Origin: a virus | Reading direction: 5' to 3' (one strand) | Virus record (IMG/VR): IMGVR_UViG_3300025280_000036 | Span: 1-60,023 of that record | DNA length: 60,023 bases | Shown here: one piece after another, positions 1-60,023 of the stretch | Layout: each line of letters begins with the position of its first letter | Position numbering within the stretch: the first letter of the stretch is position 1 | The notes under the pieces: generated by a model | Database searches by the model: none | The model's input: only the letters and a program-made list of their open reading frames with translations | Told to the model about the DNA's origin: nothing | Made by a program: the position numbers and the translations under genes

Positions 1-133
1 TGAACCTTTTCCTTTCTTCACGATTATAATCAGCCATAGCATTGTCGAAGTTAATGCTTTTGTATCCCCTGAACGAACCGTCCGGGTTCTTCACTTCTTC
101 CATATCGTCAAAATTTTCTATTCTCGGTTTCAT
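1..133 (-). CDS. Partial small early protein, left-end copy of the 57719-58072 gene
   Basis: Only the first 44 codons are present; the gene runs off the left edge of the window. The start codon (131-133) follows a GGAGGAC ribosome site. The translation begins MKPRIENFDDMEEVKN and is the same as the start of the 117-aa protein at the right end of the window; the DNA differs by one base over 1-145. No function is recognised. It marks one flank of the terminal redundancy. Confidence 0.8.
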   Translation of the reverse strand, partial: MKPRIENFDDMEEVKNPDGSFRGYKSINFDNAMADYNREERKRF

Positions 134-153
134 GTCATGTCCTCCTAGTCGTT

Positions 154-243
154 CTAGTCGTTGAAATAAGTGATTGCTAAGGGAAGCAACACCACGCCCA
201 TTACAAAAAATGGTTCGGCAAAAAAATTCATAAAATCAATCAT
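154..243 (-). CDS. 29-aa membrane microprotein, left-end variant
   Basis: An open frame of 29 codons starting MIDFMNFFAEPFFVMG, followed by a hydrophobic stretch VVLLPLAITYF and ending ND. It would form a single short membrane segment. It lies directly downstream (minus strand) of the 220-aa gene, with the start three bases after that gene's stop. A 32-codon version with the same first 14 residues occurs at 58492-58590 in an otherwise different gene neighbourhood. Conservation of the frame, start and hydrophobic character across the two variants argues that it is translated. Function unknown; an antiholin-like or host-membrane role is conceivable but unsupported. Confidence 0.6.
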   Translation of the reverse strand: MIDFMNFFAEPFFVMGVVLLPLAITYFND

Positions 244-246
244 GGT

Positions 247-909
247 TTAGTCCTCAGTAAGATCATGGCCCATAGCTATCAATGTTGGCCGAAAAAACCC
301 ATTGTTAAAGCGTGACATTTCATCTACCGTAGCTCCTGAAGCAATCGCTTCTGCTACTTTTTTCTTTTTTTCCTCAAAAGCCCGCTCGTGTGTCAATTCT
401 TGCACCCATTCCATCCACGTTCGCTCCTCAGAATAGCGCCATTGAATGTGGTTGCCCGAGGCTTTTTTTCTGCCGCCCCCGTCAAGGTGAATCCATCCGC
501 CTCGCAGAATCCCGGTGAATTCTTGCTGGCCCATCTTCGTTGGTCGGCGGCGCGATCCACCCCAAATCGTGAAGTGACCGCTTACCTTTCGACCTTCCTC
601 TGCCTTGGGCTTGCACTTAGCTGCGCCGCGGCGCTCATCACGTTCCGCCTCGGTCAGATCGTCCCAGCGTTCGACAAGGTATTCAACGTCGTAAAATTTG
701 ACCTCGTTGAACCAAGTGCCGCCAGAATGATGCCATTCAAACGACGGCCAGAAACCACTCTTGGCAAGGTACATCGCAAGCGTTCGTGTCTCCTTCCAGC
801 CACCTTCGCGCAGTAACTCGACGGTCCAGCGTGATAACGGGCGCACCCCATTGCTGTAGGCATCAATGGCGTTGTTGCTCATCCCAAAATCTAAGTCATA
901 GCCAGCCAT
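247..909 (-). CDS. 220-aa hypothetical early protein with a C-terminal tail shared with a virion protein
   Basis: The start is placed at MAGYDLDF (907-909), which follows GAGGACTAAAC, the ribosome-site pattern used by many minus-strand genes here; a longer frame to 975 lacks such a site. The N-terminal third (MSNNAIDAYSNG.RPLSRWT) resembles a small region seen in many phage hypothetical proteins. The last 40 residues, from EEKKKKVAEAIASGATV to FRPTLIAMGHDLT, closely match residues about 158-197 of the plus-strand protein at 36430-38538, and the DNA is nearly identical in two blocks. The gene is absent from the right-end variant of this locus. Function unknown. Confidence 0.7.
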   Translation of the reverse strand: MAGYDLDFGMSNNAIDAYSNGVRPLSRWTVELLREGGWKETRTLAMYLAKSGFWPSFEWHHSGGTWFNEVKFYDVEYLVERWDDLTEAERDERRGAAKCKPKAEEGRKVSGHFTIWGGSRRRPTKMGQQEFTGILRGGWIHLDGGGRKKASGNHIQWRYSEERTWMEWVQELTHERAFEEKKKKVAEAIASGATVDEMSRFNNGFFRPTLIAMGHDLTED

Positions 910-911
910 GT

Positions 912-1181
912 TTAGTCCTCTGAGTCGATTTGTAAATGGAGTTCGCCGTTGAAAAAAATAAACTTCGTGATCCATTTCGATTTTTCATGGTCAACAATTC
1001 TGTAGCCATTCTCGTCCTTTTTAAGCCGTCCATTTTTGTGCTTCTTGTACACATATTCTCGTTCCTGATACTCAAGCGATGACTCAGTGATCAGGTCTGA
1101 ATCTACAGTCATGCTGTACTTTGTCTGCACAAAATCCGCGACTGCCTCGATGACTTCGTAAGTTGATAAGCTAATTCTCAT
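912..1181 (-). CDS. 89-aa hypothetical early protein
   Basis: The start at MRISLSTYEVIEAVADF (1179-1181) is preceded by GAGGAC with about 8 bases of spacing; a longer frame to 1208 starts before this site. The protein is charged, with a lysine-rich middle (YVYKKHKNGRLKKDENG) and a beta-strand-like C-terminus (KWITKFIFFNGELHLQI). No domain is recognised. Its stop is two bases from the start of the next gene, so the two are likely co-translated. It is specific to the left-end variant. Confidence 0.65.
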   Translation of the reverse strand: MRISLSTYEVIEAVADFVQTKYSMTVDSDLITESSLEYQEREYVYKKHKNGRLKKDENGYRIVDHEKSKWITKFIFFNGELHLQIDSED

Positions 1182-1209
1182 TTCATTTGTCCTCGTTTGG
1201 TTTTCCAAG

Positions 1210-1251
1210 ACCGCTGACCTCTCCAGCGGTTTCGACTGATAACCAATCAGT
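1210..1251 (-). ncRNA. Paired RNA hairpins between the zinc-ribbon gene and the next early gene, left variant
   Basis: Read as minus-strand RNA, the first hairpin is ACTGAT-loop-ATCAGT (1235-1251) and the second is ACCGCTG-loop-CAGCGGT (1210-1230). The same pair sits at 59587-59628, where the first stem reads GCTGGT-loop-ACCAGC, two positions having changed on both sides so that pairing is kept, and the second keeps pairing through a G-U. This points to a selected RNA structure, perhaps a processing site or translation control for the gene downstream. Confidence 0.5.
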
Positions 1252-1421
1252 TACTCGTCAGTTGGAATTAAAAAATCTTGCTTATCAACCATTGCTTTGC
1301 ATCCAAGGCAAGTTATAGCGCCCCAAGCAAAGTGATAAACAATTGCATGATGCTCACAAATCGGGCACTGGATTGCTTTTCCGTTAGCCCCAGCCCGCGT
1401 GTATCTATCAACCTTTTTCAT
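1251..1421 (-). CDS. 56-aa zinc-ribbon protein, left-end copy
   Basis: Starts MKKVDRYTRAGANGK after an AGAGGAG ribosome site. Two cysteine pairs (IQCPICEHH and ITCLGCKAM) about 18 residues apart form a zinc-ribbon pattern. A 55-aa relative is at 59631-59798 with the same pairs and the same C-terminal DFLIPT. It is upstream of the variable early cassette and downstream of the SNF2 helicase. Proteins of this size with a single ribbon often bind nucleic acid or RNA polymerase; no specific role can be assigned. Confidence 0.75.
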   Translation of the reverse strand: MKKVDRYTRAGANGKAIQCPICEHHAIVYHFAWGAITCLGCKAMVDKQDFLIPTDE

Positions 1422-1513
1422 CACTTTCTCCTCTTGCCCTCTTGGTTTAGCCCTTAATGAAAAACAATCCTATACGAAACAATTGAACATTGCAACCTGG
1501 TGCAACAAAAGTG

Positions 1514-3499
1514 CTAGCTGCAATACTTTGCGTAGCACACCGGTCCGATCCCGCGTTCAATCGATTCCTCATTCTCAAGATGGGTGTTGCAGAATCCGCA
1601 TGTGCCGACCAAGCGCCCATAAGCGGCAGCGGCAGCGACGTGATCCTCTACGATGGTTTGCAGTGCCTCACCGATCTGACCGCAATAGAGGCCACCGGGT
1701 CGCTGGTTGCCATATCGGTTTTGGTCCCCGTAGATGGCGCAGTCGGTCACAAACGACCAACCCGAATACTTGCCATCATCGACGTGCCGGATATAAACCT
1801 TCAGCCGTGTGTCACCACCCGGCACGGCGTAACGCCCTGAAGGTATCTGCCGCAGGTCGATCTCACGCACCTCGTCCTTAGCCTCGACGTTGAACGCTTC
1901 AGCCAGTTCCTCGATGGTTGGTGTACGGCTCACCGTTTGCGGCTGTGACACGGCCTCTGGGGACGGTTGAACGTAGGTGTCGAGCACGGTGTCAGTGATG
2001 CTCTGTTTACTCACCACCAATTCGATGACGCGAGCATCGAGCGAGTGATCGATCACGATGTGCTGACACAAAACGCTGTCACGCTGCCCAATTCGACAAA
2101 GTCTATCTTCGGCTTGATTCAGGCTTCCGCTGACCCAATCCAATTCTGCGAACACGCAAATGCTGGCTCGGATTAGGGTCAACCCAACACCCGCGGCTCC
2201 TATGGTACCGATGAACACGTCGGCTTTGCCGGATTGAAAATCGTCCACTGCGGCTTGCCGGTGATCCTGCGAATGCCCGCCATGAAGCGTCACCACGCTG
2301 CGCGAGTCCTCCAAGCCCTTCTCAATAGCTTCAACCACGTCATGGTGGTGGGCGAAAACCACCACAGGCTCATCGATTGCCAAAAGGTGATCGACAACCG
2401 CTGGCACCTTTGCCAGCGCGGTGGCGTGGCGGACCCTTGAGATTTCCTCAAACCTGACGCGATCACCCTTGCTGATCTCCAGCAAAGCATCACCCATCGT
2501 GGCAAACGACGCCTCATCGGCCAGCACATCGTCGTAGCCATCCGAAGGCAGCACGATCACTTGCCGACGTTTCGCTGGCAGGTCGGGCAGCACCGCTGAT
2601 TTTTCACGGCGAAGCATGATGGTTGAACGCAGCCGCTCGCGCAATTCATCAAGATTCGATGACCCGTCAAAATCCCAACCAAAATTATTTTTGTGGGCGT
2701 TGGCGTAACGCTTCGCAAAACCCATAAAATTGCCAAATTCTTTCTGATCTAAATATCCGGCAACGGGTTGGATTTCAATGGGCCTATTCGGTATCGGTGT
2801 CCCGGTTAAGGCGTAGCGTCGTTTCGCCTTGATTTTCAGCGCCACCTTGGTGCGGGCCGCTCGGTTGTTTTTTAGGAAATGAGACTCGTCAAACACCACA
2901 CAGCCCCACGTCCGCGACAACAGCGCCGATTTATGTTTGTTCAATACATCGTAGTTGATAATCACTATGTCTGGGTCAGCGGGGAACGGTGTTTTGCCGC
3001 CGTTCACCACGGCTATACAACGCGGTTCGGCCAGCCATTTTTCAGTCTCGCGCAGCCAGTTTATTTTAAGGCTGGACTTGCAGACGATCAAAACGGTCTT
3101 GGGCCGCTCAAGATTCAGCAATCCCAAAATTTGGATCGTCTTGCCAAGACCCATCGGATCGGCCAGCAAGACCGATTCATGCTCCGCCAGAAACTTGATC
3201 CCGGCGAGTTGGTAAGGGAAGTATCTCAAGCCGTCAGGCACCGGCACGTCGAACCCTGCGGGCGCTGTGATCGCTTGCGAATCGGCAATGATCGAGGCAT
3301 CGATTTTTTTATCGTTCCACTTGCTGATCTGCCATTCATCTTTGAATTTTCCGACCGAGTAACCGGCGGCCTTGATCGCCTGTTTTTCAGCGCGCCAGAA
3401 TGCCCAAAAGTCATCGGCATTTTCCGGCAGCGGTGACGATGAAACGGTGCGACCGTCGCCAATCGTTTTTGGTTCGGAAAATTTTAGTTTGAGTTTCAT
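1514..3499 (-). CDS. SNF2-family (superfamily 2) helicase/ATPase with C-terminal zinc motif
   Basis: 661 aa from MKLKLKF (3497-3499), which follows GAGGACAAAATT. The ATPase motifs are complete and in order: Walker A DPMGLGKTIQ near residue 113, the DEAH-type box DESH near 205, motif III LTGTPI near 235, and the SNF2 motif VI signature with RLCRIGQ near 470. The last 35 residues hold CGFCN and GIGPVCYAKYC, a four-cysteine motif like the DUF6011 zinc domain seen on phage and actinobacterial proteins. The protein would translocate on double-stranded DNA, perhaps to remodel forks or displace proteins. A second copy of its C-terminal codons is at 59892-60023 because of the terminal redundancy. Confidence 0.93.
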   Translation of the reverse strand: MKLKLKFSEPKTIGDGRTVSSSPLPENADDFWAFWRAEKQAIKAAGYSVGKFKDEWQISKWNDKKIDASIIADSQAITAPAGFDVPVPDGLRYFPYQLAGIKFLAEHESVLLADPMGLGKTIQILGLLNLERPKTVLIVCKSSLKINWLRETEKWLAEPRCIAVVNGGKTPFPADPDIVIINYDVLNKHKSALLSRTWGCVVFDESHFLKNNRAARTKVALKIKAKRRYALTGTPIPNRPIEIQPVAGYLDQKEFGNFMGFAKRYANAHKNNFGWDFDGSSNLDELRERLRSTIMLRREKSAVLPDLPAKRRQVIVLPSDGYDDVLADEASFATMGDALLEISKGDRVRFEEISRVRHATALAKVPAVVDHLLAIDEPVVVFAHHHDVVEAIEKGLEDSRSVVTLHGGHSQDHRQAAVDDFQSGKADVFIGTIGAAGVGLTLIRASICVFAELDWVSGSLNQAEDRLCRIGQRDSVLCQHIVIDHSLDARVIELVVSKQSITDTVLDTYVQPSPEAVSQPQTVSRTPTIEELAEAFNVEAKDEVREIDLRQIPSGRYAVPGGDTRLKVYIRHVDDGKYSGWSFVTDCAIYGDQNRYGNQRPGGLYCGQIGEALQTIVEDHVAAAAAYGRLVGTCGFCNTHLENEESIERGIGPVCYAKYCS

Positions 3500-3515
3500 A
3501 ATTTTGTCCTCTGGT

Positions 3516-3558
3516 TTCACCCAAAAACCCCAGACTGGCCGGGGTTAATAGGGGTGAA
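3516..3558 (-). terminator. Intrinsic terminator hairpin, nested
   Basis: On the minus strand the stem AACCCC/GGGGTT (3526-3531 with 3541-3546) is followed by TTTTT, placed after the 94-aa gene. An outer stem TTCACCC/GGGTGAA (3516-3522 with 3552-3558) encloses it. It belongs to a family of similar elements at 3895, 4773, 5603 and 6269. Confidence 0.6.
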
Positions 3559-3572
3559 TATGTCAACGTCGG

Positions 3573-3857
3573 TTAATTCTGCATATGCTGGTTTTTGATC
3601 AGGTTTTTAAGCACCCGAACGTCTTTTTTCACTCCGTCCACCTCGACCCGCAATTGATAGTAGGTATTTTTCCGGCTTTGCGTCATAGCCTGAGAAACGG
3701 AGACATCATCGAACTGATAATGATTATCAAATTCTTGCCTGCGACGTTGCCCCAGATTCCCATTGTCGCCGCTCCACATATAACAGCCCTTGTGCTTTTC
3801 GTGCGTCAGCAAGATATTCTCAATCTCACCAATTTGATCCTTTGTTAAGCTAGTCAT
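3573..3857 (-). CDS. 94-aa hypothetical early protein
   Basis: Starts MTSLTKDQIGEIENILLTH after AGGGGAAA; the frame is open further upstream but that part reads across a terminator hairpin and has no ribosome site. The C-terminal half (YQLRVEVDGVKKDVRVL then KNLIKNQ) suggests beta strands followed by a helix. No family is recognised. It stands alone between two hairpins, so it could be expressed as a separate unit. Confidence 0.65.
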   Translation of the reverse strand: MTSLTKDQIGEIENILLTHEKHKGCYMWSGDNGNLGQRRRQEFDNHYQFDDVSVSQAMTQSRKNTYYQLRVEVDGVKKDVRVLKNLIKNQHMQN

Positions 3858-3894
3858 GTCATGTTTCCCCTGTGTTGGTTTGGTTGATCCTTGC

Positions 3895-3935
3895 ACCCCA
3901 AAACCCCAGACAAGCCGGGGTAGTGGGGGGGGTGA
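3895..3935 (-). terminator. Terminator-like hairpin of the repeated family
   Basis: The stem ACCCC/GGGGT (3903-3907 with 3917-3921) is flanked by CACCCC and GGGGGGTG, and TTTTG follows on the minus strand. The layout and flanking GTGAATATGTCAACC match the element at 3516-3558, so the two are duplicates. Confidence 0.5.
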
Positions 3936-3955
3936 ATATGTCAACCAGTATTTTC

Positions 3956-4120
3956 TTATTGATGCTTCCAATGCTCAGGCCATTTGATGGCTGCGTTCAA
4001 GGCTTTCAAGTCGCTGATCTTTGTTCTGAAGAGCTTTTTACGCATCTTGTTAATTGCCTCGTCAGTCCAGCCCTGTTCTCTTCGTTTCATCGTGATCATA
4101 AAAATTAATTTTTCTTTCAT
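3956..4120 (-). CDS. 54-aa basic hypothetical protein
   Basis: The start MKEKLIFMITMKRREQGWTD follows GAGGACATTAC, matching the local ribosome-site pattern. It is short and basic (MRKKLFRTK, IKWPEHWKHQ) and predicted mostly helical. Basic early proteins of this size often bind host proteins or DNA, but no family is recognised. It is the first gene downstream of the 4.12-4.45 kb non-coding region. Confidence 0.6.
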   Translation of the reverse strand: MKEKLIFMITMKRREQGWTDEAINKMRKKLFRTKISDLKALNAAIKWPEHWKHQ

Positions 4121-4409
4121 GTAATGTCCTCGTTGGTTTGATTGAAATCTGGGATAGCTTAAACGATACACTAGAACAAAGCAACAACATGAGAGCAGGA
4201 GTGCAGCGCGTGAGAGCAGGAGTGCAGCGCGTGAGAGTATGAGAATAATGACCGGGTAAGGGCGGCTATCAATGACCCGGGCGGCTGTACTAGGTGAGAC
4301 TGTCCGGTGTTTGCTTGTTGCTTGTTAGACCGCCCCAGTGGCCGCCTATACGACGATCAGGCTGTACCCTATGGGTAAGTACCCCTTAGCGCGTTAAAAC
4401 CTTACAGGC
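4121..4409. other. Non-coding region with possible early promoter
   Basis: About 290 bases without a convincing gene. On the minus strand TTGCTT and TAAGCT are 17 bases apart upstream of the 54-aa gene and could be a weak promoter. The 21-bp tandem repeat at 4190-4237 is inside. The rest shows no clear structure. Confidence 0.4.
4190..4237. repeat. 21-bp tandem repeat, two full copies plus a partial one
   Basis: The unit TGAGAGCAGGAGTGCAGCGC plus G occurs at 4190-4210 and 4211-4231 without a difference and starts a third time (TGAGAG). It lies in the non-coding region upstream of the minus-strand early genes. Such short iterons can bind a replication or regulatory protein. Confidence 0.7.
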
Positions 4410-4437
4410 AAAAAAAAGGGGCCGCATTAGCGGCCCC
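4410..4437 (-). terminator. Strong intrinsic terminator
   Basis: On the minus strand a perfect 8-bp stem GGGGCCGC/GCGGCCCC with a TAAT loop is followed by eight T. It is placed 17 bases after the stop of the 91-aa gene and should end its transcript. Confidence 0.85.
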
Positions 4438-4444
4438 CACTGGT

Positions 4445-4461
4445 AGCGTATAGATTACGCT
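4445..4461 (-). repeat. Stop-codon hairpin, first copy
   Basis: The inverted repeat AGCGTA/TACGCT with a 5-base loop overlaps the stop codon of the 91-aa gene. An identical stem at 4812-4828 overlaps the stop codon of the next gene; both genes end with codons for Gln-Ala. It may protect 3' ends or mark a recombination joint. Confidence 0.45.
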
Positions 4462-4730
4462 TGGCTGGTCGGCGGGTTCAATAACTTATTGACCGCTCGC
4501 ATATTGACAATAGCGACAACAGCCAATGCCCGCGGATGCCGCTCAAACATCAACCGGATACGCTGCGGGTAGTAGCCTGATATGCCACGCACTATCCGCT
4601 CACAGTAAGGCGGCACTACGCGCCGGGTGGTGTGTGCGCCGCTACCATTGACCCACTCCGAAGTCAGGACAGCGCCGCCGCGGCTGTGCAATTCCCGTAT
4701 GGCGTCAAATTGCCTTTTTGTAATATTCAT
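4455..4730 (-). CDS. 91-aa hypothetical protein
   Basis: Starts MNITKRQFDAIRELHSRGGA after an AAAGGGG ribosome site and ends with a hydrophobic helix (ALAVVAIVNMRAVNKLL). The N-terminal part looks like a small helical DNA-binding fold, but no motif is definite. A strong terminator follows and a similar hairpin precedes it, so it forms its own unit. Confidence 0.6.
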   Translation of the reverse strand: MNITKRQFDAIRELHSRGGAVLTSEWVNGSGAHTTRRVVPPYCERIVRGISGYYPQRIRLMFERHPRALAVVAIVNMRAVNKLLNPPTSQA

Positions 4731-4772
4731 CTATTGGACCCCTTTTGGTTTAGGTTACAAAATCTTGCACCC

Positions 4773-4796
4773 AAAAAGCCCGCACCGGGCGGGCTT
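4773..4796 (-). terminator. Intrinsic terminator of the repeated family
   Basis: On the minus strand the stem AAGCCCGC/GCGGGCTT (8 bp, loop of 5) runs into TTTTT. An outer CACC/GGTG pairing is also possible. It ends the transcript of the 247-aa gene. Confidence 0.8.
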
Positions 4797-4811
4797 GGTG
4801 GGGTACGTTGT

Positions 4812-4828
4812 AGCGTATAGTTTACGCT
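4812..4828 (-). repeat. Stop-codon hairpin, second copy
   Basis: The same AGCGTA/TACGCT stem as at 4445-4461, here overlapping the stop codon of the 247-aa gene, with a slightly different loop. Confidence 0.45.
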
Positions 4829-5565
4829 TGGATTGCGGTTCTAAAATTCCCAGCGCGTGAACCGTGAACAACGGCAACAATGTTTCGCTTGCTGCCATCG
4901 CATAACAGACAATCAATGCATTGAATGCCGGTTGATTGGTTAGGGCATTGCAGTTCGTTGTTTGTGAGCTTGTCGCCTTCCGCTGCTATGCGGAATGTTT
5001 TTGCGCCCAGTGATTGATACTTTTTCGCTTGTTTCGGACTATCAGCGGATACCATACACAGCGACAAAAACCGCGGATCGAATTGTTTACCAGCAATTTG
5101 GTGAGTGTACCCGGTATGCTCACTGCCCAGTTCCGTTAACGATTGCATGATTTCATAAGGCGCTGCCGCCGGGTCGCCATAAGCGCCTAACCTGATTTTG
5201 CGCCCGGTAAAATAGCGGCTATGCAATTGTGGATCGAATGCCGGATATTTGCCCGCCTTGTATGATTTATATACAGCCAAAGGCGCTTGTCCCAAGTTCA
5301 CATAACAAGCGCCTTTGTTAAAATGCCGGTGCAAACAATTCCCGCATATTGAAATATCAGCGCCTATTTTTGACGCTGCAACCGGGTCTATATCGCTACG
5401 CAGAATCCAAACCTGCACCATGTCGCCGGTTTTGTCATTGCTACTTTTCATCGTTGCTATAACAACAATAGGCTGCCGATCAAGCACGGAGGGTCCGGCG
5501 TACATCACAAACCCGCGCGTATTGGCGGGCTTGGGTAGTTTTTTCGGTCGTATCAATACTGGCAT
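4822..5565 (-). CDS. 247-aa cysteine-rich phage protein of unknown function
   Basis: Starts MPVLIRPKKLPKPANTRGF after GAGGACTAAACC. It has conserved-looking blocks KTGDMVQVWILRSDI, ICGNCLHRHFNKGACYVN and a C-terminal CIDCLLCDG, so two cysteine clusters could bind metal. I recall similar cysteine-rich proteins, with the same CYVN.GQ.PL pattern, in many phages, all without an assigned function. The middle holds an RLGAYGDPAAAPYEIM segment. No catalytic motif is recognised. Confidence 0.75.
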   Translation of the reverse strand: MPVLIRPKKLPKPANTRGFVMYAGPSVLDRQPIVVIATMKSSNDKTGDMVQVWILRSDIDPVAASKIGADISICGNCLHRHFNKGACYVNLGQAPLAVYKSYKAGKYPAFDPQLHSRYFTGRKIRLGAYGDPAAAPYEIMQSLTELGSEHTGYTHQIAGKQFDPRFLSLCMVSADSPKQAKKYQSLGAKTFRIAAEGDKLTNNELQCPNQSTGIQCIDCLLCDGSKRNIVAVVHGSRAGNFRTAIQA

Positions 5566-5602
5566 GGTTTAGTCCTCTTAAAATGTGTCTATGGTTTCAC
5601 CC

Positions 5603-5626
5603 AAAAAGCCCGCACAGGCCGGGCTT
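5603..5626 (-). terminator. Intrinsic terminator of the repeated family
   Basis: On the minus strand AAGCCCG/CGGGCTT (7 bp) is followed by TTTTTGGGTG. The flanks match the 4773 element closely, including the GGTACG sequence. Confidence 0.75.
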
Positions 5627-5650
5627 GGTGGGGTACGTTTTTTTGCTCTT

Positions 5651-5947
5651 TTATTTAAGGTAATTCGGCCCGTATTGAGTGTAGTTGCGTCCATATTCGG
5701 CGGTCGATATATGGCCCCTTGCGTGCTTTGCTGGGCGATTCCAACCGGCGGGCATTAATAGATCGCCCGTTTTGAGATTGATAAAACCCCAAGCACTACC
5801 GCCATTGTTGCTCATAAGTCTGGCGTATTTTTTTCCATAACTTACGGTTAATTGCGCTTGTTCTTTCATCCAGTCGGGCGAATCGGCATATTTGCCGGCT
5901 ATCTCGCTATTGACGCGTTCCATAAATTCTTTTATCTGTTCTTTCAT
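5651..5947 (-). CDS. 98-aa conserved phage hypothetical protein
   Basis: Starts MKEQIKEFMERVNSEIAG. The C-terminal half (SAWGFINLKTGDLLMPAGW then PAKHARGHI) is a pattern I recognise from many phage hypothetical proteins, where a strand-turn-strand is followed by an ARG.I motif. No biochemical role is known. Its stop is isolated from the next gene by a terminator, and its start lies three bases from the stop of the upstream gene. Confidence 0.75.
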   Translation of the reverse strand: MKEQIKEFMERVNSEIAGKYADSPDWMKEQAQLTVSYGKKYARLMSNNGGSAWGFINLKTGDLLMPAGWNRPAKHARGHISTAEYGRNYTQYGPNYLK

Positions 5948-5950
5948 TGG

Positions 5951-6226
5951 TTATGCCCCCCTTTTTTGTAAAATCAGATTAACAATTGCCAGCCTTGCGG
6001 CATCGTCGCTTACTTTTATGCTCGTGATGCGAACATTGCCGTTTGCATCGCAATGCATGGAGTTCCCGTTTATGAACGCGGCTAAACGTTCCACCCACCG
6101 GAGCGGCGAGCGTAATGACCGGCGGATCATTTTCAGTTCCCACGTCGGTGTGTAGTACATCCGGTGGAAAATACCGGGGTGCGATATCTGCGAATATTCT
6201 AATTCTTCCTGTAATAATGATTGCAT
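5951..6226 (-). CDS. 91-aa hypothetical protein
   Basis: Starts MQSLLQEELEYSQISHPG after AGAGGATTAAACC. It has an aromatic centre (FHRMYYTPTWELKMI), a basic helix (RRSLRSPLRWVERL) and a short beta-rich end. No family is recognised. It is transcribed just ahead of the 98-aa gene and is likely co-expressed with it. Confidence 0.65.
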   Translation of the reverse strand: MQSLLQEELEYSQISHPGIFHRMYYTPTWELKMIRRSLRSPLRWVERLAAFINGNSMHCDANGNVRITSIKVSDDAARLAIVNLILQKRGA

Positions 6227-6260
6227 TGGTTTAATCCTCTTATGGTTTGGTTGATCCTTT

Positions 6261-6296
6261 CACCCAGAAAGCCCGGACGGGCCGGGCTTAGTGGGT
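6261..6296 (-). terminator. Terminator-like hairpin of the repeated family
   Basis: On the minus strand AAGCCCGG/CCGGGCTT (6269-6276 with 6282-6289, 8 bp) is followed by TTTCTGGGTG. The T-run is interrupted, so termination may be partial. An outer CACCC/GGGTG pair encloses it. Confidence 0.6.
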
Positions 6297-6312
6297 GCGT
6301 TGTGGTGGGCGG

Positions 6313-6540
6313 TTAGCTGCTGGCGTTGTAGTTTTGCATTGCCTGTTTTGCGGCTTCCAGTGGCGTATTGGCTTCCCCGACTGCTACCACTGGCTGTCGG
6401 TATCTACCCGATAACATCAAAACAGAAACCCCTTCACATATTGATCCGACATATGTGCCAGTGCAGCTATCGCGTACCACTCCGACATGATGAACATTGC
6501 CTATAGAATCCTTTAGTGGATAGAGTTGCGGTGTGTACAT
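6313..6540 (-). CDS. 75-aa hypothetical protein
   Basis: Starts MYTPQLYPLKDSIGNVHHVG after TAGGAGC. It reads as a short beta-rich protein (VGVVRDSCTGTYVG, QPVVAVGEAN) with a C-terminal helix TPLEAAKQAMQNYN. No family is recognised. It lies directly downstream of the membrane protein gene. Confidence 0.65.
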   Translation of the reverse strand: MYTPQLYPLKDSIGNVHHVGVVRDSCTGTYVGSICEGVSVLMLSGRYRQPVVAVGEANTPLEAAKQAMQNYNASS

Positions 6541-6563
6541 TTTTTGCTCCTAATAGTGTGAAA

Positions 6564-6851
6564 TTAAGCCGCGTTGCGGCCAGTGAATAATCGCCAGAGT
6601 CGTAAGCCGACCCAGACAACAACGAAAACTTCCAGACAACCGGCAGTGATCCCGATTGCGTTATCACGCAACGCCGGGTCAGCGATTGCCCCGATTGCAT
6701 CGCTCAAGGTGTTGCCGAGCAATGCCCCGAACAAGGCACCATTGACCCCACTGCCACCGAGCTTTTTGTCTATATCAATACCGAACATCGCGCACAGCGC
6801 GAGCACGCCATTATCCAGTAATCCAAATATTTCACCTTCAAATCCAAACAC
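6564..6851 (-). CDS. 95-aa small membrane protein
   Basis: Uses a GTG start behind AGGAGATG. The sequence is glycine- and alanine-rich with hydrophobic stretches GALFGALLGNTLSDAIGAI and AGCLEVFVVVWVGLRLW, and a basic end RLFTGRNAA, so it should span the inner membrane twice. I recall similar GALFGA..GN.LSD sequences as small membrane proteins in marine phages. As the first gene of the leftward early unit it may act on the host membrane early; a holin role is less likely because of that position. Confidence 0.7.
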   Translation of the reverse strand: MFGFEGEIFGLLDNGVLALCAMFGIDIDKKLGGSGVNGALFGALLGNTLSDAIGAIADPALRDNAIGITAGCLEVFVVVWVGLRLWRLFTGRNAA

Positions 6852-6894
6852 TTAGCATCTCCTAGGTGGTGATATATATATAAATACTAAACCC

Positions 6895-6923
6895 AACATA
6901 ACCAGAACAGCCAAACAGTGCAA
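6895..6923 (-). promoter_or_regulatory. Candidate sigma-70-like promoter for the leftward early genes
   Basis: On the minus strand TTGCAC and TATGTT are separated by exactly 17 bases, about 45 bases upstream of the membrane-protein start codon. The downstream stretch is AT-rich (TATATATA). Confidence 0.5.
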
Positions 6924-6948
6924 CAGTATTGTATAAATATTAATACTG
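6924..6948. promoter_or_regulatory. Inverted repeat in the divergent control region
   Basis: CAGTATT and AATACTG form a perfect 7-bp inverted repeat around 11 AT-rich bases, between the leftward promoter and the terminase start. Size and symmetry suit a dimeric DNA-binding regulator. Confidence 0.4.
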
Positions 6949-6982
6949 GTGAAAGTATGGATACAGCCACAAGGTGGAAATT

Positions 6983-7516
6983 ATGCTTGGAATCATGACT
7001 AAAAGTAAGCAGCAAAAACTCACGCCCAAACAACGCAAGTTCGCCGAGATGATCGCTTCGGGAAAAACGAACAATCTCAGCGACACCTACCGCGCCGTCT
7101 ACGATACAACCAGTGGGCCAATGTCGAACGCATCTATCCGGGTGGAAGCGAGCCGCCTAGCGGCGAACCCTAACGTTGCACTATTGGTGGAACAGATTCA
7201 GGCCCGAAAGGCTAAGGCTATGTTGGTTGTAGGGGTCACTGACCGAGACCGCGTTTTGACCAAACTCCGCCAGCTACTGGATGAAGGTACGCCTATGGTT
7301 GAGGTCGCAGCAGCACGGCTGCTTGGGCAGTCCTGTGGGCTATTTTCCACTGATATATCAATCACTTCCCAGACTCGTGACCCCGAAACAATCGAAGCCG
7401 AGTTGCTCGCCAAGTTGGAAGCACTGACCGGGCTGGTCACTGAGCCAGAACCAGAGCCTGAGCCGGTTACAGAGCCAGAACCCACACCAGCACCAGTCGA
7501 TCCCGGTCTGCACTAA
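6983..7516 (+). CDS. terS: Terminase small subunit-like protein
   Basis: Start chosen at MLGIMTKSKQQ, six bases after AAGGTGG. The N-terminal part (LTPKQRKFAEMIASG followed by a Y..VY and SNASIRVEASRLAANP) is the helix-turn-helix pattern of small terminase subunits, which bind the packaging site and hand DNA to the large subunit. A helical oligomerisation region follows, and the C-terminus is a Pro-Glu repeat (EPEPEPEP), which is low complexity. It is separated from the large subunit by an unusual 757-base non-coding region. Confidence 0.8.
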   Translation: MLGIMTKSKQQKLTPKQRKFAEMIASGKTNNLSDTYRAVYDTTSGPMSNASIRVEASRLAANPNVALLVEQIQARKAKAMLVVGVTDRDRVLTKLRQLLDEGTPMVEVAAARLLGQSCGLFSTDISITSQTRDPETIEAELLAKLEALTGLVTEPEPEPEPVTEPEPTPAPVDPGLH

Positions 7517-7821
7517 ATCCCACTTTTACCTAAGAATGACGGTTTGCGCATAACCGTTATTATGTAAAGTGCCTAGCATTTATGCGGGTTTCAGCATAAT
7601 AAGGAAAAACCCACCCTGCTATTTTCTAGGTTTCGGGTCTAAGTTATTGATTCTTGGTCTCAGAATTTAAGGTCTAAAATCGGCGTTTCCCACTTTCAAC
7701 AAAAAATGACCCCTGCGCGCCGACCCCCCACCCCCCCCTTGAATAAATTGTAGGGGTGGAGAGTTATACGTATTATTCCACTCAAATAATCACCCGATAT
7801 TTTCAACATCAGTCAATAATG

Positions 7822-7880
7822 ACCATAATTTCATAGTTTTACCAAGTTTTTACACTTTTACCATAATGTTGCATAGTTGT
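7822..7880. repeat. Direct repeat pair CCATAAT...CATAGTT
   Basis: CCATAAT-TT-CATAGTT (7823-7838) recurs as CCATAAT-GTTG-CATAGTT (7861-7878), with TTTTACC between. The second copy shares CATAATGTTGC with the divergent region at 54186-54196. This may be a regulator binding site. Confidence 0.45.
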
Positions 7881-8005
7881 AATTCGCTGGCAGCCCTTTT
7901 ATTACAGGGAATTGCCTAGGAATCCTAGCGACAAAAATTTTTTTTAAAAAAAAAAATTGCTTTTTATCCCCCGGTGGATTATGTTAGCTATAATCCCATC
8001 GGAAT

Positions 8006-8148
8006 GACGTAGCTATTAGTTACTGTTATAGCTATAGCTAATATTAGCTTCTTTTTTTTTTTATTTTATAGCTAGTAGCTTATAGCTGGTAAGTTACAGC
8101 AATTTAATTACAGTAATTAAATTACAGTAATTAAATTAAAGCTACGTC
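8006..8148. repeat. Inverted repeat enclosing TAGCT and ATTACAGTAATTAA tandem repeats
   Basis: GACGTAGCT at 8006-8014 is exactly complementary to AGCTACGTC at 8140-8148. Between them are many AGCT-containing words and three imperfect copies of TTACAGTAATTAAA (8093-8137). The segment is almost pure AT and could unwind or extrude, as expected of an origin or a packaging recognition region. Confidence 0.55.
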
Positions 8149-8157
8149 CATTTTCTG

Positions 8158-8236
8158 GCAGCAGGGTAAGGCATGTCGGTTACCCTAGATTGATGAGCAT
8201 TCGATCATAGGCCAATCTTATCCTGCTGCTTTTTTT
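8158..8236 (+). terminator. Large hairpin with T-run ahead of the late operon
   Basis: Arms 8158-8170 and 8217-8229 pair over 13 bp with one G-U, and seven T follow. The 46 bases inside can form a further small hairpin (8183-8210). The stem plus T-run suits an intrinsic terminator or attenuator about 40 bases before the first late gene, which would make late expression depend on read-through. Confidence 0.65.
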
Positions 8237-8273
8237 GTTATGCTGGCGATCCAAATGTTTAGGTTCTGAACAG

Positions 8274-8420
8274 ATGCCGGTACGCAAGGTCAAGGGCGGT
8301 TATCGCTGGGGCAACTCAGGTAAGGTCTACCCGACCAAAGCTCAGGCGGCCCGTCAGGGAAAGGCGGTTTATGCCTCCGGCTACAAAGGTCGTGGCAGGA
8401 GCAAGCGCAGCGGAAAATAA
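8274..8420 (+). CDS. 48-aa basic conserved phage protein
   Basis: The start is taken as MPVRKVKGGYRWGNSGKVY (8274); the frame is open upstream but reads through the hairpin. The protein is Lys/Arg/Gly rich, and the pattern KVYPTKAQAARQGKAVYASG is one I recognise from small proteins encoded next to terminase genes in many phages. Function unknown; it could bind DNA. Its stop directly abuts the large terminase start. Confidence 0.75.
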   Translation: MPVRKVKGGYRWGNSGKVYPTKAQAARQGKAVYASGYKGRGRSKRSGK

Positions 8421-9926
8421 ATGCTCGAAAGAATCACCCCTGAGACACTTCGCCAGATTCGTAACCTGCCGTTTGAAGACAAGCGGAAGATGCTGGAACT
8501 GGTCGAGGAAGTGGCGGAGGCCAAGCAGACCTTCGCCGCCAGAGACAGCTTCATGGGATTCGTCAAGCACGCATGGCCTGCCTTTATCGAAGGCAGGCAT
8601 CATGCCATCATGGCAAAAGCCTTTGAACGGGTGATTCATGGCGATTTGAAGCGCCTGATCATCAACATGCCACCGCGGCATACCAAGTCGGAGTTTGCTT
8701 CCTACCTGCTGCCCGCATGGTTTTTGGGGCAGTTTCCTGACAAGAAGGTGATCCAGACCGCACACACGGCGGAATTGTCGGTGGGGTTCGGGCGCAAGGT
8801 CAGGAATCTGGTGAACTCCGAAGATTTCAAGCGGATTTTTCCGTCGCTCGGATTACGTGCCGATTCCAAGGCCGCAGGCCGCTGGAGCACCAGTCAAGGC
8901 GGCGAATACTTCGCTATTGGCGTGGGCGGTGCGGTGACCGGTAAAGGTGCCGACCTGCTGATCATCGATGATCCGCATTCCGAGCAGGAAGGCCAAAGCA
9001 TCGATCCCTCGGTGTTCGACAAAACCTACGAATGGTACACCTCCGGTCCCAGACAGCGGTTGCAGCCCGGTGGGGCCATCATCATCGTGATGACCCGCTG
9101 GCACAAACGTGACCTGACCGGCAAGATCATCAAGGCATCCACCCAGCGGGAAGGCGTGGACGAATGGGAGGTGATTGAATTCCCAGCCATCATGCCTTCG
9201 GGCAATGCGCTGTGGCCGGAGTTCTGGAGTCAGCAGGAATTGCTGGCATTGCAGAACGAATTGCCTGCGTCCAAGTGGTCGGCGCAATACCAGCAAGACC
9301 CGACCTCCGAGGAAGGCGCGCTGGTGAAGCGGGAATGGTGGAAACGCTGGCATCAGGACCGCACCCCGCATTGCGAGTTTATCATTCAGTCATGGGACAC
9401 CGCGTTTTTGAAAACCCGAAGGGCTGATTACTCGGCCTGCACCACTTGGGGCGTGTTTTATCAGCCTGACGATGAAGGCTCGACCCGACCGAACATCATC
9501 TTGCTGGACGCCTACAAGGAACGGCTGGAATTTCCCGAACTGAAAAAAAAGGCAATGGAGTTCTACACCTCAAGACAGCCCGATGCCTGCATCATTGAAG
9601 CGAAAGCAGCGGGTGCGCCGCTGGTGTTTGAGATGCGGGCGATGGGGGTGCCGGTGTCCGAGTTCACCCCGTCACGCGGCAACGATAAAGTGGCGCGGGT
9701 TAACGCGGTGGCTGACCTGTTTGCGTCCGGTGTGGTGTGGTGCCCGGAGACCCGGTTTGCCGAGATGGTGATCGAGGAATTTGCATCTTTTCCGGTCGGG
9801 GAGCATGATGATCTGGTGGATAGCAGTACGCAGGCATTGCTGCGGTTTCGCCAAGGCGGTTTTTTGCGACTGCACACCGACGAGGAAGACGAACCGATGC
9901 GCAAGCGCACCGCCGATTATTACTGA
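8421..9926 (+). CDS. terL: Terminase large subunit
   Basis: 501 aa, typical length. The N-terminal ATPase has Walker A INMPPRHTKSE near residue 83 and Walker B DLLIIDDPH near 178, and a TRWHKRDL coupling segment. The C-terminal RNase H-like nuclease has its acidic residues in SWDTAF (about 323), IIEAKAAG (about 391) and HDDLVDS (about 461). The enzyme pumps DNA into the prohead and cuts concatemers. It overlaps the next gene by one base (TGATG). Confidence 0.97.
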   Translation: MLERITPETLRQIRNLPFEDKRKMLELVEEVAEAKQTFAARDSFMGFVKHAWPAFIEGRHHAIMAKAFERVIHGDLKRLIINMPPRHTKSEFASYLLPAWFLGQFPDKKVIQTAHTAELSVGFGRKVRNLVNSEDFKRIFPSLGLRADSKAAGRWSTSQGGEYFAIGVGGAVTGKGADLLIIDDPHSEQEGQSIDPSVFDKTYEWYTSGPRQRLQPGGAIIIVMTRWHKRDLTGKIIKASTQREGVDEWEVIEFPAIMPSGNALWPEFWSQQELLALQNELPASKWSAQYQQDPTSEEGALVKREWWKRWHQDRTPHCEFIIQSWDTAFLKTRRADYSACTTWGVFYQPDDEGSTRPNIILLDAYKERLEFPELKKKAMEFYTSRQPDACIIEAKAAGAPLVFEMRAMGVPVSEFTPSRGNDKVARVNAVADLFASGVVWCPETRFAEMVIEEFASFPVGEHDDLVDSSTQALLRFRQGGFLRLHTDEEDEPMRKRTADYY

Positions 9927-10642
9927 TGACTTCTGTTAACACATGGCCTATTGAAAGGCTTCTCAGGCCGATCTTCAGGAAGAAGTCGCTGGTTGGCGAC
10001 GGCGTGTATTTCGATAAAAAAGATTTTCCTATCACCAAGGTTCTGGAGGATAACTACGCGGTTATCAAGGCGGAACTGGAACCGCTGATGCAACGAGTGG
10101 TTGATTTTACCCCGTTTCAGGACATCAGCCCCGACCAGACATACATCTCCAACGATGACAAGTGGAAGATTTTTTTCTTAAAGGCCGGGACGTTCAGGTT
10201 CAAAAAGAACTGCGCGCAAGTGCCAAAGACAATGGCGATTCTGGATCAGCACAGGAATGTTGTGTCAGCCTATTTTTCCGTGTTAGGGCCGCGTAAGATG
10301 CTGATGCCCCATGAAGGGCCGTGGTGCGGGATCATCAGGATTCATCTGGGAATGCAGATTCCACAGCAGGGAAAGGGATGTGTGCTGGTATGCGGCGAGC
10401 AGGAATACCGCTGGGAAGAAGGCAAGGCGGTGGTGTTTGATGACACTTACGAGCACATTGCGGTTAACATGACCGACAGCAACCGGGTGGTGTTGTTTTT
10501 AGATTACATGCGCCCGTTGCCGTGGCCGTGGAACTGGTTGAACTGGATGGTGCTTAAAGCCGGTAGATTTCTGCCGTACTTTCGCGCACCGATCAGGCGG
10601 CATAAGGTATGGGAACAGAAGTTTTACGCACAGGGAAAATGA
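9926..10642 (+). CDS. Aspartyl/asparaginyl beta-hydroxylase-family oxygenase
   Basis: 238 aa. The region from FRFKKNCAQVPKTM to HIAVNMTDSNRVVLFLD matches the Asp/Asn beta-hydroxylase fold (double-stranded beta helix, Fe(II) and 2-oxoglutarate). The iron ligands should be the His in MPHEGPW (about 129) and the His in YEHIAVN (about 174), with an RIHLG arginine between; this family uses two histidines. It starts inside the terminase stop codon, so it is made with the head genes. It may hydroxylate a virion or host protein. Such enzymes occur in some marine phages, but the target is unknown. Confidence 0.88.
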   Translation: MTSVNTWPIERLLRPIFRKKSLVGDGVYFDKKDFPITKVLEDNYAVIKAELEPLMQRVVDFTPFQDISPDQTYISNDDKWKIFFLKAGTFRFKKNCAQVPKTMAILDQHRNVVSAYFSVLGPRKMLMPHEGPWCGIIRIHLGMQIPQQGKGCVLVCGEQEYRWEEGKAVVFDDTYEHIAVNMTDSNRVVLFLDYMRPLPWPWNWLNWMVLKAGRFLPYFRAPIRRHKVWEQKFYAQGK

Positions 10643-10643
10643 A

Positions 10644-10937
10644 ATGGCATTACCAGCGTTAGGCATCGTAGCAAGACTGCTTTTATCAAAAGGCACAAGA
10701 GAGGCTGTTAAAAAATACGGCAGGGCCGCTGTTGATAAAGCTAAAAAGGAACTAGACAAACGAAATGTCGCAATAGATAAGAAAGCGGCTAAAGTGGCTA
10801 GAGCGGAAGGACGCACCCCATCGAGAATAAAAGAGCAAGCTGCTCGTCACGAAGCTGGAAAACAAAGAAGCAGGGAGGGTCTACGGACTCGATTAGATAG
10901 ACAACAAGCGGAAGGACCCTCCCGGACAATAGAATAA
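10644..10937 (+). CDS. 97-aa basic protein; in-frame coding continues past the stop
   Basis: The body starts MALPALGIVARLLLSKGTRE and is Lys/Arg/Ala rich with a long helix (AKKELDKRNVAIDKKAAKVA). After the TAA at 10935-10937 the same frame continues without a stop through KFAKGGGIDGKAIKGLTKG to a TAA at 11016-11018 that overlaps the next start codon. The KGG.IDG..IKG.TKG motif is one I recognise as the usual C-terminus of small phage proteins in this position. Either a recent nonsense change truncated it, or the stop is read through. Confidence 0.7.
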   Translation: MALPALGIVARLLLSKGTREAVKKYGRAAVDKAKKELDKRNVAIDKKAAKVARAEGRTPSRIKEQAARHEAGKQRSREGLRTRLDRQQAEGPSRTIE

Positions 10938-11017
10938 GTTCCTCTCAAATTTGCAAAAGGGGGCGGTATTGACGGTAAGGCCATTAAAGGTTTAACCAAA
11001 GGTTCAAGGAGAAGATA

Positions 11018-11221
11018 ATGCCAAGTTACTACGACAGCACCAAGAAAAAGCCCGGAAAGGCCAAGTTGAAATACGCCAAGGGCGGCAAGGTGAAGAAGAT
11101 GGCTCATGGTGGTATTGTTGAGCCGAAAACCGTGTCCGCTGGGTTTAAAAACGGCCATGACGAGACCTTTGCCCGAGGCAGTGGAGCGGCACGTCCGCAA
11201 ATATTTCGCAAGAACGGATAA
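11018..11221 (+). CDS. 67-aa basic conserved phage protein
   Basis: Starts MPSYYDSTKKKPGKAKLKYA after AAGGAGAAG, overlapping the upstream TAA. It is Lys/Gly rich with KGGKVKKMAHGGIVEP, and ends GSGAARPQIFRKNG, a C-terminal motif I recognise from small proteins upstream of portal genes in podoviruses. Function unknown; it may be a minor virion protein. Its stop abuts the portal start. Confidence 0.75.
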   Translation: MPSYYDSTKKKPGKAKLKYAKGGKVKKMAHGGIVEPKTVSAGFKNGHDETFARGSGAARPQIFRKNG

Positions 11222-13687
11222 ATGGCGATTGAACGCCCGTTAGGGCAAAACCCTTTCCTGCCGTCACAGCCAGAAGCCGATCTGGAAATCGAGATCGTCA
11301 ACCCTGAATCGGTGTCGATGGAAACCCCTGATGGCGGTGTGGTCATTGACTTTGACCCCAACGCGATGGATCAGGGTGGTACCGAACATGACGCCAATTT
11401 GGCTGAATACATCGACGAATCGGAACTGAACGATATTTCTTCGGAGTTGGTTTCCGCCTATAAGTCAGACCGTGACAGCCGGGGCGACTGGGAAGAGACT
11501 TACGTCAACGGGCTGGATCTGCTCGGCCTTAAACACGCTGACCGCACCACTCCTTGGGATGGGGCTTGCGGGGTGTTTCACCCATTGCTGACCGAATCGG
11601 TGATTCGTTTTCAGGCGCAGGCGATTCAGGAACTGTTCCCGGCAGCAGGTCCGGTCAAGACCGCCGTGGTCGGGGCTTTGACCGTCGAAAAACAGCAACA
11701 GGCGAATCGGGTCAAGGATTACCTCAATTACCTGATCACTGAGCGCATGACCGAATACCGTTCCGAGACCGAGAAGATGCTGTTTTCGCTGCCGCTGGCC
11801 GGTTCGGCCTTTCGCAAGGTTTACGAAGATCCGAATCTGGGGCGTCCGTGCTCGATGTTTGTGCCTGCCGAGGATTTCGTGGTCAGTTACGGCGCGGCAG
11901 ACCTGACCACCTGCGAACGCGCCACCCATGTGATGAAGCGCAGCAAGAACGAAGTGCGTAAATTGCAGGTGTCGGGGTTTTTTCTCGACGTGGACTTACC
12001 CGCCCCCAGTCCCGATACCGGTGAGATAGAACGCAAATACAATCAGTTGACCGGGGATTCAGCCAACTACGACATGGATTCGCGGCACACCATTTTAGAG
12101 ATTCAGGTTGATCTGGATTTGCCGGGGTTTGAAGACACCGAGGGTGGCGAGCCGACCGGTATCGGTTTGCCCTACGTCGTAAGCATTGACAAGTCCTCAC
12201 GCATTGTTTTGGCGATCCGGCGCAACTGGTACGAAGACGATCCGCTGAAAATAAAGCGTGAGCATTTCGTGCATTACCAGTATTTGCCGGGACTCGGCTT
12301 TTACGGCTTCGGTTTGATCCACATGATCGGTGGGTTGGCGAAATCCGCCACCTCGTTGCTGCGGCAACTGGTCGATGCGGGGACTTTATCCAACTTACCG
12401 GGCGGTCTGAAGGCACGGGGACTGCGAATCAAGGGCGATGACACCCCGATCATGCCCGGAGAGTTCCGTGACGTGGACGTTCCGGGCGGCGTGATCCGCG
12501 ACAACATCAGTTTTCTGCCCTACAAGGAGCCATCCGCTGTTTTATACCAGTTGATGGGCGATATTGTGGAGGAAGGGCGTCGGTTTGCCTCGGCGGCGGA
12601 CGTGAAAGTGGCGGACATGAACGCCGAAGCGCCGGTTGGCACCACGTTAGCAATTTTAGAGCGCACCATGAAGGTGATGAGCGCGGTGCAAGCCCGCTTA
12701 CACGCCTCGATGCGTAAGGAATTGCGTATATTGTCGGGGATCGTGCGTGATTTCGGCCCAACCGAGTACCCGTATGAGTTGATAGGCGGTGAATTGACCC
12801 TTGAAGACTTCGATGATCGCGTGGATATCATCCCGGTCAGCGATCCGAACGCCGGAACGCTGGCACAACGCATCATGCAGTACCAAGCGGCACTGCAATT
12901 GGCGGCCCAAGCGCCTGATATGTACGATTTACCCCTGTTGCACCGGCAAATGCTGGAAGTTTTGGGGATTCGGGACACCGATGACATCATTCCCGACGAA
13001 GACGTGATCAGTCCGAGCGATCCGGTCACAGAGAACATGCATATCATCAACGGTGAGCCGATTAAAGCCTTTATTTATCAGGATCACGAGGCTCATATCC
13101 AATCTCACATAGCAATCGTGCAAGACCCCAAGATTATGGAGCTACTTAGCAAAAGTCCGACCGCTGAAGCCACTCAAGCGGCAATGGCGGCGCATATTTC
13201 CGAGCATGTGGCCTTCCAGTACCGCCGTGAGATCGAAAAAGAGCTTGGTGTGCCGTTACCACCGCCTGATGAGCCGTTGCCAGAGGATATCGAGTACCGT
13301 TTGTCGCAATTGGTGGCTCCTGCGGCTGAACAACTGCTTGGTAAGGATCAGCAAGAGGCTGAAATGCAGAAACAGCAGGAACAAGCCGAAGACCCCATCT
13401 TGCAAATGCAACGCCAAGAGCTTGAGATCAAGCAACAGCAGGCACAGGCCAAGGCGCAGGCCGAAATGGCAAAGATTAACCTCGACATGCAAAAAGCCGT
13501 CAGCAAGGATCAGTTGGAACGTGATCGGTTGGACTTACAAGAGCGTACTGATCGTGCTAAGTTGGGGGCCAAGATTGCCGCGGAGAACTCCAAGGAAGAA
13601 TTGGAAAGCCGTAAGATTGCTTCCAAGTCTGAAATTGAGGGAGCTAAAATTGGTGTCGGTATTGCCAAGGACTTGATGGGTGAGTAG
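11222..13687 (+). CDS. Portal protein, P22-like
   Basis: 821 aa, within the large size range of P22-type portals. Features include TTPWDGACGVFHPLLTESV near residue 110, a GVIRDNISFLPYKEP segment near 425, a long helical region with APVGTTLAILERTMKVM, and a Gln/Glu-rich coiled-coil tail (residues about 710-815). It would form the dodecameric ring at the head vertex through which DNA passes. It lies between terminase and scaffold genes as expected. The C-terminal helix is longer and more charged than the core. Confidence 0.92.
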   Translation: MAIERPLGQNPFLPSQPEADLEIEIVNPESVSMETPDGGVVIDFDPNAMDQGGTEHDANLAEYIDESELNDISSELVSAYKSDRDSRGDWEETYVNGLDLLGLKHADRTTPWDGACGVFHPLLTESVIRFQAQAIQELFPAAGPVKTAVVGALTVEKQQQANRVKDYLNYLITERMTEYRSETEKMLFSLPLAGSAFRKVYEDPNLGRPCSMFVPAEDFVVSYGAADLTTCERATHVMKRSKNEVRKLQVSGFFLDVDLPAPSPDTGEIERKYNQLTGDSANYDMDSRHTILEIQVDLDLPGFEDTEGGEPTGIGLPYVVSIDKSSRIVLAIRRNWYEDDPLKIKREHFVHYQYLPGLGFYGFGLIHMIGGLAKSATSLLRQLVDAGTLSNLPGGLKARGLRIKGDDTPIMPGEFRDVDVPGGVIRDNISFLPYKEPSAVLYQLMGDIVEEGRRFASAADVKVADMNAEAPVGTTLAILERTMKVMSAVQARLHASMRKELRILSGIVRDFGPTEYPYELIGGELTLEDFDDRVDIIPVSDPNAGTLAQRIMQYQAALQLAAQAPDMYDLPLLHRQMLEVLGIRDTDDIIPDEDVISPSDPVTENMHIINGEPIKAFIYQDHEAHIQSHIAIVQDPKIMELLSKSPTAEATQAAMAAHISEHVAFQYRREIEKELGVPLPPPDEPLPEDIEYRLSQLVAPAAEQLLGKDQQEAEMQKQQEQAEDPILQMQRQELEIKQQQAQAKAQAEMAKINLDMQKAVSKDQLERDRLDLQERTDRAKLGAKIAAENSKEELESRKIASKSEIEGAKIGVGIAKDLMGE

Positions 13688-13898
13688 TGTAGTTGAACAT
13701 TTTGATGCCGTTCCAGATAATACTCTGGTATATTTGCGGCAACAGTTTCGTCGGATAATGAATGAGACCAGCGATCACCTGAGTGCAGGTGCTTGCAAAG
13801 ATTTTGCAGAATATGCTCGTTGTTGCGGGGTCGTTGAGGGATTGGCTCTCGCGGAACGGGAATTGCTTGATTTACAGGAGCGATTAGAGAAAGCATGA
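13680..13898 (+). CDS. 72-aa hypothetical protein overlapping the portal end
   Basis: Uses a GTG start eight bases before the portal stop and reads MSSVVEHFDAVPDNTLVYLR. The rest is helical (HLSAGACKDFAEYARCCG, ALAERELLDLQERLEKA). Its position between portal and scaffold genes and its coiled-coil character suggest a small head-assembly protein. No family is recognised. Confidence 0.7.
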   Translation: MSSVVEHFDAVPDNTLVYLRQQFRRIMNETSDHLSAGACKDFAEYARCCGVVEGLALAERELLDLQERLEKA

Positions 13899-13917
13899 TT
13901 CTCCGCATAGGCGGTGC

Positions 13918-13940
13918 AGGCGACTCTGGACGCCTTTTTC
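13918..13940 (+). terminator. Weak intrinsic terminator
   Basis: AGGCG/CGCCT (5 bp) with an 8-base loop is followed by five T, between the 72-aa gene and the GroES-like gene. The stem is short, so some read-through is likely. Confidence 0.4.
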
Positions 13941-13958
13941 CAGTGCAAGGTCTTTTTG

Positions 13959-14357
13959 ATGACTAGTTCATTAGCGACAGTAAAAACCGAGCCGGTGGAT
14001 ATTGATGAAGCCAGTGCTCGTAAAGCCACTCAGATGCCGAAGCCGAAAGGCTACAAGATACTGATTGCCTTACCCGAACCGGATGAGAAAACCGATGGCG
14101 GTATCATCAAAGCAAAGCAAACGATTCATACCGAAGAGGTGGGATCGATTGTGGGCTTTGTTATCGACATGGGGCCGGATGCTTACAAAAATCCCGAGCG
14201 TTTTCCGTCAGGGCCGTTTTGTGAGAAGGGTGACTGGATCGTGATGCGCGCTTATTCGGGCACACGGTTCATGGTTCATGGCAAGGAGTTTCGGCTGATT
14301 AACGATGATAGCGTGGAAGCTGTGGTTGAAGACCCGCGAGGTATCGTAAAGGTATGA
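13959..14357 (+). CDS. GroES-like (co-chaperonin fold) protein
   Basis: 132 aa from MTSSLATVKTE; AAGG lies eight bases upstream, and an earlier start at 13914 would read through the hairpin. The core PKGYKILIALPEPDEKTDGG then VGSIVGFVIDMGPDAY, CEKGDWIVMR and the final LINDDSVEAVV follow the GroES/Cpn10 order: strand, mobile loop, G.V...G, GD.V and I..D.I..VV. Phages such as T4 use a GroES substitute (gp31) to fold the capsid with host GroEL. It sits between the portal and scaffold genes and just before the capsid gene, which fits that role. Confidence 0.75.
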   Translation: MTSSLATVKTEPVDIDEASARKATQMPKPKGYKILIALPEPDEKTDGGIIKAKQTIHTEEVGSIVGFVIDMGPDAYKNPERFPSGPFCEKGDWIVMRAYSGTRFMVHGKEFRLINDDSVEAVVEDPRGIVKV

Positions 14358-15433
14358 GCGAAGCAGAAAATGTCGTTGAGAGCGGCACCCCAGAGGTACA
14401 ATCCGCAGAAGATAAATTTTTCGGAGTACGTACCAAGATAGTTCAGCGATCTCAGGATCAGGATGAGGAGAAATCCGAGCTTGATATTGAAATTGTGGAT
14501 GATAGGCCACCTGAAGATCGGCCACCTTACGGTGCCAAAGAGTCCGCCAAGGATGATGATGGCACCGATATTGACGAGAAGGAACTGGAAGGCTACAGCA
14601 AGAAGGTTCAAAAGCGCATCGATCAGTTGCGTTTTGCGCAGCACGAGGAGCGTCGGCAAAAGGAAGAAGCCGAGCGGATGCGTGAAGAGGCGGTTAAAGT
14701 CGCGCAACAACTGGCCGGTAAGAACCGGGAATACGAGGCTCTTATTCAGCGCGGTGAGGGTGCGTTAATCACGCAGGTTAAAGAACGCGCCCAGTTGGCA
14801 TTGGATAACGCCAAGTCAAGTTATCGTAAGGCTTATGAAGAAGGCAATACCGATAACGTGGTTGATGCGCAGGGGAGCATGGTTCAGGCGCAAACTGAAT
14901 TGAATGAAGTTGCGCAATACGAACGAAGTTTACCTGACCAGAGCCAGCTTGCGCAGCAACAAGCTGCTTATCAGCAGCAGCAGCAACAAGCTGCTTATCA
15001 GCAGCAGCAGCAAGCTGCCCAACAGGCTCCGCAGCTTGATGCAAAGCAAACCACTTGGGCTGAAGAAAATCCTTGGTTCGGCGATCCTAAAGAAAAATTG
15101 ATGAGCGCAACGGCTTATGGTTTACATGAGCAGGCATTGCAGGATCATCACATGGACGCAAGCTCAGATGAGTATTATGATTACATTAACACGGGAATGC
15201 GGAAACAATTTCCCAATTACTCTTGGTCGGATGAAAGCGGAACTGGACAACCCGCGACCGCGACGGGCAAGAGAGCTTCGGCAACGTCGGTTGTTGCGCC
15301 GTCCGCAAGGAATAACGGTGCAAGGCCACGCAAAGTGCGGCTATCGTCCTCTCAGGTCTCCCTCGCCAAGAGACTGGGGTTAACAAATGACCAGTACGCC
15401 AGAGAATTTGCTAAGGAGATGGCTAATGGATGA
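14354..15433 (+). CDS. Capsid scaffolding protein
   Basis: 359 aa, highly charged and helical, with acidic N-terminus, a long coiled coil (EERRQKEEAERMREEAVKVA), a Gln/Ala run around residues 195-225 and a basic C-terminus (ARPRKVRLSSSQ, AKRLGL). A basic C-terminal helix that binds coat protein is typical of P22-like scaffolds. It precedes the coat gene in the standard order. The Gln run comes from a repeated CAGCAGCAGCAACAAGCTG sequence. Confidence 0.8.
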   Translation: MSEAENVVESGTPEVQSAEDKFFGVRTKIVQRSQDQDEEKSELDIEIVDDRPPEDRPPYGAKESAKDDDGTDIDEKELEGYSKKVQKRIDQLRFAQHEERRQKEEAERMREEAVKVAQQLAGKNREYEALIQRGEGALITQVKERAQLALDNAKSSYRKAYEEGNTDNVVDAQGSMVQAQTELNEVAQYERSLPDQSQLAQQQAAYQQQQQQAAYQQQQQAAQQAPQLDAKQTTWAEENPWFGDPKEKLMSATAYGLHEQALQDHHMDASSDEYYDYINTGMRKQFPNYSWSDESGTGQPATATGKRASATSVVAPSARNNGARPRKVRLSSSQVSLAKRLGLTNDQYAREFAKEMANG

Positions 15434-15875
15434 GCGCACCGATAGGTCTCACGACACTCGTGAAGATTTTGTCCGAGAGGATGACTCTTGGGTTCCTTCT
15501 TCTGTGTTACCGACTCCCGACCCGCAGGACGGTTGGATATTCAGATGGATCAGGACTAGCGTTCTGGGTCAGGCTGATAACACCAACGTGTCCAAGAAAT
15601 TCAGGGAAGGCTGGATACCCGTGAAAGCGGACGATCATCCTGAACTGAAAATCATGCCTGACATCAACTCCCAGTTTAATGGGAATCTTGAGGTCGGCGG
15701 GTTACTTCTGTGTAAAGCGCCAGCAGAGAAAATGCGGGCGCGCACAAAGCATTTTGAGGAAGTTGCACGAAGGCAAATGGAATCCGTGGACAGTAATTAC
15801 ATGCGAGAAAACGATCCGCGTATGCCGTTGTTGAGACCAGAAAAAAGTACGCGCACTACCTTTGGAAAAGGCTAA
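15426..15875 (+). CDS. 149-aa conserved protein between scaffold and coat genes
   Basis: Start taken at MDERTDRSHDTREDF after AAGGAGATGG; it overlaps the scaffold stop. The block DGWIFRWIRTSVLGQADNTN and KKFREGWIPVKADDHPEL is widely seen in podovirus proteins at this position. The C-terminus is basic (TRTTFGKG). A head-assembly role is inferred from position only. Confidence 0.75.
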   Translation: MDERTDRSHDTREDFVREDDSWVPSSVLPTPDPQDGWIFRWIRTSVLGQADNTNVSKKFREGWIPVKADDHPELKIMPDINSQFNGNLEVGGLLLCKAPAEKMRARTKHFEEVARRQMESVDSNYMRENDPRMPLLRPEKSTRTTFGKG

Positions 15876-15916
15876 CGCCTTTTAATATTAACAGTAGCAA
15901 TTAGGAGAAATTCAAA

Positions 15917-16495
15917 ATGGCTACAAGTGCAACTCCAAATGGTGCGGAACCTGTTGGTACTTGTTCGAGCAGCGGCTCCTTTACAGGAAAAGTTGTTCAT
16001 ATCAAGATTGCCAGTGCGTATGGCACCGCAATATTCTATGGAGATTTTGTGAAGCTGGTCACAGCCGGTACGATTGAGAAAGATACCGGGACCGCTGCGC
16101 TGACCTCTATAGGAATTTTCTTAGGTTGTAAATACACCGATTCGAGTACATCTCAGATGACGTTCAATCAGACTTGGCCTGCGTCAATGGCGGCTTCAGA
16201 CGCAGCAGGTTATGTATTGATTGACCCCGACGTTCTGTTCAAAATGCAGAGCGATGAGGCTATTGCTCAGACTGGTTTGGGCGCTAATTTCTCCGTCATT
16301 CAGACGGCGGGATCAACGACCATTGGCAGGAGCAAGAACGCTGTCGATGGCTCGACGGTTGCAACCACCAACACCTTCCCGATTCGGCTCGTTGACTTTG
16401 TTGACGGTCCTAACAGTTCGGTGGGTGACACCTACACTGATGGCATTTACCGCTTCAATGCGGGGCATCAGTTAACCAATACCACAGGCATATAA
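15917..16495 (+). CDS. Predicted head decoration or minor capsid protein
   Basis: 192 aa, Thr/Ser/Gly rich and beta-predicted, starting MATSATPNGAEPVGTCSSSG after AGGAGAAA. It lacks a signal peptide. It has IGIFLGCKYTDSS and YVLIDPDVLFKMQSDEA segments. The position directly before the major capsid gene, with the same AGGAGAATT-type ribosome site, fits a decoration protein made in high amounts. Confidence 0.7.
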   Translation: MATSATPNGAEPVGTCSSSGSFTGKVVHIKIASAYGTAIFYGDFVKLVTAGTIEKDTGTAALTSIGIFLGCKYTDSSTSQMTFNQTWPASMAASDAAGYVLIDPDVLFKMQSDEAIAQTGLGANFSVIQTAGSTTIGRSKNAVDGSTVATTNTFPIRLVDFVDGPNSSVGDTYTDGIYRFNAGHQLTNTTGI

Positions 16496-16507
16496 GGAGA
16501 ATTTAGC

Positions 16508-17443
16508 ATGGCTATTTCAAGAGCACAGATGCTTAAAGAACTCCTGCCGGGGCTTAACGCCCTGTTCGGTCTGGAGTATGAAAAGTACGCTGACGAGCAC
16601 ACCGTTATTTATGATACGGAGTCCTCTGATCGTTCTTTCGAGGAAGAGGTGAAGTTGAGTGGGTTTGACGCTGCTCCGGTGAAGGACGAAGGGGCTGGGA
16701 TCACTTACGATTCAGCGCAGGAAGCCTTCACGGCACGGTATAACCACGAAACGATTGCGATGGGATTTGCGATCACCGAGGAAGCTATGGAGGACAACCT
16801 CTATGACAGCCTCAGTGCCCGTTACACCAAGGCACTCGCTCGGGCTATGTCGTACACGAAGCAGGTTAAAGCCGTTAATCCGCTTAACAACGGTTTCACC
16901 AACAGTTATCAGACGGGGGATGGAGTTAACTTCTTCACCGCGTCGGGTGACGGTGTAACCGGTGGCGGCGGGCACCCGCTCGTCAGCGGAGGCACGAACG
17001 ATAACCGTCCGGCAACGGCGGCTGATTTGAATGAAACCTCGTTGGAGGCAGGCATCGTCACGATTGCTGCTGTCACCGACGAGCGTGGACTTCTTATCGC
17101 AGCCCGTCCGAAACGGTTGTTGGTGCCACCGGCCTTGATGTTTACAGCTACGCGACTGCTTGAGTCAGATCAAAGAGTAGCGACGGCTGATAACGACATC
17201 AATGCGGTACGGAGTCTTGGGGCAGTACCTGAAGGGTATTCGGTCAATCATTATCTGACTGACTCGGATGCTTGGTTCATCGTTACCGATGTACCGAATG
17301 GTATGAAGCACTTTGAGCGTACCTCGCTGGAAACCTCGATGGACGGTGATTTCGATACGGGCAACGTGCGCTACAAGGCGCGTGAGCGTTATTCGTTCGG
17401 CGTTTCCGATCCACTGGGGATGTATGGATCACCGGGTGCATAA
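16508..17443 (+). CDS. Major capsid protein
   Basis: 311 aa, in the range of HK97-fold coats. It has an N-terminal helix (AQMLKELLPGLNALFGLEY), an E-loop-like region with FEEEVKLSGFDAAPVKDEG, a helical spine (YDSLSARYTKALARAMS), and the P-domain and A-domain pattern of ARPKRLLVPPALMFTATRLL and RYKARERYSFGVSDPLGMYG. A ribosome site TAAGGAGAA and a strong terminator after the gene suit high expression. Confidence 0.9.
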   Translation: MAISRAQMLKELLPGLNALFGLEYEKYADEHTVIYDTESSDRSFEEEVKLSGFDAAPVKDEGAGITYDSAQEAFTARYNHETIAMGFAITEEAMEDNLYDSLSARYTKALARAMSYTKQVKAVNPLNNGFTNSYQTGDGVNFFTASGDGVTGGGGHPLVSGGTNDNRPATAADLNETSLEAGIVTIAAVTDERGLLIAARPKRLLVPPALMFTATRLLESDQRVATADNDINAVRSLGAVPEGYSVNHYLTDSDAWFIVTDVPNGMKHFERTSLETSMDGDFDTGNVRYKARERYSFGVSDPLGMYGSPGA

Positions 17444-17459
17444 CTGACTCGGTATATGG

Positions 17460-17515
17460 GAGAGCGATGCTTACTTGACAGATGATATAGCTTGTAAGTA
17501 ATCGCTCTCTTTTTC
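17460..17515 (+). terminator. Intrinsic terminator after the capsid gene
   Basis: GAGAGCGAT...GCTTAC pairs with GTAAG.AATCGCTCTC (about 14 bp with a bulge), followed by CTTTTTCC. It likely lowers expression of the genes after the major capsid gene. Confidence 0.8.
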
Positions 17516-17564
17516 CTGACTGTCGCAATAATGCGGCAGACACTAGCCACGACAGGAGAAAGAC

Positions 17565-18122
17565 ATGGCTAACACGACCTTTAACGGACCGGTTCGTTCC
17601 GAAGGTGGTTTTGAGCAAATCAGCAAAACTGCCGGAACGGGTGCCATTACCACCAATCTGGATATCGATACCAGCGGTAATATCACCACCACGGGGTACG
17701 TTTCCTCTTACGCGAATGTAAGCAGCATCACGTCTGCGACCAAGAGCGTTGAATCGACGGATTCGGGCACGGTTTACACCCTGAACAGGGCTGCGGGTAT
17801 TGTGGTGACACTGCCTACGGCGGCTGCGGGGATCAACTACACCTTCATCGTCGGCACCACCTTCACGGGTGCGGGTCAGATCAACACGGATAACGCCAGT
17901 GATTTGTTCTCTGGGTTTGCAACGATCTTTGACCCGGCAACGGCCACCGACAACAACACCTTCATTCCTGATGCCAGTGATGACGACACCATTGATTTGG
18001 GTACGGCAGCACAGGGTTGGCTGGTTGGTGGTGTGATTCGCTTGGTTGCCACCAGTGCGGCGGTATGGCATTGCGAAGCGTTCCTTCATGGTGACGGTAC
18101 GTTAGCAACACCGTTCGAGTAA
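17565..18122 (+). CDS. Predicted virion structural protein (head fibre or decoration)
   Basis: 185 aa, Thr/Gly rich, beta-predicted, starting MANTTFNGPVRSEGGFEQIS. The segment YTLNRAAGIVVTLPTAAAGI and VWHCEAFLHGDG resembles head-decoration and fibre proteins that follow coat genes in marine podoviruses. AGGAGAAAGAC gives a strong ribosome site. Confidence 0.75.
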   Translation: MANTTFNGPVRSEGGFEQISKTAGTGAITTNLDIDTSGNITTTGYVSSYANVSSITSATKSVESTDSGTVYTLNRAAGIVVTLPTAAAGINYTFIVGTTFTGAGQINTDNASDLFSGFATIFDPATATDNNTFIPDASDDDTIDLGTAAQGWLVGGVIRLVATSAAVWHCEAFLHGDGTLATPFE

Positions 18123-18142
18123 GCGGTGATTGAATTAACCGG

Positions 18143-18164
18143 GTGGGGGGTTCGCCCCTCCACT
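18143..18164 (+). terminator. GC hairpin between structural genes
   Basis: GTGGGGGGTTCGCCCCTCCAC forms a stable stem with a TTCG loop between two structural genes. Only scattered T follow, so it may act as an RNA-processing or stability element rather than a full terminator. Confidence 0.4.
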
Positions 18165-18190
18165 CTGTTATTTAAGACAGGAGAAACGAG

Positions 18191-18598
18191 ATGGCAGATG
18201 CTGTAACCAGCCAAACCATTCAGGACGGTGCTCGGCATGTGGTGATGAGTTTCACCAACGTCAGTGATGGCACCGGAGAATCTGCGGTCAAAAAAGTGGA
18301 TGTCTCGGCGCTGGGGTCTGACCCTGTTACGGGTAGTGCTTGTAGTACCGTGGCTATTCAGTCCGTGTGGTTTTCAACTTTAGGCATGAGTGTCAAGCTG
18401 CTTTGGGATGCTGACACGGATGTGCTGGCTATGCACTTACCGGCGGATTACGCGGACACGCTCGACATGAGTGAGTTCAGCGGGTTGAACAACAACGCTG
18501 GCACGGGGGTGACGGGCGATATCATGTTCACCACGGTCGGACATACTTCCGGTGATGCGTACACCGTGGTTCTGAAGATGGTGAAGCATTATTCGTAG
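18191..18598 (+). CDS. 135-aa virion structural protein
   Basis: Starts MADAVTSQTIQDGARHVVMS after ACAGGAGAAACG. It is beta-predicted with VWFSTLGMSVKLLWDAD and GDAYTVVLKMVKHYS. I recall the pattern QDG.RH.VM.F.N.SDG.GES..KK.D from marine phage structural genes downstream of the capsid gene. It is probably a minor virion component; no structure-based role is known to me. Confidence 0.75.
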   Translation: MADAVTSQTIQDGARHVVMSFTNVSDGTGESAVKKVDVSALGSDPVTGSACSTVAIQSVWFSTLGMSVKLLWDADTDVLAMHLPADYADTLDMSEFSGLNNNAGTGVTGDIMFTTVGHTSGDAYTVVLKMVKHYS

Positions 18599-18607
18599 GA
18601 GATAACC

Positions 18608-18874
18608 ATGAGTGGTCTTGAGATTTTCCAGAACGGGACTTCGCTGCATCCTGAGAGGATGGGAGAACCCGTCTACCAGATCGGCACAAAGAACGTGGAC
18701 GGTGGGTACGATGCGGTTGTTTTCGATGCGATGACCAAGAAAGAGGCGCAGGCACGTTTGTCTGACATGCAGCCAAAAGCTCCGAAAGCGAAGCCAGCAG
18801 TAAAGAAAACACCGGCTGTTAAAAAGGTAGCCAAAAAAGCTAAAGCGAAGAAAAAACCATCTAGGAAGCGTTAA
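18608..18874 (+). CDS. 88-aa protein with histone H1-like lysine/alanine tail
   Basis: The first 55 residues (MSGLEIFQNGTSLHPERMG, DAVVFDAMTKKEAQARL) form a small folded part. The rest is Lys/Ala/Pro repeats (KPAVKKTPAVKKVAKKA) ending KKKPSRKR, like histone H1 and bacterial H1-like proteins. It may bind packaged DNA or neutralise charge in the head. The stop overlaps the next start (TAATG). Confidence 0.7.
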   Translation: MSGLEIFQNGTSLHPERMGEPVYQIGTKNVDGGYDAVVFDAMTKKEAQARLSDMQPKAPKAKPAVKKTPAVKKVAKKAKAKKKPSRKR

Positions 18875-19569
18875 TGGCAACCAGCGGTACTTATGCCTTT
18901 ACCCTCGATCTGGCGGATATGATCGAGGAATCGTTCGAGCGCGCCGGGTTGGAGCTTCGCAGCGGTTACGATTACCGGACAGCCAGAAGAAGCATTGACT
19001 TGTTAATGCTTGAATGGCAGAACCGGGGGCTGAACCTGTGGACCATACAGGAAGGCACCACGTCAATCACCGCAGGTACGGCCCGTTATGCGCTGTCCAG
19101 CGATATCATTGATATCATTGAAGCCTATATCCGTACCGATTCAGGTGATACCAGCAAGCAGTTCGACCAAGTGCTGACGCGGGTTTCGATCAGTCAACAC
19201 GCGCATTTATCCAATAAACTGACCGAAGCCAAGCCGTTGCAGTATTGGTTGGAGAAAGACCCCGGTGCTATTGCGGTCAATTTGTGGCCGGTGCCGGACA
19301 GTGCTGAAACCTACACGCTGGGCTACTACTACATGCAGCGGGTCGAGGATTCCGGGTCACCGGGGTCCAACAACATGGACGTGCCGTCACGGTACTTGCC
19401 GTGCTTGGTTTCCGGGCTGGCTTACCAGATCAGCCTGAAACGACCCGAAGCCTCCGAAAGAGCGCCCATGCTGAAATCGGAATACGAAGAGCAATGGAAT
19501 TTGGCGGCTGATGCTGACCGTGAAAAAGCTTCGTTTCGGGTGACACCGGGAGGGTATCGATTCACATGA
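18874..19569 (+). CDS. Head-to-tail adaptor, P22 gp4-like
   Basis: 231 aa. The start IEESFERAGLELRSGYDYRT and RSIDLLMLEWQNRGLNLWTI is the recognisable helical core of gp4-like packaged-DNA stabilisation proteins that bind the portal. IIEAYIRTDSGD and YYYMQRVEDSGSPGSNN follow. In the P22 system gp4 seals the portal and receives the tail. Placed right after the capsid genes and overlapping the next gene by 4 bases. Confidence 0.82.
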   Translation: MATSGTYAFTLDLADMIEESFERAGLELRSGYDYRTARRSIDLLMLEWQNRGLNLWTIQEGTTSITAGTARYALSSDIIDIIEAYIRTDSGDTSKQFDQVLTRVSISQHAHLSNKLTEAKPLQYWLEKDPGAIAVNLWPVPDSAETYTLGYYYMQRVEDSGSPGSNNMDVPSRYLPCLVSGLAYQISLKRPEASERAPMLKSEYEEQWNLAADADREKASFRVTPGGYRFT

Positions 19570-19907
19570 GTTATGCCGACGGTAAATATGCGTTTGGTTA
19601 TTGCGACCGCACCGGGTTTCGCTACAAGTTGAAAGACATGGTGGAGCAGTATGAAGGTGGTCGCCCCACGGGTTTGCGTGTGGGCAAGGACGTGATGGAC
19701 AAAGATCAGCCACAGCTTCAGTTGGGGCTTATCAACAAATCTGATCCGCAATCGTTGCGACATCCACGACCGGAATCGACTCTGGACGAAAGCCGCAGGC
19801 TGTATGCTTGGAACCCGATTGGCGGTGGTGACACCGCTATGGGCAGTCGCACGGTGGGTCTGACGATGCACGGTGAAGTTGGCAGGTTGACGGTGAGCAC
19901 AGGCTGA
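19566..19907 (+). CDS. 113-aa conserved structural protein of podoviruses
   Basis: The N-terminus DGKYAFGYCDRTGFRYKLKD followed by VEQYEGGRPTGLRVGKDV is a pattern I recall from marine and Pseudomonas podovirus head-tail proteins. The C-terminal half (DTAMGSRTVGLTM) is beta-predicted. ATGA overlaps on both sides link it to the two adaptor genes, suggesting a connector role. Confidence 0.75.
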   Translation: MSYADGKYAFGYCDRTGFRYKLKDMVEQYEGGRPTGLRVGKDVMDKDQPQLQLGLINKSDPQSLRHPRPESTLDESRRLYAWNPIGGGDTAMGSRTVGLTMHGEVGRLTVSTG

Positions 19908-20548
19908 TGGCTTGGACTTACACAACTTTGAAGTCGGCTATTCAGGATTATCTGGAAACAACCGAGACCACGTTTGTTAACGATCTCGGCACGATCATCG
20001 CTATGGCAGAGAACCGTATTCTTAAAACGGTGCAACTGCCTGATTTTCGCAAGAACACCACGGGCACGATGACTTCCGGCAATGCTTATCTGGCAACGCC
20101 GAGTGATTTTCTGGCCCCATACAGCTTGGCATTGGACAACAGCGGTTATGAATACCTAATTTTTAAAGACGTGAACTTTATTCGGGCTGCTTATCCGGTG
20201 TCATCCACTACAGGGGTACCGAAGTATTACGGTATTTTTGATGACGATGCGTTCATTCTAGGTCCGACGCCGGGTAGCGGCTACACGGCTGAACTGCATT
20301 ATTTCTATAAACCCGAATCGATCACGGCGGCCAGCAGCGGTACCAGTTGGCTCGGTGATAACGCCGAACTGGCGTTGCTGTATGCCTCTTTGGTTGAATC
20401 GTATGGCTTCTTGAAAGGTGAGGCCGAACTGATGCAGATGTATGAAGGCCGTTATCAGGAAGCGGTGGGGCAACTGAAGGCGCTGGCGGAAGGCTACAAC
20501 ACCACCGACAGCTACCGGGGAGGCGCTGTAAGGGCGATGCGGGCTTGA
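19907..20548 (+). CDS. Phage adaptor/connector protein, gp6-like
   Basis: 213 aa with the start TYTTLKSAIQDYLETTETTF and IIAMAENRILKTVQLPDFRK, then LATPSDFLAPYSLAL and DNAELALLYASLVESYGFLK. This matches a common family of head-completion or tail-adaptor proteins found next to gp4-like genes. Overlap of one base with the gene before indicates coupled translation. Confidence 0.78.
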   Translation: MAWTYTTLKSAIQDYLETTETTFVNDLGTIIAMAENRILKTVQLPDFRKNTTGTMTSGNAYLATPSDFLAPYSLALDNSGYEYLIFKDVNFIRAAYPVSSTTGVPKYYGIFDDDAFILGPTPGSGYTAELHYFYKPESITAASSGTSWLGDNAELALLYASLVESYGFLKGEAELMQMYEGRYQEAVGQLKALAEGYNTTDSYRGGAVRAMRA

Positions 20549-21285
20549 TGGCTAGAGAACTCAATCATGTGGCGTTGCTTGGCTTGGGTCACAGCCAGTT
20601 GGATTACCACCTGTCGATTACGCACAGTGAAGAATACGACGAGGTGTGGGCGGTGAACTCGATGTGTGCGGTGGTCAACGCCGACCGGGTGTTTATGATG
20701 GACCCTGCTTCGCGTTTTTTCGATACCGAGGATGCCGGGGGCCAGACCGAAGTGATGCGCAAGACCTTGCCGAAGCTGACCTGCCCGGTGTATTCATGCG
20801 AACTGGACGAACGGGTTCCGGCGATAGAACTGTATCCGCTGGAAGAGATCGTTACGGATCTTGGCTGTGGCTATTTCAACAACACCATTTCCTACGCGCT
20901 GGCGTTTGCGATGTGGAAGCAGGTTAAGCGGTTGAGTGTTTTTGGCGCGGATTTCACCTACACCACCAACATGCACTTTGGAGAATTGGGACGAGCCTGC
21001 TGTGAGTTTTGGCTGGCGCGTTGCATGATGACCGGCATGGAAGTTGGCGTGGCCCCAAGTTCGCCGTTGCTGGATACCAATATTCCAGAAAAGAAACGTT
21101 TGTACGGGTATCATCGGATGGAGAATCCGCCGGTTGTGTATGCTGAAGACGGCAATCTGAAGATCACGCAATTCTCAAACATCGAGCAGGAAGATGGCGT
21201 GGTGGTGTCCATTCATGGGCGTGAAGACGATATGAAGCCAGCTAAACAAGCGGGGTTACGACCGGTGGAACCGGCGAGTTACTGA
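20548..21285 (+). CDS. Rossmann-like protein of the phage 'norphogenetic' / MptE-like type
   Basis: 245 aa from MARELNHVALLGLGHSQLDY (ATG at 20548; a TTG three bases earlier is also possible). VALLGLGHS is a glycine-rich nucleotide-loop-like turn, DEVWAVNSM and RVFMMDPASRF follow, and VKRLSVFGADFTY near residue 130 matches the sequence pattern of MptE-like (DUF115) and sialyltransferase-like folds. Phage proteins of this type carry the label norphogenetic protein in databases, but the reaction is unknown. It lies amid connector genes, so it might modify virion glycans. Confidence 0.6.
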   Translation: MARELNHVALLGLGHSQLDYHLSITHSEEYDEVWAVNSMCAVVNADRVFMMDPASRFFDTEDAGGQTEVMRKTLPKLTCPVYSCELDERVPAIELYPLEEIVTDLGCGYFNNTISYALAFAMWKQVKRLSVFGADFTYTTNMHFGELGRACCEFWLARCMMTGMEVGVAPSSPLLDTNIPEKKRLYGYHRMENPPVVYAEDGNLKITQFSNIEQEDGVVVSIHGREDDMKPAKQAGLRPVEPASY

Positions 21286-21575
21286 TGTTACAGGTTGAAT
21301 TAGACACATCGGTGGGTAATTTGGGTGTCGAGACAACCCATTACCGCGGACACACCCCGGAAGAATGGGCGCGCATGGCGGCCAACAGGATTGTGAGTAT
21401 CAGCAACACGGCTCCCGAGCCTATTAAGCAGCAGGCGCATGTGTTTAAGCAGCAGGTGGAAGCGGTACTGTCGGATTACATGCACAAGGCGATTGAATCC
21501 CATATCTGCACGGTGGGAAATTTATTGGAACAGCAAGGCCACAGCGATCTGGCCGCGATAATCAGGAGACTGTAA
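21285..21575 (+). CDS. 96-aa small helical protein
   Basis: The pattern THYRGHTPEEWARMAANRIV and the later AIESHICTVGNLLEQQGHSD are features of a small protein found near structural genes in many marine phages. It is predicted fully helical. Starts and stops overlap both neighbours by one base. No role is known. Confidence 0.7.
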   Translation: MLQVELDTSVGNLGVETTHYRGHTPEEWARMAANRIVSISNTAPEPIKQQAHVFKQQVEAVLSDYMHKAIESHICTVGNLLEQQGHSDLAAIIRRL

Positions 21576-22006
21576 TGGCAATCACCCAAGCAATGTGTAC
21601 GTCTTTCAAGAAAGAACTCATGGAAGCGAAGCACAATTTTTTACTCTCAGGGGGTAATACATTCAATCTGGCGCTGTACACCAGTTCAGCCACGATGAGT
21701 GCTGCCACCACGGCGTATACCACCTCTCAAGAAGCGACGGGTACGAATTATACGGCCAAGGGTGCTTCCCTGACTCGGATAGACCCCACCACGTCTGGCA
21801 CCACGGCGTTTACGGACTTTGCCGATTTAACTTTCGGTACCTGCACGATCACGGCGCGAGGCTGCATGATCTTTAACGATTCAGCATCGGGCGATCCGGC
21901 GGTGGCGGTGTTTGATTTTGGCGGTAACAAGACTTCTACCGCAGGCAGTTTTACGATCACGTTCCCAACGGCGGACGCCAGTAACGCGGTGATCCGCATA
22001 GCGTAG
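21575..22006 (+). CDS. 143-aa virion structural protein
   Basis: Starts MAITQAMCTSFKKELMEAKH, with FNLALYTSSATMSAATTAY, which I recall from abundant structural genes of marine podo- and siphoviruses. The C-terminal half (GCMIFNDSASGDPAVAVFDF) is beta-predicted with a CTITARGC segment. Likely a minor virion or tail protein. Confidence 0.78.
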   Translation: MAITQAMCTSFKKELMEAKHNFLLSGGNTFNLALYTSSATMSAATTAYTTSQEATGTNYTAKGASLTRIDPTTSGTTAFTDFADLTFGTCTITARGCMIFNDSASGDPAVAVFDFGGNKTSTAGSFTITFPTADASNAVIRIA

Positions 22007-22016
22007 TGAGAGTGAT

Positions 22017-22781
22017 GTGGCAAATATTACAGGTTGGGGCCGGAGTACATGGGGATCGCTCACTTGGGGTGAGCCGGTTCCTGTCGAACTTACCGGTCTT
22101 GCCGGTACGTCGGCGCTTGGTTCGGTTAGTGTCAGTGCTGCGGCGAATGTCGCTGTCACGGGCCTTGCAGGTACCGGCGCTGTCGGTACGTTGGTTGCCA
22201 CAGGTGTTGCCAATGTTGCGGTTACGGGGTTGGCAGGTACGGGCGCGGTTAGCTCACTTAGTATCGCTGCTGCGGCCAATGTTGCGGTCACGGGCCTTGC
22301 GGGCACGGGTGCTGTTGGCACGTTACTGGCAGCGGGCTATGCGATTACCGGCGTCAGCGGTACGGCATCTACGGTTGGGTTGGGCGATGAAACGGTTACC
22401 GGTGACGCGAATGTCTACCCGACAGGGGTGGCAGGCACTTCGGCGTTGGGCAGCATCACGCTCATCACCAATAACATCATCAGCCTTACTGATCTGGGAG
22501 CGGCTACAGGTAGCTTGGGGTCGGTTACGGCTTCTGGTGCTTCAGGTATTACGCTTGAAGGTTTGGCAGGAACCGGTGAAATCACGCAGGTTCTGGTATG
22601 GGGGCTTGTGGACACGGATCAGACCCCGAATTGGGGTGCAATTTCGACAACACAAACACCAAGCTGGTCTGCTGTTTCGACCACTCAAGATCCTTCTTGG
22701 TCATCGGTGTCCACGTCACAAACACCTAGCTGGAGTTCGGTAGACAGTGATCAGACTCCTGAATGGAAAAAGGTAGCTTAA
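22017..22781 (+). CDS. Repeat-containing structural protein
   Basis: 254 aa from a GTG start, with N-terminal GWGRSTWGSLTWGEPV followed by four or more copies of a unit like NVAVTGLAGTGAVGTL (residues about 25-110) and a C-terminal run of TQTPSWSSV-like units (residues about 205-250). The pattern of W.......P at the C-terminus occurs in minor structural proteins of marine phages. The repeats may form a fibrous stalk. DNA repeats mean unequal recombination could change length. Confidence 0.7.
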   Translation: MANITGWGRSTWGSLTWGEPVPVELTGLAGTSALGSVSVSAAANVAVTGLAGTGAVGTLVATGVANVAVTGLAGTGAVSSLSIAAAANVAVTGLAGTGAVGTLLAAGYAITGVSGTASTVGLGDETVTGDANVYPTGVAGTSALGSITLITNNIISLTDLGAATGSLGSVTASGASGITLEGLAGTGEITQVLVWGLVDTDQTPNWGAISTTQTPSWSAVSTTQDPSWSSVSTSQTPSWSSVDSDQTPEWKKVA

Positions 22782-22782
22782 A

Positions 22783-25700
22783 ATGGCAACTTATGTAAAC
22801 GATCTTAGATTAAAAGAAATCGCTACCGGCGATGAGTCAGGGACTTGGGGAGACAGCACCAACACCAACTTAGAGTTGATAGGCGAAGCCTTTGGTAGCG
22901 GTTCAGAAGGCATCACGGGAACGACGCACACGATCACGATAGCTGATGGAACGTCCGACGCGGCCCGAGCGATGGTCATGACTTTAACAGGGTCTACCAC
23001 TGCTCTTAACACCGTCACCCTCGCACCTAACACGGTGAATAAAGTCTGGGTTATCCAGAACTCGGCTGGTTACGCGGTTTCAATCAGCCAAGGCACGGGC
23101 GCTAATGTCGTGATCCCCAATGGCGGAATCAAGATGGTTGTGGCTGACGGTGCGGGCGCAGGCGCGGCGGTAACCGATGTGTTAGACCTCACGGGAGGTA
23201 CTGGAAACATTGGTTTAGGTAGTGGTTCTTTAGGCACGGCGTTAACGACCGGTACTGACAATGTAGCTATCGGTGAAGCGGCACTTGATGCAGCAACCAC
23301 GGGTTCCGACAACACCGCTGTGGGAGACAATGCCGGGGGCGCATTAACCACGGGCAGCAACAGCGTCGCTATTGGTTCTTCGGCTTTATTGGTAGCCACG
23401 ACCGCTGCCGATAACACGGCAGTCGGGACCGACACGCTTAAAGCCAATTCCACGGGAACCGATAACACGGCGGTGGGTTATGCAGCGGGTGATGCTGTAA
23501 CCACAGGATCGGATAATACTTTTGTCGGAGACAATGCCGGAGGGGCCGTTTCTACGGCTTCAGGCCATACGGCGGTGGGTTCTTCGGCATTGCTTACGAT
23601 GTCCACCGGTACAACCGGAACGGCGGTAGGCTTTGAGGCGCTCAAGGTAGCTACCGGGAATAACAACACAGCAGTTGGCTACCAAGCAGGTGTAGCCGTA
23701 AGCACTGCAGCTAATTGCACCATAATCGGTTCTGCAGCCGGGGATGCTTTGAGTACCGGGGCTAATAACACACTGGTTGGTAAAGACGCTGGAGGAGCCC
23801 TAACTACGGCTGCGGGCAATACGGCTATCGGGCAGGGCGCTTTAGTAACTTCAACCACGGGCCCAGAGCATGTTGCGATAGGTAAGGACGCTTTAAGTCT
23901 TATGGCGACCGGCGAGGCATGTGTAGCAGTCGGGAATGAGGCTTTGAAGGCGAATTTAGGCAGCAGCAATACTGCGGTTGGTTATCAAAGTATGGATGCC
24001 TGCACCACCGGAACGCAGTTGACGGCTGTTGGTCGGAATTCTTTAGGTGCTGTTACAACCGGATCAGGTCTTGTGGCTATGGGAATGTCTGCTTTGTCTA
24101 CGATAACCACCGGAACGAATGGAACGGCGGTAGGTTTTGAGGCACTGAAAGTTGCGACGGGTAATGACAATACAGCAGTAGGGTATCAGGCTGGGGTTGC
24201 GGTCAGTACAGGAACCGATAACACTCTATTTGGTAATGCCGCAGGCGATGCGAATACCACAGGTTCTGACAACACCTTCATAGGAGACAACGCAGGCGGA
24301 GCCAACACGACAGCAAGTAATAACACCGCTGTCGGGTCAAATGCTTTGCTTGCCAACACCACAGGTAATCATTTGGTCGCTGTTGGCGATGATTGTTTGG
24401 CATCGAACACGACCGGGGCCAGAAATACGGTAGTCGGCAGAAATGCAATGTATGCCAACACCACCGGAACCGGCAACACTGCGATAGGAAACAATGCATT
24501 AACCACAGCCACCGAAGCAGACGACAATGTTGCCATTGGCAGAAGTTCTTTAAATGCTCTTACCAGTGGAGTTGATAACACCGCAGTAGGTGCTTATTCA
24601 GGTGACGCTATAACCACCGGTAGCGACAACACCGCGATTGGTGACAATGCATTAGGTGCAGTAACAACTGGCAGCGATAACACGGCAGTAGGGTCATCTG
24701 CTTTATTGGCAAGTACGGGAGCAGGTAATACAGCGGTCGGGGCTTATGCCTTGGATGCCAACCAAGCCGATGATGTTACGGCTGTTGGTAAAAATGCCCT
24801 AACAGCCAATACGACAGGAACCAATAATGTCTCCGTGGGGGCTTATTCCGGGGAAGCTGTAACGACGGGGACTAATAATACTTTTATCGGAACGAAGGCT
24901 GGACGTGCTGTCACTACAGCATCAGGTCATACGGCAGTGGGTAATGCAGCATTGCTTACAATGACCACCGGAACGACAGGTACGGCGGTCGGCTTTGAAG
25001 CACTTAAAGTTGCGACGGGTAATGACAATACAGCAGTTGGCTATCAGGCTGGTGTGGCCATAACGACGGGAAATTACAATACCGCTTTAGGCCAAGGCGC
25101 TTTAAGTACAGCGACAACTGTAAATGCAAACACGGCTATTGGTAATGATGCGCTGAGAACGGCTGCCGGAGCATATAATACAGCGGTAGGTGCTTCTGCA
25201 GCGAATGCAATCACGACAGGAGCAAACAATGTTGCTATCGGCGCGAATGCGATGGATGCCGCGACCACCGGAGACTCAAATACGGCGGTTGGTTATCAGA
25301 GTTTGGACGCCAACACGACAGCCAGTAACAATACCGCTGTGGGTAAAGATTCTTTAGGAGCCGTAACGACCGGTACATCGAATGTTGGTCTAGGTCAGGC
25401 TACAGGACAAGCTTTAACAACCGGGGCTTATAACGTATTGATTGGCCAAGGTGTGAATGTTGATGGCTCGACTGCTGAAGGACAGATTGTCATTGGTCGA
25501 AATGTTGCGAGTGGCGGAAATGATAGTGTCCGGTTTGGGCAGGCTGGCAACACGCTGACTATAGCTTTGAACGGTTCAACAACGTCTTGGACGGCGGCTT
25601 CGGACGAACGGTTGAAAGAGAATATTGAACCTGCTGCGGCAGGGTTATCTTTTATCAACGATTTGCGGCCAGTTACATACAACTTCAGAAAGGCCAAGGA

Positions 25701-25968
25701 TGTGCCATCGGATTTTCCCGGTTATCAAGAAGGTTCTGATGAGCCATGTCTTGGACATGATTACGGGACAGTCAATCACGGGTTTGTCGCTCAAGAAGTT
25801 AAAGCAGTGATTGATAATCACCCGGAAGTAAAAGAAGGCTTTGATATGTGGAATACTGCGAGCGATGGGGTACAGCACATCGGAGATGGGGCTTTAGTTC
25901 CGATGTTGGTTAAAGCGGTTCAGGAGCTTTCAGCAAAGATTAAGAAACTTGAAGAGGAGGATGAATGA
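22783..25968 (+). CDS. Tail fibre with YadA/Hep_Hag-like repeats and S74 self-cleaving chaperone
   Basis: 1061 aa. Residues about 140-900 are dozens of 14-15-residue units such as TGSDNTAVGDNAGGAL, the YadA/haemagglutinin head pattern that forms a trimeric beta roll. The end from ASDERLKENI is a peptidase S74 intramolecular chaperone; Ser940 is the expected catalytic residue and cleavage point, leaving a 939-aa mature fibre. The tail has a coiled coil (LVKAVQELSAKIKKLEEE). It would bind host receptors. Long near-identical DNA blocks (near 23620, 24130 and 24990) allow recombination. Confidence 0.9.
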   Translation: MATYVNDLRLKEIATGDESGTWGDSTNTNLELIGEAFGSGSEGITGTTHTITIADGTSDAARAMVMTLTGSTTALNTVTLAPNTVNKVWVIQNSAGYAVSISQGTGANVVIPNGGIKMVVADGAGAGAAVTDVLDLTGGTGNIGLGSGSLGTALTTGTDNVAIGEAALDAATTGSDNTAVGDNAGGALTTGSNSVAIGSSALLVATTAADNTAVGTDTLKANSTGTDNTAVGYAAGDAVTTGSDNTFVGDNAGGAVSTASGHTAVGSSALLTMSTGTTGTAVGFEALKVATGNNNTAVGYQAGVAVSTAANCTIIGSAAGDALSTGANNTLVGKDAGGALTTAAGNTAIGQGALVTSTTGPEHVAIGKDALSLMATGEACVAVGNEALKANLGSSNTAVGYQSMDACTTGTQLTAVGRNSLGAVTTGSGLVAMGMSALSTITTGTNGTAVGFEALKVATGNDNTAVGYQAGVAVSTGTDNTLFGNAAGDANTTGSDNTFIGDNAGGANTTASNNTAVGSNALLANTTGNHLVAVGDDCLASNTTGARNTVVGRNAMYANTTGTGNTAIGNNALTTATEADDNVAIGRSSLNALTSGVDNTAVGAYSGDAITTGSDNTAIGDNALGAVTTGSDNTAVGSSALLASTGAGNTAVGAYALDANQADDVTAVGKNALTANTTGTNNVSVGAYSGEAVTTGTNNTFIGTKAGRAVTTASGHTAVGNAALLTMTTGTTGTAVGFEALKVATGNDNTAVGYQAGVAITTGNYNTALGQGALSTATTVNANTAIGNDALRTAAGAYNTAVGASAANAITTGANNVAIGANAMDAATTGDSNTAVGYQSLDANTTASNNTAVGKDSLGAVTTGTSNVGLGQATGQALTTGAYNVLIGQGVNVDGSTAEGQIVIGRNVASGGNDSVRFGQAGNTLTIALNGSTTSWTAASDERLKENIEPAAAGLSFINDLRPVTYNFRKAKDVPSDFPGYQEGSDEPCLGHDYGTVNHGFVAQEVKAVIDNHPEVKEGFDMWNTASDGVQHIGDGALVPMLVKAVQELSAKIKKLEEEDE

Positions 25969-26294
25969 TGGCTGTAACAAAGACGTTAAAGGCTATTCCG
26001 TACAGTAAGAGCAGCAAGGTTGAGAAATGGAATGTATCTGCGACTTACGAGAACGACAGCGAAGGCGATGCGACCTATTACACTTCCACTTTCTCAAAGA
26101 CCGTAGAAGCGACAGATTCTGATGGTACGGTGAACTTCGCCAAAAAAGCGAAAGGTTCATGGACGAAGAGCGAGATCGAGGCTTTAATGCCTATTTCGCA
26201 TTGGGATGAGGTGTTTGCCAGTCAGGTGGATTCGGTGATCACCAGTCCGGTGGTTCCGCCGACCGCTGATGAGAGCTTTTCGATCCCATCGTAA
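25965..26294 (+). CDS. 109-aa hypothetical protein after the tail fibre
   Basis: Two ATG codons in tandem follow GAGGAGGATGA, overlapping the fibre stop. It reads TLKAIPYSKSSKVEKWNVSA and YTSTFSKTVEATDSDGTVN, beta-predicted, with a helical part (KSEIEALMPISHWDEVF). It may be a fibre assembly or attachment factor by position. The stop overlaps the next start (TAATG). Confidence 0.65.
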   Translation: MMAVTKTLKAIPYSKSSKVEKWNVSATYENDSEGDATYYTSTFSKTVEATDSDGTVNFAKKAKGSWTKSEIEALMPISHWDEVFASQVDSVITSPVVPPTADESFSIPS

Positions 26295-27001
26295 TGGAGC
26301 AGAAATACGAATTACACACGCTGCCATCCGTGTTTCTTTTGGAGGCATGGATGCCAGACGGTATGGTCACGGGACTCAATGCCTATTTGGATGAGTTGAT
26401 GCAGGAGCAGGATCGAATCTCTCACGCAGGCACATTGGTTGGACAGATCGGTCACGGGCAGCAATTGACGATGGATCATACCGACGAGCGGTTGGCTGAT
26501 TTTTGTCAGATGTCGGCTATTTTGGCTATCGATTATCTAAAGCATTTCAATAGCATCACTGGCAATCAAGCGACCAGTGATCGTCAAATAGGTATCGACG
26601 AACTTTGGTCGGTGCATAGTTACGAACGTGACTATAACCCGATCCATGATCATGGCACCAAGACAATCACGGGGATTTCTACGACTTCGTGGACGAAGGT
26701 TCCACAGCAGATACTGGATCAGCCTACTGCTGGGAGTCCTGAGTATTCGCTGTATAACTCCAGCGGGAATGCCGATGGGTGCTTGGCTTTCAATTACGGG
26801 ATCAATTCCTTGATTGATGTGGAGCGGTTACGGCCTCCCCAGTCGTTCGTGATCAAGCCGGAAGTGGGTAAGTTCTTGATGTTTCCAAGCTGGCTTCAGC
26901 ACATGGTCTATCCGTTTGAAGGCGAAGGTGAGCGCCGCACGGTGGCGGCTAATCTGAACGTTTGGAATGTTCAAGACAGCGATAAGAAAACTGTTAATTA
27001 G
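26294..27001 (+). CDS. 2-oxoglutarate/Fe(II) oxygenase of the 2OG-FeII_Oxy_5 type
   Basis: 235 aa. The motifs are in the order expected: ELWSVHSYERDYNPIHDHG with H-x-D ligands (about residues 116-118), a core strand, then FLMFPSWLQHMVYPF with the distal His (about 203) and GERRTVAANLNV with the 2-oxoglutarate-binding Arg. Enzymes of this family are encoded by many cyanophages and are of unknown target. It follows the tail fibre gene, so a fibre protein is a possible substrate. Confidence 0.88.
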   Translation: MEQKYELHTLPSVFLLEAWMPDGMVTGLNAYLDELMQEQDRISHAGTLVGQIGHGQQLTMDHTDERLADFCQMSAILAIDYLKHFNSITGNQATSDRQIGIDELWSVHSYERDYNPIHDHGTKTITGISTTSWTKVPQQILDQPTAGSPEYSLYNSSGNADGCLAFNYGINSLIDVERLRPPQSFVIKPEVGKFLMFPSWLQHMVYPFEGEGERRTVAANLNVWNVQDSDKKTVN

Positions 27002-27010
27002 AGGTGAGCA

Positions 27011-27184
27011 ATGTTTGATTTAATCATTACTTTGGTATCGGTTGTCACGGGGATTGTATGTCTCGCCAGCTTTATTGCGGCTGTGACACCAACACCTAAA
27101 GATGACGTGTGGATTGGCAAATTGTATAAGCTGATCGATGTTTTAGCCCTGAACATTGGGAAGGCAAAAGAAAAGAGCGGTTAG
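27011..27184 (+). CDS. 57-aa small membrane protein, holin candidate
   Basis: Starts MFDLIITLVSVVTGIVCLAS after GAGGTGAGC. A single hydrophobic helix (about residues 3-26) is followed by PTPKDDVWIGKLYKLIDV and ALNIGKAKEKSG. I recall the T.TPKDD..IGK.YK.IDLLALN sequence in marine phages as a small membrane protein next to spanin and lysozyme genes. It starts the lysis cassette, so it is the best holin candidate there. Confidence 0.75.
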   Translation: MFDLIITLVSVVTGIVCLASFIAAVTPTPKDDVWIGKLYKLIDVLALNIGKAKEKSG

Positions 27185-27187
27185 AGA

Positions 27188-27610
27188 ATGGGATTCAAAT
27201 TGTCCATTGCGTTAGGAATTGCTTTGGTGATGCTGTCGGGAGGCTTCAAGCTCTACTACGACAAGTCAGAAGCTGAGAAGATGGCTATGGCAACGCAGTT
27301 GCAAACAGCGATGGACAATCAGTTACGCCTTGAGAACGCGGTTCAAACCCAGAACGAGCAGATCGAAAAAGCGGTTGAAAACAAGAAGACATCAGATGCT
27401 CGTATTGAATTATTGACGATGGCTAACAATCAGGCAACAGAAAAGATCGATGAATTACGCGAGAAATTCGCTCGTCACGATCTTGATATGTTGTCGTTGC
27501 GTAAGCCGGGATTGATTGAGAAAGTTGTCAATCGTGGTACGGCAGCCGTTTTCAAAGAGCTTGAAGATTTAACGAACCCGGATCAGTTTAATGCAGAAAC
27601 GGAAGGTTAA
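27188..27610 (+). CDS. i-spanin (Rz-like)
   Basis: 140 aa with one N-terminal membrane anchor (KLSIALGIALVMLSGGF) and a long periplasmic coiled coil rich in Gln, Glu and Lys (QNEQIEKAVENKKTSDARIE). It lacks a signal peptidase site. Next to the o-spanin lipoprotein gene this is the standard Rz arrangement: the pair spans the periplasm and fuses the membranes after lysozyme action. Confidence 0.8.
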   Translation: MGFKLSIALGIALVMLSGGFKLYYDKSEAEKMAMATQLQTAMDNQLRLENAVQTQNEQIEKAVENKKTSDARIELLTMANNQATEKIDELREKFARHDLDMLSLRKPGLIEKVVNRGTAAVFKELEDLTNPDQFNAETEG

Positions 27611-27612
27611 AC

Positions 27613-28002
27613 ATGAAAGTCTTGGCTTTGGTTCTGCTGGTCATTTGCAGCGGTTGTACCACGGCATTTCGTCCGCCGGAGGTGCGGCCCGTCGAGGTGG
27701 TGACCATCGAGAAACCGGCTCCTATGTACCACCCGCCATTGCCGCCAAGAATAAAGAGTATGCCGGTCGAATGGAAGATTTTGACGCCGGATACGATGGA
27801 AGAGTATTTGAACGACCTGAAGGCTGGCGAAGCCCCAGTAAATGCTTGGTATTCGCTGACCACCAAAGGTTACGAAAATATCAGCAACAACATGGCACAG
27901 ATTCAAAGGTATATAAAACAGGTTTTATCGATAGTTGAGTATTACCGTGATGTTGACGCAGAACGGCAAAAACAGGATGCAGAGCCACCGATAGAGGAAT
28001 GA
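27613..28002 (+). CDS. o-spanin (Rz1-like lipoprotein)
   Basis: 129 aa. The signal peptide MKVLALVLLVICSGC ends in a lipobox (ICSGC), with Cys15 for lipidation. The mature part begins proline-rich (PPEVRPVEV, MYHPPLPPR), typical of Rz1 proteins, and continues as a helical region. It would be anchored to the outer membrane and contact the i-spanin. Overlaps the lysozyme start by 4 bases (ATGA). Confidence 0.82.
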   Translation: MKVLALVLLVICSGCTTAFRPPEVRPVEVVTIEKPAPMYHPPLPPRIKSMPVEWKILTPDTMEEYLNDLKAGEAPVNAWYSLTTKGYENISNNMAQIQRYIKQVLSIVEYYRDVDAERQKQDAEPPIEE

Positions 28003-28439
28003 GCAGGTTAACGGAAATGTTGCGTCGGCATGAAGGTGTGGAAAGTCATGCTTATTTGTGCAGCCAGAACTTCACGACCATCGGTGTGGGCCGAAATATC
28101 GATGCCGGTGATAACGGTCGTGCAAGAGGATTAGGGCTTTCTGATGATGAGGTTGACTATCTGTTGCAAAATGACATTGATCGTGTGACAGAGGAACTGG
28201 ACGGTGAATACCCGTGGTTTGCGGGTCTGAATAACGCCCGATCTGATGCGATGATAGACATCAGTTTTAACTTAGGTCAGACGAGATTGAGAGGTTTCAG
28301 GAAGGCATTGGAAGCAATGGAATCTGGCGATTGGGAAGAGGCGGGTAAACAATTTTTGGACAGCCGGTGGGCCGATCAGGTCGGTAACAGGGCCACGGAA
28401 TTAGCAGAGATAATTCGCACGGGCGAATATCGGGATTAG
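27999..28439 (+). CDS. GH24 (T4-type) lysozyme with Cys at the Asp20 position
   Basis: 146 aa. The N-terminus LTEMLRRHEGVESHAYLC and TTIGVGRNIDAG align with T4 lysozyme; the catalytic Glu (HEG) and the TIGVG turn are conserved. The residue at the T4 Asp20 position is Cys (AYLCS), and T4 D20C is reported to remain active. FAGLNNARSDAMIDISFNLG is the second signature helix. It lacks a signal sequence, so it needs a holin to reach the peptidoglycan. Confidence 0.93.
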   Translation: MSRLTEMLRRHEGVESHAYLCSQNFTTIGVGRNIDAGDNGRARGLGLSDDEVDYLLQNDIDRVTEELDGEYPWFAGLNNARSDAMIDISFNLGQTRLRGFRKALEAMESGDWEEAGKQFLDSRWADQVGNRATELAEIIRTGEYRD

Positions 28440-28460
28440 CTCTTTTTAGAGGAGATTGAT

Positions 28461-29738
28461 ATGGGTAAGGGTAGCGGTAGTGGTGGTGGCAGACGGCCTG
28501 CTCCCCCCCGAGGTTTTCCCGGTAGACCAGGCAAGGGTAGTGGTGGGCAGCCGCGAACGAATCAGTGGTCACCCGGCCCCATGCCGGGATCGTCTTATAA
28601 CCAGCCCCAGCTTCCCGGTGGTTATGGGCGGATGCGGTATGAGCCACAGCAATTCAGTAGTTACGGCGTTCCAACCAGCATAGCCCAGCCGGGTGTTTTC
28701 GGTTGGGGTGAGTCAGTTTCAGGATTGGAGACTCCCGGCTCAAGGCGGCAATACGGCGGTGAAACATTTACTCAGGGAGCCGGGGGCCGTCAATGGACTG
28801 ACAGGTATGGGCGTGGCTGGGGAACAGACCCAATGCAACGGCAGCAGCAACAGTTTGGTGGAGGACCGGGCAAAGGTGGCAGAGGGCAGCCTTCTCCCCA
28901 GCAATTCCCCGGAGGACCGGGTAAGGGTGGTGGTGGATATGGGCAGGCACAGCAGTTAGGGCAGCAATTACAGCCAGCACAATTACAGCCAGCAGGAGCA
29001 GCATCACCTTATTTTCAGGACATCATGGGTCGAGCGGCATATGAGCCTCAGGGGCAGGCACAGCAGTTAGGGCAGTTACAGCAGCAATTAGCAGGGCAGC
29101 AGCAAGCATTAGGAGCCGGACTTGGTGGTGGGGTTGGGATGTATGGAGGGATGCAAGATGAGGCGGCAGCAGAACCAGCGCGGTTTGCAGCATCTCCATC
29201 GAAAAATGGAATTGTTGGCATAGGTGATTTCGAGCAGAAGCAGATAGTTGCGCCGAAAGATCAAGCTGTCGGTATAGGTGATTTTGAACAGAAGCAGATA
29301 GCTGACCAACCCTCTGTAACACCACAGAAGTGGACTCCAGAGGAGAAAGCAGCTTGGGCACAACGGGAGCAAGCTCCAGCCCCGGCTCCGGTCATACCTC
29401 AAAAATGGACGCCAGAACAAAAGGCTACTTGGGGTGGATGGTCACCAGAGCAGCAACAGTTGGCTCAAGGGAACACGGCTCTATGGACGCCACAGCAACA
29501 GAGTGCTTGGGGCGCAGGTCAGCCGTTACCCGGATGGTCACAAGCACAGCAAAGTGCTTGGGGCGCAGGTCAGCCGTTGACCGGATGGACACCACAACAA
29601 CAGAGAGATTGGCGCGCAGGAACGAAGCCATTGTCCGAGGTGCGATGGACTCCAGCACAGCAGGCAGCTTGGAGGGCAGCGCGAAGGGCTAATGGGGGGA
29701 TAGTTGGACTTTACTGGCCCGGAGGGCGGGTGCATTAA
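28461..29738 (+). CDS. Gly/Gln/Pro-rich low-complexity virion protein
   Basis: 425 aa, low complexity throughout: GKGSGSGGG start, GQA/QQL repeats in the middle, repeated WTPEQQ and SAWGAGQPLPGWSQAQQ units (17-aa period, DNA repeat at 29502-29603), and the ending NGGIVGLYWPGGRVH. SPYFQDIMGRAAYEP near residue 185 matches PYFQEMMGRAAYE near residue 27 of the protein at 34718-36430, so the two are related by duplication or exchange. It probably belongs to the internal or ejected protein set. Confidence 0.65.
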   Translation: MGKGSGSGGGRRPAPPRGFPGRPGKGSGGQPRTNQWSPGPMPGSSYNQPQLPGGYGRMRYEPQQFSSYGVPTSIAQPGVFGWGESVSGLETPGSRRQYGGETFTQGAGGRQWTDRYGRGWGTDPMQRQQQQFGGGPGKGGRGQPSPQQFPGGPGKGGGGYGQAQQLGQQLQPAQLQPAGAASPYFQDIMGRAAYEPQGQAQQLGQLQQQLAGQQQALGAGLGGGVGMYGGMQDEAAAEPARFAASPSKNGIVGIGDFEQKQIVAPKDQAVGIGDFEQKQIADQPSVTPQKWTPEEKAAWAQREQAPAPAPVIPQKWTPEQKATWGGWSPEQQQLAQGNTALWTPQQQSAWGAGQPLPGWSQAQQSAWGAGQPLTGWTPQQQRDWRAGTKPLSEVRWTPAQQAAWRAARRANGGIVGLYWPGGRVH

Positions 29739-29740
29739 CG

Positions 29741-31594
29741 ATGCCGCTGCGTAAATTACAATTCCAGCCGGGGGTCAATAAAGAAGGCACTGAGTACAGT
29801 GCAGGCTCTGGTTGGTTTGATTCCGATAAAATCCGCTTCAGGAAAGGCCGTCCTGAGAAAATAGGCGGCTGGGAGAAGTTTTCTACGAGTGCTTTTCTGG
29901 GTGTTTGCCGGTCGATTCATGATTGGGCTGCACTGAATTCCACAAAGTATTTAGGCATTGGTACGCATCTGAAGTTGTATGCAGCCGAGGGAACGAGTTT
30001 CTATGATGTGACACCGATCAGATCGACCACCTCCGCAGGAGATGTCACGTTCTCGGCCACCAATGGATCGTCAACCATCACTGCAACGGATTCAGGGCAT
30101 GGGGCGGTGGTTAATGATTTTGTGACATTTTCCGGTGCAGCAACTTTGGGCGGCTTGATTACGGCTACGGTGCTGAATCAGGAATACCAGATTGCCACGG
30201 TTCCAAGTACCAGCACCTATACCTTTACAGCTAAAGACACCTCCGATGATGAAGTCACTGCGAATTCCAGTGATTCAGGTAATGGCGGTTCATCTGTGGT
30301 TGGTGCATACCAGATCAATACCGGGCTGAATGCTTATGTGTCCGGCACAGGATGGGGTGCCAATGCGTGGAGTAACGGAACATTCGGCAGTTCCAGCAGC
30401 GTTCTCAGTTCTAACCAGTTGCGTCTGTGGAATCAGGATAATTTTGGCGAAGATTTACTTGCCAATGTTCGTGGTGGTGGGGTGTATTACTGGGATTCCA
30501 GTGCGGGCACCAGCACAAGGGCGGTCGATATCAGTACGCTGAGTGGTGCTTCTGCCACGCCTACCGTGGCGCTGCAAATTATGGTGTCTGACGTGGATCA
30601 GCATGTCATCTGTTTTGGCGTGAATGATATCGGCTCAAGCACGATTGACCCATTGCTGGTGCGCTGGTCGGATCAAGAATCAGCAGCGGACTGGACACCA
30701 ACGGCGATCAATACCGCTGGCGGTGTGCGAATTAACCAAGGCTCGAAAATTATCGGCGCGTTGCAGACCCGACAGGAAATCCTGATCTGGACGGATAATA
30801 GTGTTCATTCCATGCGCTTTGTTGGCTCACCGTTTATTTTTCAGTTTAATTTGTTAAGCCACAACATTTCGATGATCTCCCCGAATGCAGCAGCCAATGC
30901 CCGTGGGAGCGTGTACTTCATGGATCGGGGTGGGTTCTTTGTTTACAACGGCTCGGTTCAGCCGGTGCCTTGTTCGGTCAAAGACCATGTGTTTTCCAAT
31001 CTTAACTTGGGTCAGGCATACAAGGTATATGCGGCAACCAATGTGGATTTTTCTGAAGTCACTTGGTATTACCCGGTAGGAGAAGACAACACCGATATCA
31101 CCAATTATGTGACTTTTAATTATGCTGAGAACGTGTGGTTTGTGGGCACCTTGGTCAGAGGAACATGGATCGAGGCTGGTACAAGGGATTATCCGCTTGC
31201 GGCTTCAGTTATCACCTCCGATGATAATAATTATATCTACAGGCATGAGACCGGTTATGACGATGACGGCTCTGCGATGACGGCCTATATCGAGTCGGGC
31301 GATGTGGAACTGGATGAAGGCGGTAGGCTCATGTTTATGAGCAGGATGATTCCGGATTTCAGGTTCAGTGGTGATACGGGCAGTGCGTCTATGGATGTCA
31401 CCATCAAGGGCAAGCGGTTTCCGCTGGAAAGCCTTTCGACGCTGGCAACAGCGACGGTTACCAGCAGCACCGAGCAGAATTTTTTACGCACCCGAGCGAG
31501 GGAGTCGGTTGTCAGGGTAGAAAGTAGCGGTCTTGGTTATGGCTGGCGCTTGGGTGATTTGCGTTTTGAAATGAGACAGGACGGGAGACGCTGA
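29741..31594 (+). CDS. Tail hub/nozzle protein, P22 gp10-like
   Basis: 617 aa. The start LRKLQFQPGVNKEGTEYSAG, then WFDSDKIRFRKGRPEKIGGW, and later ILIWTDNSVHSMRF with MDRGGFFVYNGSVQ are sequence features I recognise from gp10-like packaged-DNA stabilisation proteins of podoviruses, with beta-propeller-like repeats. In P22 gp10 attaches below gp4 and forms the tail shaft. The C-terminus GYGWRLGDLRFEMRQDGRR fits this too. Confidence 0.8.
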   Translation: MPLRKLQFQPGVNKEGTEYSAGSGWFDSDKIRFRKGRPEKIGGWEKFSTSAFLGVCRSIHDWAALNSTKYLGIGTHLKLYAAEGTSFYDVTPIRSTTSAGDVTFSATNGSSTITATDSGHGAVVNDFVTFSGAATLGGLITATVLNQEYQIATVPSTSTYTFTAKDTSDDEVTANSSDSGNGGSSVVGAYQINTGLNAYVSGTGWGANAWSNGTFGSSSSVLSSNQLRLWNQDNFGEDLLANVRGGGVYYWDSSAGTSTRAVDISTLSGASATPTVALQIMVSDVDQHVICFGVNDIGSSTIDPLLVRWSDQESAADWTPTAINTAGGVRINQGSKIIGALQTRQEILIWTDNSVHSMRFVGSPFIFQFNLLSHNISMISPNAAANARGSVYFMDRGGFFVYNGSVQPVPCSVKDHVFSNLNLGQAYKVYAATNVDFSEVTWYYPVGEDNTDITNYVTFNYAENVWFVGTLVRGTWIEAGTRDYPLAASVITSDDNNYIYRHETGYDDDGSAMTAYIESGDVELDEGGRLMFMSRMIPDFRFSGDTGSASMDVTIKGKRFPLESLSTLATATVTSSTEQNFLRTRARESVVRVESSGLGYGWRLGDLRFEMRQDGRR

Positions 31595-31791
31595 TGGCAT
31601 CGCTTAGAACTAACCCTTTGCCGTCGCCCAGCGAGGAATATGACAGCGAGAACGAGCAGACAATGCGTAGAACCGTGGAGTTTGCGTTGCAGAATATAGA
31701 GAACGATGTGTTGTTAGCCAAGACTCAGGCCGATAAGGATGGTTCCTTGGCGATGCGACGGTTTCAGTTCTTGTTGATGGGAGCCTCGTGA
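31594..31791 (+). CDS. 65-aa small conserved structural-region protein
   Basis: Starts MASLRTNPLPSPSEEYDSEN within the stop region of the gp10-like gene (overlap of one base). RRTVEFALQNIENDVLLAK is helical. I recall the NPLP.P..EYD...E...RR..E..L pattern in many podoviruses next to gp10-like genes. No role is known. Confidence 0.75.
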   Translation: MASLRTNPLPSPSEEYDSENEQTMRRTVEFALQNIENDVLLAKTQADKDGSLAMRRFQFLLMGAS

Positions 31792-32117
31792 GTGACATCA
31801 TTAAAGTCCTCGGTCAGTTGGATTGTGCGGCTACAACGCAGGAGACTCTGTATACGGTCCCAGACCTCACCCAGACCACGGTTAGTTCGTTTCTCGCCTG
31901 CAACCGGACAGGAAGCGCGATTACATTCAGACTTCGGATAAATGTTGCCGGGGCTGGGGACAATGACAAACAGTTTCTTTATTATGATAAGTCTGTTGCA
32001 GCAAACACGACATTTACAGCGGTTATTGGTATGTGTTTAGGACAGGCAGATGTGGTTAAGACTTATGCGAGTGCTGTAGATATGACTTTTACTTTATTTG
32101 GTGTTGAGACTAAATAG
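31788..32117 (+). CDS. 109-aa structural protein
   Basis: GTG start overlapping the preceding stop. The sequence VLGQLDCAATTQETLYTVPD and SSFLACNRTGSAITFRLRI, followed by DNDKQFLYYDKSVAANTTFT, is a compact beta-sandwich pattern common to small phage structural proteins. Probably a tail or head accessory protein. Confidence 0.7.
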   Translation: MSDIIKVLGQLDCAATTQETLYTVPDLTQTTVSSFLACNRTGSAITFRLRINVAGAGDNDKQFLYYDKSVAANTTFTAVIGMCLGQADVVKTYASAVDMTFTLFGVETK

Positions 32118-32122
32118 GATTG

Positions 32123-34210
32123 ATGATGAATAATTACGCACCCTTACAGGGAGTGGCTCAGGATTTAGCCAAGCATGGTCGGTATGGAGATTCCATGCTG
32201 GTTCACATGAACCCGATTGAGGTTCAGGGTATTGCGGCGTTATCTCCTACAGGTCAACTGACCACCAATCCAGTGACAGGCCAGCAGGAGGCTTTTCTGC
32301 CGTTTCTGATCCCGATGTTAGCCAGTTGGGGCGGCACTGCGCTTGGGCTTGGGGCTATGGGAACCAGTCTGCTTGGAGCCGGTTTAACCACATTGGCTAC
32401 TGGAGATTTTAAGAAAGGTTTGCTGTCCGGCATTTTGGGTGGTGTCGGGGGTAAGATTTTTGGCGCTGGAGCACCAGATGTTGTGGCTGAACAAGGTTTA
32501 GCTAGTGCAGGGGAAGGAATAACTAAAATGGGATTTGATCCTTCTGCAACAACTTTTGATGTTACAGGTCTTAGTGCAAGCAAGGCATCAGGATTGGGAG
32601 ACTTGTTAACAAAGCAAGCAGGATATCAACAGACTTTGGCTGATTTGAGCACGGCTGCGCCAGCGACTTTTGGGGAAAAACTGATTGCTCCATTTGCTGG
32701 TGGGAAAGAATCGTTGGCGGCGATGGGGACGGAGTTAATGAAGCCCTCATCATTGCTTGGTTTGGGGGTGGCGGGCGGATCGCTTGCTGAGATGGATCGA
32801 CAGGAAGCTATGGCTCGTGCGGCTGGGGAAAGAGGGCTAGAAGACGAAGAAGAGCGCAGGAAGTGGGAAGGAATTATGGAGGAAGGATTCCAGCAAAGCA
32901 GGGCTGATTATCCTTATGCTTCGTATGCTGCGAATCGAGGCGGGATTATTTCTATCAATCCAGCGAACTACGCCAGACGGCGCAATGGATTTAATACGCT
33001 AGGTGCTGCCCCTGTTCAGATGCAGGGTGGTGGTGAAACAGCGGCATTTCGCCAAGCAAGAATTCGTGGTCCCAGAACCATTACCCCGGAAGAACTGGCT
33101 GTGGCAGGACGCCCCGGATTCGGGCCTGAGATTACATATTTCCAACCCAGAAGGGTTGGCGTTACTGATGCTGATGTTGGTGCTGGCGCTGGCGCAGAAT
33201 TACCGGCTGATATTGATCTTTCCAGTCTCTCTGGTTTTTATGGCACAGGATATGGGAATTTGTTTGGAAATTATAATATTCCTTTACAGCCATCTCCTGT
33301 ATCTGATGCAAGGAGTCTGATCGAGCGGGATTATGGAGATAACGGAACCATCAGTGATGAAGCAGCAGAAGTTGCTACTGATACTGCTGTTGATTATGTG
33401 ACAGGCACGGCTCCAGTAATAACACCTCCATCACCTTCCGGTTCGCTGGAAGAAATTCTTGCTGAAATACAACGGCCTACTCTAGCCCCTCCGCCACCAC
33501 CTCCACCGGCAGCGGCGCCACCGACACCGGCAGGGCCACCACCGACGCAGGCAGCGGCACCCCCGGCAGCGACACCACCTCCACCGGCAGCGACACCACC
33601 TCCACAACAGGTGGAATCCCCAATACCTCCGGAAAATCAGCAGGCAGCCGCCGCATACTTAGCGGAGTGGACACCTGAACAACAAGCAGAGTTAGAGGCA
33701 GCACTTGCAGCACTTGGAAGATCAGGATTTCAAAAGGGCGGGCCTACCGATATTCCAGTCGGACCAGAACAAGAAGCGCCTGTTGATAATGCGGCTATGG
33801 ATCAGCTTATAGATCAAACAGCGATGGCTATTCTGGGTCAATTGCCTCCAGAGCAGGCTGAAATAATTATCACTCAGTTTATAAATGAATTCGGCGAAGA
33901 GGTTTTTCAGATGCTGCGTGAGCAGGTACTTCAGAGCGTGACGGGACCGGGTGCCCAGACTCAAGGCATGGTTCAAGGTCAGGGGGGAGGAATGGATGAC
34001 CAAGTGCCGGGTATGATCGGTAATCAGCAGCCGGTGGCGGTATCGCCGGGGGAGTTCATAGTCCCGGCTGACGTGGTGTCAGGTCTTGGGGACGGCAGTT
34101 CCGATGCAGGTGCGGACAAACTTGATACCATGATGGATCAAGTCAGGATGGCAAAAACCGGCGGTATTATGCAGCCTAAGCGCATCAGCAATACGGTTCT
34201 CCCGATATGA
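32123..34210 (+). CDS. Internal/tail-associated virion protein with proline-rich linker
   Basis: About 696 aa; ATG codons at 32123 and 32126 follow AGGATTG. The start MNNYAPLQGVAQDLAKHGRY and MLVHMNPIEVQGIAALSP is a recognisable phage pattern, followed by a glycine-rich hydrophobic segment (LGLGAMGTSLLGAGLTTLA). Residues about 450-505 are almost pure Pro/Ala/Thr. The C-terminus (QPVAVSPGEFIVPADVVSGL) is a motif widespread in phage virion proteins. It may insert into the cell envelope on DNA entry. Confidence 0.75.
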   Translation: MMNNYAPLQGVAQDLAKHGRYGDSMLVHMNPIEVQGIAALSPTGQLTTNPVTGQQEAFLPFLIPMLASWGGTALGLGAMGTSLLGAGLTTLATGDFKKGLLSGILGGVGGKIFGAGAPDVVAEQGLASAGEGITKMGFDPSATTFDVTGLSASKASGLGDLLTKQAGYQQTLADLSTAAPATFGEKLIAPFAGGKESLAAMGTELMKPSSLLGLGVAGGSLAEMDRQEAMARAAGERGLEDEEERRKWEGIMEEGFQQSRADYPYASYAANRGGIISINPANYARRRNGFNTLGAAPVQMQGGGETAAFRQARIRGPRTITPEELAVAGRPGFGPEITYFQPRRVGVTDADVGAGAGAELPADIDLSSLSGFYGTGYGNLFGNYNIPLQPSPVSDARSLIERDYGDNGTISDEAAEVATDTAVDYVTGTAPVITPPSPSGSLEEILAEIQRPTLAPPPPPPPAAAPPTPAGPPPTQAAAPPAATPPPPAATPPPQQVESPIPPENQQAAAAYLAEWTPEQQAELEAALAALGRSGFQKGGPTDIPVGPEQEAPVDNAAMDQLIDQTAMAILGQLPPEQAEIIITQFINEFGEEVFQMLREQVLQSVTGPGAQTQGMVQGQGGGMDDQVPGMIGNQQPVAVSPGEFIVPADVVSGLGDGSSDAGADKLDTMMDQVRMAKTGGIMQPKRISNTVLPI

Positions 34211-34725
34211 ATGAAGTGGCGCAAAAATTGGAGATTGAACCACGGGATATTCCTCGGGAACCTCGGGTCAAGCCGAAAAATGCCCCTCGTGAAATAACCC
34301 ACACCATCACGTTAGTTCCGTCTAATTATATATATCCGTTGTGGTTTGATGTGCGGGATCATCTGGGTCGGGCTGTTGAAAGATCGAATGGACGTTGGAG
34401 TTTGGAATCCCTTTACGCGGCTATTGCAAACGAGCATCAACATTTATGGCTGGCTTTCGACAAGGACAATCAGATTGATGGGGCAGGAACAACGGAGTTT
34501 GTGGATTATCCTTGCAAGCGGATGTTGGCGGTGCAATTTTTGGGTGGCTCAAAGTTTAACGACTGGTGTTGGGACATGATGGATCGCTTTAATAGCTGGG
34601 CAACTGATAACGGTTGCCAAGGTATTGAAGTGACCGGCAGGGCTGGTTTTGGCAAATGGTTGAAGCAGGATGGTTATCATCGTGTTTACACGGTTTATGA
34701 AAAGAGGTTGAATAATCATGGGTAA
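34207..34725 (+). CDS. GNAT-like acetyltransferase-fold protein of podoviruses
   Basis: 172 aa. The core RWSLESLYAAIANEHQHLWL, TTEFVDYPCKRMLAVQFLGG and NGCQGIEVTGRAGFGKWLKQ-type segments match a GNAT-like protein encoded among internal virion protein genes of many podoviruses. The usual acetyl-CoA loop is degenerate, so activity is uncertain. The start overlaps the previous stop by 4 bases, and it overlaps the next gene by 8. Confidence 0.72.
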   Translation: MNEVAQKLEIEPRDIPREPRVKPKNAPREITHTITLVPSNYIYPLWFDVRDHLGRAVERSNGRWSLESLYAAIANEHQHLWLAFDKDNQIDGAGTTEFVDYPCKRMLAVQFLGGSKFNDWCWDMMDRFNSWATDNGCQGIEVTGRAGFGKWLKQDGYHRVYTVYEKRLNNHG

Positions 34726-36430
34726 AGGCGGCGGCGGTCCACCTCCTACACAGGAGATGACAACTCAAACAAGTCGAATTCCTGAATTCGCTGAACCTTA
34801 TTTTCAGGAGATGATGGGTCGGGCGGCGTATGAAACGACGCGGCCTTATCAAGCGTATCCGGGGGAAAGACTCGCGGATTTCACCGCAGCGGAACGCGCC
34901 GGTCAGGCGGGCATGGCCGAAATGGCGGCTGCTGGGGCACCTCCAGAGATGGGCATGGCTTCGGATATTGCATCGCAAGTCGGTTATGGGCCGCAGATGT
35001 CGGCAATGCAGGTTGCCCAAGGGTTTCAGCCGCAGCAGGTTCGATCCGGTTACATGGCGGCGGATATTGATCCCGGTTATACCGCAGGTCAGTTGGGTCA
35101 GGGCTATCAGGCCGGTCAGCGGGACATGGGCTATCAGGCCGGTCAGTTTGACCCCGGTTATGCAGCCCGTGAACTAGGTCAGGACTATACCGCCAGAGAA
35201 TTAGAGGCGCAGTACACCGGGACAGGCGCACCTGCTGGGGCGCAGTTTGGTCCGGGGTTTGATCCCCGTTCCGTAACTGATGAAGGTGTTATTGAGCGGT
35301 ACATGGACCCGTTTCAGCGATTGGTAACCGATATTGAAAAGCGGGAGGCGCAGCGTCAATCGGATATTCAAGCGTCTGGTACGGCACAGCAGGCGGCACA
35401 GGCCGGGGGTTTGGGTGGCTACCGGGAGGCCATCATGCAGGCCGAACGCGAGCGCAATCTTGCGCAACAGATGGGTGATATCGAAGCGCGTGGAGGACAG
35501 GCGGCCTTTCAACAGGCCCAGCAAGCCTTTGAGGCGGACAGGGCTGCGAGATTGCAGGCCGGTCAATTAGGCTTGCAGACAGGTCAAGCAAGGGAGCAGG
35601 CTCTGCAACAGGCAGAGCAAATGCGCCAAGCAGCGTTTGGCACGTCCGAGGCGGCTCGTCAAGCACAGCAGCAGATGCAAACGGCGGCTTATCAGGCCGG
35701 GGAGCAGGCGAGACAGCAAGCCGGAGCGATGGGGCTTACCTCTCAACAGCAAGAAGATGCTGCTCGTCAGGCGGAGGAACAGTTTGGTCAGGCGCAATTT
35801 GCTCAGAATGAGCAGATGCGACAAGCCGAACAACAGGCCAATCAGGCTGCATATCAGGCTCAAGAGGAAGCGAGGCGGGAGGCTGGCCGACTCGGGTTAT
35901 CGGCGCAGGAGATTCAGGAGCGGGGCCGTCAGGCTGCCAATCAGGCGTATATGGAAGCCCAGCGGTTTAACGTGGAGCAGGGTTACAGGCAGGCTCAGTT
36001 GGGCATGGCCGGTTTGGGCGAGGATCGTGCAGTTCGGCAGCAGCGGTTGGAGGCGGCTCAACAGTTGGGCCAGTTTGGCGGCCAGCAGCAGCGTATGGCG
36101 TATGAGCGAATCCGTAATTTGCAGGCAATGGGTCAGGGGCAGCGTGAATTGGCCCAGCGTGGTTTGGATATTGGTTATCAGGATTTCCTGCGACAACGTG
36201 GGTATCCGCGAGAACAGTTGAGTTATTTGAGTAACCTGATTCAAGGGTTGCCATTAGCCCCAATGGGGCAACAAACACAAACCACGTATGGTGGCCCAAC
36301 CGGGATACAGCAAGCATTAGGTGCTGGGCTGGGTGGGGTAGGTTTGTATAACCAATTTCGTGGCGCTGGTGGTGGCCGCATTCCGGGGGTTACAGGTATT
36401 GGTTTGCATAGAGCGTTGAGGGCGGCCTGA
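34718..36430 (+). CDS. Gln/Ala-rich internal virion (ejection) protein
   Basis: 570 aa. It begins MGKGGGGPPPTQEMTTQTSR and PYFQEMMGRAAYE, then has YQAGQ-type repeats (residues about 110-170), DPFQRLVTDIEKREAQRQSD and a long helical domain rich in Gln, Ala and Glu (about residues 190-490). Such coiled-coil proteins with DPF..LV..IE are stored in podovirus heads and released to form a conduit. It ends with a glycine-rich region. Confidence 0.72.
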   Translation: MGKGGGGPPPTQEMTTQTSRIPEFAEPYFQEMMGRAAYETTRPYQAYPGERLADFTAAERAGQAGMAEMAAAGAPPEMGMASDIASQVGYGPQMSAMQVAQGFQPQQVRSGYMAADIDPGYTAGQLGQGYQAGQRDMGYQAGQFDPGYAARELGQDYTARELEAQYTGTGAPAGAQFGPGFDPRSVTDEGVIERYMDPFQRLVTDIEKREAQRQSDIQASGTAQQAAQAGGLGGYREAIMQAERERNLAQQMGDIEARGGQAAFQQAQQAFEADRAARLQAGQLGLQTGQAREQALQQAEQMRQAAFGTSEAARQAQQQMQTAAYQAGEQARQQAGAMGLTSQQQEDAARQAEEQFGQAQFAQNEQMRQAEQQANQAAYQAQEEARREAGRLGLSAQEIQERGRQAANQAYMEAQRFNVEQGYRQAQLGMAGLGEDRAVRQQRLEAAQQLGQFGGQQQRMAYERIRNLQAMGQGQRELAQRGLDIGYQDFLRQRGYPREQLSYLSNLIQGLPLAPMGQQTQTTYGGPTGIQQALGAGLGGVGLYNQFRGAGGGRIPGVTGIGLHRALRAA

Positions 36431-38538
36431 TGAATATTTTACAACAGGAAGATATGGTCAAGGGTCTTCCTGATGAAGCATTGATGCAGGAAGCGGAACA
36501 ACCCAGCGGGCAATTACCTCAATACCTGTTGATTTCCGAGGTTCAGCGCAGGGCTGATATGCGTAAACGGTATCAACAGCAAATGCAGGAAGCAGAGCCG
36601 ACCGTGGCCGAGCAGGTTTTACAGGAAGGCATTGCTGGTTTAGCTCCGCCACCTGAGCCAATGCAACAAGCCATGAATGGCGGTCAACCGCCAATGCAAC
36701 CGCCAATGAATGGTGCTCCTCAACAGATGCCTCCGGGAATGCCTCTACAGATGAATGGCGCTCCTCAACAGATGCCTCCGGGGATGAATGGCGGTTTTCC
36801 ACCACAATTTGAGACTCAAATGGCCTATCAGGGTGGTGTTGTAAGGATGAATGAAGGTAGTACGGTGGAACCTCCAAGGATGCTCCCGCTGATGAATGAA
36901 GAGGAAAAAAAGAAAAAAATAGCAGAAGCGATTGCTTTAGGAGCTACGGTAGAGCAAATAGGAAGTTTAAGCAGAGGCGCTTTTCGACCAACATTGATAG
37001 CTATGGGCTATGATCTTACTCCTGATGATTCTATTTCGGCAGGTGAGATGGCATCAATAGATGCTGCTCGTGATAATTTAGTTACAGAAATGCCTCCACA
37101 AATTGGGGCAGTTGCTGAGATTGGTCAATCGAATCAGTACGAGCCGGGACCTTACGCTAAAACTCAAAAAGAATTTTTAGAAAGATGGGAGAGCCGCCCC
37201 GGAGCGCCAACACCGAGAGAAATTGATTTGGGTGAGATTCCTCTGGATTGGCTGTCCAGAGGGGGAAGAGGGTCTTACGCTTCGCTAGGGTCTATGTTTG
37301 ATCCCAGTAGAGTAAAAGGATTGATTGCAACTGCGGAAGCTGCGGTCGATCCATCATTTGTTGTTGCGGCGGAGCAGCCAAAAATTGGAGGTAACTTGGT
37401 AGATACGGAGGGCAAACCAAAGGGTGCGATAATTGAAGATGCGCTTTCACTAATTGATACGTCTAGTTTTCCTAAACGCAGGGGGAAGCCTGAAACACTT
37501 TCTTCGGAATTTACGCAATTAAAGGGTGCTTCAGAAGAGTCAATTTCATTGGATGAACAAAGAGCAAATATAGCCAAGCAAAATGCGTTGCGGGATGAAA
37601 TGTTGAAGGAGGAAGCTGCTGGGGAAAATGGAGCGCCTGTATTGACTGAAAATGATATTGCACAACTTATATCAGGTAACCCTGATTCTCAAGATATGAC
37701 TCTTTTAGCACCTGAGATTCTTGCTGCGCAAGAAGAAGATCGGCAGCAGAATGCCGCCAATGTTGCCATTGCAAATAAGAGGAAAATGGCTGCCGCTAAA
37801 GCTGATGAGGATAAAGAAATTTCTCGGAGCAGTTTATTGAAAGCGTTAGGAGCATTAAAAAATAGAAAATCATCGATAGTGGATTATTCAGAATTGATAA
37901 AAAGTGGTGATGAACAAGCAAGGCAAGATGCTTTTTCTCAGATGCTGGTTAACCTTGGGGCTGGCATTGCTGCCGGTGATATGGCTCAGGGGTTAAGGGA
38001 CGCCGGAGAAGCTGTTGCAAAGACCAGAGGTAAGCAACGCGAATTGAGACAAGCTATGGAATTGGCGCAATTAAAGGGTGCTTCAGAGGCTGAAAAAGCT
38101 GACTTGGCGATGGAGCTTAGTATTATTGAAGCCCAATTAGGGGGGCTTCCTCCAGCAGCAGCCGCGATAACGCCATCTGAATTACAAAAAACATTGGCAG
38201 ATATGAATATTTTGAAGTCTCGGAATGAGGAAAATACGGATCATTATAAATACTTGGAGTCCAGAGTCGCCACTTTAACTAATCCTTCGGTGCAAAATGT
38301 TGTGGGTCCGGTTTTAATTAAAATGAAAGAGGTAGGTATGGATGGTCTCGATAAGGGTGAAAAAGATATTGTCAATAAATATTTTTCGGCTAATGATCTT
38401 GAACTAATATTAGAAACTCTTAGGAATCAGCCAAGAGAGGATGAAAGCGATGGCGGATTGCTTGCTGGCCTTGCACCCGCGCAGGCAAGCGGTGGCTTAG
38501 TGAAAGCGGCTGACGGGGTTTATCGGAGTGCGGGTTAA
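36430..38538 (+). CDS. 702-aa predicted internal virion protein
   Basis: Starts MNILQQEDMVKGLPDEALMQ with a Met/Pro/Gln/Gly-rich region, then GGVVRMNEGS, a short block EEEKKKKIAEAIALGATV to FRPTLIAMGYDLTPDD (about residues 157-200) that also forms the C-terminus of the early protein at 247-909, a helical domain with QAFSQML-like and RQDAFSQMLVNLGAGIAAGD parts, and ASGGLVKAADGVY at the end. The helical, membrane-friendly end suits an ejected protein. No enzymatic domain is seen. Confidence 0.65.
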   Translation: MNILQQEDMVKGLPDEALMQEAEQPSGQLPQYLLISEVQRRADMRKRYQQQMQEAEPTVAEQVLQEGIAGLAPPPEPMQQAMNGGQPPMQPPMNGAPQQMPPGMPLQMNGAPQQMPPGMNGGFPPQFETQMAYQGGVVRMNEGSTVEPPRMLPLMNEEEKKKKIAEAIALGATVEQIGSLSRGAFRPTLIAMGYDLTPDDSISAGEMASIDAARDNLVTEMPPQIGAVAEIGQSNQYEPGPYAKTQKEFLERWESRPGAPTPREIDLGEIPLDWLSRGGRGSYASLGSMFDPSRVKGLIATAEAAVDPSFVVAAEQPKIGGNLVDTEGKPKGAIIEDALSLIDTSSFPKRRGKPETLSSEFTQLKGASEESISLDEQRANIAKQNALRDEMLKEEAAGENGAPVLTENDIAQLISGNPDSQDMTLLAPEILAAQEEDRQQNAANVAIANKRKMAAAKADEDKEISRSSLLKALGALKNRKSSIVDYSELIKSGDEQARQDAFSQMLVNLGAGIAAGDMAQGLRDAGEAVAKTRGKQRELRQAMELAQLKGASEAEKADLAMELSIIEAQLGGLPPAAAAITPSELQKTLADMNILKSRNEENTDHYKYLESRVATLTNPSVQNVVGPVLIKMKEVGMDGLDKGEKDIVNKYFSANDLELILETLRNQPREDESDGGLLAGLAPAQASGGLVKAADGVYRSAG

Positions 38539-38540
38539 TC

Positions 38541-41500
38541 ATGGGAACGGTTCGTGTAGAAGGTCTTGGCGAGGTTGAGATTGCAGGTGATACGCCTACC
38601 GTAGAGGAAGCAAGAAATATTTATGCATCTTTGCAGGAAAAAAAGTTAGAGCGTCCTCCAGATAAGGCACCTACACCTCCAGATAAACCTCCGGCCCCTC
38701 TTGCTAACGGTGAAGACCCTTCTGTTATAAAAGATATTCTTACTCAGGCCGTTGGTGGCGTTCGTGATGCCACTCAAAGTATTCTTAATTTAACAGCCAG
38801 ACCTGCTGCTTATCTTGAGGGTAAGCTTCCAACCACTGACAAACCGTTCAAACCGTTGACCCTACCTACTATTGCTCCGGCAAAAACCACAGGAGGAGGG
38901 GTAGCCAGAGGGCTTTCCCAATTTTTTGTGCCGTATTTAGGGGCGTTGAAAGTTTTGGGGGTTGGAAAAACATTTATTGGCACCTTGGCTAAGGCTGAAG
39001 GTGCGGCTGTTCTTACTGATCAGGCGGTCTTTGATCCGTTCGATCAAAAACTTTCTGATTTGGTTCAGTCAGTCCCTGCTTTACAGAATCCTGCTACGGA
39101 ATATTTACAAGCTGATGAAGATGATTCTGAGGCTGAAGCCAGATTCAAATTGGCTGTTGAAGGTATGGGATTGGGGGCTTTTGCTACAACTATCATTCAG
39201 TCTTTTAGGGGACTCAGATCACTCAAGAAAGGAAAGACAGAGCAAGGGATCAAGGAAGTTGACAAGGCTATCGAAGCTAGTCCAAAAATAGACCCGGTGG
39301 CATCGCCAAGAGAGGTTCTTGGGGATGACTATGCCGGGAATATACGAGTAGATAAATACAATACCACTGAAGATGTAAAACAGGGGATTCGTGATACTGC
39401 GGAAAAGAACGTGGGTAGGATAGACGAAGCAACACGCGGAACAATCACGACCGATCAATTAAAGGGACTAGCGCGAGAAGTAGGTTTAACTGTTGATGAT
39501 CTTTTAGATCGTGTTACAGGAGAGGCATGGAATGCAGAAGAGATATTAAGTGCTCGTATGATGATGTTAGCTTCTGCTATTAGGTTGCGTAATGCAGGAA
39601 AAGTAGCTTCAAAAACCGGGTTAGATGCTGATATCTTAAAAGTAAAAGATGCTCTTAATCTCCATGTTGGAATCCAAGAACAGGTATCTGGATTAGCTGC
39701 TGAAGCAGGTCGTGCGCTTAGACAATTTCGTCTAATAATTGGTGAAGGCAATGTAGAGGAATTATTGACTGCTGGAGGCGGGAAGAAAGCCATAAAAGAA
39801 ATAGCTGATCGTCTTGCTGTACTTGATCCAGAACTCGATATGGCGGTTTTTAATAATACGGCTAGGGTGCTTAATAAGCCAACCCTCATGGATAAATGGC
39901 TTGAGTTTTGGATCAACGGGTTACTTTCAGGACCGCAAACTCACGCGGTAAATTTTTTATCAAATGAATTAACATCGTTTTGGTCTATCCCAGAACATTA
40001 TCTGGCTGCCGGAATTGGTGCCATAAGAAAAACTCCAGAGAGGGTTACATTAGGAGAGGCTAATCATCGGCTTTATGGATGGCTCAAAGGACATCAGGAG
40101 GGCTGGGGTTTAGCCAAGAAAGCATTTATCACCGAAAGCCCGTCCGATATTTTTTCTAAATTGGAGCTTCCCAGAGAACGAGCAATAAAAGGCACACTTG
40201 GAAAGGTCATAAGATTACCCGGCAGGGCGTTGATAAGTTCTGATGAGTATTTTAAGTCGATTGGTTATCGGATGGAGCTTAACGCGCAAGCCTACAGGAG
40301 TGCTATTAAAGCTGGATTAAATCCGCGTTCAAGAGAATTTGCGGAATTTTTGGAAAAGATTAAAAATAATATCCCTGAAAATAAAAATCAAATAAAACAG
40401 GTGGCAAAAGAATTAGGGATGGGAGTTAGAGAATACAAAGCTCTGAAGAAAAAGATTTCCCTTAAAGCCACAGATAATGCCAGATACCTTACGTTCACTA
40501 AACCCCTTGAAGGCATTAGTGCTGACATTACATCTATACAGGCAAAAGCGCCAATTTCTAGGATGCTCATGCCATTTGTCAGAACTCCAACCAACATAGT
40601 CAGATTTGCCGCTGAAAGAACTCCTCTTGGATTGATGATGCGGGAAACGAAAAACGCCAAAGGAGCAGCAAAGGATGTGCAAATGGCTAAGATGGGGCTT
40701 GCGGCAGGGGCTGGTGCTCTCATCATGTCAATGGCAGGTCAAGGTAAAATAACCGGCTCCGGCCCAACCGATCCTAAAGCGCGCAGAGATATGTTGGATA
40801 CCGGCTGGCAACCTTATTCGTATGTTTATGAAGATGATGAAGGGAAGAAGCATTATTATTCCTACAAACGTATTGAACCGATGGGAATTTTGTTTGGCTT
40901 AACTGCGGATTTTCACGATATTGCTGGAGAAGTTCCAGATAAGGATGCAGATGAAATAGCGGCAGGTATTGTTGCTTCGATAAGCCAGAACCTTACCGAT
41001 AAGACTTTCTTTAAGGGGCTTGGTGATTTTTTCGAGGCTATGGGTAATCCAGACAGGCAGTTCACTGCCTACTTGCAGAATCTTAGCGGAACGATAGTAC
41101 CTTCTATTTTAGCTCAAACCACCAGAACCGTTGATCCTGTGTTAAGAGATACCAGATCATTTTTGAAAAGGATTAAATCGCGTATCCCCGGATGGTCCGA
41201 GACTCTTGAGGCAAGGCGCAATCTATGGGGAGAACGAATCATTCTGAGCGGGGGATTGGGTCCAGATATTATATCTCCTATTTATTCATCAGAATCAAAG
41301 AACGATCCGGTCGCCAATGAACTGGTCAGATTGGATTACCATCCTTCATTGCCGCAACGAACTCAAAGTGGTACAGAAATACCCGACAATTTGTATTGGC
41401 AATTTGTTGAAGACGCTGGCAAACCAGCGCATCAATTACTTGAAAGTATAATGGCACTGCCTGCATGGGAAGCGTTAAACAACAGACCTAGCGAACAAAA

Positions 41501-41693
41501 AGATATAATTAGAAAGGTTATTGATTTAACACGAAAGAACGCCCGACTTAAACTAAGAGTCGCAATGGGAGAATACTTGACTAAACAAGATAAGATTAAA
41601 ATAACAGAACAGTTAAAAATAGAAGGGCATTCTGAAGATAGCGCAGAGCAGTGGATTCGTGAAAATGTCAATAAAAAAACGGCAAGCCGGTAA
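38541..41693 (+). CDS. Large internal virion (DNA ejection) protein
   Basis: 1050 aa, the second largest gene. The N-terminus carries MGTVRVEGLGEVEIAGDTPT and a Pro-rich linker, then hydrophobic segments (FFVPYLGALKVLGVGKTFIG, MGLGAFATTIIQSF) and a large helical region. The middle has FWINGLLSGPQTHAVNFLSN, a pattern I recall from large podovirus internal proteins. The C-terminal 400 residues hold further helices (GLAAGAGALIMSMAG). No lytic transglycosylase motif was found. It likely enters the host with the DNA. Confidence 0.7.
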   Translation: MGTVRVEGLGEVEIAGDTPTVEEARNIYASLQEKKLERPPDKAPTPPDKPPAPLANGEDPSVIKDILTQAVGGVRDATQSILNLTARPAAYLEGKLPTTDKPFKPLTLPTIAPAKTTGGGVARGLSQFFVPYLGALKVLGVGKTFIGTLAKAEGAAVLTDQAVFDPFDQKLSDLVQSVPALQNPATEYLQADEDDSEAEARFKLAVEGMGLGAFATTIIQSFRGLRSLKKGKTEQGIKEVDKAIEASPKIDPVASPREVLGDDYAGNIRVDKYNTTEDVKQGIRDTAEKNVGRIDEATRGTITTDQLKGLAREVGLTVDDLLDRVTGEAWNAEEILSARMMMLASAIRLRNAGKVASKTGLDADILKVKDALNLHVGIQEQVSGLAAEAGRALRQFRLIIGEGNVEELLTAGGGKKAIKEIADRLAVLDPELDMAVFNNTARVLNKPTLMDKWLEFWINGLLSGPQTHAVNFLSNELTSFWSIPEHYLAAGIGAIRKTPERVTLGEANHRLYGWLKGHQEGWGLAKKAFITESPSDIFSKLELPRERAIKGTLGKVIRLPGRALISSDEYFKSIGYRMELNAQAYRSAIKAGLNPRSREFAEFLEKIKNNIPENKNQIKQVAKELGMGVREYKALKKKISLKATDNARYLTFTKPLEGISADITSIQAKAPISRMLMPFVRTPTNIVRFAAERTPLGLMMRETKNAKGAAKDVQMAKMGLAAGAGALIMSMAGQGKITGSGPTDPKARRDMLDTGWQPYSYVYEDDEGKKHYYSYKRIEPMGILFGLTADFHDIAGEVPDKDADEIAAGIVASISQNLTDKTFFKGLGDFFEAMGNPDRQFTAYLQNLSGTIVPSILAQTTRTVDPVLRDTRSFLKRIKSRIPGWSETLEARRNLWGERIILSGGLGPDIISPIYSSESKNDPVANELVRLDYHPSLPQRTQSGTEIPDNLYWQFVEDAGKPAHQLLESIMALPAWEALNNRPSEQKDIIRKVIDLTRKNARLKLRVAMGEYLTKQDKIKITEQLKIEGHSEDSAEQWIRENVNKKTASR

Positions 41694-41713
41694 AATAATC
41701 ACAGGAAAATAAA

Positions 41714-42343
41714 ATGACTACAGGACAAACAGTACCGCCGGGTTATTACGTCAGCAACAGCGCAGACGAGGACGTGTTCTGCGTCACGAAGACCAATAAC
41801 TTTTATTTCAAGAAAGCCCGTGGCAAGAAATGGGCACGTACTGATTCATGGAACTTCGATCATCTGTGTGATGTGGAAACCGTTAACGAAGTGCAGGGTG
41901 TCAGCGGTGATGTGAACACGCACGATGGCCGTGGTCTGGAAGTCAGCGTGTCGGCGCACATCGGTGTCACGGTATCCGACGTGATGAAGTGGCATTATGT
42001 CAACCCGGATGGCAACCAAGCCACGCTGTGGGCTGGCCCTGAAGGCGGACCCGGTAAGGGTGTGAGCATGGATGTGGGTGTGTGGTACGACAAGAACGGT
42101 AACGTTCATATGAAGCTCTCGGCTTCCGGGGTGATCCCTCATTTTGATTTTGGCGGGGAAGTTGTGATCAACCCAAAGACTGTTGAAAACTTAGAGAAAC
42201 CCACAGCAGATGACAAGGCGTTTGCCAAGGGGTTTACCGAGGGTGCCACTCTGGGTATTGCAGACAAGCCACCGAAGGTTCTGACCGAAGGTGTTGCCGT
42301 GGTGGATAAAGTGGGTAAGAAAGTTCTTGGCTGGTTCAAGTAG
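41714..42343 (+). CDS. 209-aa hypothetical protein
   Basis: Starts MTTGQTVPPGYYVSNSADED after AGGAAAATAAA. Beta-predicted segments (GLEVSVSAHIGVTVSDVMKW, MDVGVWYDKNGNVHMKLS) are followed by a helical basic C-terminus (VAVVDKVGKKVLGWFK). No family is recognised. It lies between the ejection protein and the membrane-protein cassette and could be either a virion or envelope-acting protein. Confidence 0.65.
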   Translation: MTTGQTVPPGYYVSNSADEDVFCVTKTNNFYFKKARGKKWARTDSWNFDHLCDVETVNEVQGVSGDVNTHDGRGLEVSVSAHIGVTVSDVMKWHYVNPDGNQATLWAGPEGGPGKGVSMDVGVWYDKNGNVHMKLSASGVIPHFDFGGEVVINPKTVENLEKPTADDKAFAKGFTEGATLGIADKPPKVLTEGVAVVDKVGKKVLGWFK

Positions 42344-42349
42344 GGCGTT

Positions 42350-42613
42350 ATGTCGATAGTCACAGAATCTCCTGCCAATTTTTACGAAGGCTTGTTTATG
42401 AACGAGGGCCATTTCGTTGAATTCACGCTGGGGCTTGACAACCTCGTCTGGGTGAATGAGACCATCGAATCCATCCGCAAGCCAAAGCCTAAAATTATCA
42501 CCAAAATTTACGGCATTAAGGATGCGATAGAATTTCAAAGCAGTCTCATCGATTTTGGCTACCATCACTTACCCGCCTTTGAGTTATCCGAGCAGTCCGA
42601 CTACATCAATTAA
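42350..42613 (+). CDS. 87-aa hypothetical protein
   Basis: Starts MSIVTESPANFYEGLFMNEG; the remainder mixes strands (HFVEFTLGLDNLVWVNETI) and a helix (IKDAIEFQSSLIDFGYHH). No domain is recognised. It is seven bases behind the previous gene, which suggests a shared message. Confidence 0.6.
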   Translation: MSIVTESPANFYEGLFMNEGHFVEFTLGLDNLVWVNETIESIRKPKPKIITKIYGIKDAIEFQSSLIDFGYHHLPAFELSEQSDYIN

Positions 42614-42627
42614 CGGGGCAGACGATT

Positions 42628-43002
42628 ATGGGCGATCAATTCAGCGGCGATCTTTCACGCAATGAAGTGGAGATGGATCTCAGTAAGTTCCTTGAGATTA
42701 TGAAGGACAACTCTGATCTCAAGGATAAGATCCGTGAATTGCAGGGCGCAGAAAAAGTCAACCCGTACCAGAAATGGATACATCTTGCCAAGACCATAGA
42801 TGCTTGGCGCATCTTTCCTCGCGTGTTTGTCGGGGTATATATCTATTTGCTGTACGCGGTGGTGATCTGGTTTATGACCCTTAACGAACCAAACTTGGAA
42901 CAAGCTGGTCTGGTGTCGGTCGTTGTTGGGGCAATGGCGGCAGTGTTTGGAATATACGCAGGCACGTCAGGACAGAGCAAAAAGTTTAAAGGTGAAGGTT
43001 AG
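42628..43002 (+). CDS. 124-aa membrane protein, holin-like
   Basis: A cytoplasmic helical N-terminus (LSKFLEIMKDNSDLKDKIRE) is followed by two membrane segments (FVGVYIYLLYAVVIWFM and AGLVSVVVGAMAAVFGIYAG) and a basic tail. I recall the sequence IFPR.F...YIYLLY.VV.WFM....P...QAGLVS from marine phages as a holin-like membrane protein. It starts a cassette of three membrane proteins directly before the curli genes. Confidence 0.75.
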   Translation: MGDQFSGDLSRNEVEMDLSKFLEIMKDNSDLKDKIRELQGAEKVNPYQKWIHLAKTIDAWRIFPRVFVGVYIYLLYAVVIWFMTLNEPNLEQAGLVSVVVGAMAAVFGIYAGTSGQSKKFKGEG

Positions 43003-43283
43003 TGAACGAAGCCTTTAATCTGATTGCTGATGTTGGGTTCCCGATTGCGATTGCATTGATTGCAGGCTTCTTTATTTTCCTGACCATCAAGTACATTCTT
43101 GAAAGCGTCATCGGGCAGGTCAGCGGTATTCATGTGATCGTCACTGGCTTGGATAACCGTGTGAAAACGATGAACCATGACATCATTCGTTTAGATGCAA
43201 CCATGTGTGCGGTTCTGGGGATTAGACCTGATCTGGGCAGGATAGCTCGGGCTGACGGTAAGGACGATGCTCGGCGTGACTGA
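43002..43283 (+). CDS. 93-aa small membrane protein
   Basis: GTG start overlapping the previous stop. It has one membrane helix (FPIAIALIAGFFIFLTIKYIL) followed by a coiled-coil-like periplasmic or cytoplasmic part (LDNRVKTMNHDIIRLDATM). The arrangement GFPI.IAL..G.F is shared with the next gene, so the two are probably paralogues. Function unknown; it may modulate the holin. Confidence 0.68.
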   Translation: MNEAFNLIADVGFPIAIALIAGFFIFLTIKYILESVIGQVSGIHVIVTGLDNRVKTMNHDIIRLDATMCAVLGIRPDLGRIARADGKDDARRD

Positions 43284-43543
43284 TGGATATCGCAAATGTT
43301 GTCAGCGAGTACGGTTTTCCTATCGTGGCGACGGTGGGTCTGTTGTACATGATTTATTTTATCTGGCAATTCATCACCCATCAGATCAAGAAGAAACTGT
43401 CAGAGGCGAATGTTACTTTGGTGGCACTCATTGACCGGATTCGGATGTTGGACAACGACATCATAAGGCTGCAACAGAAACTCGATACCGTCATTGAATT
43501 GCGGGAAGCAAAGGCGGAACAGAATGAAATGGATAAGGATTAG
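43283..43543 (+). CDS. 86-aa small membrane protein, paralogue of the previous one
   Basis: Starts MDIANVVSEYGFPIVATVGL with one membrane helix (IVATVGLLYMIYFIWQFI) and a coiled coil (LIDRIRMLDNDIIRLQQKL). Shares the YGFPI and the ...R...DNDIIRL pattern with the upstream protein. Its last 20 bases overlap the CsgF start, linking the membrane cassette to the curli genes by translational coupling. Confidence 0.7.
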   Translation: MDIANVVSEYGFPIVATVGLLYMIYFIWQFITHQIKKKLSEANVTLVALIDRIRMLDNDIIRLQQKLDTVIELREAKAEQNEMDKD

Positions 43544-44015
43544 TTTGCTGCTGGTGCTTTCTCCGGCTTTATCTTATTCGTCTGAGTTGGTTCACAAGTT
43601 CGGTAGCCCTAGTTTCAACGGGATCAATCAATCGGCCCATTACCTGACCATTGATGAGCAGGAAAGAACCCGCTCAGAGAAAGTTGCTGCGGATATCCAA
43701 GATGCCTTGGACGAGGCTGAACGTGAGGCGGATAACACCACGCTTGCCAAGTTCCTGCGTAATCTTGAGTCGAGGATTTATTCAACACTCGCCAAGGACA
43801 TTTCAGAATCGCTGTTCAATTACGACAACATCCCCACAAGCGAGAACCCCATCGTCGGGAGAATCAATCTCGAAGGCAATATCCTTACGTGGCTTAACGA
43901 TGGAACCAGCATTACGCTCACCATCGAGGAATGGTTCGACGGGCTTCTGATCTCAACCACTGAGATCGTGATTCCTGTAGGTTCTTTCGGAGGGTGTCTG
44001 ACAGACTGTGAATGA
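43524..44015 (+). CDS. csgF: Curli assembly factor CsgF
   Basis: 163 aa. The start MKWIRISLLLVLSPALSYSS is a signal peptide; the longer frame from 43494 has no ribosome site. The mature N-terminus contains FGSPSFNGINQSAHYL, matching the CsgF hallmark FRNPNFGGNP. A helical region follows and the C-terminal part (PIVGRINLEGNILTWLNDG, then DGLLISTTEIVIPVG) gives the expected beta-rich domain. CsgF binds the CsgG pore and anchors fibre nucleation outside the cell. The end GGCLTDCE adds a Cys pair not typical of E. coli CsgF. It overlaps CsgG by 4 bases. Confidence 0.9.
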   Translation: MKWIRISLLLVLSPALSYSSELVHKFGSPSFNGINQSAHYLTIDEQERTRSEKVAADIQDALDEAEREADNTTLAKFLRNLESRIYSTLAKDISESLFNYDNIPTSENPIVGRINLEGNILTWLNDGTSITLTIEEWFDGLLISTTEIVIPVGSFGGCLTDCE

Positions 44016-44857
44016 TGAAGCACTTATTCTTGTTAGCCGTGTTGCTTGCCGTGGGTTGTGCGCCTATTGGCATGGGCAAAAGAAATGAAGATTGCAGTTC
44101 TCTTACGGCGTGTATTGAGGGTCCGCAGATCGTACCCAGTGCAGCCCAGCAGTTACTAAACCTGCCGCCTCCTAAGAACAAGGCGGTGGTGGCGGTATAC
44201 AGTTTCACCGACAAGACGGGACAACGAAAGTCCAACGACAACCTAGCCAGCTTCAGCACCGCAGTTACCCAAGGCGGTGTGGATATCCTGATTGAGGCGT
44301 TGAAGGACGCAGGCCGGGGTAATTGGTTTGCGGTGGTGGAAAGAGCAGGGCTGGACAGCCTGACCCGAGAACGACAGCTTATCAAGAACACCCGGCAGAC
44401 CTACGCCGGGGAGGGGGAGAATGTCCTCAAGCCGTTGCTCTATGCCGGGTTGATCCTTGAAGGTGGCATTTCGTTTTACGACACGAACCTGCGAACCGGT
44501 GGTAACGGGGCTAGGTTCTTAGGTATCGGGGCGATGAACCAGTACCGCGAAGACAAGGTGACGGTAATTCTGCGAGCAATACTGGTACAAACCGGGGAAG
44601 TGTTGCTGAACGTGACGGCCACGAAAACCATCCTGTCCACCGGCAGGGGCACCGACCTGTTCAGGTTCTACGAACAGGGTACTGAACTGGTTGAGATCGA
44701 GAGCGGCAGCACCGAGAACGAACCGGTGGGTCATGCCGTCAGAGCAGCTATCGAGGCGGCGGTGTACGGGCTGGTGATTCAAGGTCTGGAAAGGCAGGTC
44801 TGGGACTTCGATTATGCTAAACTGGTGCGGGAGGATAACGATGAAAGTTCTTCTTAA
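44012..44857 (+). CDS. csgG: Curli secretion channel CsgG
   Basis: 281 aa, close to E. coli CsgG (277 aa). A lipoprotein signal ends at Cys16 (LLAVGC). VVAVYSFTDKTGQRK, FSTAVTQGG, a long LIKNTRQTYAGEG region, ILEGGISFYDTN, GGNGARFLGIGA and TKTILSTG are the family blocks in order. CsgG forms a nonameric outer-membrane channel for curlin. By comparison with E. coli, the constriction-loop Phe appears to be kept (SFSTAV) while the neighbouring Asn is Ser and the Tyr is replaced; the loop is one residue longer. Overlaps CsgF and the curlin gene. Confidence 0.96.
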   Translation: MMKHLFLLAVLLAVGCAPIGMGKRNEDCSSLTACIEGPQIVPSAAQQLLNLPPPKNKAVVAVYSFTDKTGQRKSNDNLASFSTAVTQGGVDILIEALKDAGRGNWFAVVERAGLDSLTRERQLIKNTRQTYAGEGENVLKPLLYAGLILEGGISFYDTNLRTGGNGARFLGIGAMNQYREDKVTVILRAILVQTGEVLLNVTATKTILSTGRGTDLFRFYEQGTELVEIESGSTENEPVGHAVRAAIEAAVYGLVIQGLERQVWDFDYAKLVREDNDESSS

Positions 44858-45518
44858 ATTGTTGATGCTATTGGTTCCGGCGGTTGTGCTTGGAGCCAAC
44901 AACGATATATACATAACCCAGACAGGAACGGGCCTTACATTGACCATCGACCAGATCGGGGCGAGCAACAAGGTTGGAACCTCGCAGGCCAGAGTTATTT
45001 TGGGTGGCACCAGCATGACCGTTGATCTGGATCAGATCGGTGACACCAACGTCATCGCTGCAAGCATCTTACAAGGCAACTCATCCAGTTGGACATACAA
45101 AGCAACGGGTGATAGCAACGTGGCTACCCTCGCAGTCGGGGCAACCGGGGATTCTGCCAGTTCGGATTTCGACTTCGAGGCCACAGGCGACAGCAACGTG
45201 CTCACGTTCACCCAAGGTGACGCAGCAACAGCCACGGCAGGTAATCAGGATTTCGCTGTGACAGGCACGTCAAACGATCTGAACGTCAAATGCAACGTCA
45301 TCGGCTGTATCAACAACTGGACTGTCTCAGGGAACAGCAACGATATCGATACGTTGCAATCAGGGCGACAGGATCACGACATCACCATATCCCTTACCGG
45401 TTCTTCAAATAATGTTGACGTGGATCAAACCGACACGGCCAGCACCAATGTGGCTAACATCATTTCAACAACGAGCAACGGCGTCATCAACGTGGATCAA
45501 TGCGCCAGTGGCTGTTAA
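44841..45518 (+). CDS. Curlin-like secreted amyloid-repeat protein 1
   Basis: 225 aa from MKVLLKLLMLLVPAVVLGAN, behind GAGGATAACG; a clear signal peptide. The mature part is rich in Gln, Asn, Gly, Thr and Ser with repeats of the curlin pattern, such as LTLTIDQIGASN and MTVDLDQIGDTN, and many GDSN/GNSND units. The C-terminus is VDQCASGC; another Cys pair is in VKCNVIGC. Size and repeat pattern suggest a CsgA/CsgB-like fibre subunit secreted through CsgG. Which subunit role it has cannot be decided. Begins within the CsgG stop region. Confidence 0.8.
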   Translation: MKVLLKLLMLLVPAVVLGANNDIYITQTGTGLTLTIDQIGASNKVGTSQARVILGGTSMTVDLDQIGDTNVIAASILQGNSSSWTYKATGDSNVATLAVGATGDSASSDFDFEATGDSNVLTFTQGDAATATAGNQDFAVTGTSNDLNVKCNVIGCINNWTVSGNSNDIDTLQSGRQDHDITISLTGSSNNVDVDQTDTASTNVANIISTTSNGVINVDQCASGC

Positions 45519-46585
45519 GTTTACTGTTCGTTGGTGCAGCCCATGCGGCAGGCATTGGGGAGATATCTGAGTTAAAGGGTGTCGGTGAGATCACCCGTAA
45601 GGATTCCGACGCTGCATTCCTAGCTGAACTCGCTTCCGATATTTTCTCTTTCGATGATGTCACGACCGGCAACGGTCGCATGGCAATCCAGTTTCTCGAT
45701 TCTTCTACGCTGAAGTTAACAGAGCACTCTAAGGTGGTCATTGATGAATACATCTATGACCCCGATCCCAGCAAGACCAAGCTGGCCCTGAACATGGCGT
45801 CAGGTACGGCCCGGTTTATCACGGGTGCTTTGGCGAGGATCAACAAGAACAACATTTCCATTCGCACCCCCAGTGCCACCATCGCTATCAGGGGCACGGA
45901 CTTCACCACCACGGTTGACGAGCTTGGCCGCTCGCTGATCATCCTGCTGCCTGATCCTGATGGCACCTCCTCGGGGGAGATTTCAGTGACCACATGGTCG
46001 GGGACGGAAATTCTCAACCAGCCCTTCCAGGCCACGATGGTGTCAACCTTTGAGTCACGGCCTACCAAGGCCGTCACCCTTGGCAACATCACGCTTGATC
46101 TGATCGACAACATGCTGATCATCAACAAGCCGCCTGCCATTGTGCAAGCAGAGGCAGAGCAGAGCGGTGAGGTAAAGACCGATCTCGACAGGGATTTCTT
46201 TGAGGATGCTCCCGATCTGGATAAGGATTTTCTTGAGATTGAAGAGGAAATCAGCAGGCTGGATATTGACCTGTTAAGTTTTGATTTTCTGGTGGATTTA
46301 TTAGCAATCGTTGAGACTGGCAGTAAGAAGAAAACCACGTCTGGTGGTGAGCTACAGGGCGTGGAACTGACCGGGATCATCCCCGGTTTTGATCCGACCT
46401 ACCAGACTTATACCTTTGTCGAAGGGATGTATGTGTATTTTGTTCACCAAGGAACCAACACGTTTGATATAGCCTTGGACAAGGAAGCAGCAGCTTACCT
46501 GAGCATAAATTCTTTTGGCGTTCCGATGGAGATAGAGGTCAATGGCGCGGGCGATAATACTATCGTTATTTTTCAGTCTCCTTAG
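45500..46585 (+). CDS. Secreted FecR-domain protein
   Basis: 361 aa. Signal peptide MRQWLLSLLFVGAAHAAG. The FecR domain spans about residues 15-185: GRMAIQFLDSSTLKLTEHSK, ARINKNNISIRTPSATIAIR and RGTDF, the usual FecR signature order. A negatively charged helical part follows (FLEIEEEISRLDIDLL), then a beta-rich C-terminus. FecR proteins sense or relay envelope signals, and FecR-domain genes are commonly next to CHASE2-cyclase genes in bacteria. It overlaps both curlin-like genes (19 bases upstream, 44 bases downstream). Confidence 0.85.
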   Translation: MRQWLLSLLFVGAAHAAGIGEISELKGVGEITRKDSDAAFLAELASDIFSFDDVTTGNGRMAIQFLDSSTLKLTEHSKVVIDEYIYDPDPSKTKLALNMASGTARFITGALARINKNNISIRTPSATIAIRGTDFTTTVDELGRSLIILLPDPDGTSSGEISVTTWSGTEILNQPFQATMVSTFESRPTKAVTLGNITLDLIDNMLIINKPPAIVQAEAEQSGEVKTDLDRDFFEDAPDLDKDFLEIEEEISRLDIDLLSFDFLVDLLAIVETGSKKKTTSGGELQGVELTGIIPGFDPTYQTYTFVEGMYVYFVHQGTNTFDIALDKEAAAYLSINSFGVPMEIEVNGAGDNTIVIFQSP

Positions 46586-47339
46586 TCTGGCACATGCAGG
46601 TGATAACCTGATCACCATTCAGACCAAGGGCAGTGGTACAACCATAACGACCAAGCAGATTGGCAGCAGCAATATCACGGGCGTCTATTGTGGGCTGGGC
46701 AGCTTCGACAATTCACTGGTCAATACTCATAATTGTGATGACGCGACCATCACATCAGTAGTTGATGGTGTATCGAACGTCGTGTACTCGCAATCGGTAT
46801 GGTCAAATCATTCCGATCAAAGCTGGATCACAACCGTTACCGGGACTGACAATTACGCGGTGATCGATATGGATGAATCAGGTAGCACGTCAAGGATCAC
46901 CCAGATTGGCAATGATAATCAGGCATGGATTCTGGGTTCAGGTGTTGACAACGTATACAAAACCGAACAAACCGGCGACGACATGTACGCCAAAATTATC
47001 TCGTTCGCTGATGACAGCGACATCTGGATCACGCAGGAAGGCAGCGGTGATCACAATGCCTACGTCTATAACTCCGGGAGTGCTCATCGCAACGACACCC
47101 GATTGATCCAGAAAGGGTCGGGTAACAAAGATGCCGATGTGTTCTGGTACGGCGCAGACGATGGCGATTTAACGCTTACCCAGCAAGGCAATGGATCACA
47201 TACCTCGCTCATCAAATTTTATACGGACGACTACGATGTCACTGTCGTCCAAAAAGGGACCACCAACAAGGCTTACTCAGCTACGTTTAATTGTGTAAGT
47301 AATTGCGACAAAACCATCAGCATCACGCAACAGAATTGA
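46542..47339 (+). CDS. Curlin-like secreted amyloid-repeat protein 2
   Basis: 265 aa with a signal peptide MARAIILSLFFSLLSLAHAG. The repeats fit the curlin pattern with conserved Gln, Gly and Asn: TTITTKQIGSSN, SRITQIGNDNQAW, WITQEGSGDHNAYV, LTLTQQGNGSHTSL, VTVVQKGTTNKAY and ISITQQN. There are Cys residues in VYCGL, THNCDD and FNCVSNCDK. Compared with the first curlin it has more aromatic residues. Two distinct subunits suggest a nucleator and a main subunit, as in CsgB and CsgA. It overlaps the FecR gene by 44 bases and abuts the cyclase gene. Confidence 0.8.
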   Translation: MARAIILSLFFSLLSLAHAGDNLITIQTKGSGTTITTKQIGSSNITGVYCGLGSFDNSLVNTHNCDDATITSVVDGVSNVVYSQSVWSNHSDQSWITTVTGTDNYAVIDMDESGSTSRITQIGNDNQAWILGSGVDNVYKTEQTGDDMYAKIISFADDSDIWITQEGSGDHNAYVYNSGSAHRNDTRLIQKGSGNKDADVFWYGADDGDLTLTQQGNGSHTSLIKFYTDDYDVTVVQKGTTNKAYSATFNCVSNCDKTISITQQN

Positions 47340-49120
47340 AAATCCTGCTCCCAATTTTGCTGGCGTTGTTGTTGCTGCGGGTGTTCGATCCGTTCCCGGT
47401 GGAGACCCTTAGACTAAAATACTTCGATGCGCTGCTCACCATCAAAGAGCCCGTCCAGAGCAAAACGATTTCCCTGTACAACATCGATGAAGCGGCACTG
47501 GCTGAAGGAGGGCAATGGCCGTGGCCTCGCCAGCAACTGGCGGCTCTCAATGATCAATTGCTTGATGCAGGTGCAGTGGCAGTGGTCTACTCTGTGTTGT
47601 TTCCTGAAACAGATCGATTCGGCGGGGACGCGGAATTTGCCGAGAGCATGGGCCAAGTTCCTACCTTCCTCTCGGCGGTAGCGACTGCCGACACTGACAG
47701 GCAGGAAGGCTGGCACATCGGGGTCACCACGATGGGGCCGGTCGAAGAACACGTTCTGAGCTATCCCGGCATCCTGCCGAATGTTGATGTACTTCAGCAA
47801 GCGGCGGCTGGTACCGGGATCGTCAACACTGCCGCGGAGGTGGATGGGCTGGTGCGGAGGGTACCGATGCTGGTGAAGGTTGGGGAGAGCCTCTACCCGG
47901 CCCTTGGGCTGGATGTGCTGCGTGGGCTGGCGGGTGACCCTTCTTATCAAGTAAAAGCCGCTCAGAGCGGCATACAGACCGTTAGAGTGCCTAATTACAG
48001 CACCATCGAGACCGATAGCTCTGGTAGGGTGTGGGTCGATTGGAACACGACGTTTTCTCCAGAACCCCTAGCAGGCACCATCGTCTTCGTGGGGGCTACC
48101 GCAGCCGGGGTTTCCCCTGTTGTTTCAACCCCAAGACTTGGGATGCATCCGCATCAGGTTCAAGCAAACCTGTTTGAGACCCTGCTGAACGGCACGTCGC
48201 CGGTACGCCCGGACTGGGCGCTGGGTGCTGAAATATTGGTTGTCCTGATTTTTGGCCTTTTCACAGCGTGGTCAGTGCGTTATTTGCCTGTTTTGGTTGT
48301 ACCAGTAGGGGTCATTGGGATCGGCGCTCTAGCGGCCTCTGCCAGCGTCTGGGGCTATCTAAGTTTAGGCATTCTGGTTGATGCTGCATTTCCGGTACTT
48401 TCTAGCCTCACAATCGGTGGAACGGGTGTAGCTCAGAGAATGATCAGTGAATATCGCCAGAAATTGCAGATCAAGGGGATGTTTGGAACGTATGTCAGCC
48501 CCAAGCTGGTTCAGCAATTGGTGGACGATCCATCCTTGATGAAGCTCGGCGGCGATACCAAGACCATGAGTTTTCTGTTTTGTGATATCGTTGGCTTCAC
48601 CCCTATCTCGGAGCATTTCAAAAACAACAACGATCCGCAGGGACTTGTCACCCTCATCAACCGTTTGCTGTCTGCCTTAACCGATGTGGTGCTGTCCCTC
48701 GATGGCACCATAGACAAGTACATGGGCGATTGTGTGATGGCGTTCTGGAACTCACCTGTGGATTGTCCCGACCATGAGGAAAGGGCTGTGACTTGTGCTG
48801 CCATGATGCTGGTCGCGCTTGAACATCTCAATGAGGAACTTGAACTTGAGGGATTACCAAAATTAGGCATTGGTGTCGGGCTTAACACTGGGCCAGCAGT
48901 CGTGGGAAATATGGGGGGCAAGCAGCGTTTCGATTACTCAGCTATCGGGGATAGCGTGAACGTGGCTGCTCGCTTGGAAAGCAGTTCAAGAAAGTATTCC
49001 GAAGATGTTTTGATTGGCGAGGCGACAGCCAAAGCTGTGCCTGAGTTGGTGAAATATTTGGATTCAATTCAAGTTAAAGGTAAAGAGGAACGGTTAGAGG
49101 TTTATACATTGCGTAACTAA
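47336..49120 (+). CDS. CHASE2-domain class III nucleotide cyclase
   Basis: About 594 aa from a TTG overlapping the curlin stop (a second TTG at 47303 gives 605 aa). One N-terminal membrane helix (ILLPILLALLLLRVF) is followed by an extracytoplasmic CHASE2 domain (about residues 20-280), three membrane helices (about 290-380) and a class III cyclase. Catalytic residues are present: metal Asp in FCDIVGFT (about 416) and YMGDCVMAF (about 464), and Asn and Arg in SVNVAARLES. It should make cAMP or cGMP in response to an envelope signal, likely one involving the FecR protein. Confidence 0.93.
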   Translation: MKILLPILLALLLLRVFDPFPVETLRLKYFDALLTIKEPVQSKTISLYNIDEAALAEGGQWPWPRQQLAALNDQLLDAGAVAVVYSVLFPETDRFGGDAEFAESMGQVPTFLSAVATADTDRQEGWHIGVTTMGPVEEHVLSYPGILPNVDVLQQAAAGTGIVNTAAEVDGLVRRVPMLVKVGESLYPALGLDVLRGLAGDPSYQVKAAQSGIQTVRVPNYSTIETDSSGRVWVDWNTTFSPEPLAGTIVFVGATAAGVSPVVSTPRLGMHPHQVQANLFETLLNGTSPVRPDWALGAEILVVLIFGLFTAWSVRYLPVLVVPVGVIGIGALAASASVWGYLSLGILVDAAFPVLSSLTIGGTGVAQRMISEYRQKLQIKGMFGTYVSPKLVQQLVDDPSLMKLGGDTKTMSFLFCDIVGFTPISEHFKNNNDPQGLVTLINRLLSALTDVVLSLDGTIDKYMGDCVMAFWNSPVDCPDHEERAVTCAAMMLVALEHLNEELELEGLPKLGIGVGLNTGPAVVGNMGGKQRFDYSAIGDSVNVAARLESSSRKYSEDVLIGEATAKAVPELVKYLDSIQVKGKEERLEVYTLRN

Positions 49121-49125
49121 AAAGT

Positions 49126-49176
49126 GCCCAGCGTGGTTCGTGCGGGGACCACACTCTGGGCCGTATCCCCGTTTTT
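49126..49176 (+). terminator. Terminator after the curli cassette, with alternative pairing
   Basis: CGGGGA/TCCCCG (49143-49148 with 49166-49171) is followed by five T and should end the plus-strand late transcript. It competes with a second hairpin GCCCAG..GTGGT/ACCAC..CTGGGC (49126-49161), so only one can form at a time, as in attenuators. Confidence 0.65.
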
Positions 49177-49191
49177 ACAATTCGTACATTT

Positions 49192-49230
49192 GAAAGAAAA
49201 TCCTAAAGGGTTGACTTTTAGGATTCTTTC
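49192..49230. terminator. Bidirectional terminator between convergent genes
   Basis: AATCCTAAA (49199-49207) pairs with TTTAGGATT (49217-49225), and GAAAG/CTTTC extends the stem past a two-base bulge. It lies between the late plus-strand operon and the minus-strand methyltransferase gene, whose stop codon is in the right arm. Confidence 0.55.
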
Positions 49231-50141
49231 ATTTCTTCATCAAGAATAAATCTGCCTAAAGCCTCAACCACCTGTGGCACGACAGCATTACCGAGCGACT
49301 TCAGACGCGGTGTGCGATCAGGGCATCCATTGATCACTCTTGGGATTCCTCCAGGTTCGTCCAGCCATCTGGAAACCCCATCAGGAACTCTACAAACGCT
49401 GGATTGAGTTGACCATGAACCTTCTGACGTTCCCCCGCCTCGTTTATCACTTTTGTCGTTAAACTTTCCTGTGAACCCTTTTTCCCTCGGCTCCTGTCTT
49501 GATAGCCGAGTCTCGCTTCGTGGCTCATGGGCGTCGGCCACAGACGAGGATCTCGCACCTGTTGGGAAAGATGGATTTGATGGCGTTCTGCGAGTTTGCT
49601 CGTCATGGCGTGTTTGTAGGATGTTGCTATTGTGTACGCCTCGGCTCGATCCTCGCTGGCGTTTGGCGTTTGCCACAATCCAGACTCGATCCCGCCTGTG
49701 CGGGGCATCGACGGCGCAAGCTGGAACAACAAACGATTGTGTGGCGTAACCCGAATCTTCCAAGTCAGAAAGCACCGTGTCGAGTTCCATGTTGATGATG
49801 CCACTAACATTTTCGCCAACGACCCAAGCTGACTCCACCTCCCGTATGACTCGTAGCATTTCAGGCCAGAGTGCGCGGTCATCTTCCGAGCCTCGCTGGT
49901 TCCCGGCGACACTGAATGGTTGGCAAGGAAATCCACCGCAAACAAGCTGAGTTGCCCCTCTGTATTGTCGTCCATCTAATTCCTCAATATTGTCGTGAAT
50001 CGGTACATCAGGCCAGTGCTTTGCAAGTACCTTGCGACAGAACGGATCAGTCTCGCAAAATGCCACTGTCTCCATCCCAGCACGTTCCAAGCCAAGGCTA
50101 AAGCCGCCGATGCCTGAAAACAAGTCAAGCACGGTCATCAT
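49218..50141 (-). CDS. C5 cytosine-specific DNA methyltransferase (Dcm-like)
   Basis: 307 aa; start MMTVLDLFSGIG overlaps the upstream zinc-ribbon stop. All main C5-MTase motifs are present: I (DLFSGIGGFSLGLE), IV with the catalytic Cys (GGFPCQPFSVAG, about residue 72), VI (GENV), VIII (APHRRDRVWIVA) and X (LKSLGNAVVPQVV). It transfers a methyl group from SAM to cytosine in a specific DNA site and could protect phage DNA from host restriction. The target-recognition part is short and is overlapped by a second open frame (49334-49975). Confidence 0.96.
   Translation of the reverse strand: MMTVLDLFSGIGGFSLGLERAGMETVAFCETDPFCRKVLAKHWPDVPIHDNIEELDGRQYRGATQLVCGGFPCQPFSVAGNQRGSEDDRALWPEMLRVIREVESAWVVGENVSGIINMELDTVLSDLEDSGYATQSFVVPACAVDAPHRRDRVWIVANAKRQRGSSRGVHNSNILQTRHDEQTRRTPSNPSFPTGARSSSVADAHEPRSETRLSRQEPREKGFTGKFNDKSDKRGGGTSEGSWSTQSSVCRVPDGVSRWLDEPGGIPRVINGCPDRTPRLKSLGNAVVPQVVEALGRFILDEEMKES
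49334..49975 (-). CDS. Open frame of 213 codons inside the methyltransferase gene (possible overlapping gene)
   Basis: This is on the same strand in a different frame and wholly inside the methyltransferase gene. The product reads MDDNTEGQLSLFAVDFLANH and ends GQLNPAFVEFLMGFPDGWTN, a sequence type I recall in databases under DNA methylase names, with TWKIRVTPHNRLLFQLAPS and GLWQTPNA also familiar. Whether it is translated or only an open frame kept by methyltransferase conservation cannot be told from one sequence. No ribosome site is obvious. Confidence 0.35.
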   Translation of the reverse strand: MDDNTEGQLSLFAVDFLANHSVSPGTSEARKMTAHSGLKCYESYGRWSQLGSLAKMLVASSTWNSTRCFLTWKIRVTPHNRLLFQLAPSMPRTGGIESGLWQTPNASEDRAEAYTIATSYKHAMTSKLAERHQIHLSQQVRDPRLWPTPMSHEARLGYQDRSRGKKGSQESLTTKVINEAGERQKVHGQLNPAFVEFLMGFPDGWTNLEESQE

Positions 50142-50317
50142 TTAATGCTTTTTCCTATGAACACTGGTGCCATTGGCGTTTTTTTTCGATCTATTTCAGG
50201 GCCAGCCCAGAGCCAATGGATGCGCCCGCAAGCCTTGCAACGCACATATTCTCCGACAACTTTCAAATCCCTTTGGACCTTGTGGTCCTTGGTTTCACCC
50301 CCGCAGGAACATTGCAC
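50138..50317 (-). CDS. 59-aa zinc-ribbon protein
   Basis: GTG start behind GGGGAT. The product reads MQCSCGGETKDHKVQRDLKV and has C-S-C near the start and VRCKACGRIHW in the middle, four cysteines in two pairs (CxC and CxxC), the pattern of a zinc ribbon. Its stop overlaps the methyltransferase ATG (ATGATG), so translation is coupled. The frame is too short for standard calling. The role is unknown; a small ribbon can assist DNA recognition. Confidence 0.7.
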   Translation of the reverse strand: MQCSCGGETKDHKVQRDLKVVGEYVRCKACGRIHWLWAGPEIDRKKTPMAPVFIGKSIK

Positions 50318-50342
50318 TATTGATCCCCATCAGCTAAATAAT

Positions 50343-50648
50343 TTAATAATCGATTAGTTTTTTTGCCCTGTGCAGAACGTCATTGAATTCTTTCTGATGA
50401 TTGCCTGTATCTGAGTAACTCATCATCTCATACGCTTCGATCAATTCATCGAGGGTTTTTTTCAACTCATCGATCTCTTTCTCGTATTCGGCGAACAGAT
50501 TAATAGGTTTCCAATCCCTTAAAAGTTTTTCAATTTCTTCGTATCGTTGTCTTTTAATAGACCTGATCCTAGCGGCACTACCTATACCGCTCACTGTCGA
50601 AGGCGGTACTTCCTTACGCTTTTTTTCTGGAGGATTGAGCCAGTACAT
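50343..50648 (-). CDS. 101-aa basic/coiled-coil hypothetical protein
   Basis: Start taken at MYWLNPPEKKRKEVPP after GGAGGATCG. It is basic at the start, then helical (YEEIEKLLRDWK, EKEIDELKKTLDELIEAYE). No domain is recognised. It sits between the zinc-ribbon gene and another small early gene with tight spacing, so all are likely made from one leftward message. Confidence 0.65.
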   Translation of the reverse strand: MYWLNPPEKKRKEVPPSTVSGIGSAARIRSIKRQRYEEIEKLLRDWKPINLFAEYEKEIDELKKTLDELIEAYEMMSYSDTGNHQKEFNDVLHRAKKLIDY

Positions 50649-50650
50649 TT

Positions 50651-50878
50651 TCAACGATCCTCCTCCCAAAACGCGATCAAATCTTCTGGCTTTGCAGCCG
50701 CCACTTCGTGTAGCTCAGACGATACAGGAAGCTCAAAAAAGAAATCAGTCTGGACCGCTTCCAAAACATCTGCCCAGTATGCCCGCATATCGTCTGGCAA
50801 CGTGGGCCGATCAAGAATTTTTTGAACAGCATCGATACGGCTTTGCTTCAATTCTGCTACCAAGGATCGTTCAATCAT
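50651..50878 (-). CDS. 75-aa hypothetical early protein
   Basis: Start MIERSLVAELKQSRIDAVQK follows GGAGGAGAGC. It is acidic and helical (MRAYWADVLEAVQTDFFFEL), ending FWEEDR. No family is recognised. It lies two bases from the start of the next downstream gene. Confidence 0.65.
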   Translation of the reverse strand: MIERSLVAELKQSRIDAVQKILDRPTLPDDMRAYWADVLEAVQTDFFFELPVSSELHEVAAAKPEDLIAFWEEDR

Positions 50879-51147
50879 GCTCTCCTCCATACTCTTACCC
50901 CCCGTGAGCCACCTTCAACCACCGAACGCATGGTCAGCATCGAGCCGTGCATTCGTTTCAGGTAGGCCATTCTGTTCGACAACACACGATAAGCGTGTGT
51001 GCTAGGCAACACGCCGCGAAAAAAAATACTGTCGCCGGGTTCCAGCTTACGCAGCAAGCCGAACGGGTGACCGGCATGGAATCGTCGCGGCGGCAGCGGG
51101 ATGTTACGATCAATGCTCGGTGGCGCAAATGGCGGGTCATCACTCAT
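50875..51147 (-). CDS. 90-aa small protein related to the one at 53899-54159
   Basis: Reads MSDDPPFAPPSIDRNIPLPP, GLLRKLEPGDSIFFRGVLPS and ends with SVVEGGSRGVRVWRRA. The order IPLPP, PGDSI and G.R.WR matches the 86-aa protein nearby and a small phage family (DUF7303-like) that I recall with a conserved I.KG.P.P.....P...M..GDS start and a G.RVWR end. DNA- or protein-binding is guessed, not shown. Confidence 0.7.
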   Translation of the reverse strand: MSDDPPFAPPSIDRNIPLPPRRFHAGHPFGLLRKLEPGDSIFFRGVLPSTHAYRVLSNRMAYLKRMHGSMLTMRSVVEGGSRGVRVWRRA

Positions 51148-51431
51148 CGGGTCTTAGGCAAAAGCCTGTATTCGTAAAGCCCTCGCCCAGCGTTTCCACG
51201 CCGTCTACGCTCGACCGTGTGAGCGCCAAACCGCGGTTTACGCAAGTGGCGTAATTGAGCAGAGACCGAAGGCGAAGGGGCGTGAGTCGCGCTCGCAATC
51301 TCAGCCAAAGTGCGCCATTCCCTGTCGGACATCAGCATGAATATCCGCTTGATCTGTCCCGTCAGCCGACTGAAATCCAGTTCGGGCTGATAATCCGGCC
51401 CATCGAAATGGGTTTCAGGTAACCTTTCCAT
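51144..51431 (-). CDS. 95-aa winged-helix DNA-binding protein
   Basis: The core RIFMLMSDREWRTLAEIASA and SVSAQLRHLRKPRFGAHTVE reads as a winged helix: helix, turn, recognition helix (SVSAQLRHLRK) and wing (HTVERRRRGNAGRGLYEYRL). Such proteins are common in phage replication modules as small transcription regulators. It overlaps the next gene by 4 bases. It could control the early unit. Confidence 0.75.
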   Translation of the reverse strand: MERLPETHFDGPDYQPELDFSRLTGQIKRIFMLMSDREWRTLAEIASATHAPSPSVSAQLRHLRKPRFGAHTVERRRRGNAGRGLYEYRLLPKTR

Positions 51432-51555
51432 CGCTAACCTCCCGCCAATATATTGAGTTGCAGGTCAGACAGCCGTTTTGCTGGAACACATGCCCCCGCT
51501 CTCCCGCACGATCCGACCAGATTGCGCCGCAACGGACGCATTCCCATTGCCGCAA
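51415..51555 (-). CDS. 46-aa zinc-ribbon protein
   Basis: Reads MRQWECVRCGAIWSDRAGER then FQQNGCLTCNSIYWRE from a TTG start; a longer frame to 51684 overlaps the upstream SSB-like gene. The pairs CVRCG and CLTCN form a zinc-ribbon pattern. It directly follows the SSB-like gene's stop, and overlaps the winged-helix gene by 17 bases. Function unknown. Confidence 0.6.
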   Translation of the reverse strand: MRQWECVRCGAIWSDRAGERGHVFQQNGCLTCNSIYWREVSDGKVT

Positions 51556-51556
51556 G

Positions 51557-51928
51557 TCAGAATGGGAAATCGGTATCGGCTGCTTCTGTTGTGGCTTCAG
51601 GGGCCGTGACCGTGGTTGTTTGTGCAACGTCGCCTTCCTCAAATAAATGGTTGTGTTCGTTGCCGTAGTACACCGAACTTGCAATCCTGAAATACTTGCT
51701 GCCGTCTTCCTTGGCCGTGTTCAACCACGCGCTCAAGTTGATGCGCGGTCCTTCGTCCGGGTTCTGGCCGTCCTGCGGGAAAGCGTTGTTACGCAACAGC
51801 ACGATAAGCGTTTTCAGCATGTCTTCCGTTACGACGATATGGCCCCTGTAAGGGGGTTGCCGATTGCTGGTGGTGGCATCCTTGTTGCGCCAGATGCCGC
51901 CCTGATTACTGCTAGGGAATTTATCCAT
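51557..51928 (-). CDS. SSB-like protein with acidic/aromatic C-terminal tip
   Basis: 123 aa: a beta-predicted core (YRGHIVVTEDMLKTLIVLLR, INLSAWLNTAKEDGSKYFRI) then a flexible Ala/Thr/Glu region ending DTDFPF. That tip resembles the DDDIPF tail by which SSB proteins recruit partners. It is encoded next to an annealing protein and a nuclease, which fits a single-strand DNA-binding role. The OB-fold is inferred only. Confidence 0.55.
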   Translation of the reverse strand: MDKFPSSNQGGIWRNKDATTSNRQPPYRGHIVVTEDMLKTLIVLLRNNAFPQDGQNPDEGPRINLSAWLNTAKEDGSKYFRIASSVYYGNEHNHLFEEGDVAQTTTVTAPEATTEAADTDFPF

Positions 51929-52769
51929 CGGTGGTTTCTCCTGTGGTTTGATAGGTGTGTTGCAGTTGTCTTAACTCTTCGACAGACATTTGTCTCAGAG
52001 GCTCGATGCGCTCATTGAACGCTTTGATTTCGTTCTGGTAACCGCGGTTATACAGTTCAAGCAAGGTCTTGCGGTTGCGTTTGGTGAATTCCTCGATCCA
52101 CCCGGCAGCCGTCTTGGGGTCTCCAGCTTTGGCTGGAGTGCCTTCCGGCGGCAGGGCAAACATCACGATGGTGACGTAGATGAACTCCAGCACCTCCTTG
52201 ATGGTGTCCAGTGTCACGTCAACGTCAACGTCAATTTTCTTTTCTATCGTCATCATTCTGTCCTCAAGCGTCCATTTTTGGCCGCTAATAATTACCGCCG
52301 CTGCTGGTTTGACTTTGCTTACAGGCGGGGTGGTTTTTTTAGGTGCAGGAGCTTTCGCTTTTTCGTTGATCGCATGATGCACTTCATCAAAGGAAGCGTA
52401 GTTGCCGCCGCCGAGGCCACAGGCAGACAAACTGCGCCCAATCGAACTTGTAAGTGTGTTTTCGACACACGAAGTCGAATTAACTGGCCCACTACCTCGG
52501 AACTCCTCGGCAAAATCATTGGCAATAACGCGCCATGCACCATTTACAAATACACTAATAGTTGTTTCAGCCAATACCTTTGTTTCATCGACCACATGAA
52601 TCGTAGAAATAATTCTGCCATCTTCTCCATAGGCTTCCCGAAACGCCTGTACTCGCGTATGCACTTCGGCGTATAGCTTGCCCCTGATGTTGACCTTGTT
52701 TTTGTCTGGCAGGTCAGCCATGTTTTTGACCGCGCCGAGCAGTCGATCTTGGTTGTAGTCCTCACTCAC
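51921..52769 (-). CDS. ERF/Sak-type single-strand annealing protein
   Basis: 282 aa. The segments RGKLYAEVHTRVQAFREAYG, an ISTI strand set, NSTSCVENTLTSSIGRSLSA and LGGGNYASFDEVHHAI match the ERF/Rad52-like annealing family; the ...E..TS.IGR.L...G...YAS pattern is the usual signature. The C-terminal 150 residues are lower in complexity and helical. It anneals single-stranded DNA in phage recombination, helped by the nearby nuclease and SSB-like protein. Confidence 0.8.
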   Translation of the reverse strand: MSEDYNQDRLLGAVKNMADLPDKNKVNIRGKLYAEVHTRVQAFREAYGEDGRIISTIHVVDETKVLAETTISVFVNGAWRVIANDFAEEFRGSGPVNSTSCVENTLTSSIGRSLSACGLGGGNYASFDEVHHAINEKAKAPAPKKTTPPVSKVKPAAAVIISGQKWTLEDRMMTIEKKIDVDVDVTLDTIKEVLEFIYVTIVMFALPPEGTPAKAGDPKTAAGWIEEFTKRNRKTLLELYNRGYQNEIKAFNERIEPLRQMSVEELRQLQHTYQTTGETTDG

Positions 52770-52999
52770 GTCATTGACTCCCTCATTGATTTGGTGATGA
52801 TGTCGGCGATTTCGTAAACCGCCAGCTTGTCGAACAGCGTCATAGGTATTTGGGTTAGCGGTCTGCCGAGCATCGTGAACACCACCTGATCGCCTTCAAT
52901 CCTCAAGCGCAGGTTGGATTGTTGAAACTGTGGCAAGCCCCACAAGCCCAGAATCTTGCGGGTCACGCTGTCCAGCATGTCGAATTCAAGCGTCGGCAT
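52766..52999 (-). CDS. 77-aa hypothetical protein
   Basis: Start taken at MPTLEFDMLDSVTRKILGLW; overlaps the nuclease stop by 14 bases. It has a beta-predicted part (SNLRLRIEGDQVVFTMLGRP) and a helical end (LFDKLAVYEIADIITKSM). No family is recognised. The gene lies between the nuclease and the annealing protein genes, so a recombination role is likely. Confidence 0.65.
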   Translation of the reverse strand: MPTLEFDMLDSVTRKILGLWGLPQFQQSNLRLRIEGDQVVFTMLGRPLTQIPMTLFDKLAVYEIADIITKSMRESMT

Positions 53000-53912
53000 G
53001 GCTTTGCGATTCCACGTATCGTGTGTATTGAGAACACCAGCGATTGACCTCGCAGTAATCCTCACAGCGAGTGCGCTTACCAAGGCGGTGCTGGATGACG
53101 TGATCGCCATTCAACTTGTTGTCAGCAGCCCAAGCGATGGCCTCGTCCATGCTGCTGCATACCTTGCTGGCTCGTTTGGCTGTGGCTGATTTAAGCACCA
53201 CAAATTTATCACTCTGCGCCCACATCTCGGCGTCTGAACATTCAACCAAATCCTGATGCAGCAACGCGGCATAAGATGCCTGTTGGTGCAGCGCCAATCG
53301 CTCCTCCACGTAATCAGCAATTGTGTCGCTCTCCCACATCGGCACTGGCAATTGCAACACCGGGCTTTGGGGGTAATCAGCGCGAGTTTTCGCCTGACTG
53401 GCGATCCAGTCTCGCAGGATCACAAGAATATAAAGTTCTGTGACTTGCATCCCCTTGGCTTTTTCAACGAAAAATTTCTGCACTTGCAGTTGCCGATCCC
53501 ACTCCGGCTTGATGCCGTTCTCTTCATGCTTGGCCGCAAACAGCACCGACCTGACGCTTGTCACCTTGTAATCAATGACGATGACCGTGCCATCGGGATT
53601 GAGGATTTGCAGATCAAGCTGGGTGGAGGTCCGTAGGCCGTTTGGGTGATCCCAAAAAATGCGCTCCTCGGCAATGGTGTCATCGCCGGAAGTGGCGAAT
53701 TGCATCACGGCATGGACGCCACGGCCCAGCACGCCGAAAAATGCCAAGGGCAATGTTTTCTTGATCTCATCCTTATGCGCTTTTTTCAACTGCATGATCC
53801 GGGCGCTGTCAATTATCTGGGTGCCAGTGATGTCCGAATCCCCGGCATCATAGCTATCGTGCATGAACCCATTGAGAACCTGCGGCGAAATGTAGCCGTC
53901 ATCCGCTGGCAC
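52986..53912 (-). CDS. PD-(D/E)XK nuclease, RecB/Cas4-like
   Basis: 308 aa from a GTG start (GGAGGG ribosome site); reads MPADDGYISPQVLNGFMHDS. The signature LGRGVHAVMQ, then EERIFWDHPNG, STQLDLQIL, TVIVIDYKVTSVRSV and RQLQVQKFF gives the H-E-D-DxK-Q order of this superfamily. A Cys cluster TRCEDYCEVNRWC near the end may hold an iron-sulfur or zinc site. It likely resects DNA ends with the annealing protein. It overlaps the DUF7303-like gene by 14 bases. Confidence 0.82.
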   Translation of the reverse strand: MPADDGYISPQVLNGFMHDSYDAGDSDITGTQIIDSARIMQLKKAHKDEIKKTLPLAFFGVLGRGVHAVMQFATSGDDTIAEERIFWDHPNGLRTSTQLDLQILNPDGTVIVIDYKVTSVRSVLFAAKHEENGIKPEWDRQLQVQKFFVEKAKGMQVTELYILVILRDWIASQAKTRADYPQSPVLQLPVPMWESDTIADYVEERLALHQQASYAALLHQDLVECSDAEMWAQSDKFVVLKSATAKRASKVCSSMDEAIAWAADNKLNGDHVIQHRLGKRTRCEDYCEVNRWCSQYTRYVESQSHADA

Positions 53913-54159
53913 GACTGACCCTCCATATCCGCAGGCCGTGTTCCGATTCCTTCGCAAGCCGAAATTTGTAATGCTGATGCTTTCGTGAGAACCTTGCCAG
54001 CCTGATGCGACAGGACACCAGCTTTCGTTCCAATTCACGCTGCGTTGCGGCAGGAACGAGGATTGAGTCGCCCACTTTCATCTCCCTCAAAGGCAACGGC
54101 CCGACCTCAACCCGCTCGCTCAAACGCGGCGGCAAGGGAACGCCCTTTTCGATCTTCAT
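53899..54159 (-). CDS. 86-aa small protein, DUF7303-like paralogue
   Basis: Reads MKIEKGVPLPPRLSERVEVG, LPLREMKVGDSILVP and ends GLRIWRVSRASG. The order of I.KG.PLPP, M..GDSI and G.RIWR matches the 90-aa protein at 50875-51147. It is the first gene of the leftward replication unit, downstream of the divergent region. Function unknown. Confidence 0.7.
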   Translation of the reverse strand: MKIEKGVPLPPRLSERVEVGPLPLREMKVGDSILVPAATQRELERKLVSCRIRLARFSRKHQHYKFRLAKESEHGLRIWRVSRASG

Positions 54160-54221
54160 AGTCTCACCATAATGTATATTTTATTCATAATGTTGCGTGA
54201 TTTACAGTCCCAAGTATAGCC
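54160..54221. promoter_or_regulatory. Divergent control region between leftward and rightward replication genes
   Basis: 62 bases carry two copies of CATAATGT (54167-54174 and 54186-54193) and an AT-rich centre. CATAATGTTGC is also found at 7862-7872. The spacing suits overlapping promoters for genes on both strands under a shared regulator; no exact -35/-10 pair stands out. Confidence 0.45.
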
Positions 54222-54695
54222 GTGCCTGAGTCCCAAAGTAAAGCCCCGCGTGAGATTTCGTTTACCGTCCTCGGGCAGTGCTACAGCAAGGCCAATTCAC
54301 GACAACTCGTCACAATAGGCGGGAAACCGCGGTTCATTAAGTCTCGACCCGCAAGGTTGTACGTTACTGATTTTCATAAACAATGCCCCAAACTGACACA
54401 CCTGATGGAAGGTGATTTGGTAGCCGAAATTCATTTGACATATAACAGTAGACGGCCCGATCTTGACTGCAGCCTCATACTGGATGCGATGGAAAAATAC
54501 ATTTATCAGAACGATAGACAAGTGCGAGAGCAACACCTATATTGGGACGGAGTGGATAAGGAAAACCCGAGAGCAGAAATTACAATTCGTGAAAGAAAAG
54601 CCCCTTCCAGCATGGAGCCGGAAAGGGCTAAAACGGCAGCGAGGACTTTGCTGCCAAGCGCAGGGAGAAAACCAAAAATCTCCCCGCGCAGATGA
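54222..54695 (+). CDS. RusA-like Holliday junction resolvase
   Basis: 157 aa from a GTG start; begins MPESQSKAPREISFTVLGQC. The core has the RusA signature: PARLYVTDFHKQC, then NSRRPDLDCSLILDAMEKYI with the D-x-D pair (about residues 79-81) and YQNDRQVRE with another acidic residue. RusA cuts Holliday junctions symmetrically, removing branches before packaging. The C-terminus is a basic tail (GRKPKISPRR). Located next to the primase-helicase gene. Confidence 0.85.
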   Translation: MPESQSKAPREISFTVLGQCYSKANSRQLVTIGGKPRFIKSRPARLYVTDFHKQCPKLTHLMEGDLVAEIHLTYNSRRPDLDCSLILDAMEKYIYQNDRQVREQHLYWDGVDKENPRAEITIRERKAPSSMEPERAKTAARTLLPSAGRKPKISPRR

Positions 54696-54740
54696 TTATG
54701 AACCAATCGATAAAGGAACACCACCAAAGAGGATATCGCC

Positions 54741-56501
54741 ATGAGCAGGAGTGCTGTCGAGCTTGCCGTTCAAAACGCCAAACACAACCAAAGAATCCTC
54801 TGCCCTGCCTGCGGCCCTACCCGTAAAAAGTCTAAACAAAAAACATTGAGCATCACCGTCGAGCCTGACGGGACCAAACTTTTTTGCTGCCATCACTGCG
54901 ATATCAGCGGTCGAATCTCAGAAAAACCGCGCCCCTTAATTGACCCGCTCGATGAATTCCTGCAATCCGTTCCGGGCCATCCCAACGTCATTGAACTCCC
55001 GAGTGCCACACACGACCGCGAGCTTGAGCAGTTCATGGAATCTCGCGGAATCTCTAGGGAAACCTATCAGAATTTCGGCGTGACCAGCGACATCCGCTGG
55101 TTCGATAAAAAAGCCGGTGAACAACTGGCGGTCGGTTTCACTTATGGCGATCCTGCCGAACCGAGTGCGATCAAGTGGCGCTCACTGAAAAGCAAAGCCT
55201 TTACCCAGACAGGTGCAGCGCAAACTTTTTATGGCCTTGAAAAACTGCCCAAAGACATGAGCGATATGACCCTCGTTATCTGCGAGGGCGAAATCGATTG
55301 TCTCAGCGTAGCGCAGGCATTTTCTGCTACTGATACAGAAGTGGCGGTGGTGAGTGTACCGAATGGCGCTCCAGCCAAACCTGTACGGCATGATGATGGC
55401 ATCAAGTTCAACTACCTGTGGGAGGCAAGGGAATTACTGGAATCGAGTAGCAGAATTATCCTTGCCACTGACCACGACCAGCCCGGAGACAATCTCAAGC
55501 AGGAGATCGCCCGCAGGGTAGGGCGAGGACGATGCTGGGAGGTTGAATTCAGCACCGAACTCAAGGATGCCAACGCGGTCCTGTGCGCCGAAGGCCCGGA
55601 ACGATTGCGGGAAATTATCGAGGCGGCCACACCAATGCCGCTGGCCGGTGTGTTCAGCGCCAAGGATTATGAGGAACAGGTGGAGGAAATTTTCGATGCC
55701 GGTGGTACAGGCAAGGGCTTGAGTACGGGTTTCAAATCGCTTGATAAAATCCTGACGATTGCCCCCGGCTTATACGTTATTACTGGCATGGCAGGTCATG
55801 GTAAATCTTCCCTGATAGACAATCTGTTGCTCAACACGAGCGAGCAGCACGGCTACCGGTGGGCAGTTTGCTCGATGGAAAACCCGGTCCCGATTCATAT
55901 CTTGAAACTGGCTGCCCTGAAAACGCAGAAGCCATTTTTTGAAGGGCCAACCGAACGGATGTCCAAACAGGAATTGCGTGAATCTATAGACTGGATCAAC
56001 GACCGGTTTTGTTTTTTGGAAAACAAGGACGGGGAAGTCGCCACCATCGATTCCATTATCCGCAGAAGCCGTGATGCATTGCTCAGGCTGGGTATCAACG
56101 GCTTGTTAATCGATCCTTATAACTTCTTGGAACCTACCAATAAAAACACGAACGAGCATCAGGAAATCAGTGCCAATTTGTCAAAAATAATTTCATTTTC
56201 GCAGGAAGCGAACCTGACGGTATTTTTTGTCGCACACCCCACCAAGCAATACCCGCAGGGTGAGAAGGAAAAACCGGTTGATGGAAACGCGATTTCTGGC
56301 AGCTATTCTTGGGCGTCCAAGACAGACTTCGGGGTTACGCTGTTTAGGACCAACGATCCGAACGATCACACGCCTGAAGTCATCGTTTGGAAATCGCGGT
56401 TTAACTGGATCGCGCAGCGCGGATCGCAAAAATTATCCTACGATGTTGCGACCGGAAAGATGAGCGATATCAGGGATGATTTTGATTGGTCCGTAAGTTA
56501 G
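54741..56501 (+). CDS. Primase-helicase (T7 gp4/Twinkle-like)
   Basis: 586 aa, start MSRSAVELAVQNAKHNQ after AGAGGATATC. N-terminal zinc pattern CPAC (about residue 21) and CCHHC (about 48), then a TOPRIM domain with the Glu in VICEGEIDCLS (about 180) and ATDHDQPGD (about 241), and a RecA-like helicase core with Walker A GMAGHGKSS (about 349), plus FVAHPTKQYPQGEKE. It would unwind DNA and lay RNA primers for a host polymerase. Its 3' end overlaps the next minus-strand gene by 4 bases. Confidence 0.95.
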   Translation: MSRSAVELAVQNAKHNQRILCPACGPTRKKSKQKTLSITVEPDGTKLFCCHHCDISGRISEKPRPLIDPLDEFLQSVPGHPNVIELPSATHDRELEQFMESRGISRETYQNFGVTSDIRWFDKKAGEQLAVGFTYGDPAEPSAIKWRSLKSKAFTQTGAAQTFYGLEKLPKDMSDMTLVICEGEIDCLSVAQAFSATDTEVAVVSVPNGAPAKPVRHDDGIKFNYLWEARELLESSSRIILATDHDQPGDNLKQEIARRVGRGRCWEVEFSTELKDANAVLCAEGPERLREIIEAATPMPLAGVFSAKDYEEQVEEIFDAGGTGKGLSTGFKSLDKILTIAPGLYVITGMAGHGKSSLIDNLLLNTSEQHGYRWAVCSMENPVPIHILKLAALKTQKPFFEGPTERMSKQELRESIDWINDRFCFLENKDGEVATIDSIIRRSRDALLRLGINGLLIDPYNFLEPTNKNTNEHQEISANLSKIISFSQEANLTVFFVAHPTKQYPQGEKEKPVDGNAISGSYSWASKTDFGVTLFRTNDPNDHTPEVIVWKSRFNWIAQRGSQKLSYDVATGKMSDIRDDFDWSVS

Positions 56502-56779
56502 AGCAATCCGTTGTTGCGCGCAATCGTCACCAGATCGTCAGCCAGCCGCTTGTTTTTTTCGATGAGGTCATCCCGCAACGCGATCAGATCGGTGCGCAGC
56601 GTTTGAATCTGAGGCTGTAATACATCCAAGATCGCTGCCGCTTGGGTTAATCGCTCAATGCTCTCCCGGTAGCTGCACTGTGATTCCTCCTGTTGCTGGC
56701 GCAACAGTTCGTTGTGCTGATGCCACGCCTGAGCGTTGTCTGAATCGATCAGATCGTCATCGTGTTGGTTGTTGGTCAT
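56498..56779 (-). CDS. 93-aa coiled-coil protein
   Basis: Starts MTNNQHDDDLIDSDNAQAWH. It is fully helical with a Gln/Glu-rich first half and a leucine-heptad second half (LQPQIQTLRTDLIALRDDLI). No enzymatic motif is seen. It is convergent with the primase gene, overlapping its end. Confidence 0.65.
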   Translation of the reverse strand: MTNNQHDDDLIDSDNAQAWHQHNELLRQQQEESQCSYRESIERLTQAAAILDVLQPQIQTLRTDLIALRDDLIEKNKRLADDLVTIARNNGLL

Positions 56780-56791
56780 TTGGATTCCTCT

Positions 56792-57301
56792 TCATTCAGG
56801 GTTAGACATGAGACTCTCAGGATTCAGGCTGACCCTGTGGTCTCGATCATTGAAACATACTCGCACGTCACCAAAGTCCATGACGAATAGATCGGTGTAA
56901 GGTGAGTTCCAACGAATGGGACCATTCTCTACTGGCGGTTGGGTGCGGACCTGCACGAATTCTATTTCGACAGGAAGTTTCGTAACTGCTGTATTTATGC
57001 GCTGCCCCCACCACCAGACTAAGTTTCGGCTCGCCTTGAAATCGTCAATAGTATCTCGCGTGAATACCAAATCATCAATGGTTATCGCAACGTCCAAAAT
57101 GGTGCTGAAGACTTCTTCAATCTTTTCATTGAGGATTGCTGTGCCCATCCTTCGCAATAGCGTTCCGGTCCTGACAAACACCTGCGCCATTTCGCTCTGC
57201 AGTTCCGCAGTAGTTACCGCTTCACCGCCGAAACCTTCCTCGCCATCAACCGCTGCCATGATTTCCATGTCTCTCAGTTCAGCCTTCGTCGGCTTTGTCA
57301 T
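56792..57301 (-). CDS. 169-aa early protein, paralogue of the 58603-58935 gene
   Basis: Start MTKPTKAELRDMEIMAAVDG follows AGGAGG. The C-terminal half has ITIDDLVFTRDTIDDFKASR and TDLFVMDFGDVRVCFND, matching the TVDDLVFTRDTIEDFQTSR and TDLCIVDFGEVRACFN of the protein at 58603-58935. The N-terminal part is not shared. Function unknown; the paralogy shows duplication within the early region. Confidence 0.7.
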   Translation of the reverse strand: MTKPTKAELRDMEIMAAVDGEEGFGGEAVTTAELQSEMAQVFVRTGTLLRRMGTAILNEKIEEVFSTILDVAITIDDLVFTRDTIDDFKASRNLVWWWGQRINTAVTKLPVEIEFVQVRTQPPVENGPIRWNSPYTDLFVMDFGDVRVCFNDRDHRVSLNPESLMSNPE

Positions 57302-57318
57302 TTGTATTCCTCCTTTTT

Positions 57319-57717
57319 CTAAGCGGCCAGAAACATCCCAATCGTCCCATCGGACCTTAGCCAGATTTGCTCGATAAAGTAGTGCCATGTGCCAGCTTGA
57401 TTGAGAACATCCGCGACAGCGCGTTTGGCACTGGCTATGTCCACATAGCCATTAACGACCTTGATTTTTTCCTGCGAAACCCAAACCTTGTATTCTTTTT
57501 CTACGTTCGGCTTCCAGTTTTTGTAATCGTAGGCTTGTTCGCTGAGAGCATATTCCCCATCGGGAATTTCCCCAATGGCCTCGGACCCGACCTTGTTGGT
57601 TTCGACAAAAACAGGGTAGCCATCATCAGCAATTTCATCGGACTCATAGCCGATGCTCCAGTTGATTTGGGATGCTTCGTAATCCCACTCTCGATTGATG
57701 TCGTTCAGCAAACCCAT
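57319..57717 (-). CDS. 132-aa hypothetical early protein
   Basis: Reads MGLLNDINREWDYEASQINW, with acidic and aromatic residues (YESDEIADDGYPVFVE) and a helical part (IASAKRAVADVLNQAGTWHY). No family is recognised. It is one base from the stop of the gene upstream, which implies joint translation. Confidence 0.65.
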   Translation of the reverse strand: MGLLNDINREWDYEASQINWSIGYESDEIADDGYPVFVETNKVGSEAIGEIPDGEYALSEQAYDYKNWKPNVEKEYKVWVSQEKIKVVNGYVDIASAKRAVADVLNQAGTWHYFIEQIWLRSDGTIGMFLAA

Positions 57718-57718
57718 G

Positions 57719-58072
57719 TCAATTCACTCCTCTCTCTTCATCTTCTAGGACTTTCTTGATAGCTTGGTTTCGGGGAGTCTTGCCTAGATGTCGCAGAGCG
57801 AAATAAGCCATCAGTTGATCAACCTCAAACTTTTTCAGCTTCAGAATCCTATAAATAACAATGCTTACATCTTCGCTCATGTCTCCGATCTGCGGGTCAA
57901 CCATAGGCGAACCATCAAGCTCACCAAGTAACATATGAATGAACCTTTTCCTTTCTTCACGATTATAATCAGCCATAGCATTGTCGAAGTTAATGCTTTT
58001 GTATCCCCTGAACGAACCGTCCGGGTTCTTCACTTCTTCCATATCGTCAAAATTTTCTATTCTCGGCTTCAT
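57719..58072 (-). CDS. 117-aa hypothetical early protein, right-end full copy
   Basis: Starts MKPRIENFDDMEEVKNPDG after GGAGGACATGAC. It is charged and helical (DNAMADYNREERKRFIHMLL, KKFEVDQLMAYFALRHLG). The first 44 codons recur at 1-133. No function is recognised. It is the conserved flank to the left of the variable early cassette. Confidence 0.7.
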   Translation of the reverse strand: MKPRIENFDDMEEVKNPDGSFRGYKSINFDNAMADYNREERKRFIHMLLGELDGSPMVDPQIGDMSEDVSIVIYRILKLKKFEVDQLMAYFALRHLGKTPRNQAIKKVLEDEERGVN

Positions 58073-58482
58073 GTCATGTCCTCCTTCGGTTTAGTGCTCT
58101 GTTGCCTTAACTTCACTGACTCGATCAGTTCAACAGCATTGATGCGTCCCGTTTTGAGTCGTGCAAGATCGGTCTCACAGATATGTATCGGTGAACAATC
58201 GAAATCGTCCAGAGCAACCAAGTCATCCCGTAATTTTTTTAGATGCTCAAGCCCCTGATCACCGAGATTATCTAGTGCCAGTTCGCCTTCAATCAATTCC
58301 TGACCTCCTTCATCGTAGGTAAGGTCAGCGATAGCGTGATTGATGAGATATTGAATCAGGCTTAGATCATCCTCACTGAGCGACAATTCGTTTTCGTTGT
58401 CACCACCAGCTATGATTTTCGTTGTCACCACCAAGGTCGCATAAGAGTCATCCTGCTCGTCGGTTTTTTCATTCCATTTCAT
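58069..58482 (-). CDS. 137-aa acidic hypothetical early protein, right-end variant only
   Basis: Starts MKWNEKTDEQDDSYATLVVT and overlaps the 117-aa gene by 4 bases. It is acidic, with ELSLSEDDLSLIQYLINHAI and LEHLKKLRDDLVALDDFDC. No family is recognised. The left-end variant lacks this gene: there the 117-aa gene's leader is followed directly by the microprotein gene. Acidic early proteins can mimic DNA or inhibit host enzymes, but this is speculative. Confidence 0.65.
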   Translation of the reverse strand: MKWNEKTDEQDDSYATLVVTTKIIAGGDNENELSLSEDDLSLIQYLINHAIADLTYDEGGQELIEGELALDNLGDQGLEHLKKLRDDLVALDDFDCSPIHICETDLARLKTGRINAVELIESVKLRQQSTKPKEDMT

Positions 58483-58491
58483 GTCATACCC

Positions 58492-58590
58492 TCAGTCAGA
58501 GTCAGAAAAATAAGCAGTTATCGCTAACGGTAGCAACACCACCCCTAAAACGAAAAATGGTTCGGCAAAAAAATTCATAAAATCAATCAT
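58492..58590 (-). CDS. 32-aa membrane microprotein, right-end variant
   Basis: Starts MIDFMNFFAEPFFVLG, has VVLLPLAITAYF as a membrane-compatible stretch and ends SDSD. It matches the 29-aa left-end version in the first 14 residues and the hydrophobic core while the tail differs. It lies 9 bases before the 137-aa gene. Confidence 0.6.
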   Translation of the reverse strand: MIDFMNFFAEPFFVLGVVLLPLAITAYFSDSD

Positions 58591-58602
58591 GGTTTATAGT
58601 CC

Positions 58603-58935
58603 TCAATAATTAAAACACGCTCGTACTTCGCCAAAGTCCACGATGCACAGGTCAGTACGAGGTTGACCTTTACGCAACTGCGCTGATCCGATTTCGATAA
58701 GGGCTTTGATCGCATCTGGTGGCGTCTGAGCATCCAGCCGACGGAGATGGGCACGAGGATATTGAACATACTTTCTCGTCACCCCTCCTTCTCTCCACTT
58801 CTGTCGGCTTGTCTGGAAATCCTCAATCGTGTCTCGCGTAAAGACCAGATCATCGACAGTTACATCAAAAGCGCCGAAGTAGTGTTTAAAGACTGCTTCA
58901 ATCTGTTCATCGGATAGTGGGATATTGTTTCTCAT
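58603..58935 (-). CDS. 110-aa early protein, paralogue of the 56792-57301 gene
   Basis: Starts MRNNIPLSDEQIEAVFKHYF after GAGGACTAAACCAAC. It shares VDDLVFTRDTIEDFQTSR and the C-terminal TDLCIVDFGEVRACFN with the 169-aa protein. Between lies a variable part. It is present only in the right-end variant of the cassette. Function unknown. Confidence 0.7.
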   Translation of the reverse strand: MRNNIPLSDEQIEAVFKHYFGAFDVTVDDLVFTRDTIEDFQTSRQKWREGGVTRKYVQYPRAHLRRLDAQTPPDAIKALIEIGSAQLRKGQPRTDLCIVDFGEVRACFNY

Positions 58936-58941
58936 GTTGGT

Positions 58942-59331
58942 TTAGTCCTCATAATGCCAATTGTTGCCGTAATTACCGCCTTCCAAACAGTCTCGCTCCA
59001 CCAGTATCCATCTAGTACGTACGTGCCATTTATGATGAAACACACCTAGCTTTCGCAATTGCCACGATGTCTCTTTTAGAGTTTCCCATCGTTTATTAGG
59101 CCCGAAGTAGTCAATGTCATCTAAAGCAGAACCAATGTCCCATTCAAGGCTGGCTTTCAAAAACGCGGCAACGAATTGCATGTGCCGTTTTTGAACAGGT
59201 AAAGCACTATTTTTATCTCCCATTGCACCGGCTGAACAGTCGCCATCCACAGCAAGTAAACAGTATTCATGCCAGTTGGCTCTTGTCAGCGTTGGTAGGA
59301 AAATTTCCGTGATCTGGTTTGTGTTTTTCAT
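58942..59331 (-). CDS. 129-aa hypothetical early protein
   Basis: Starts MKNTNQITEIFLPTLTRANW. It has a compact middle (RHMQFVAAFLKASLEWDIG) and a Trp-rich end (FHHKWHVRTRWILVERD). No family is recognised. It is unique to the right-end variant. Confidence 0.6.
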   Translation of the reverse strand: MKNTNQITEIFLPTLTRANWHEYCLLAVDGDCSAGAMGDKNSALPVQKRHMQFVAAFLKASLEWDIGSALDDIDYFGPNKRWETLKETSWQLRKLGVFHHKWHVRTRWILVERDCLEGGNYGNNWHYED

Positions 59332-59346
59332 GTCACTATCAATTCG

Positions 59347-59553
59347 TTATTCGTTATCAAGATACGCGGCTAAATCCGGAACGATGTGGATCGCCAATCC
59401 AGCAAACCCAACAACGCGGCTGAAACAGGCTTTGTCGCTGACCCATCCTTTGTACTCGTCTATGTATATTTCAATCTGGAAATTTCCAAACGTAAAAACG
59501 AACGGCCCACGCCACGATTTTTCTTTGTGTTCAAATTTACGGTAGCGGTTCAT
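59347..59553 (-). CDS. 68-aa hypothetical early protein
   Basis: Start MNRYRKFEHKEKSWRGPFVF follows GGAGAC; the frame extends upstream through the RNA hairpins without a ribosome site. It has basic and aromatic residues with a beta pair (GPFVFTFGNFQIEIYI) and a hydrophobic helix (VVGFAGLAIHIVPDLAAYL). It replaces the 89-aa gene of the left-end variant. No family is recognised. Confidence 0.62.
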   Translation of the reverse strand: MNRYRKFEHKEKSWRGPFVFTFGNFQIEIYIDEYKGWVSDKACFSRVVGFAGLAIHIVPDLAAYLDNE

Positions 59554-59586
59554 ATCATGTCTCCTTTGTTCTCTGGGTTTTCCAAG

Positions 59587-59628
59587 ACCGCTGACCTCGG
59601 CAACGGTTTCGGCTGGTAACCAACCAGC
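59587..59628 (-). ncRNA. Paired RNA hairpins, right variant
   Basis: In minus-strand RNA: GCTGGT-loop-ACCAGC (59612-59628) and ACCGTTG-loop-CAGCGGT with one G-U (59587-59607). It matches the left variant at 1210-1251 with paired changes in the first stem. It separates the zinc-ribbon gene from the 68-aa gene. Confidence 0.5.
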
Positions 59629-59630
59629 AC

Positions 59631-59798
59631 TCATTCAGTTGGAATTAAAAAATCTTGCTTATAGACATCTGCCTTGCATCCTTGGCATTTTGTGGCGTAC
59701 CACCGAAAGTGATACACGATTGAGTGGTACCCACAATGCGGGCACTGGATTGCTTTCCCGTCAGCCCCAGCCCGCGTGTCTCTATCAACCTTTTTCAT
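59631..59798 (-). CDS. 55-aa zinc-ribbon protein, right-end copy
   Basis: Starts MKKVDRDTRAGADGK with the Cys pairs IQCPHCGYH and TKCQGCKAD and ends DFLIPTE. It matches the left-end copy at 1251-1421 in length and pattern. The start is set by AGAGGAG; a longer frame to 59873 has no ribosome site. Confidence 0.75.
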   Translation of the reverse strand: MKKVDRDTRAGADGKAIQCPHCGYHSIVYHFRWYATKCQGCKADVYKQDFLIPTE

Positions 59799-59891
59799 CA
59801 CTTTCTCCTCTAGCCCTCTTGGTTTAGCCCTTAATAAAAAAACAATCCTATACGAAACAATTGAACATTGCAACCTGGTGCAACAAAAGTG

Positions 59892-60023
59892 CTAGCTGCA
59901 ATACTTGGCGTAGCACACCGGGCCGATTCCGCGTTCAATCGATTCCTCGTTTTCAAGATGGGTATTGCAGAATCCGCATGTGCCGACCAAGCGCCCGTAA
60001 GCGGCAGCGGCAGCGACGTGATC
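59892..60023 (-). CDS. Partial C-terminus of the SNF2 helicase, right-end copy
   Basis: 44 codons plus edge: the reading frame CGFCN, ESIERGIGPVCYAKYCS with the four zinc cysteines is the same as the end of the 1514-3499 gene. The N-terminal part lies beyond the window edge or, in a circular genome, continues at about 1653. It supports the terminal redundancy. Confidence 0.85.
   Translation of the reverse strand, partial: DHVAAAAAYGRLVGTCGFCNTHLENEESIERGIGPVCYAKYCS

Follow-up and report, generated by a model that had tools for sequence, protein, structure and literature searches.

CsgG is the outer-membrane pore for curli subunits, and CsgF is its extracellular partner. The E. coli csgBAC/csgDEFG genes have CsgG, CsgF and curlin repeats in common with the locus described here, which differs in missing CsgE, in adding a FecR-domain protein and a cyclase, and in being arranged as one operon. 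Phage-borne curli operons as such have already been published. A 2022 study (PMC9599517) describes a full set in podoviruses and myoviruses, lists the podovirus genes as CsgF, CsgG, CsgA/B, FecR, a second curlin and a cyclase, and notes that the viral gene order resembles that of Alphaproteobacteria. In Pelagibacter phage HTVC008M (KC465899), a myovirus listed under Kyanoviridae, the FecR and second curlin genes are annotated as hypothetical. The record of Methylophilales phage Melnitz (MZ577097) annotates two curlin-repeat genes, FecR and cyclase; csgA/csgB are said to be lacking in the Melnitz paper (PMC9004378).

We analyzed a window of 60,023 nucleotides (viral record IMGVR_UViG_3300025280_000036), in which an earlier note had proposed a curli-type secretion and amyloid cassette at 43524-49120. 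Homology confirms such a phage-borne cassette, coding for CsgF, CsgG, two curlin-repeat proteins, a FecR-domain protein and a CHASE2 adenylate cyclase. All six genes lie on the + strand behind phage virion genes, and each overlaps its neighbours. The earlier note missed two linked genes directly upstream (43002-43543). The phage, of marine type, is a relative of HTVC023P (TerL 53-57% identity), and the HTVC023P-type module, as given in PMC9599517, has the same order: one or two upstream genes, CsgF, CsgG, CsgA/B, FecR, CsgA/B and cyclase. The order recurs in HTVC008M, which has both small upstream genes and a CsgG 46% identical to that of the window; Melnitz carries the full cassette with the same small gene pair. 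The suggestion that the podovirus set looks fuller than earlier ones is thus superseded by PMC9599517 and by HTVC008M, and most of the novelty is gone. What is new here is the likely bacterial model, the parts that travel together, and two phage-only companion genes. The G+C content of the window phage is 51%, versus 37% in 023Pt_psg01, and its host is therefore probably not SAR11.

The record carries terminase, portal, head, tail-spike and internal virion genes, which rules out a purely bacterial origin. Several phage-type cassettes were found in metagenome-assembled genomes (MAGs) of unrelated bacteria, as might be expected from assembly chimeras or bacterial contamination. However, a separate viral record (L003) matches the window at 99.94% over 35012-52101 (9 gaps) and at 100% over 52066-53817, spanning both cassette junctions including the one at 43.3-43.6 kb, where the earlier note had placed the critical test of continuity; contig L012 also matches over 35016-49028. 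At third codon positions, the six genes have a G+C of 0.57-0.66, inside the range of three phage genes (0.34-0.71). Given the identity of 99.9-100% to L003 over 35.0-53.8 kb, the cassette is not a chimera, and we assign a chimeric or contaminant origin a negligible probability.

The proposed profile searches bore out the calls for CsgF, CsgG, curlin 2, FecR and CHASE2, all of which pass in Pfam, with curlin 1 below the cut-off. The csgF gene (43524..44015, +), whose product has a signal peptide by eye, matches PF10614 (E 6.5e-7; 30 bits, cut-off 25.8). CsgG (44012..44857, +) matches PF03783 (E 5.5e-55) and has a lipobox by eye with Cys16; a profile built from 22 phage CsgG proteins matches solved CsgG chains at E 5e-67. 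The two proteins said to bear curlin-like repeats fared differently. Curlin 2 (46542..47339, +) exceeds the PF07012 cut-off (21.3 versus 20.7 bits), although a scan for G-x-x-N...Q motifs does not separate it from shuffles (1 versus 0.69). Curlin 1 (44841..45518, +) falls under the cut-off (curlin_rpt, 17.1 bits), but contains six such motifs (0.72 in shuffles, with 0 of 2000 shuffles reaching six), and its AF2 model is all-beta with regular repeats (pLDDT 84, pTM 0.82); nothing in the PDB library is significantly similar to this model (best E 0.89). The absence of CsgE, CsgC and CsgD had also been noted: CsgE has no match at E<=1 anywhere in the record, which is possibly incomplete, and neither CsgC nor CsgD was named when 65 of the record's 78 called ORFs were run against Pfam in general. 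Since CsgE is absent, the CsgG pore may be ungated; CsgE is stated not to be essential in PMC7029224.

The FecR-domain protein (45500..46585, +) is predicted to be secreted and ends in a curlin-like strand. PF04773, a periplasmic FecR domain, is its sole Pfam domain at E<=0.1 (E 1.2e-11), and at that threshold neither an N-terminal cytoplasmic anti-sigma domain nor a membrane helix accompanies it; in the AF2 model the FecR beta structure starts near residue 18, leaving no room for such a domain. The nearest structures are nevertheless anti-sigma signalling domains, with PupR giving Z 15.4 and 7% identity at an rmsd of 2.5 over 136 residues, which is why some signalling role is still conceivable. 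At the other end of the protein, the pattern [IVLF]x[IVL]xQ occurs in the last 16 residues of 76 of 79 distinct FecR tails (shuffled tails: mean 5.3, most 15), as compared with 2/69 cyclase, 1/107 CsgG and 1/93 CsgF tails. Searched with a curlin C-terminal profile, four FecR tails score E 2.6e-7 to 1.2e-5 and one more E 0.0045, with the best control at E 0.81, these five being the only ones of 124 FecR proteins, that of the window not among them, to reach the inclusion threshold. In the window's FecR alone, a longer motif stays within chance expectation (0.20 of shuffles). Most likely, judging from these tails, FecR is a fibre-associated third secreted part, acting as an anchor or nucleator through its C-terminal strand, and the best reading is that it is not an iron-responsive anti-sigma factor or iron regulator.

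Co-variation across phages points in the same direction. Distances among csgF, csgG, cur1 and fecR correlate at rho 0.83-0.87 (55 loci), FecR being tied to the fibre genes no less tightly than CsgF, and both curlins, FecR and the cyclase are kept in 57 of the 63 listed phage loci with at least 7 kb after csgG (a count redundant between scans). Pairs of relatives with measurable dS (0.3-3.1) show purifying selection on each of the six genes, with omega values of 0.02-0.16 for csgF, 0.02-0.08 for csgG, 0.04-0.09 for cur1, 0.03-0.11 for fecR, 0.03-0.17 for cur2 and 0.09-0.22 for the cyclase. These values come from relatives only, because dS is infinite (saturated) in every pair that includes the window; near-identical pairs, with values up to 0.73 on few changes, were left out. 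A 104-row tree has long branches, flagged by the tree's own checks, and served solely to place the window among its close relatives. This pattern bears on an option raised in PMC9599517, namely that an open CsgG pore takes up nutrients or cofactors, with FecR as an iron sensor. The missing CsgE gate and the fold that the FecR domain shares with anti-sigma cell-surface signalling domains would suit uptake, but Pfam finds the FecR domain with no anti-sigma part, FecR co-varies with the fibre genes, and neither curlins nor CsgF would be needed; we regard uptake as very improbable.

The cyclase gene (47303..49120, +; TTG start uncertain) encodes a class III adenylate cyclase with a CHASE2 domain (PF05226 E 6.4e-36; PF00211 E 2.9e-18) and has the two metal-binding Asp, the base-recognizing Lys and the Asn/Arg of the active site. 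The metal Asp are kept in 88/88 and 87/88 cyclases and the base Lys in 85/88, and in all three bacterial loci described below as well as in phages fecR and the cyclase gene are adjacent or one gene apart. Such conservation would fit the sensor pair of the earlier note, on the reading that FecR reports envelope or fibre status to the cyclase and cAMP reprograms the infected cell. Yet csgF, csgG and cur1 follow FecR (rho 0.83-0.87) more closely than the cyclase does (rho 0.60, versus 0.87 for CsgG; bootstrap difference 0.13-0.43), which weakens the proposal; between the window and L004, FecR is 84% identical but the cyclase only 36%, and in 6/88 cyclases Ser replaces the usual Asn. A dedicated sensor pair thus seems rather unlikely, and the cyclase appears, from these comparisons, to be a loosely tied accessory swapped more freely than the fibre genes. 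Our literature search on FecR, CHASE2 and adenylate cyclase returned no curli paper, by title and start of abstract. Downstream, a consensus scan places a terminator-like stem of 11 pairs (49199..49225, +) between the cyclase gene and the convergent gene 49218-50141; that scan gave 19 sites versus 13.9 in shuffles, and a promoter scan showed no excess (14 versus 15.6).

The two upstream genes encode tm93 (43002..43283, +; 93 aa, phrog_18771 E 2.2e-28), with a single hydrophobic segment at residue 11 and a coiled-coil-like tail by eye, and its 86-aa paralogue tm86 (43283..43543, +; phrog_18771 E 1.6e-27), whose gene overlaps csgF by 20 bases. They probably correspond, by their position, to the 'histidine kinases' of the literature; Pfam finds no HisKA or HATPase domain in either at E<=0.1. 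The tm86 profile found nothing below E 0.26 among PDB sequences, and dS was saturated for tm86, too, in every pair tested. The pair accompanies 115 of 117 testable phage curli cassettes, with either orientation possible. Among 160 listed pair loci (the best 80 of 581 and the best 80 of 549 in two scans), 57 had no csgF, csgG, cur1 or fecR within 3 kb. We examined 50 of these (47 distinct records), dropping seven on contigs <7.5 kb, and found CsgG in 26 of the 47 apparently curli-free records, which argues against a general phage gene pair unrelated to curli; in 5/5 of the 26 that were fetched, a full cassette converges on the pair from the opposite direction. Of the 21 records without CsgG, 11 are <15 kb; in at least three of the other ten (G620, G623 and G628) the pair lies at least 5 kb inside, so that it can occur without curli. 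Pfam found no CsgF in the 8 longer CsgG-less records tested; our own csgF profile matches a 33-residue stretch directly after tm86 in G620 (5.9 bits, E 0.003, six-frame set), possibly a remnant, and no such stretch in G623.

Weak resemblance of tm86 to holins (phrog_4898, E 6.6e-4; 7/14 family members match), and the position of the cassette after small membrane-protein genes, among them a 124-aa protein of holin-like shape by eye (42628..43002, +; phrog_10198, PHROGs E 4e-21, unknown function), fit the proposal of the Melnitz authors (PMC9004378) that CsgG/CsgF form a gated pore timing lysis, with the curlins as passengers. The phage, however, has its own two spanin-like genes and endolysin at 27188-28439, ~15 kb away, its curlins are retained under purifying selection, and the deposited Melnitz record itself holds two curlin-repeat genes, FecR and cyclase. 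A lysis-timing pore therefore appears improbable and, given the phage's own lysis genes, outer-membrane weakening for lysis, suggested earlier, is probably not the chief function.

Three alphaproteobacterial MAG loci, from Hyphomonas sp. TMED17 (L063) and two Caulobacteraceae MAGs (L060 and L061), hold csgF, csgG, curlin(s), fecR and an adenylate cyclase gene in one direction. They share gene set and direction with the window but lack tm93/tm86 and have every curlin gene (two each in L060 and L061, a single one in L063) ahead of fecR; the Hyphomonas FecR tail is without the [IVLF]x[IVL]xQ pattern. These loci rule out FecR as a novelty of the phage operon, and FecR and cyclase therefore probably came with it. 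The figures of PMC9599517 may already show loci like L060. Bacterial FecR-curli operons are rare: CsgG occurs in 27/200 genomes of one order (centre G003), and of those 27 just two, G003 itself and G031, gave a phage-type FecR match at E<=1e-5, both matches in G031 lying >1 Mb from CsgG. In the class, 45/385 genomes have FecR matches (E<=1e-20), often in frames that are much longer, counted irrespective of CsgG proximity. The phage operon probably derives from an alphaproteobacterial operon already holding FecR and cyclase, and would then have passed between phages.

We consider it probable that the phage encodes, at this locus, a curli (type VIII) secretion operon whose fibres are exported and carry FecR. 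Placed behind the virion genes, it would be expressed late; the host Sec system would export both curlins and the FecR protein, which have signal peptides by eye. The CsgG lipoprotein would form the outer-membrane pore, capped outside by CsgF, and the curlins would polymerize into amyloid on the infected cell, with FecR anchoring or nucleating the fibre through its curlin-like C-terminal strand. The cyclase, an inner-membrane enzyme, would probably raise cAMP on a periplasmic cue, and tm93/tm86 would be a phage addition in the inner membrane. More tentatively, viral curli may constitute a phage-remodelled type VIII subtype, made of a fibre block (CsgF, CsgG, two curlins and FecR) between two modules that are exchanged separately, namely a swappable cyclase and a phage-only tm pair acting together with fibre export. 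The most likely benefit would be that virions and neighbouring cells are held together in dilute water, a published idea termed 'sibling capture', with exclusion of other phages a close second. In the literature as far as accessible, we found no experiment on phage-driven host amyloid apart from Melnitz infections, in which cells did not clump in the cultures as grown (PMC9004378).

The three-block structure shows which genes to move together, points to the tm pair as part of the system, and suggests that the FecR protein is better assayed as fibre material than as a regulator. The 51% G+C of this genome suggests that phages of hosts other than SAR11 and OM43 carry the module too. Host amyloid made by a phage would alter infection in dilute water, by clumping cells or virions or by shutting out rivals.

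The six genes csgF, csgG, curlin 1, fecR, curlin 2 and a CHASE2 adenylate cyclase (43524-49120, plus strand) overlap consecutively and form a tight operon. All six have Pfam backing (curlin 1 below its cut-off), and two further viral records match at 99.9-100%, so that the curli-type cassette is real and was named correctly in the earlier note; no match to CsgE was found in the record. Five small genes separate the cassette from an upstream internal virion protein gene (38541-41693). Directly after it lie a terminator-like stem (49199; consensus scan only) and, on the opposite strand, a convergent gene (49218-50141) that appears by eye to encode a cytosine methylase; Pfam found one C-5 methylase in the scanned ORF set. 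The two matching records, whose IMG dataset numbers differ from each other, cover 35012-53817 (L003) and 35016-49028 (L012), showing that the cassette is continuous with phage genes; small frame breaks within the cassette stretch of both look like assembly errors. The window ends (1-1645 and 57940-60023) are colinear near-duplicates in three pieces (99%, 87% and 88%), as if two strain variants had been put together where a circular genome closes, and the window is therefore probably a near-complete genome of ~58 kb.

The closest large terminases, at 53-57% identity, are those of 023Pt_psg01, HTVC027P, DSL-LC04 and HTVC023P, which together with the portal and internal virion proteins in the window points to a distant HTVC023P-type podovirus. 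A GroES-like co-chaperonin gene (13914-14357; phrog_3188) lies inside the virion gene block, and one is also annotated in 023Pt_psg01. The G+C content is 50.6%, as compared to 36.6% in a 39-kb stretch of 023Pt_psg01 and 34.9% in a 20-kb region that includes the cassette of the Pelagibacter phage HTVC008M; other cassette contigs reach 0.50 (L015-L017, L028, L053). SAR11 is probably not the host.

To the earlier note this set looked fuller than the pelagimyophage clusters. The cassette stands, but its kind was already in print. In HTVC008M the genes follow the same order, and its annotation names CsgF, CsgG and a CsgB; csgF/csgG clusters in pelagimyophages were proposed to serve "sibling capture" (PMC7029224, 2020). 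According to PMC9599517 (2022), nine podovirus genomes and also myoviruses carry the full set, which was detected at 65/65 ocean virome stations and is expressed in metatranscriptomes. For the Methylophilales phage Melnitz, PMC9004378 (2022) proposes a lysis role and states that csgA/csgB are missing, whereas the deposited record annotates two curlin-repeat proteins, FecR and the cyclase, in a full cassette (L195; MZ577097, 50118-56876). Since, in addition, at least 588 stretches (588 of 600 among the matches listed) encode a CsgG relative, the phage cassette is neither new nor rare. A CsgG relative also occurs in a 1.5-kb record named Salmonella phage (OR851715.1, 265-948), perhaps host DNA. 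Four results, on the source of the operon, its upstream gene pair, its three blocks and FecR, go beyond the content noticed in the available portions of these papers.

Phage curli would be exported and would polymerise, presumably late in infection. Lysis, among the roles suggested earlier, is unlikely to be the main one: a pure CsgG/CsgF lysis pore fits poorly with the phage's own lysis cluster apart from the cassette (two Rz-like spanin-family proteins and an endolysin-like protein, 27188-28439) and with the conservation of the curlins. The cyclase active site is complete and has a Lys base residue, making ATP the likely substrate.

Just upstream of csgF lie tm93 (43002-43283) and tm86 (43283-43543), plus-strand paralogues (both phrog_18771) with one hydrophobic segment apiece. 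Of 130 phage loci picked for likeness to the window CsgG, with redundancy between scans, 117 had csgF and at least 1 kb upstream; two such genes preceded csgF in 95 of these, one in 20 and none in 2, and in one of the last (L190) the pair lies downstream on the other strand. The whole cassette converges on the pair from the opposite direction in 5/5 large contigs inspected. Arguing against a strict tie to curli, the pair occurs without CsgG in at least three long phage records. In a contig with the pair and without curli (L362), a weak csgF-like stretch immediately 3' of tm86 (7515-7727) is perhaps the remnant of a lost cassette. Pfam found no kinase domain in tm93 or tm86; the "histidine kinase, sometimes two" described at this position in the literature is probably this pair.

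Co-variation of gene distances divides the region into three blocks. In 55 non-redundant loci that have the complete set of eight genes (from 145 entries, 65 of them complete), the matrices of csgF, csgG, curlin 1 and fecR correlated at 0.83-0.87, and curlin 2 with these four at 0.73-0.75. The cyclase correlated at 0.66 with csgG and 0.60 with fecR, and tm93-tm86 reached 0.82 versus 0.34 for tm86-csgG. In bootstraps over loci, whose intervals are rough because pairwise distances are non-independent, fecR-csgG exceeded fecR-cyclase by 0.13-0.43 and tm86-csgG by 0.38-0.67. Between the window and L004, identity is 84% for fecR and 88% for curlin 1, versus 36% for the cyclase and 49% for tm86; L005, L007 and L118 repeat this pattern. 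Cyclase discordance of this size occurs only in these four pairs, all including the window; a fifth pair (L173-L176) is discordant in tm86 only.

The FecR protein bears, by eye, a signal peptide; Pfam found the FecR domain in it but no cytoplasmic anti-sigma part. Its AF2 model has a mean pLDDT of 65, mostly 77-90 over residues 21-190 and poor beyond. The domain aligns with PupR over 136 residues (Z 15.4, rmsd 2.5) and, below the tool's safe level, with the "cell surface anchoring domain" 5ix9 (Z 7.1, 74/76 residues). The C-terminal end resembles a curlin strand: [IVLF]x[IVL]xQ, rare in other cassette proteins, occurs in 76/79 distinct tails versus 5.3 in shuffles, and the full curlin profile supports the tail in only 5/124 proteins. 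We read the protein as fibre-associated; a signalling role is possible.

When 84,980 species genomes were scanned by a pattern-based method with the CsgG profile, at least 23 loci emerged. Thirteen of them have the tm pair and resemble phage contigs that ended up in MAG bins (L054-L059, L062, L064, L065, L067, L069, L071, L075; the assemblies are labelled Bacteroidota, Synechococcus, Planctomycetaceae, Rhodobacteraceae and Pelagibacter), a trap for bacterial curli surveys. Three others, on a 705-kb Hyphomonas contig (L063) and in Caulobacteraceae MAGs (L060, L061), have ordinary-looking bacterial neighbours (by eye) and are read as bacterial; the tm pair was not found in them at E<=1e-3. Such bacterial operons are rare. 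Their order is csgF-csgG-curlin(s)-fecR-cyclase, which suggests that the phages acquired a ready-made operon, FecR and cyclase included. The window thus holds a further member of this published kind of cassette, in a phage setting that is new and a host setting that probably is.
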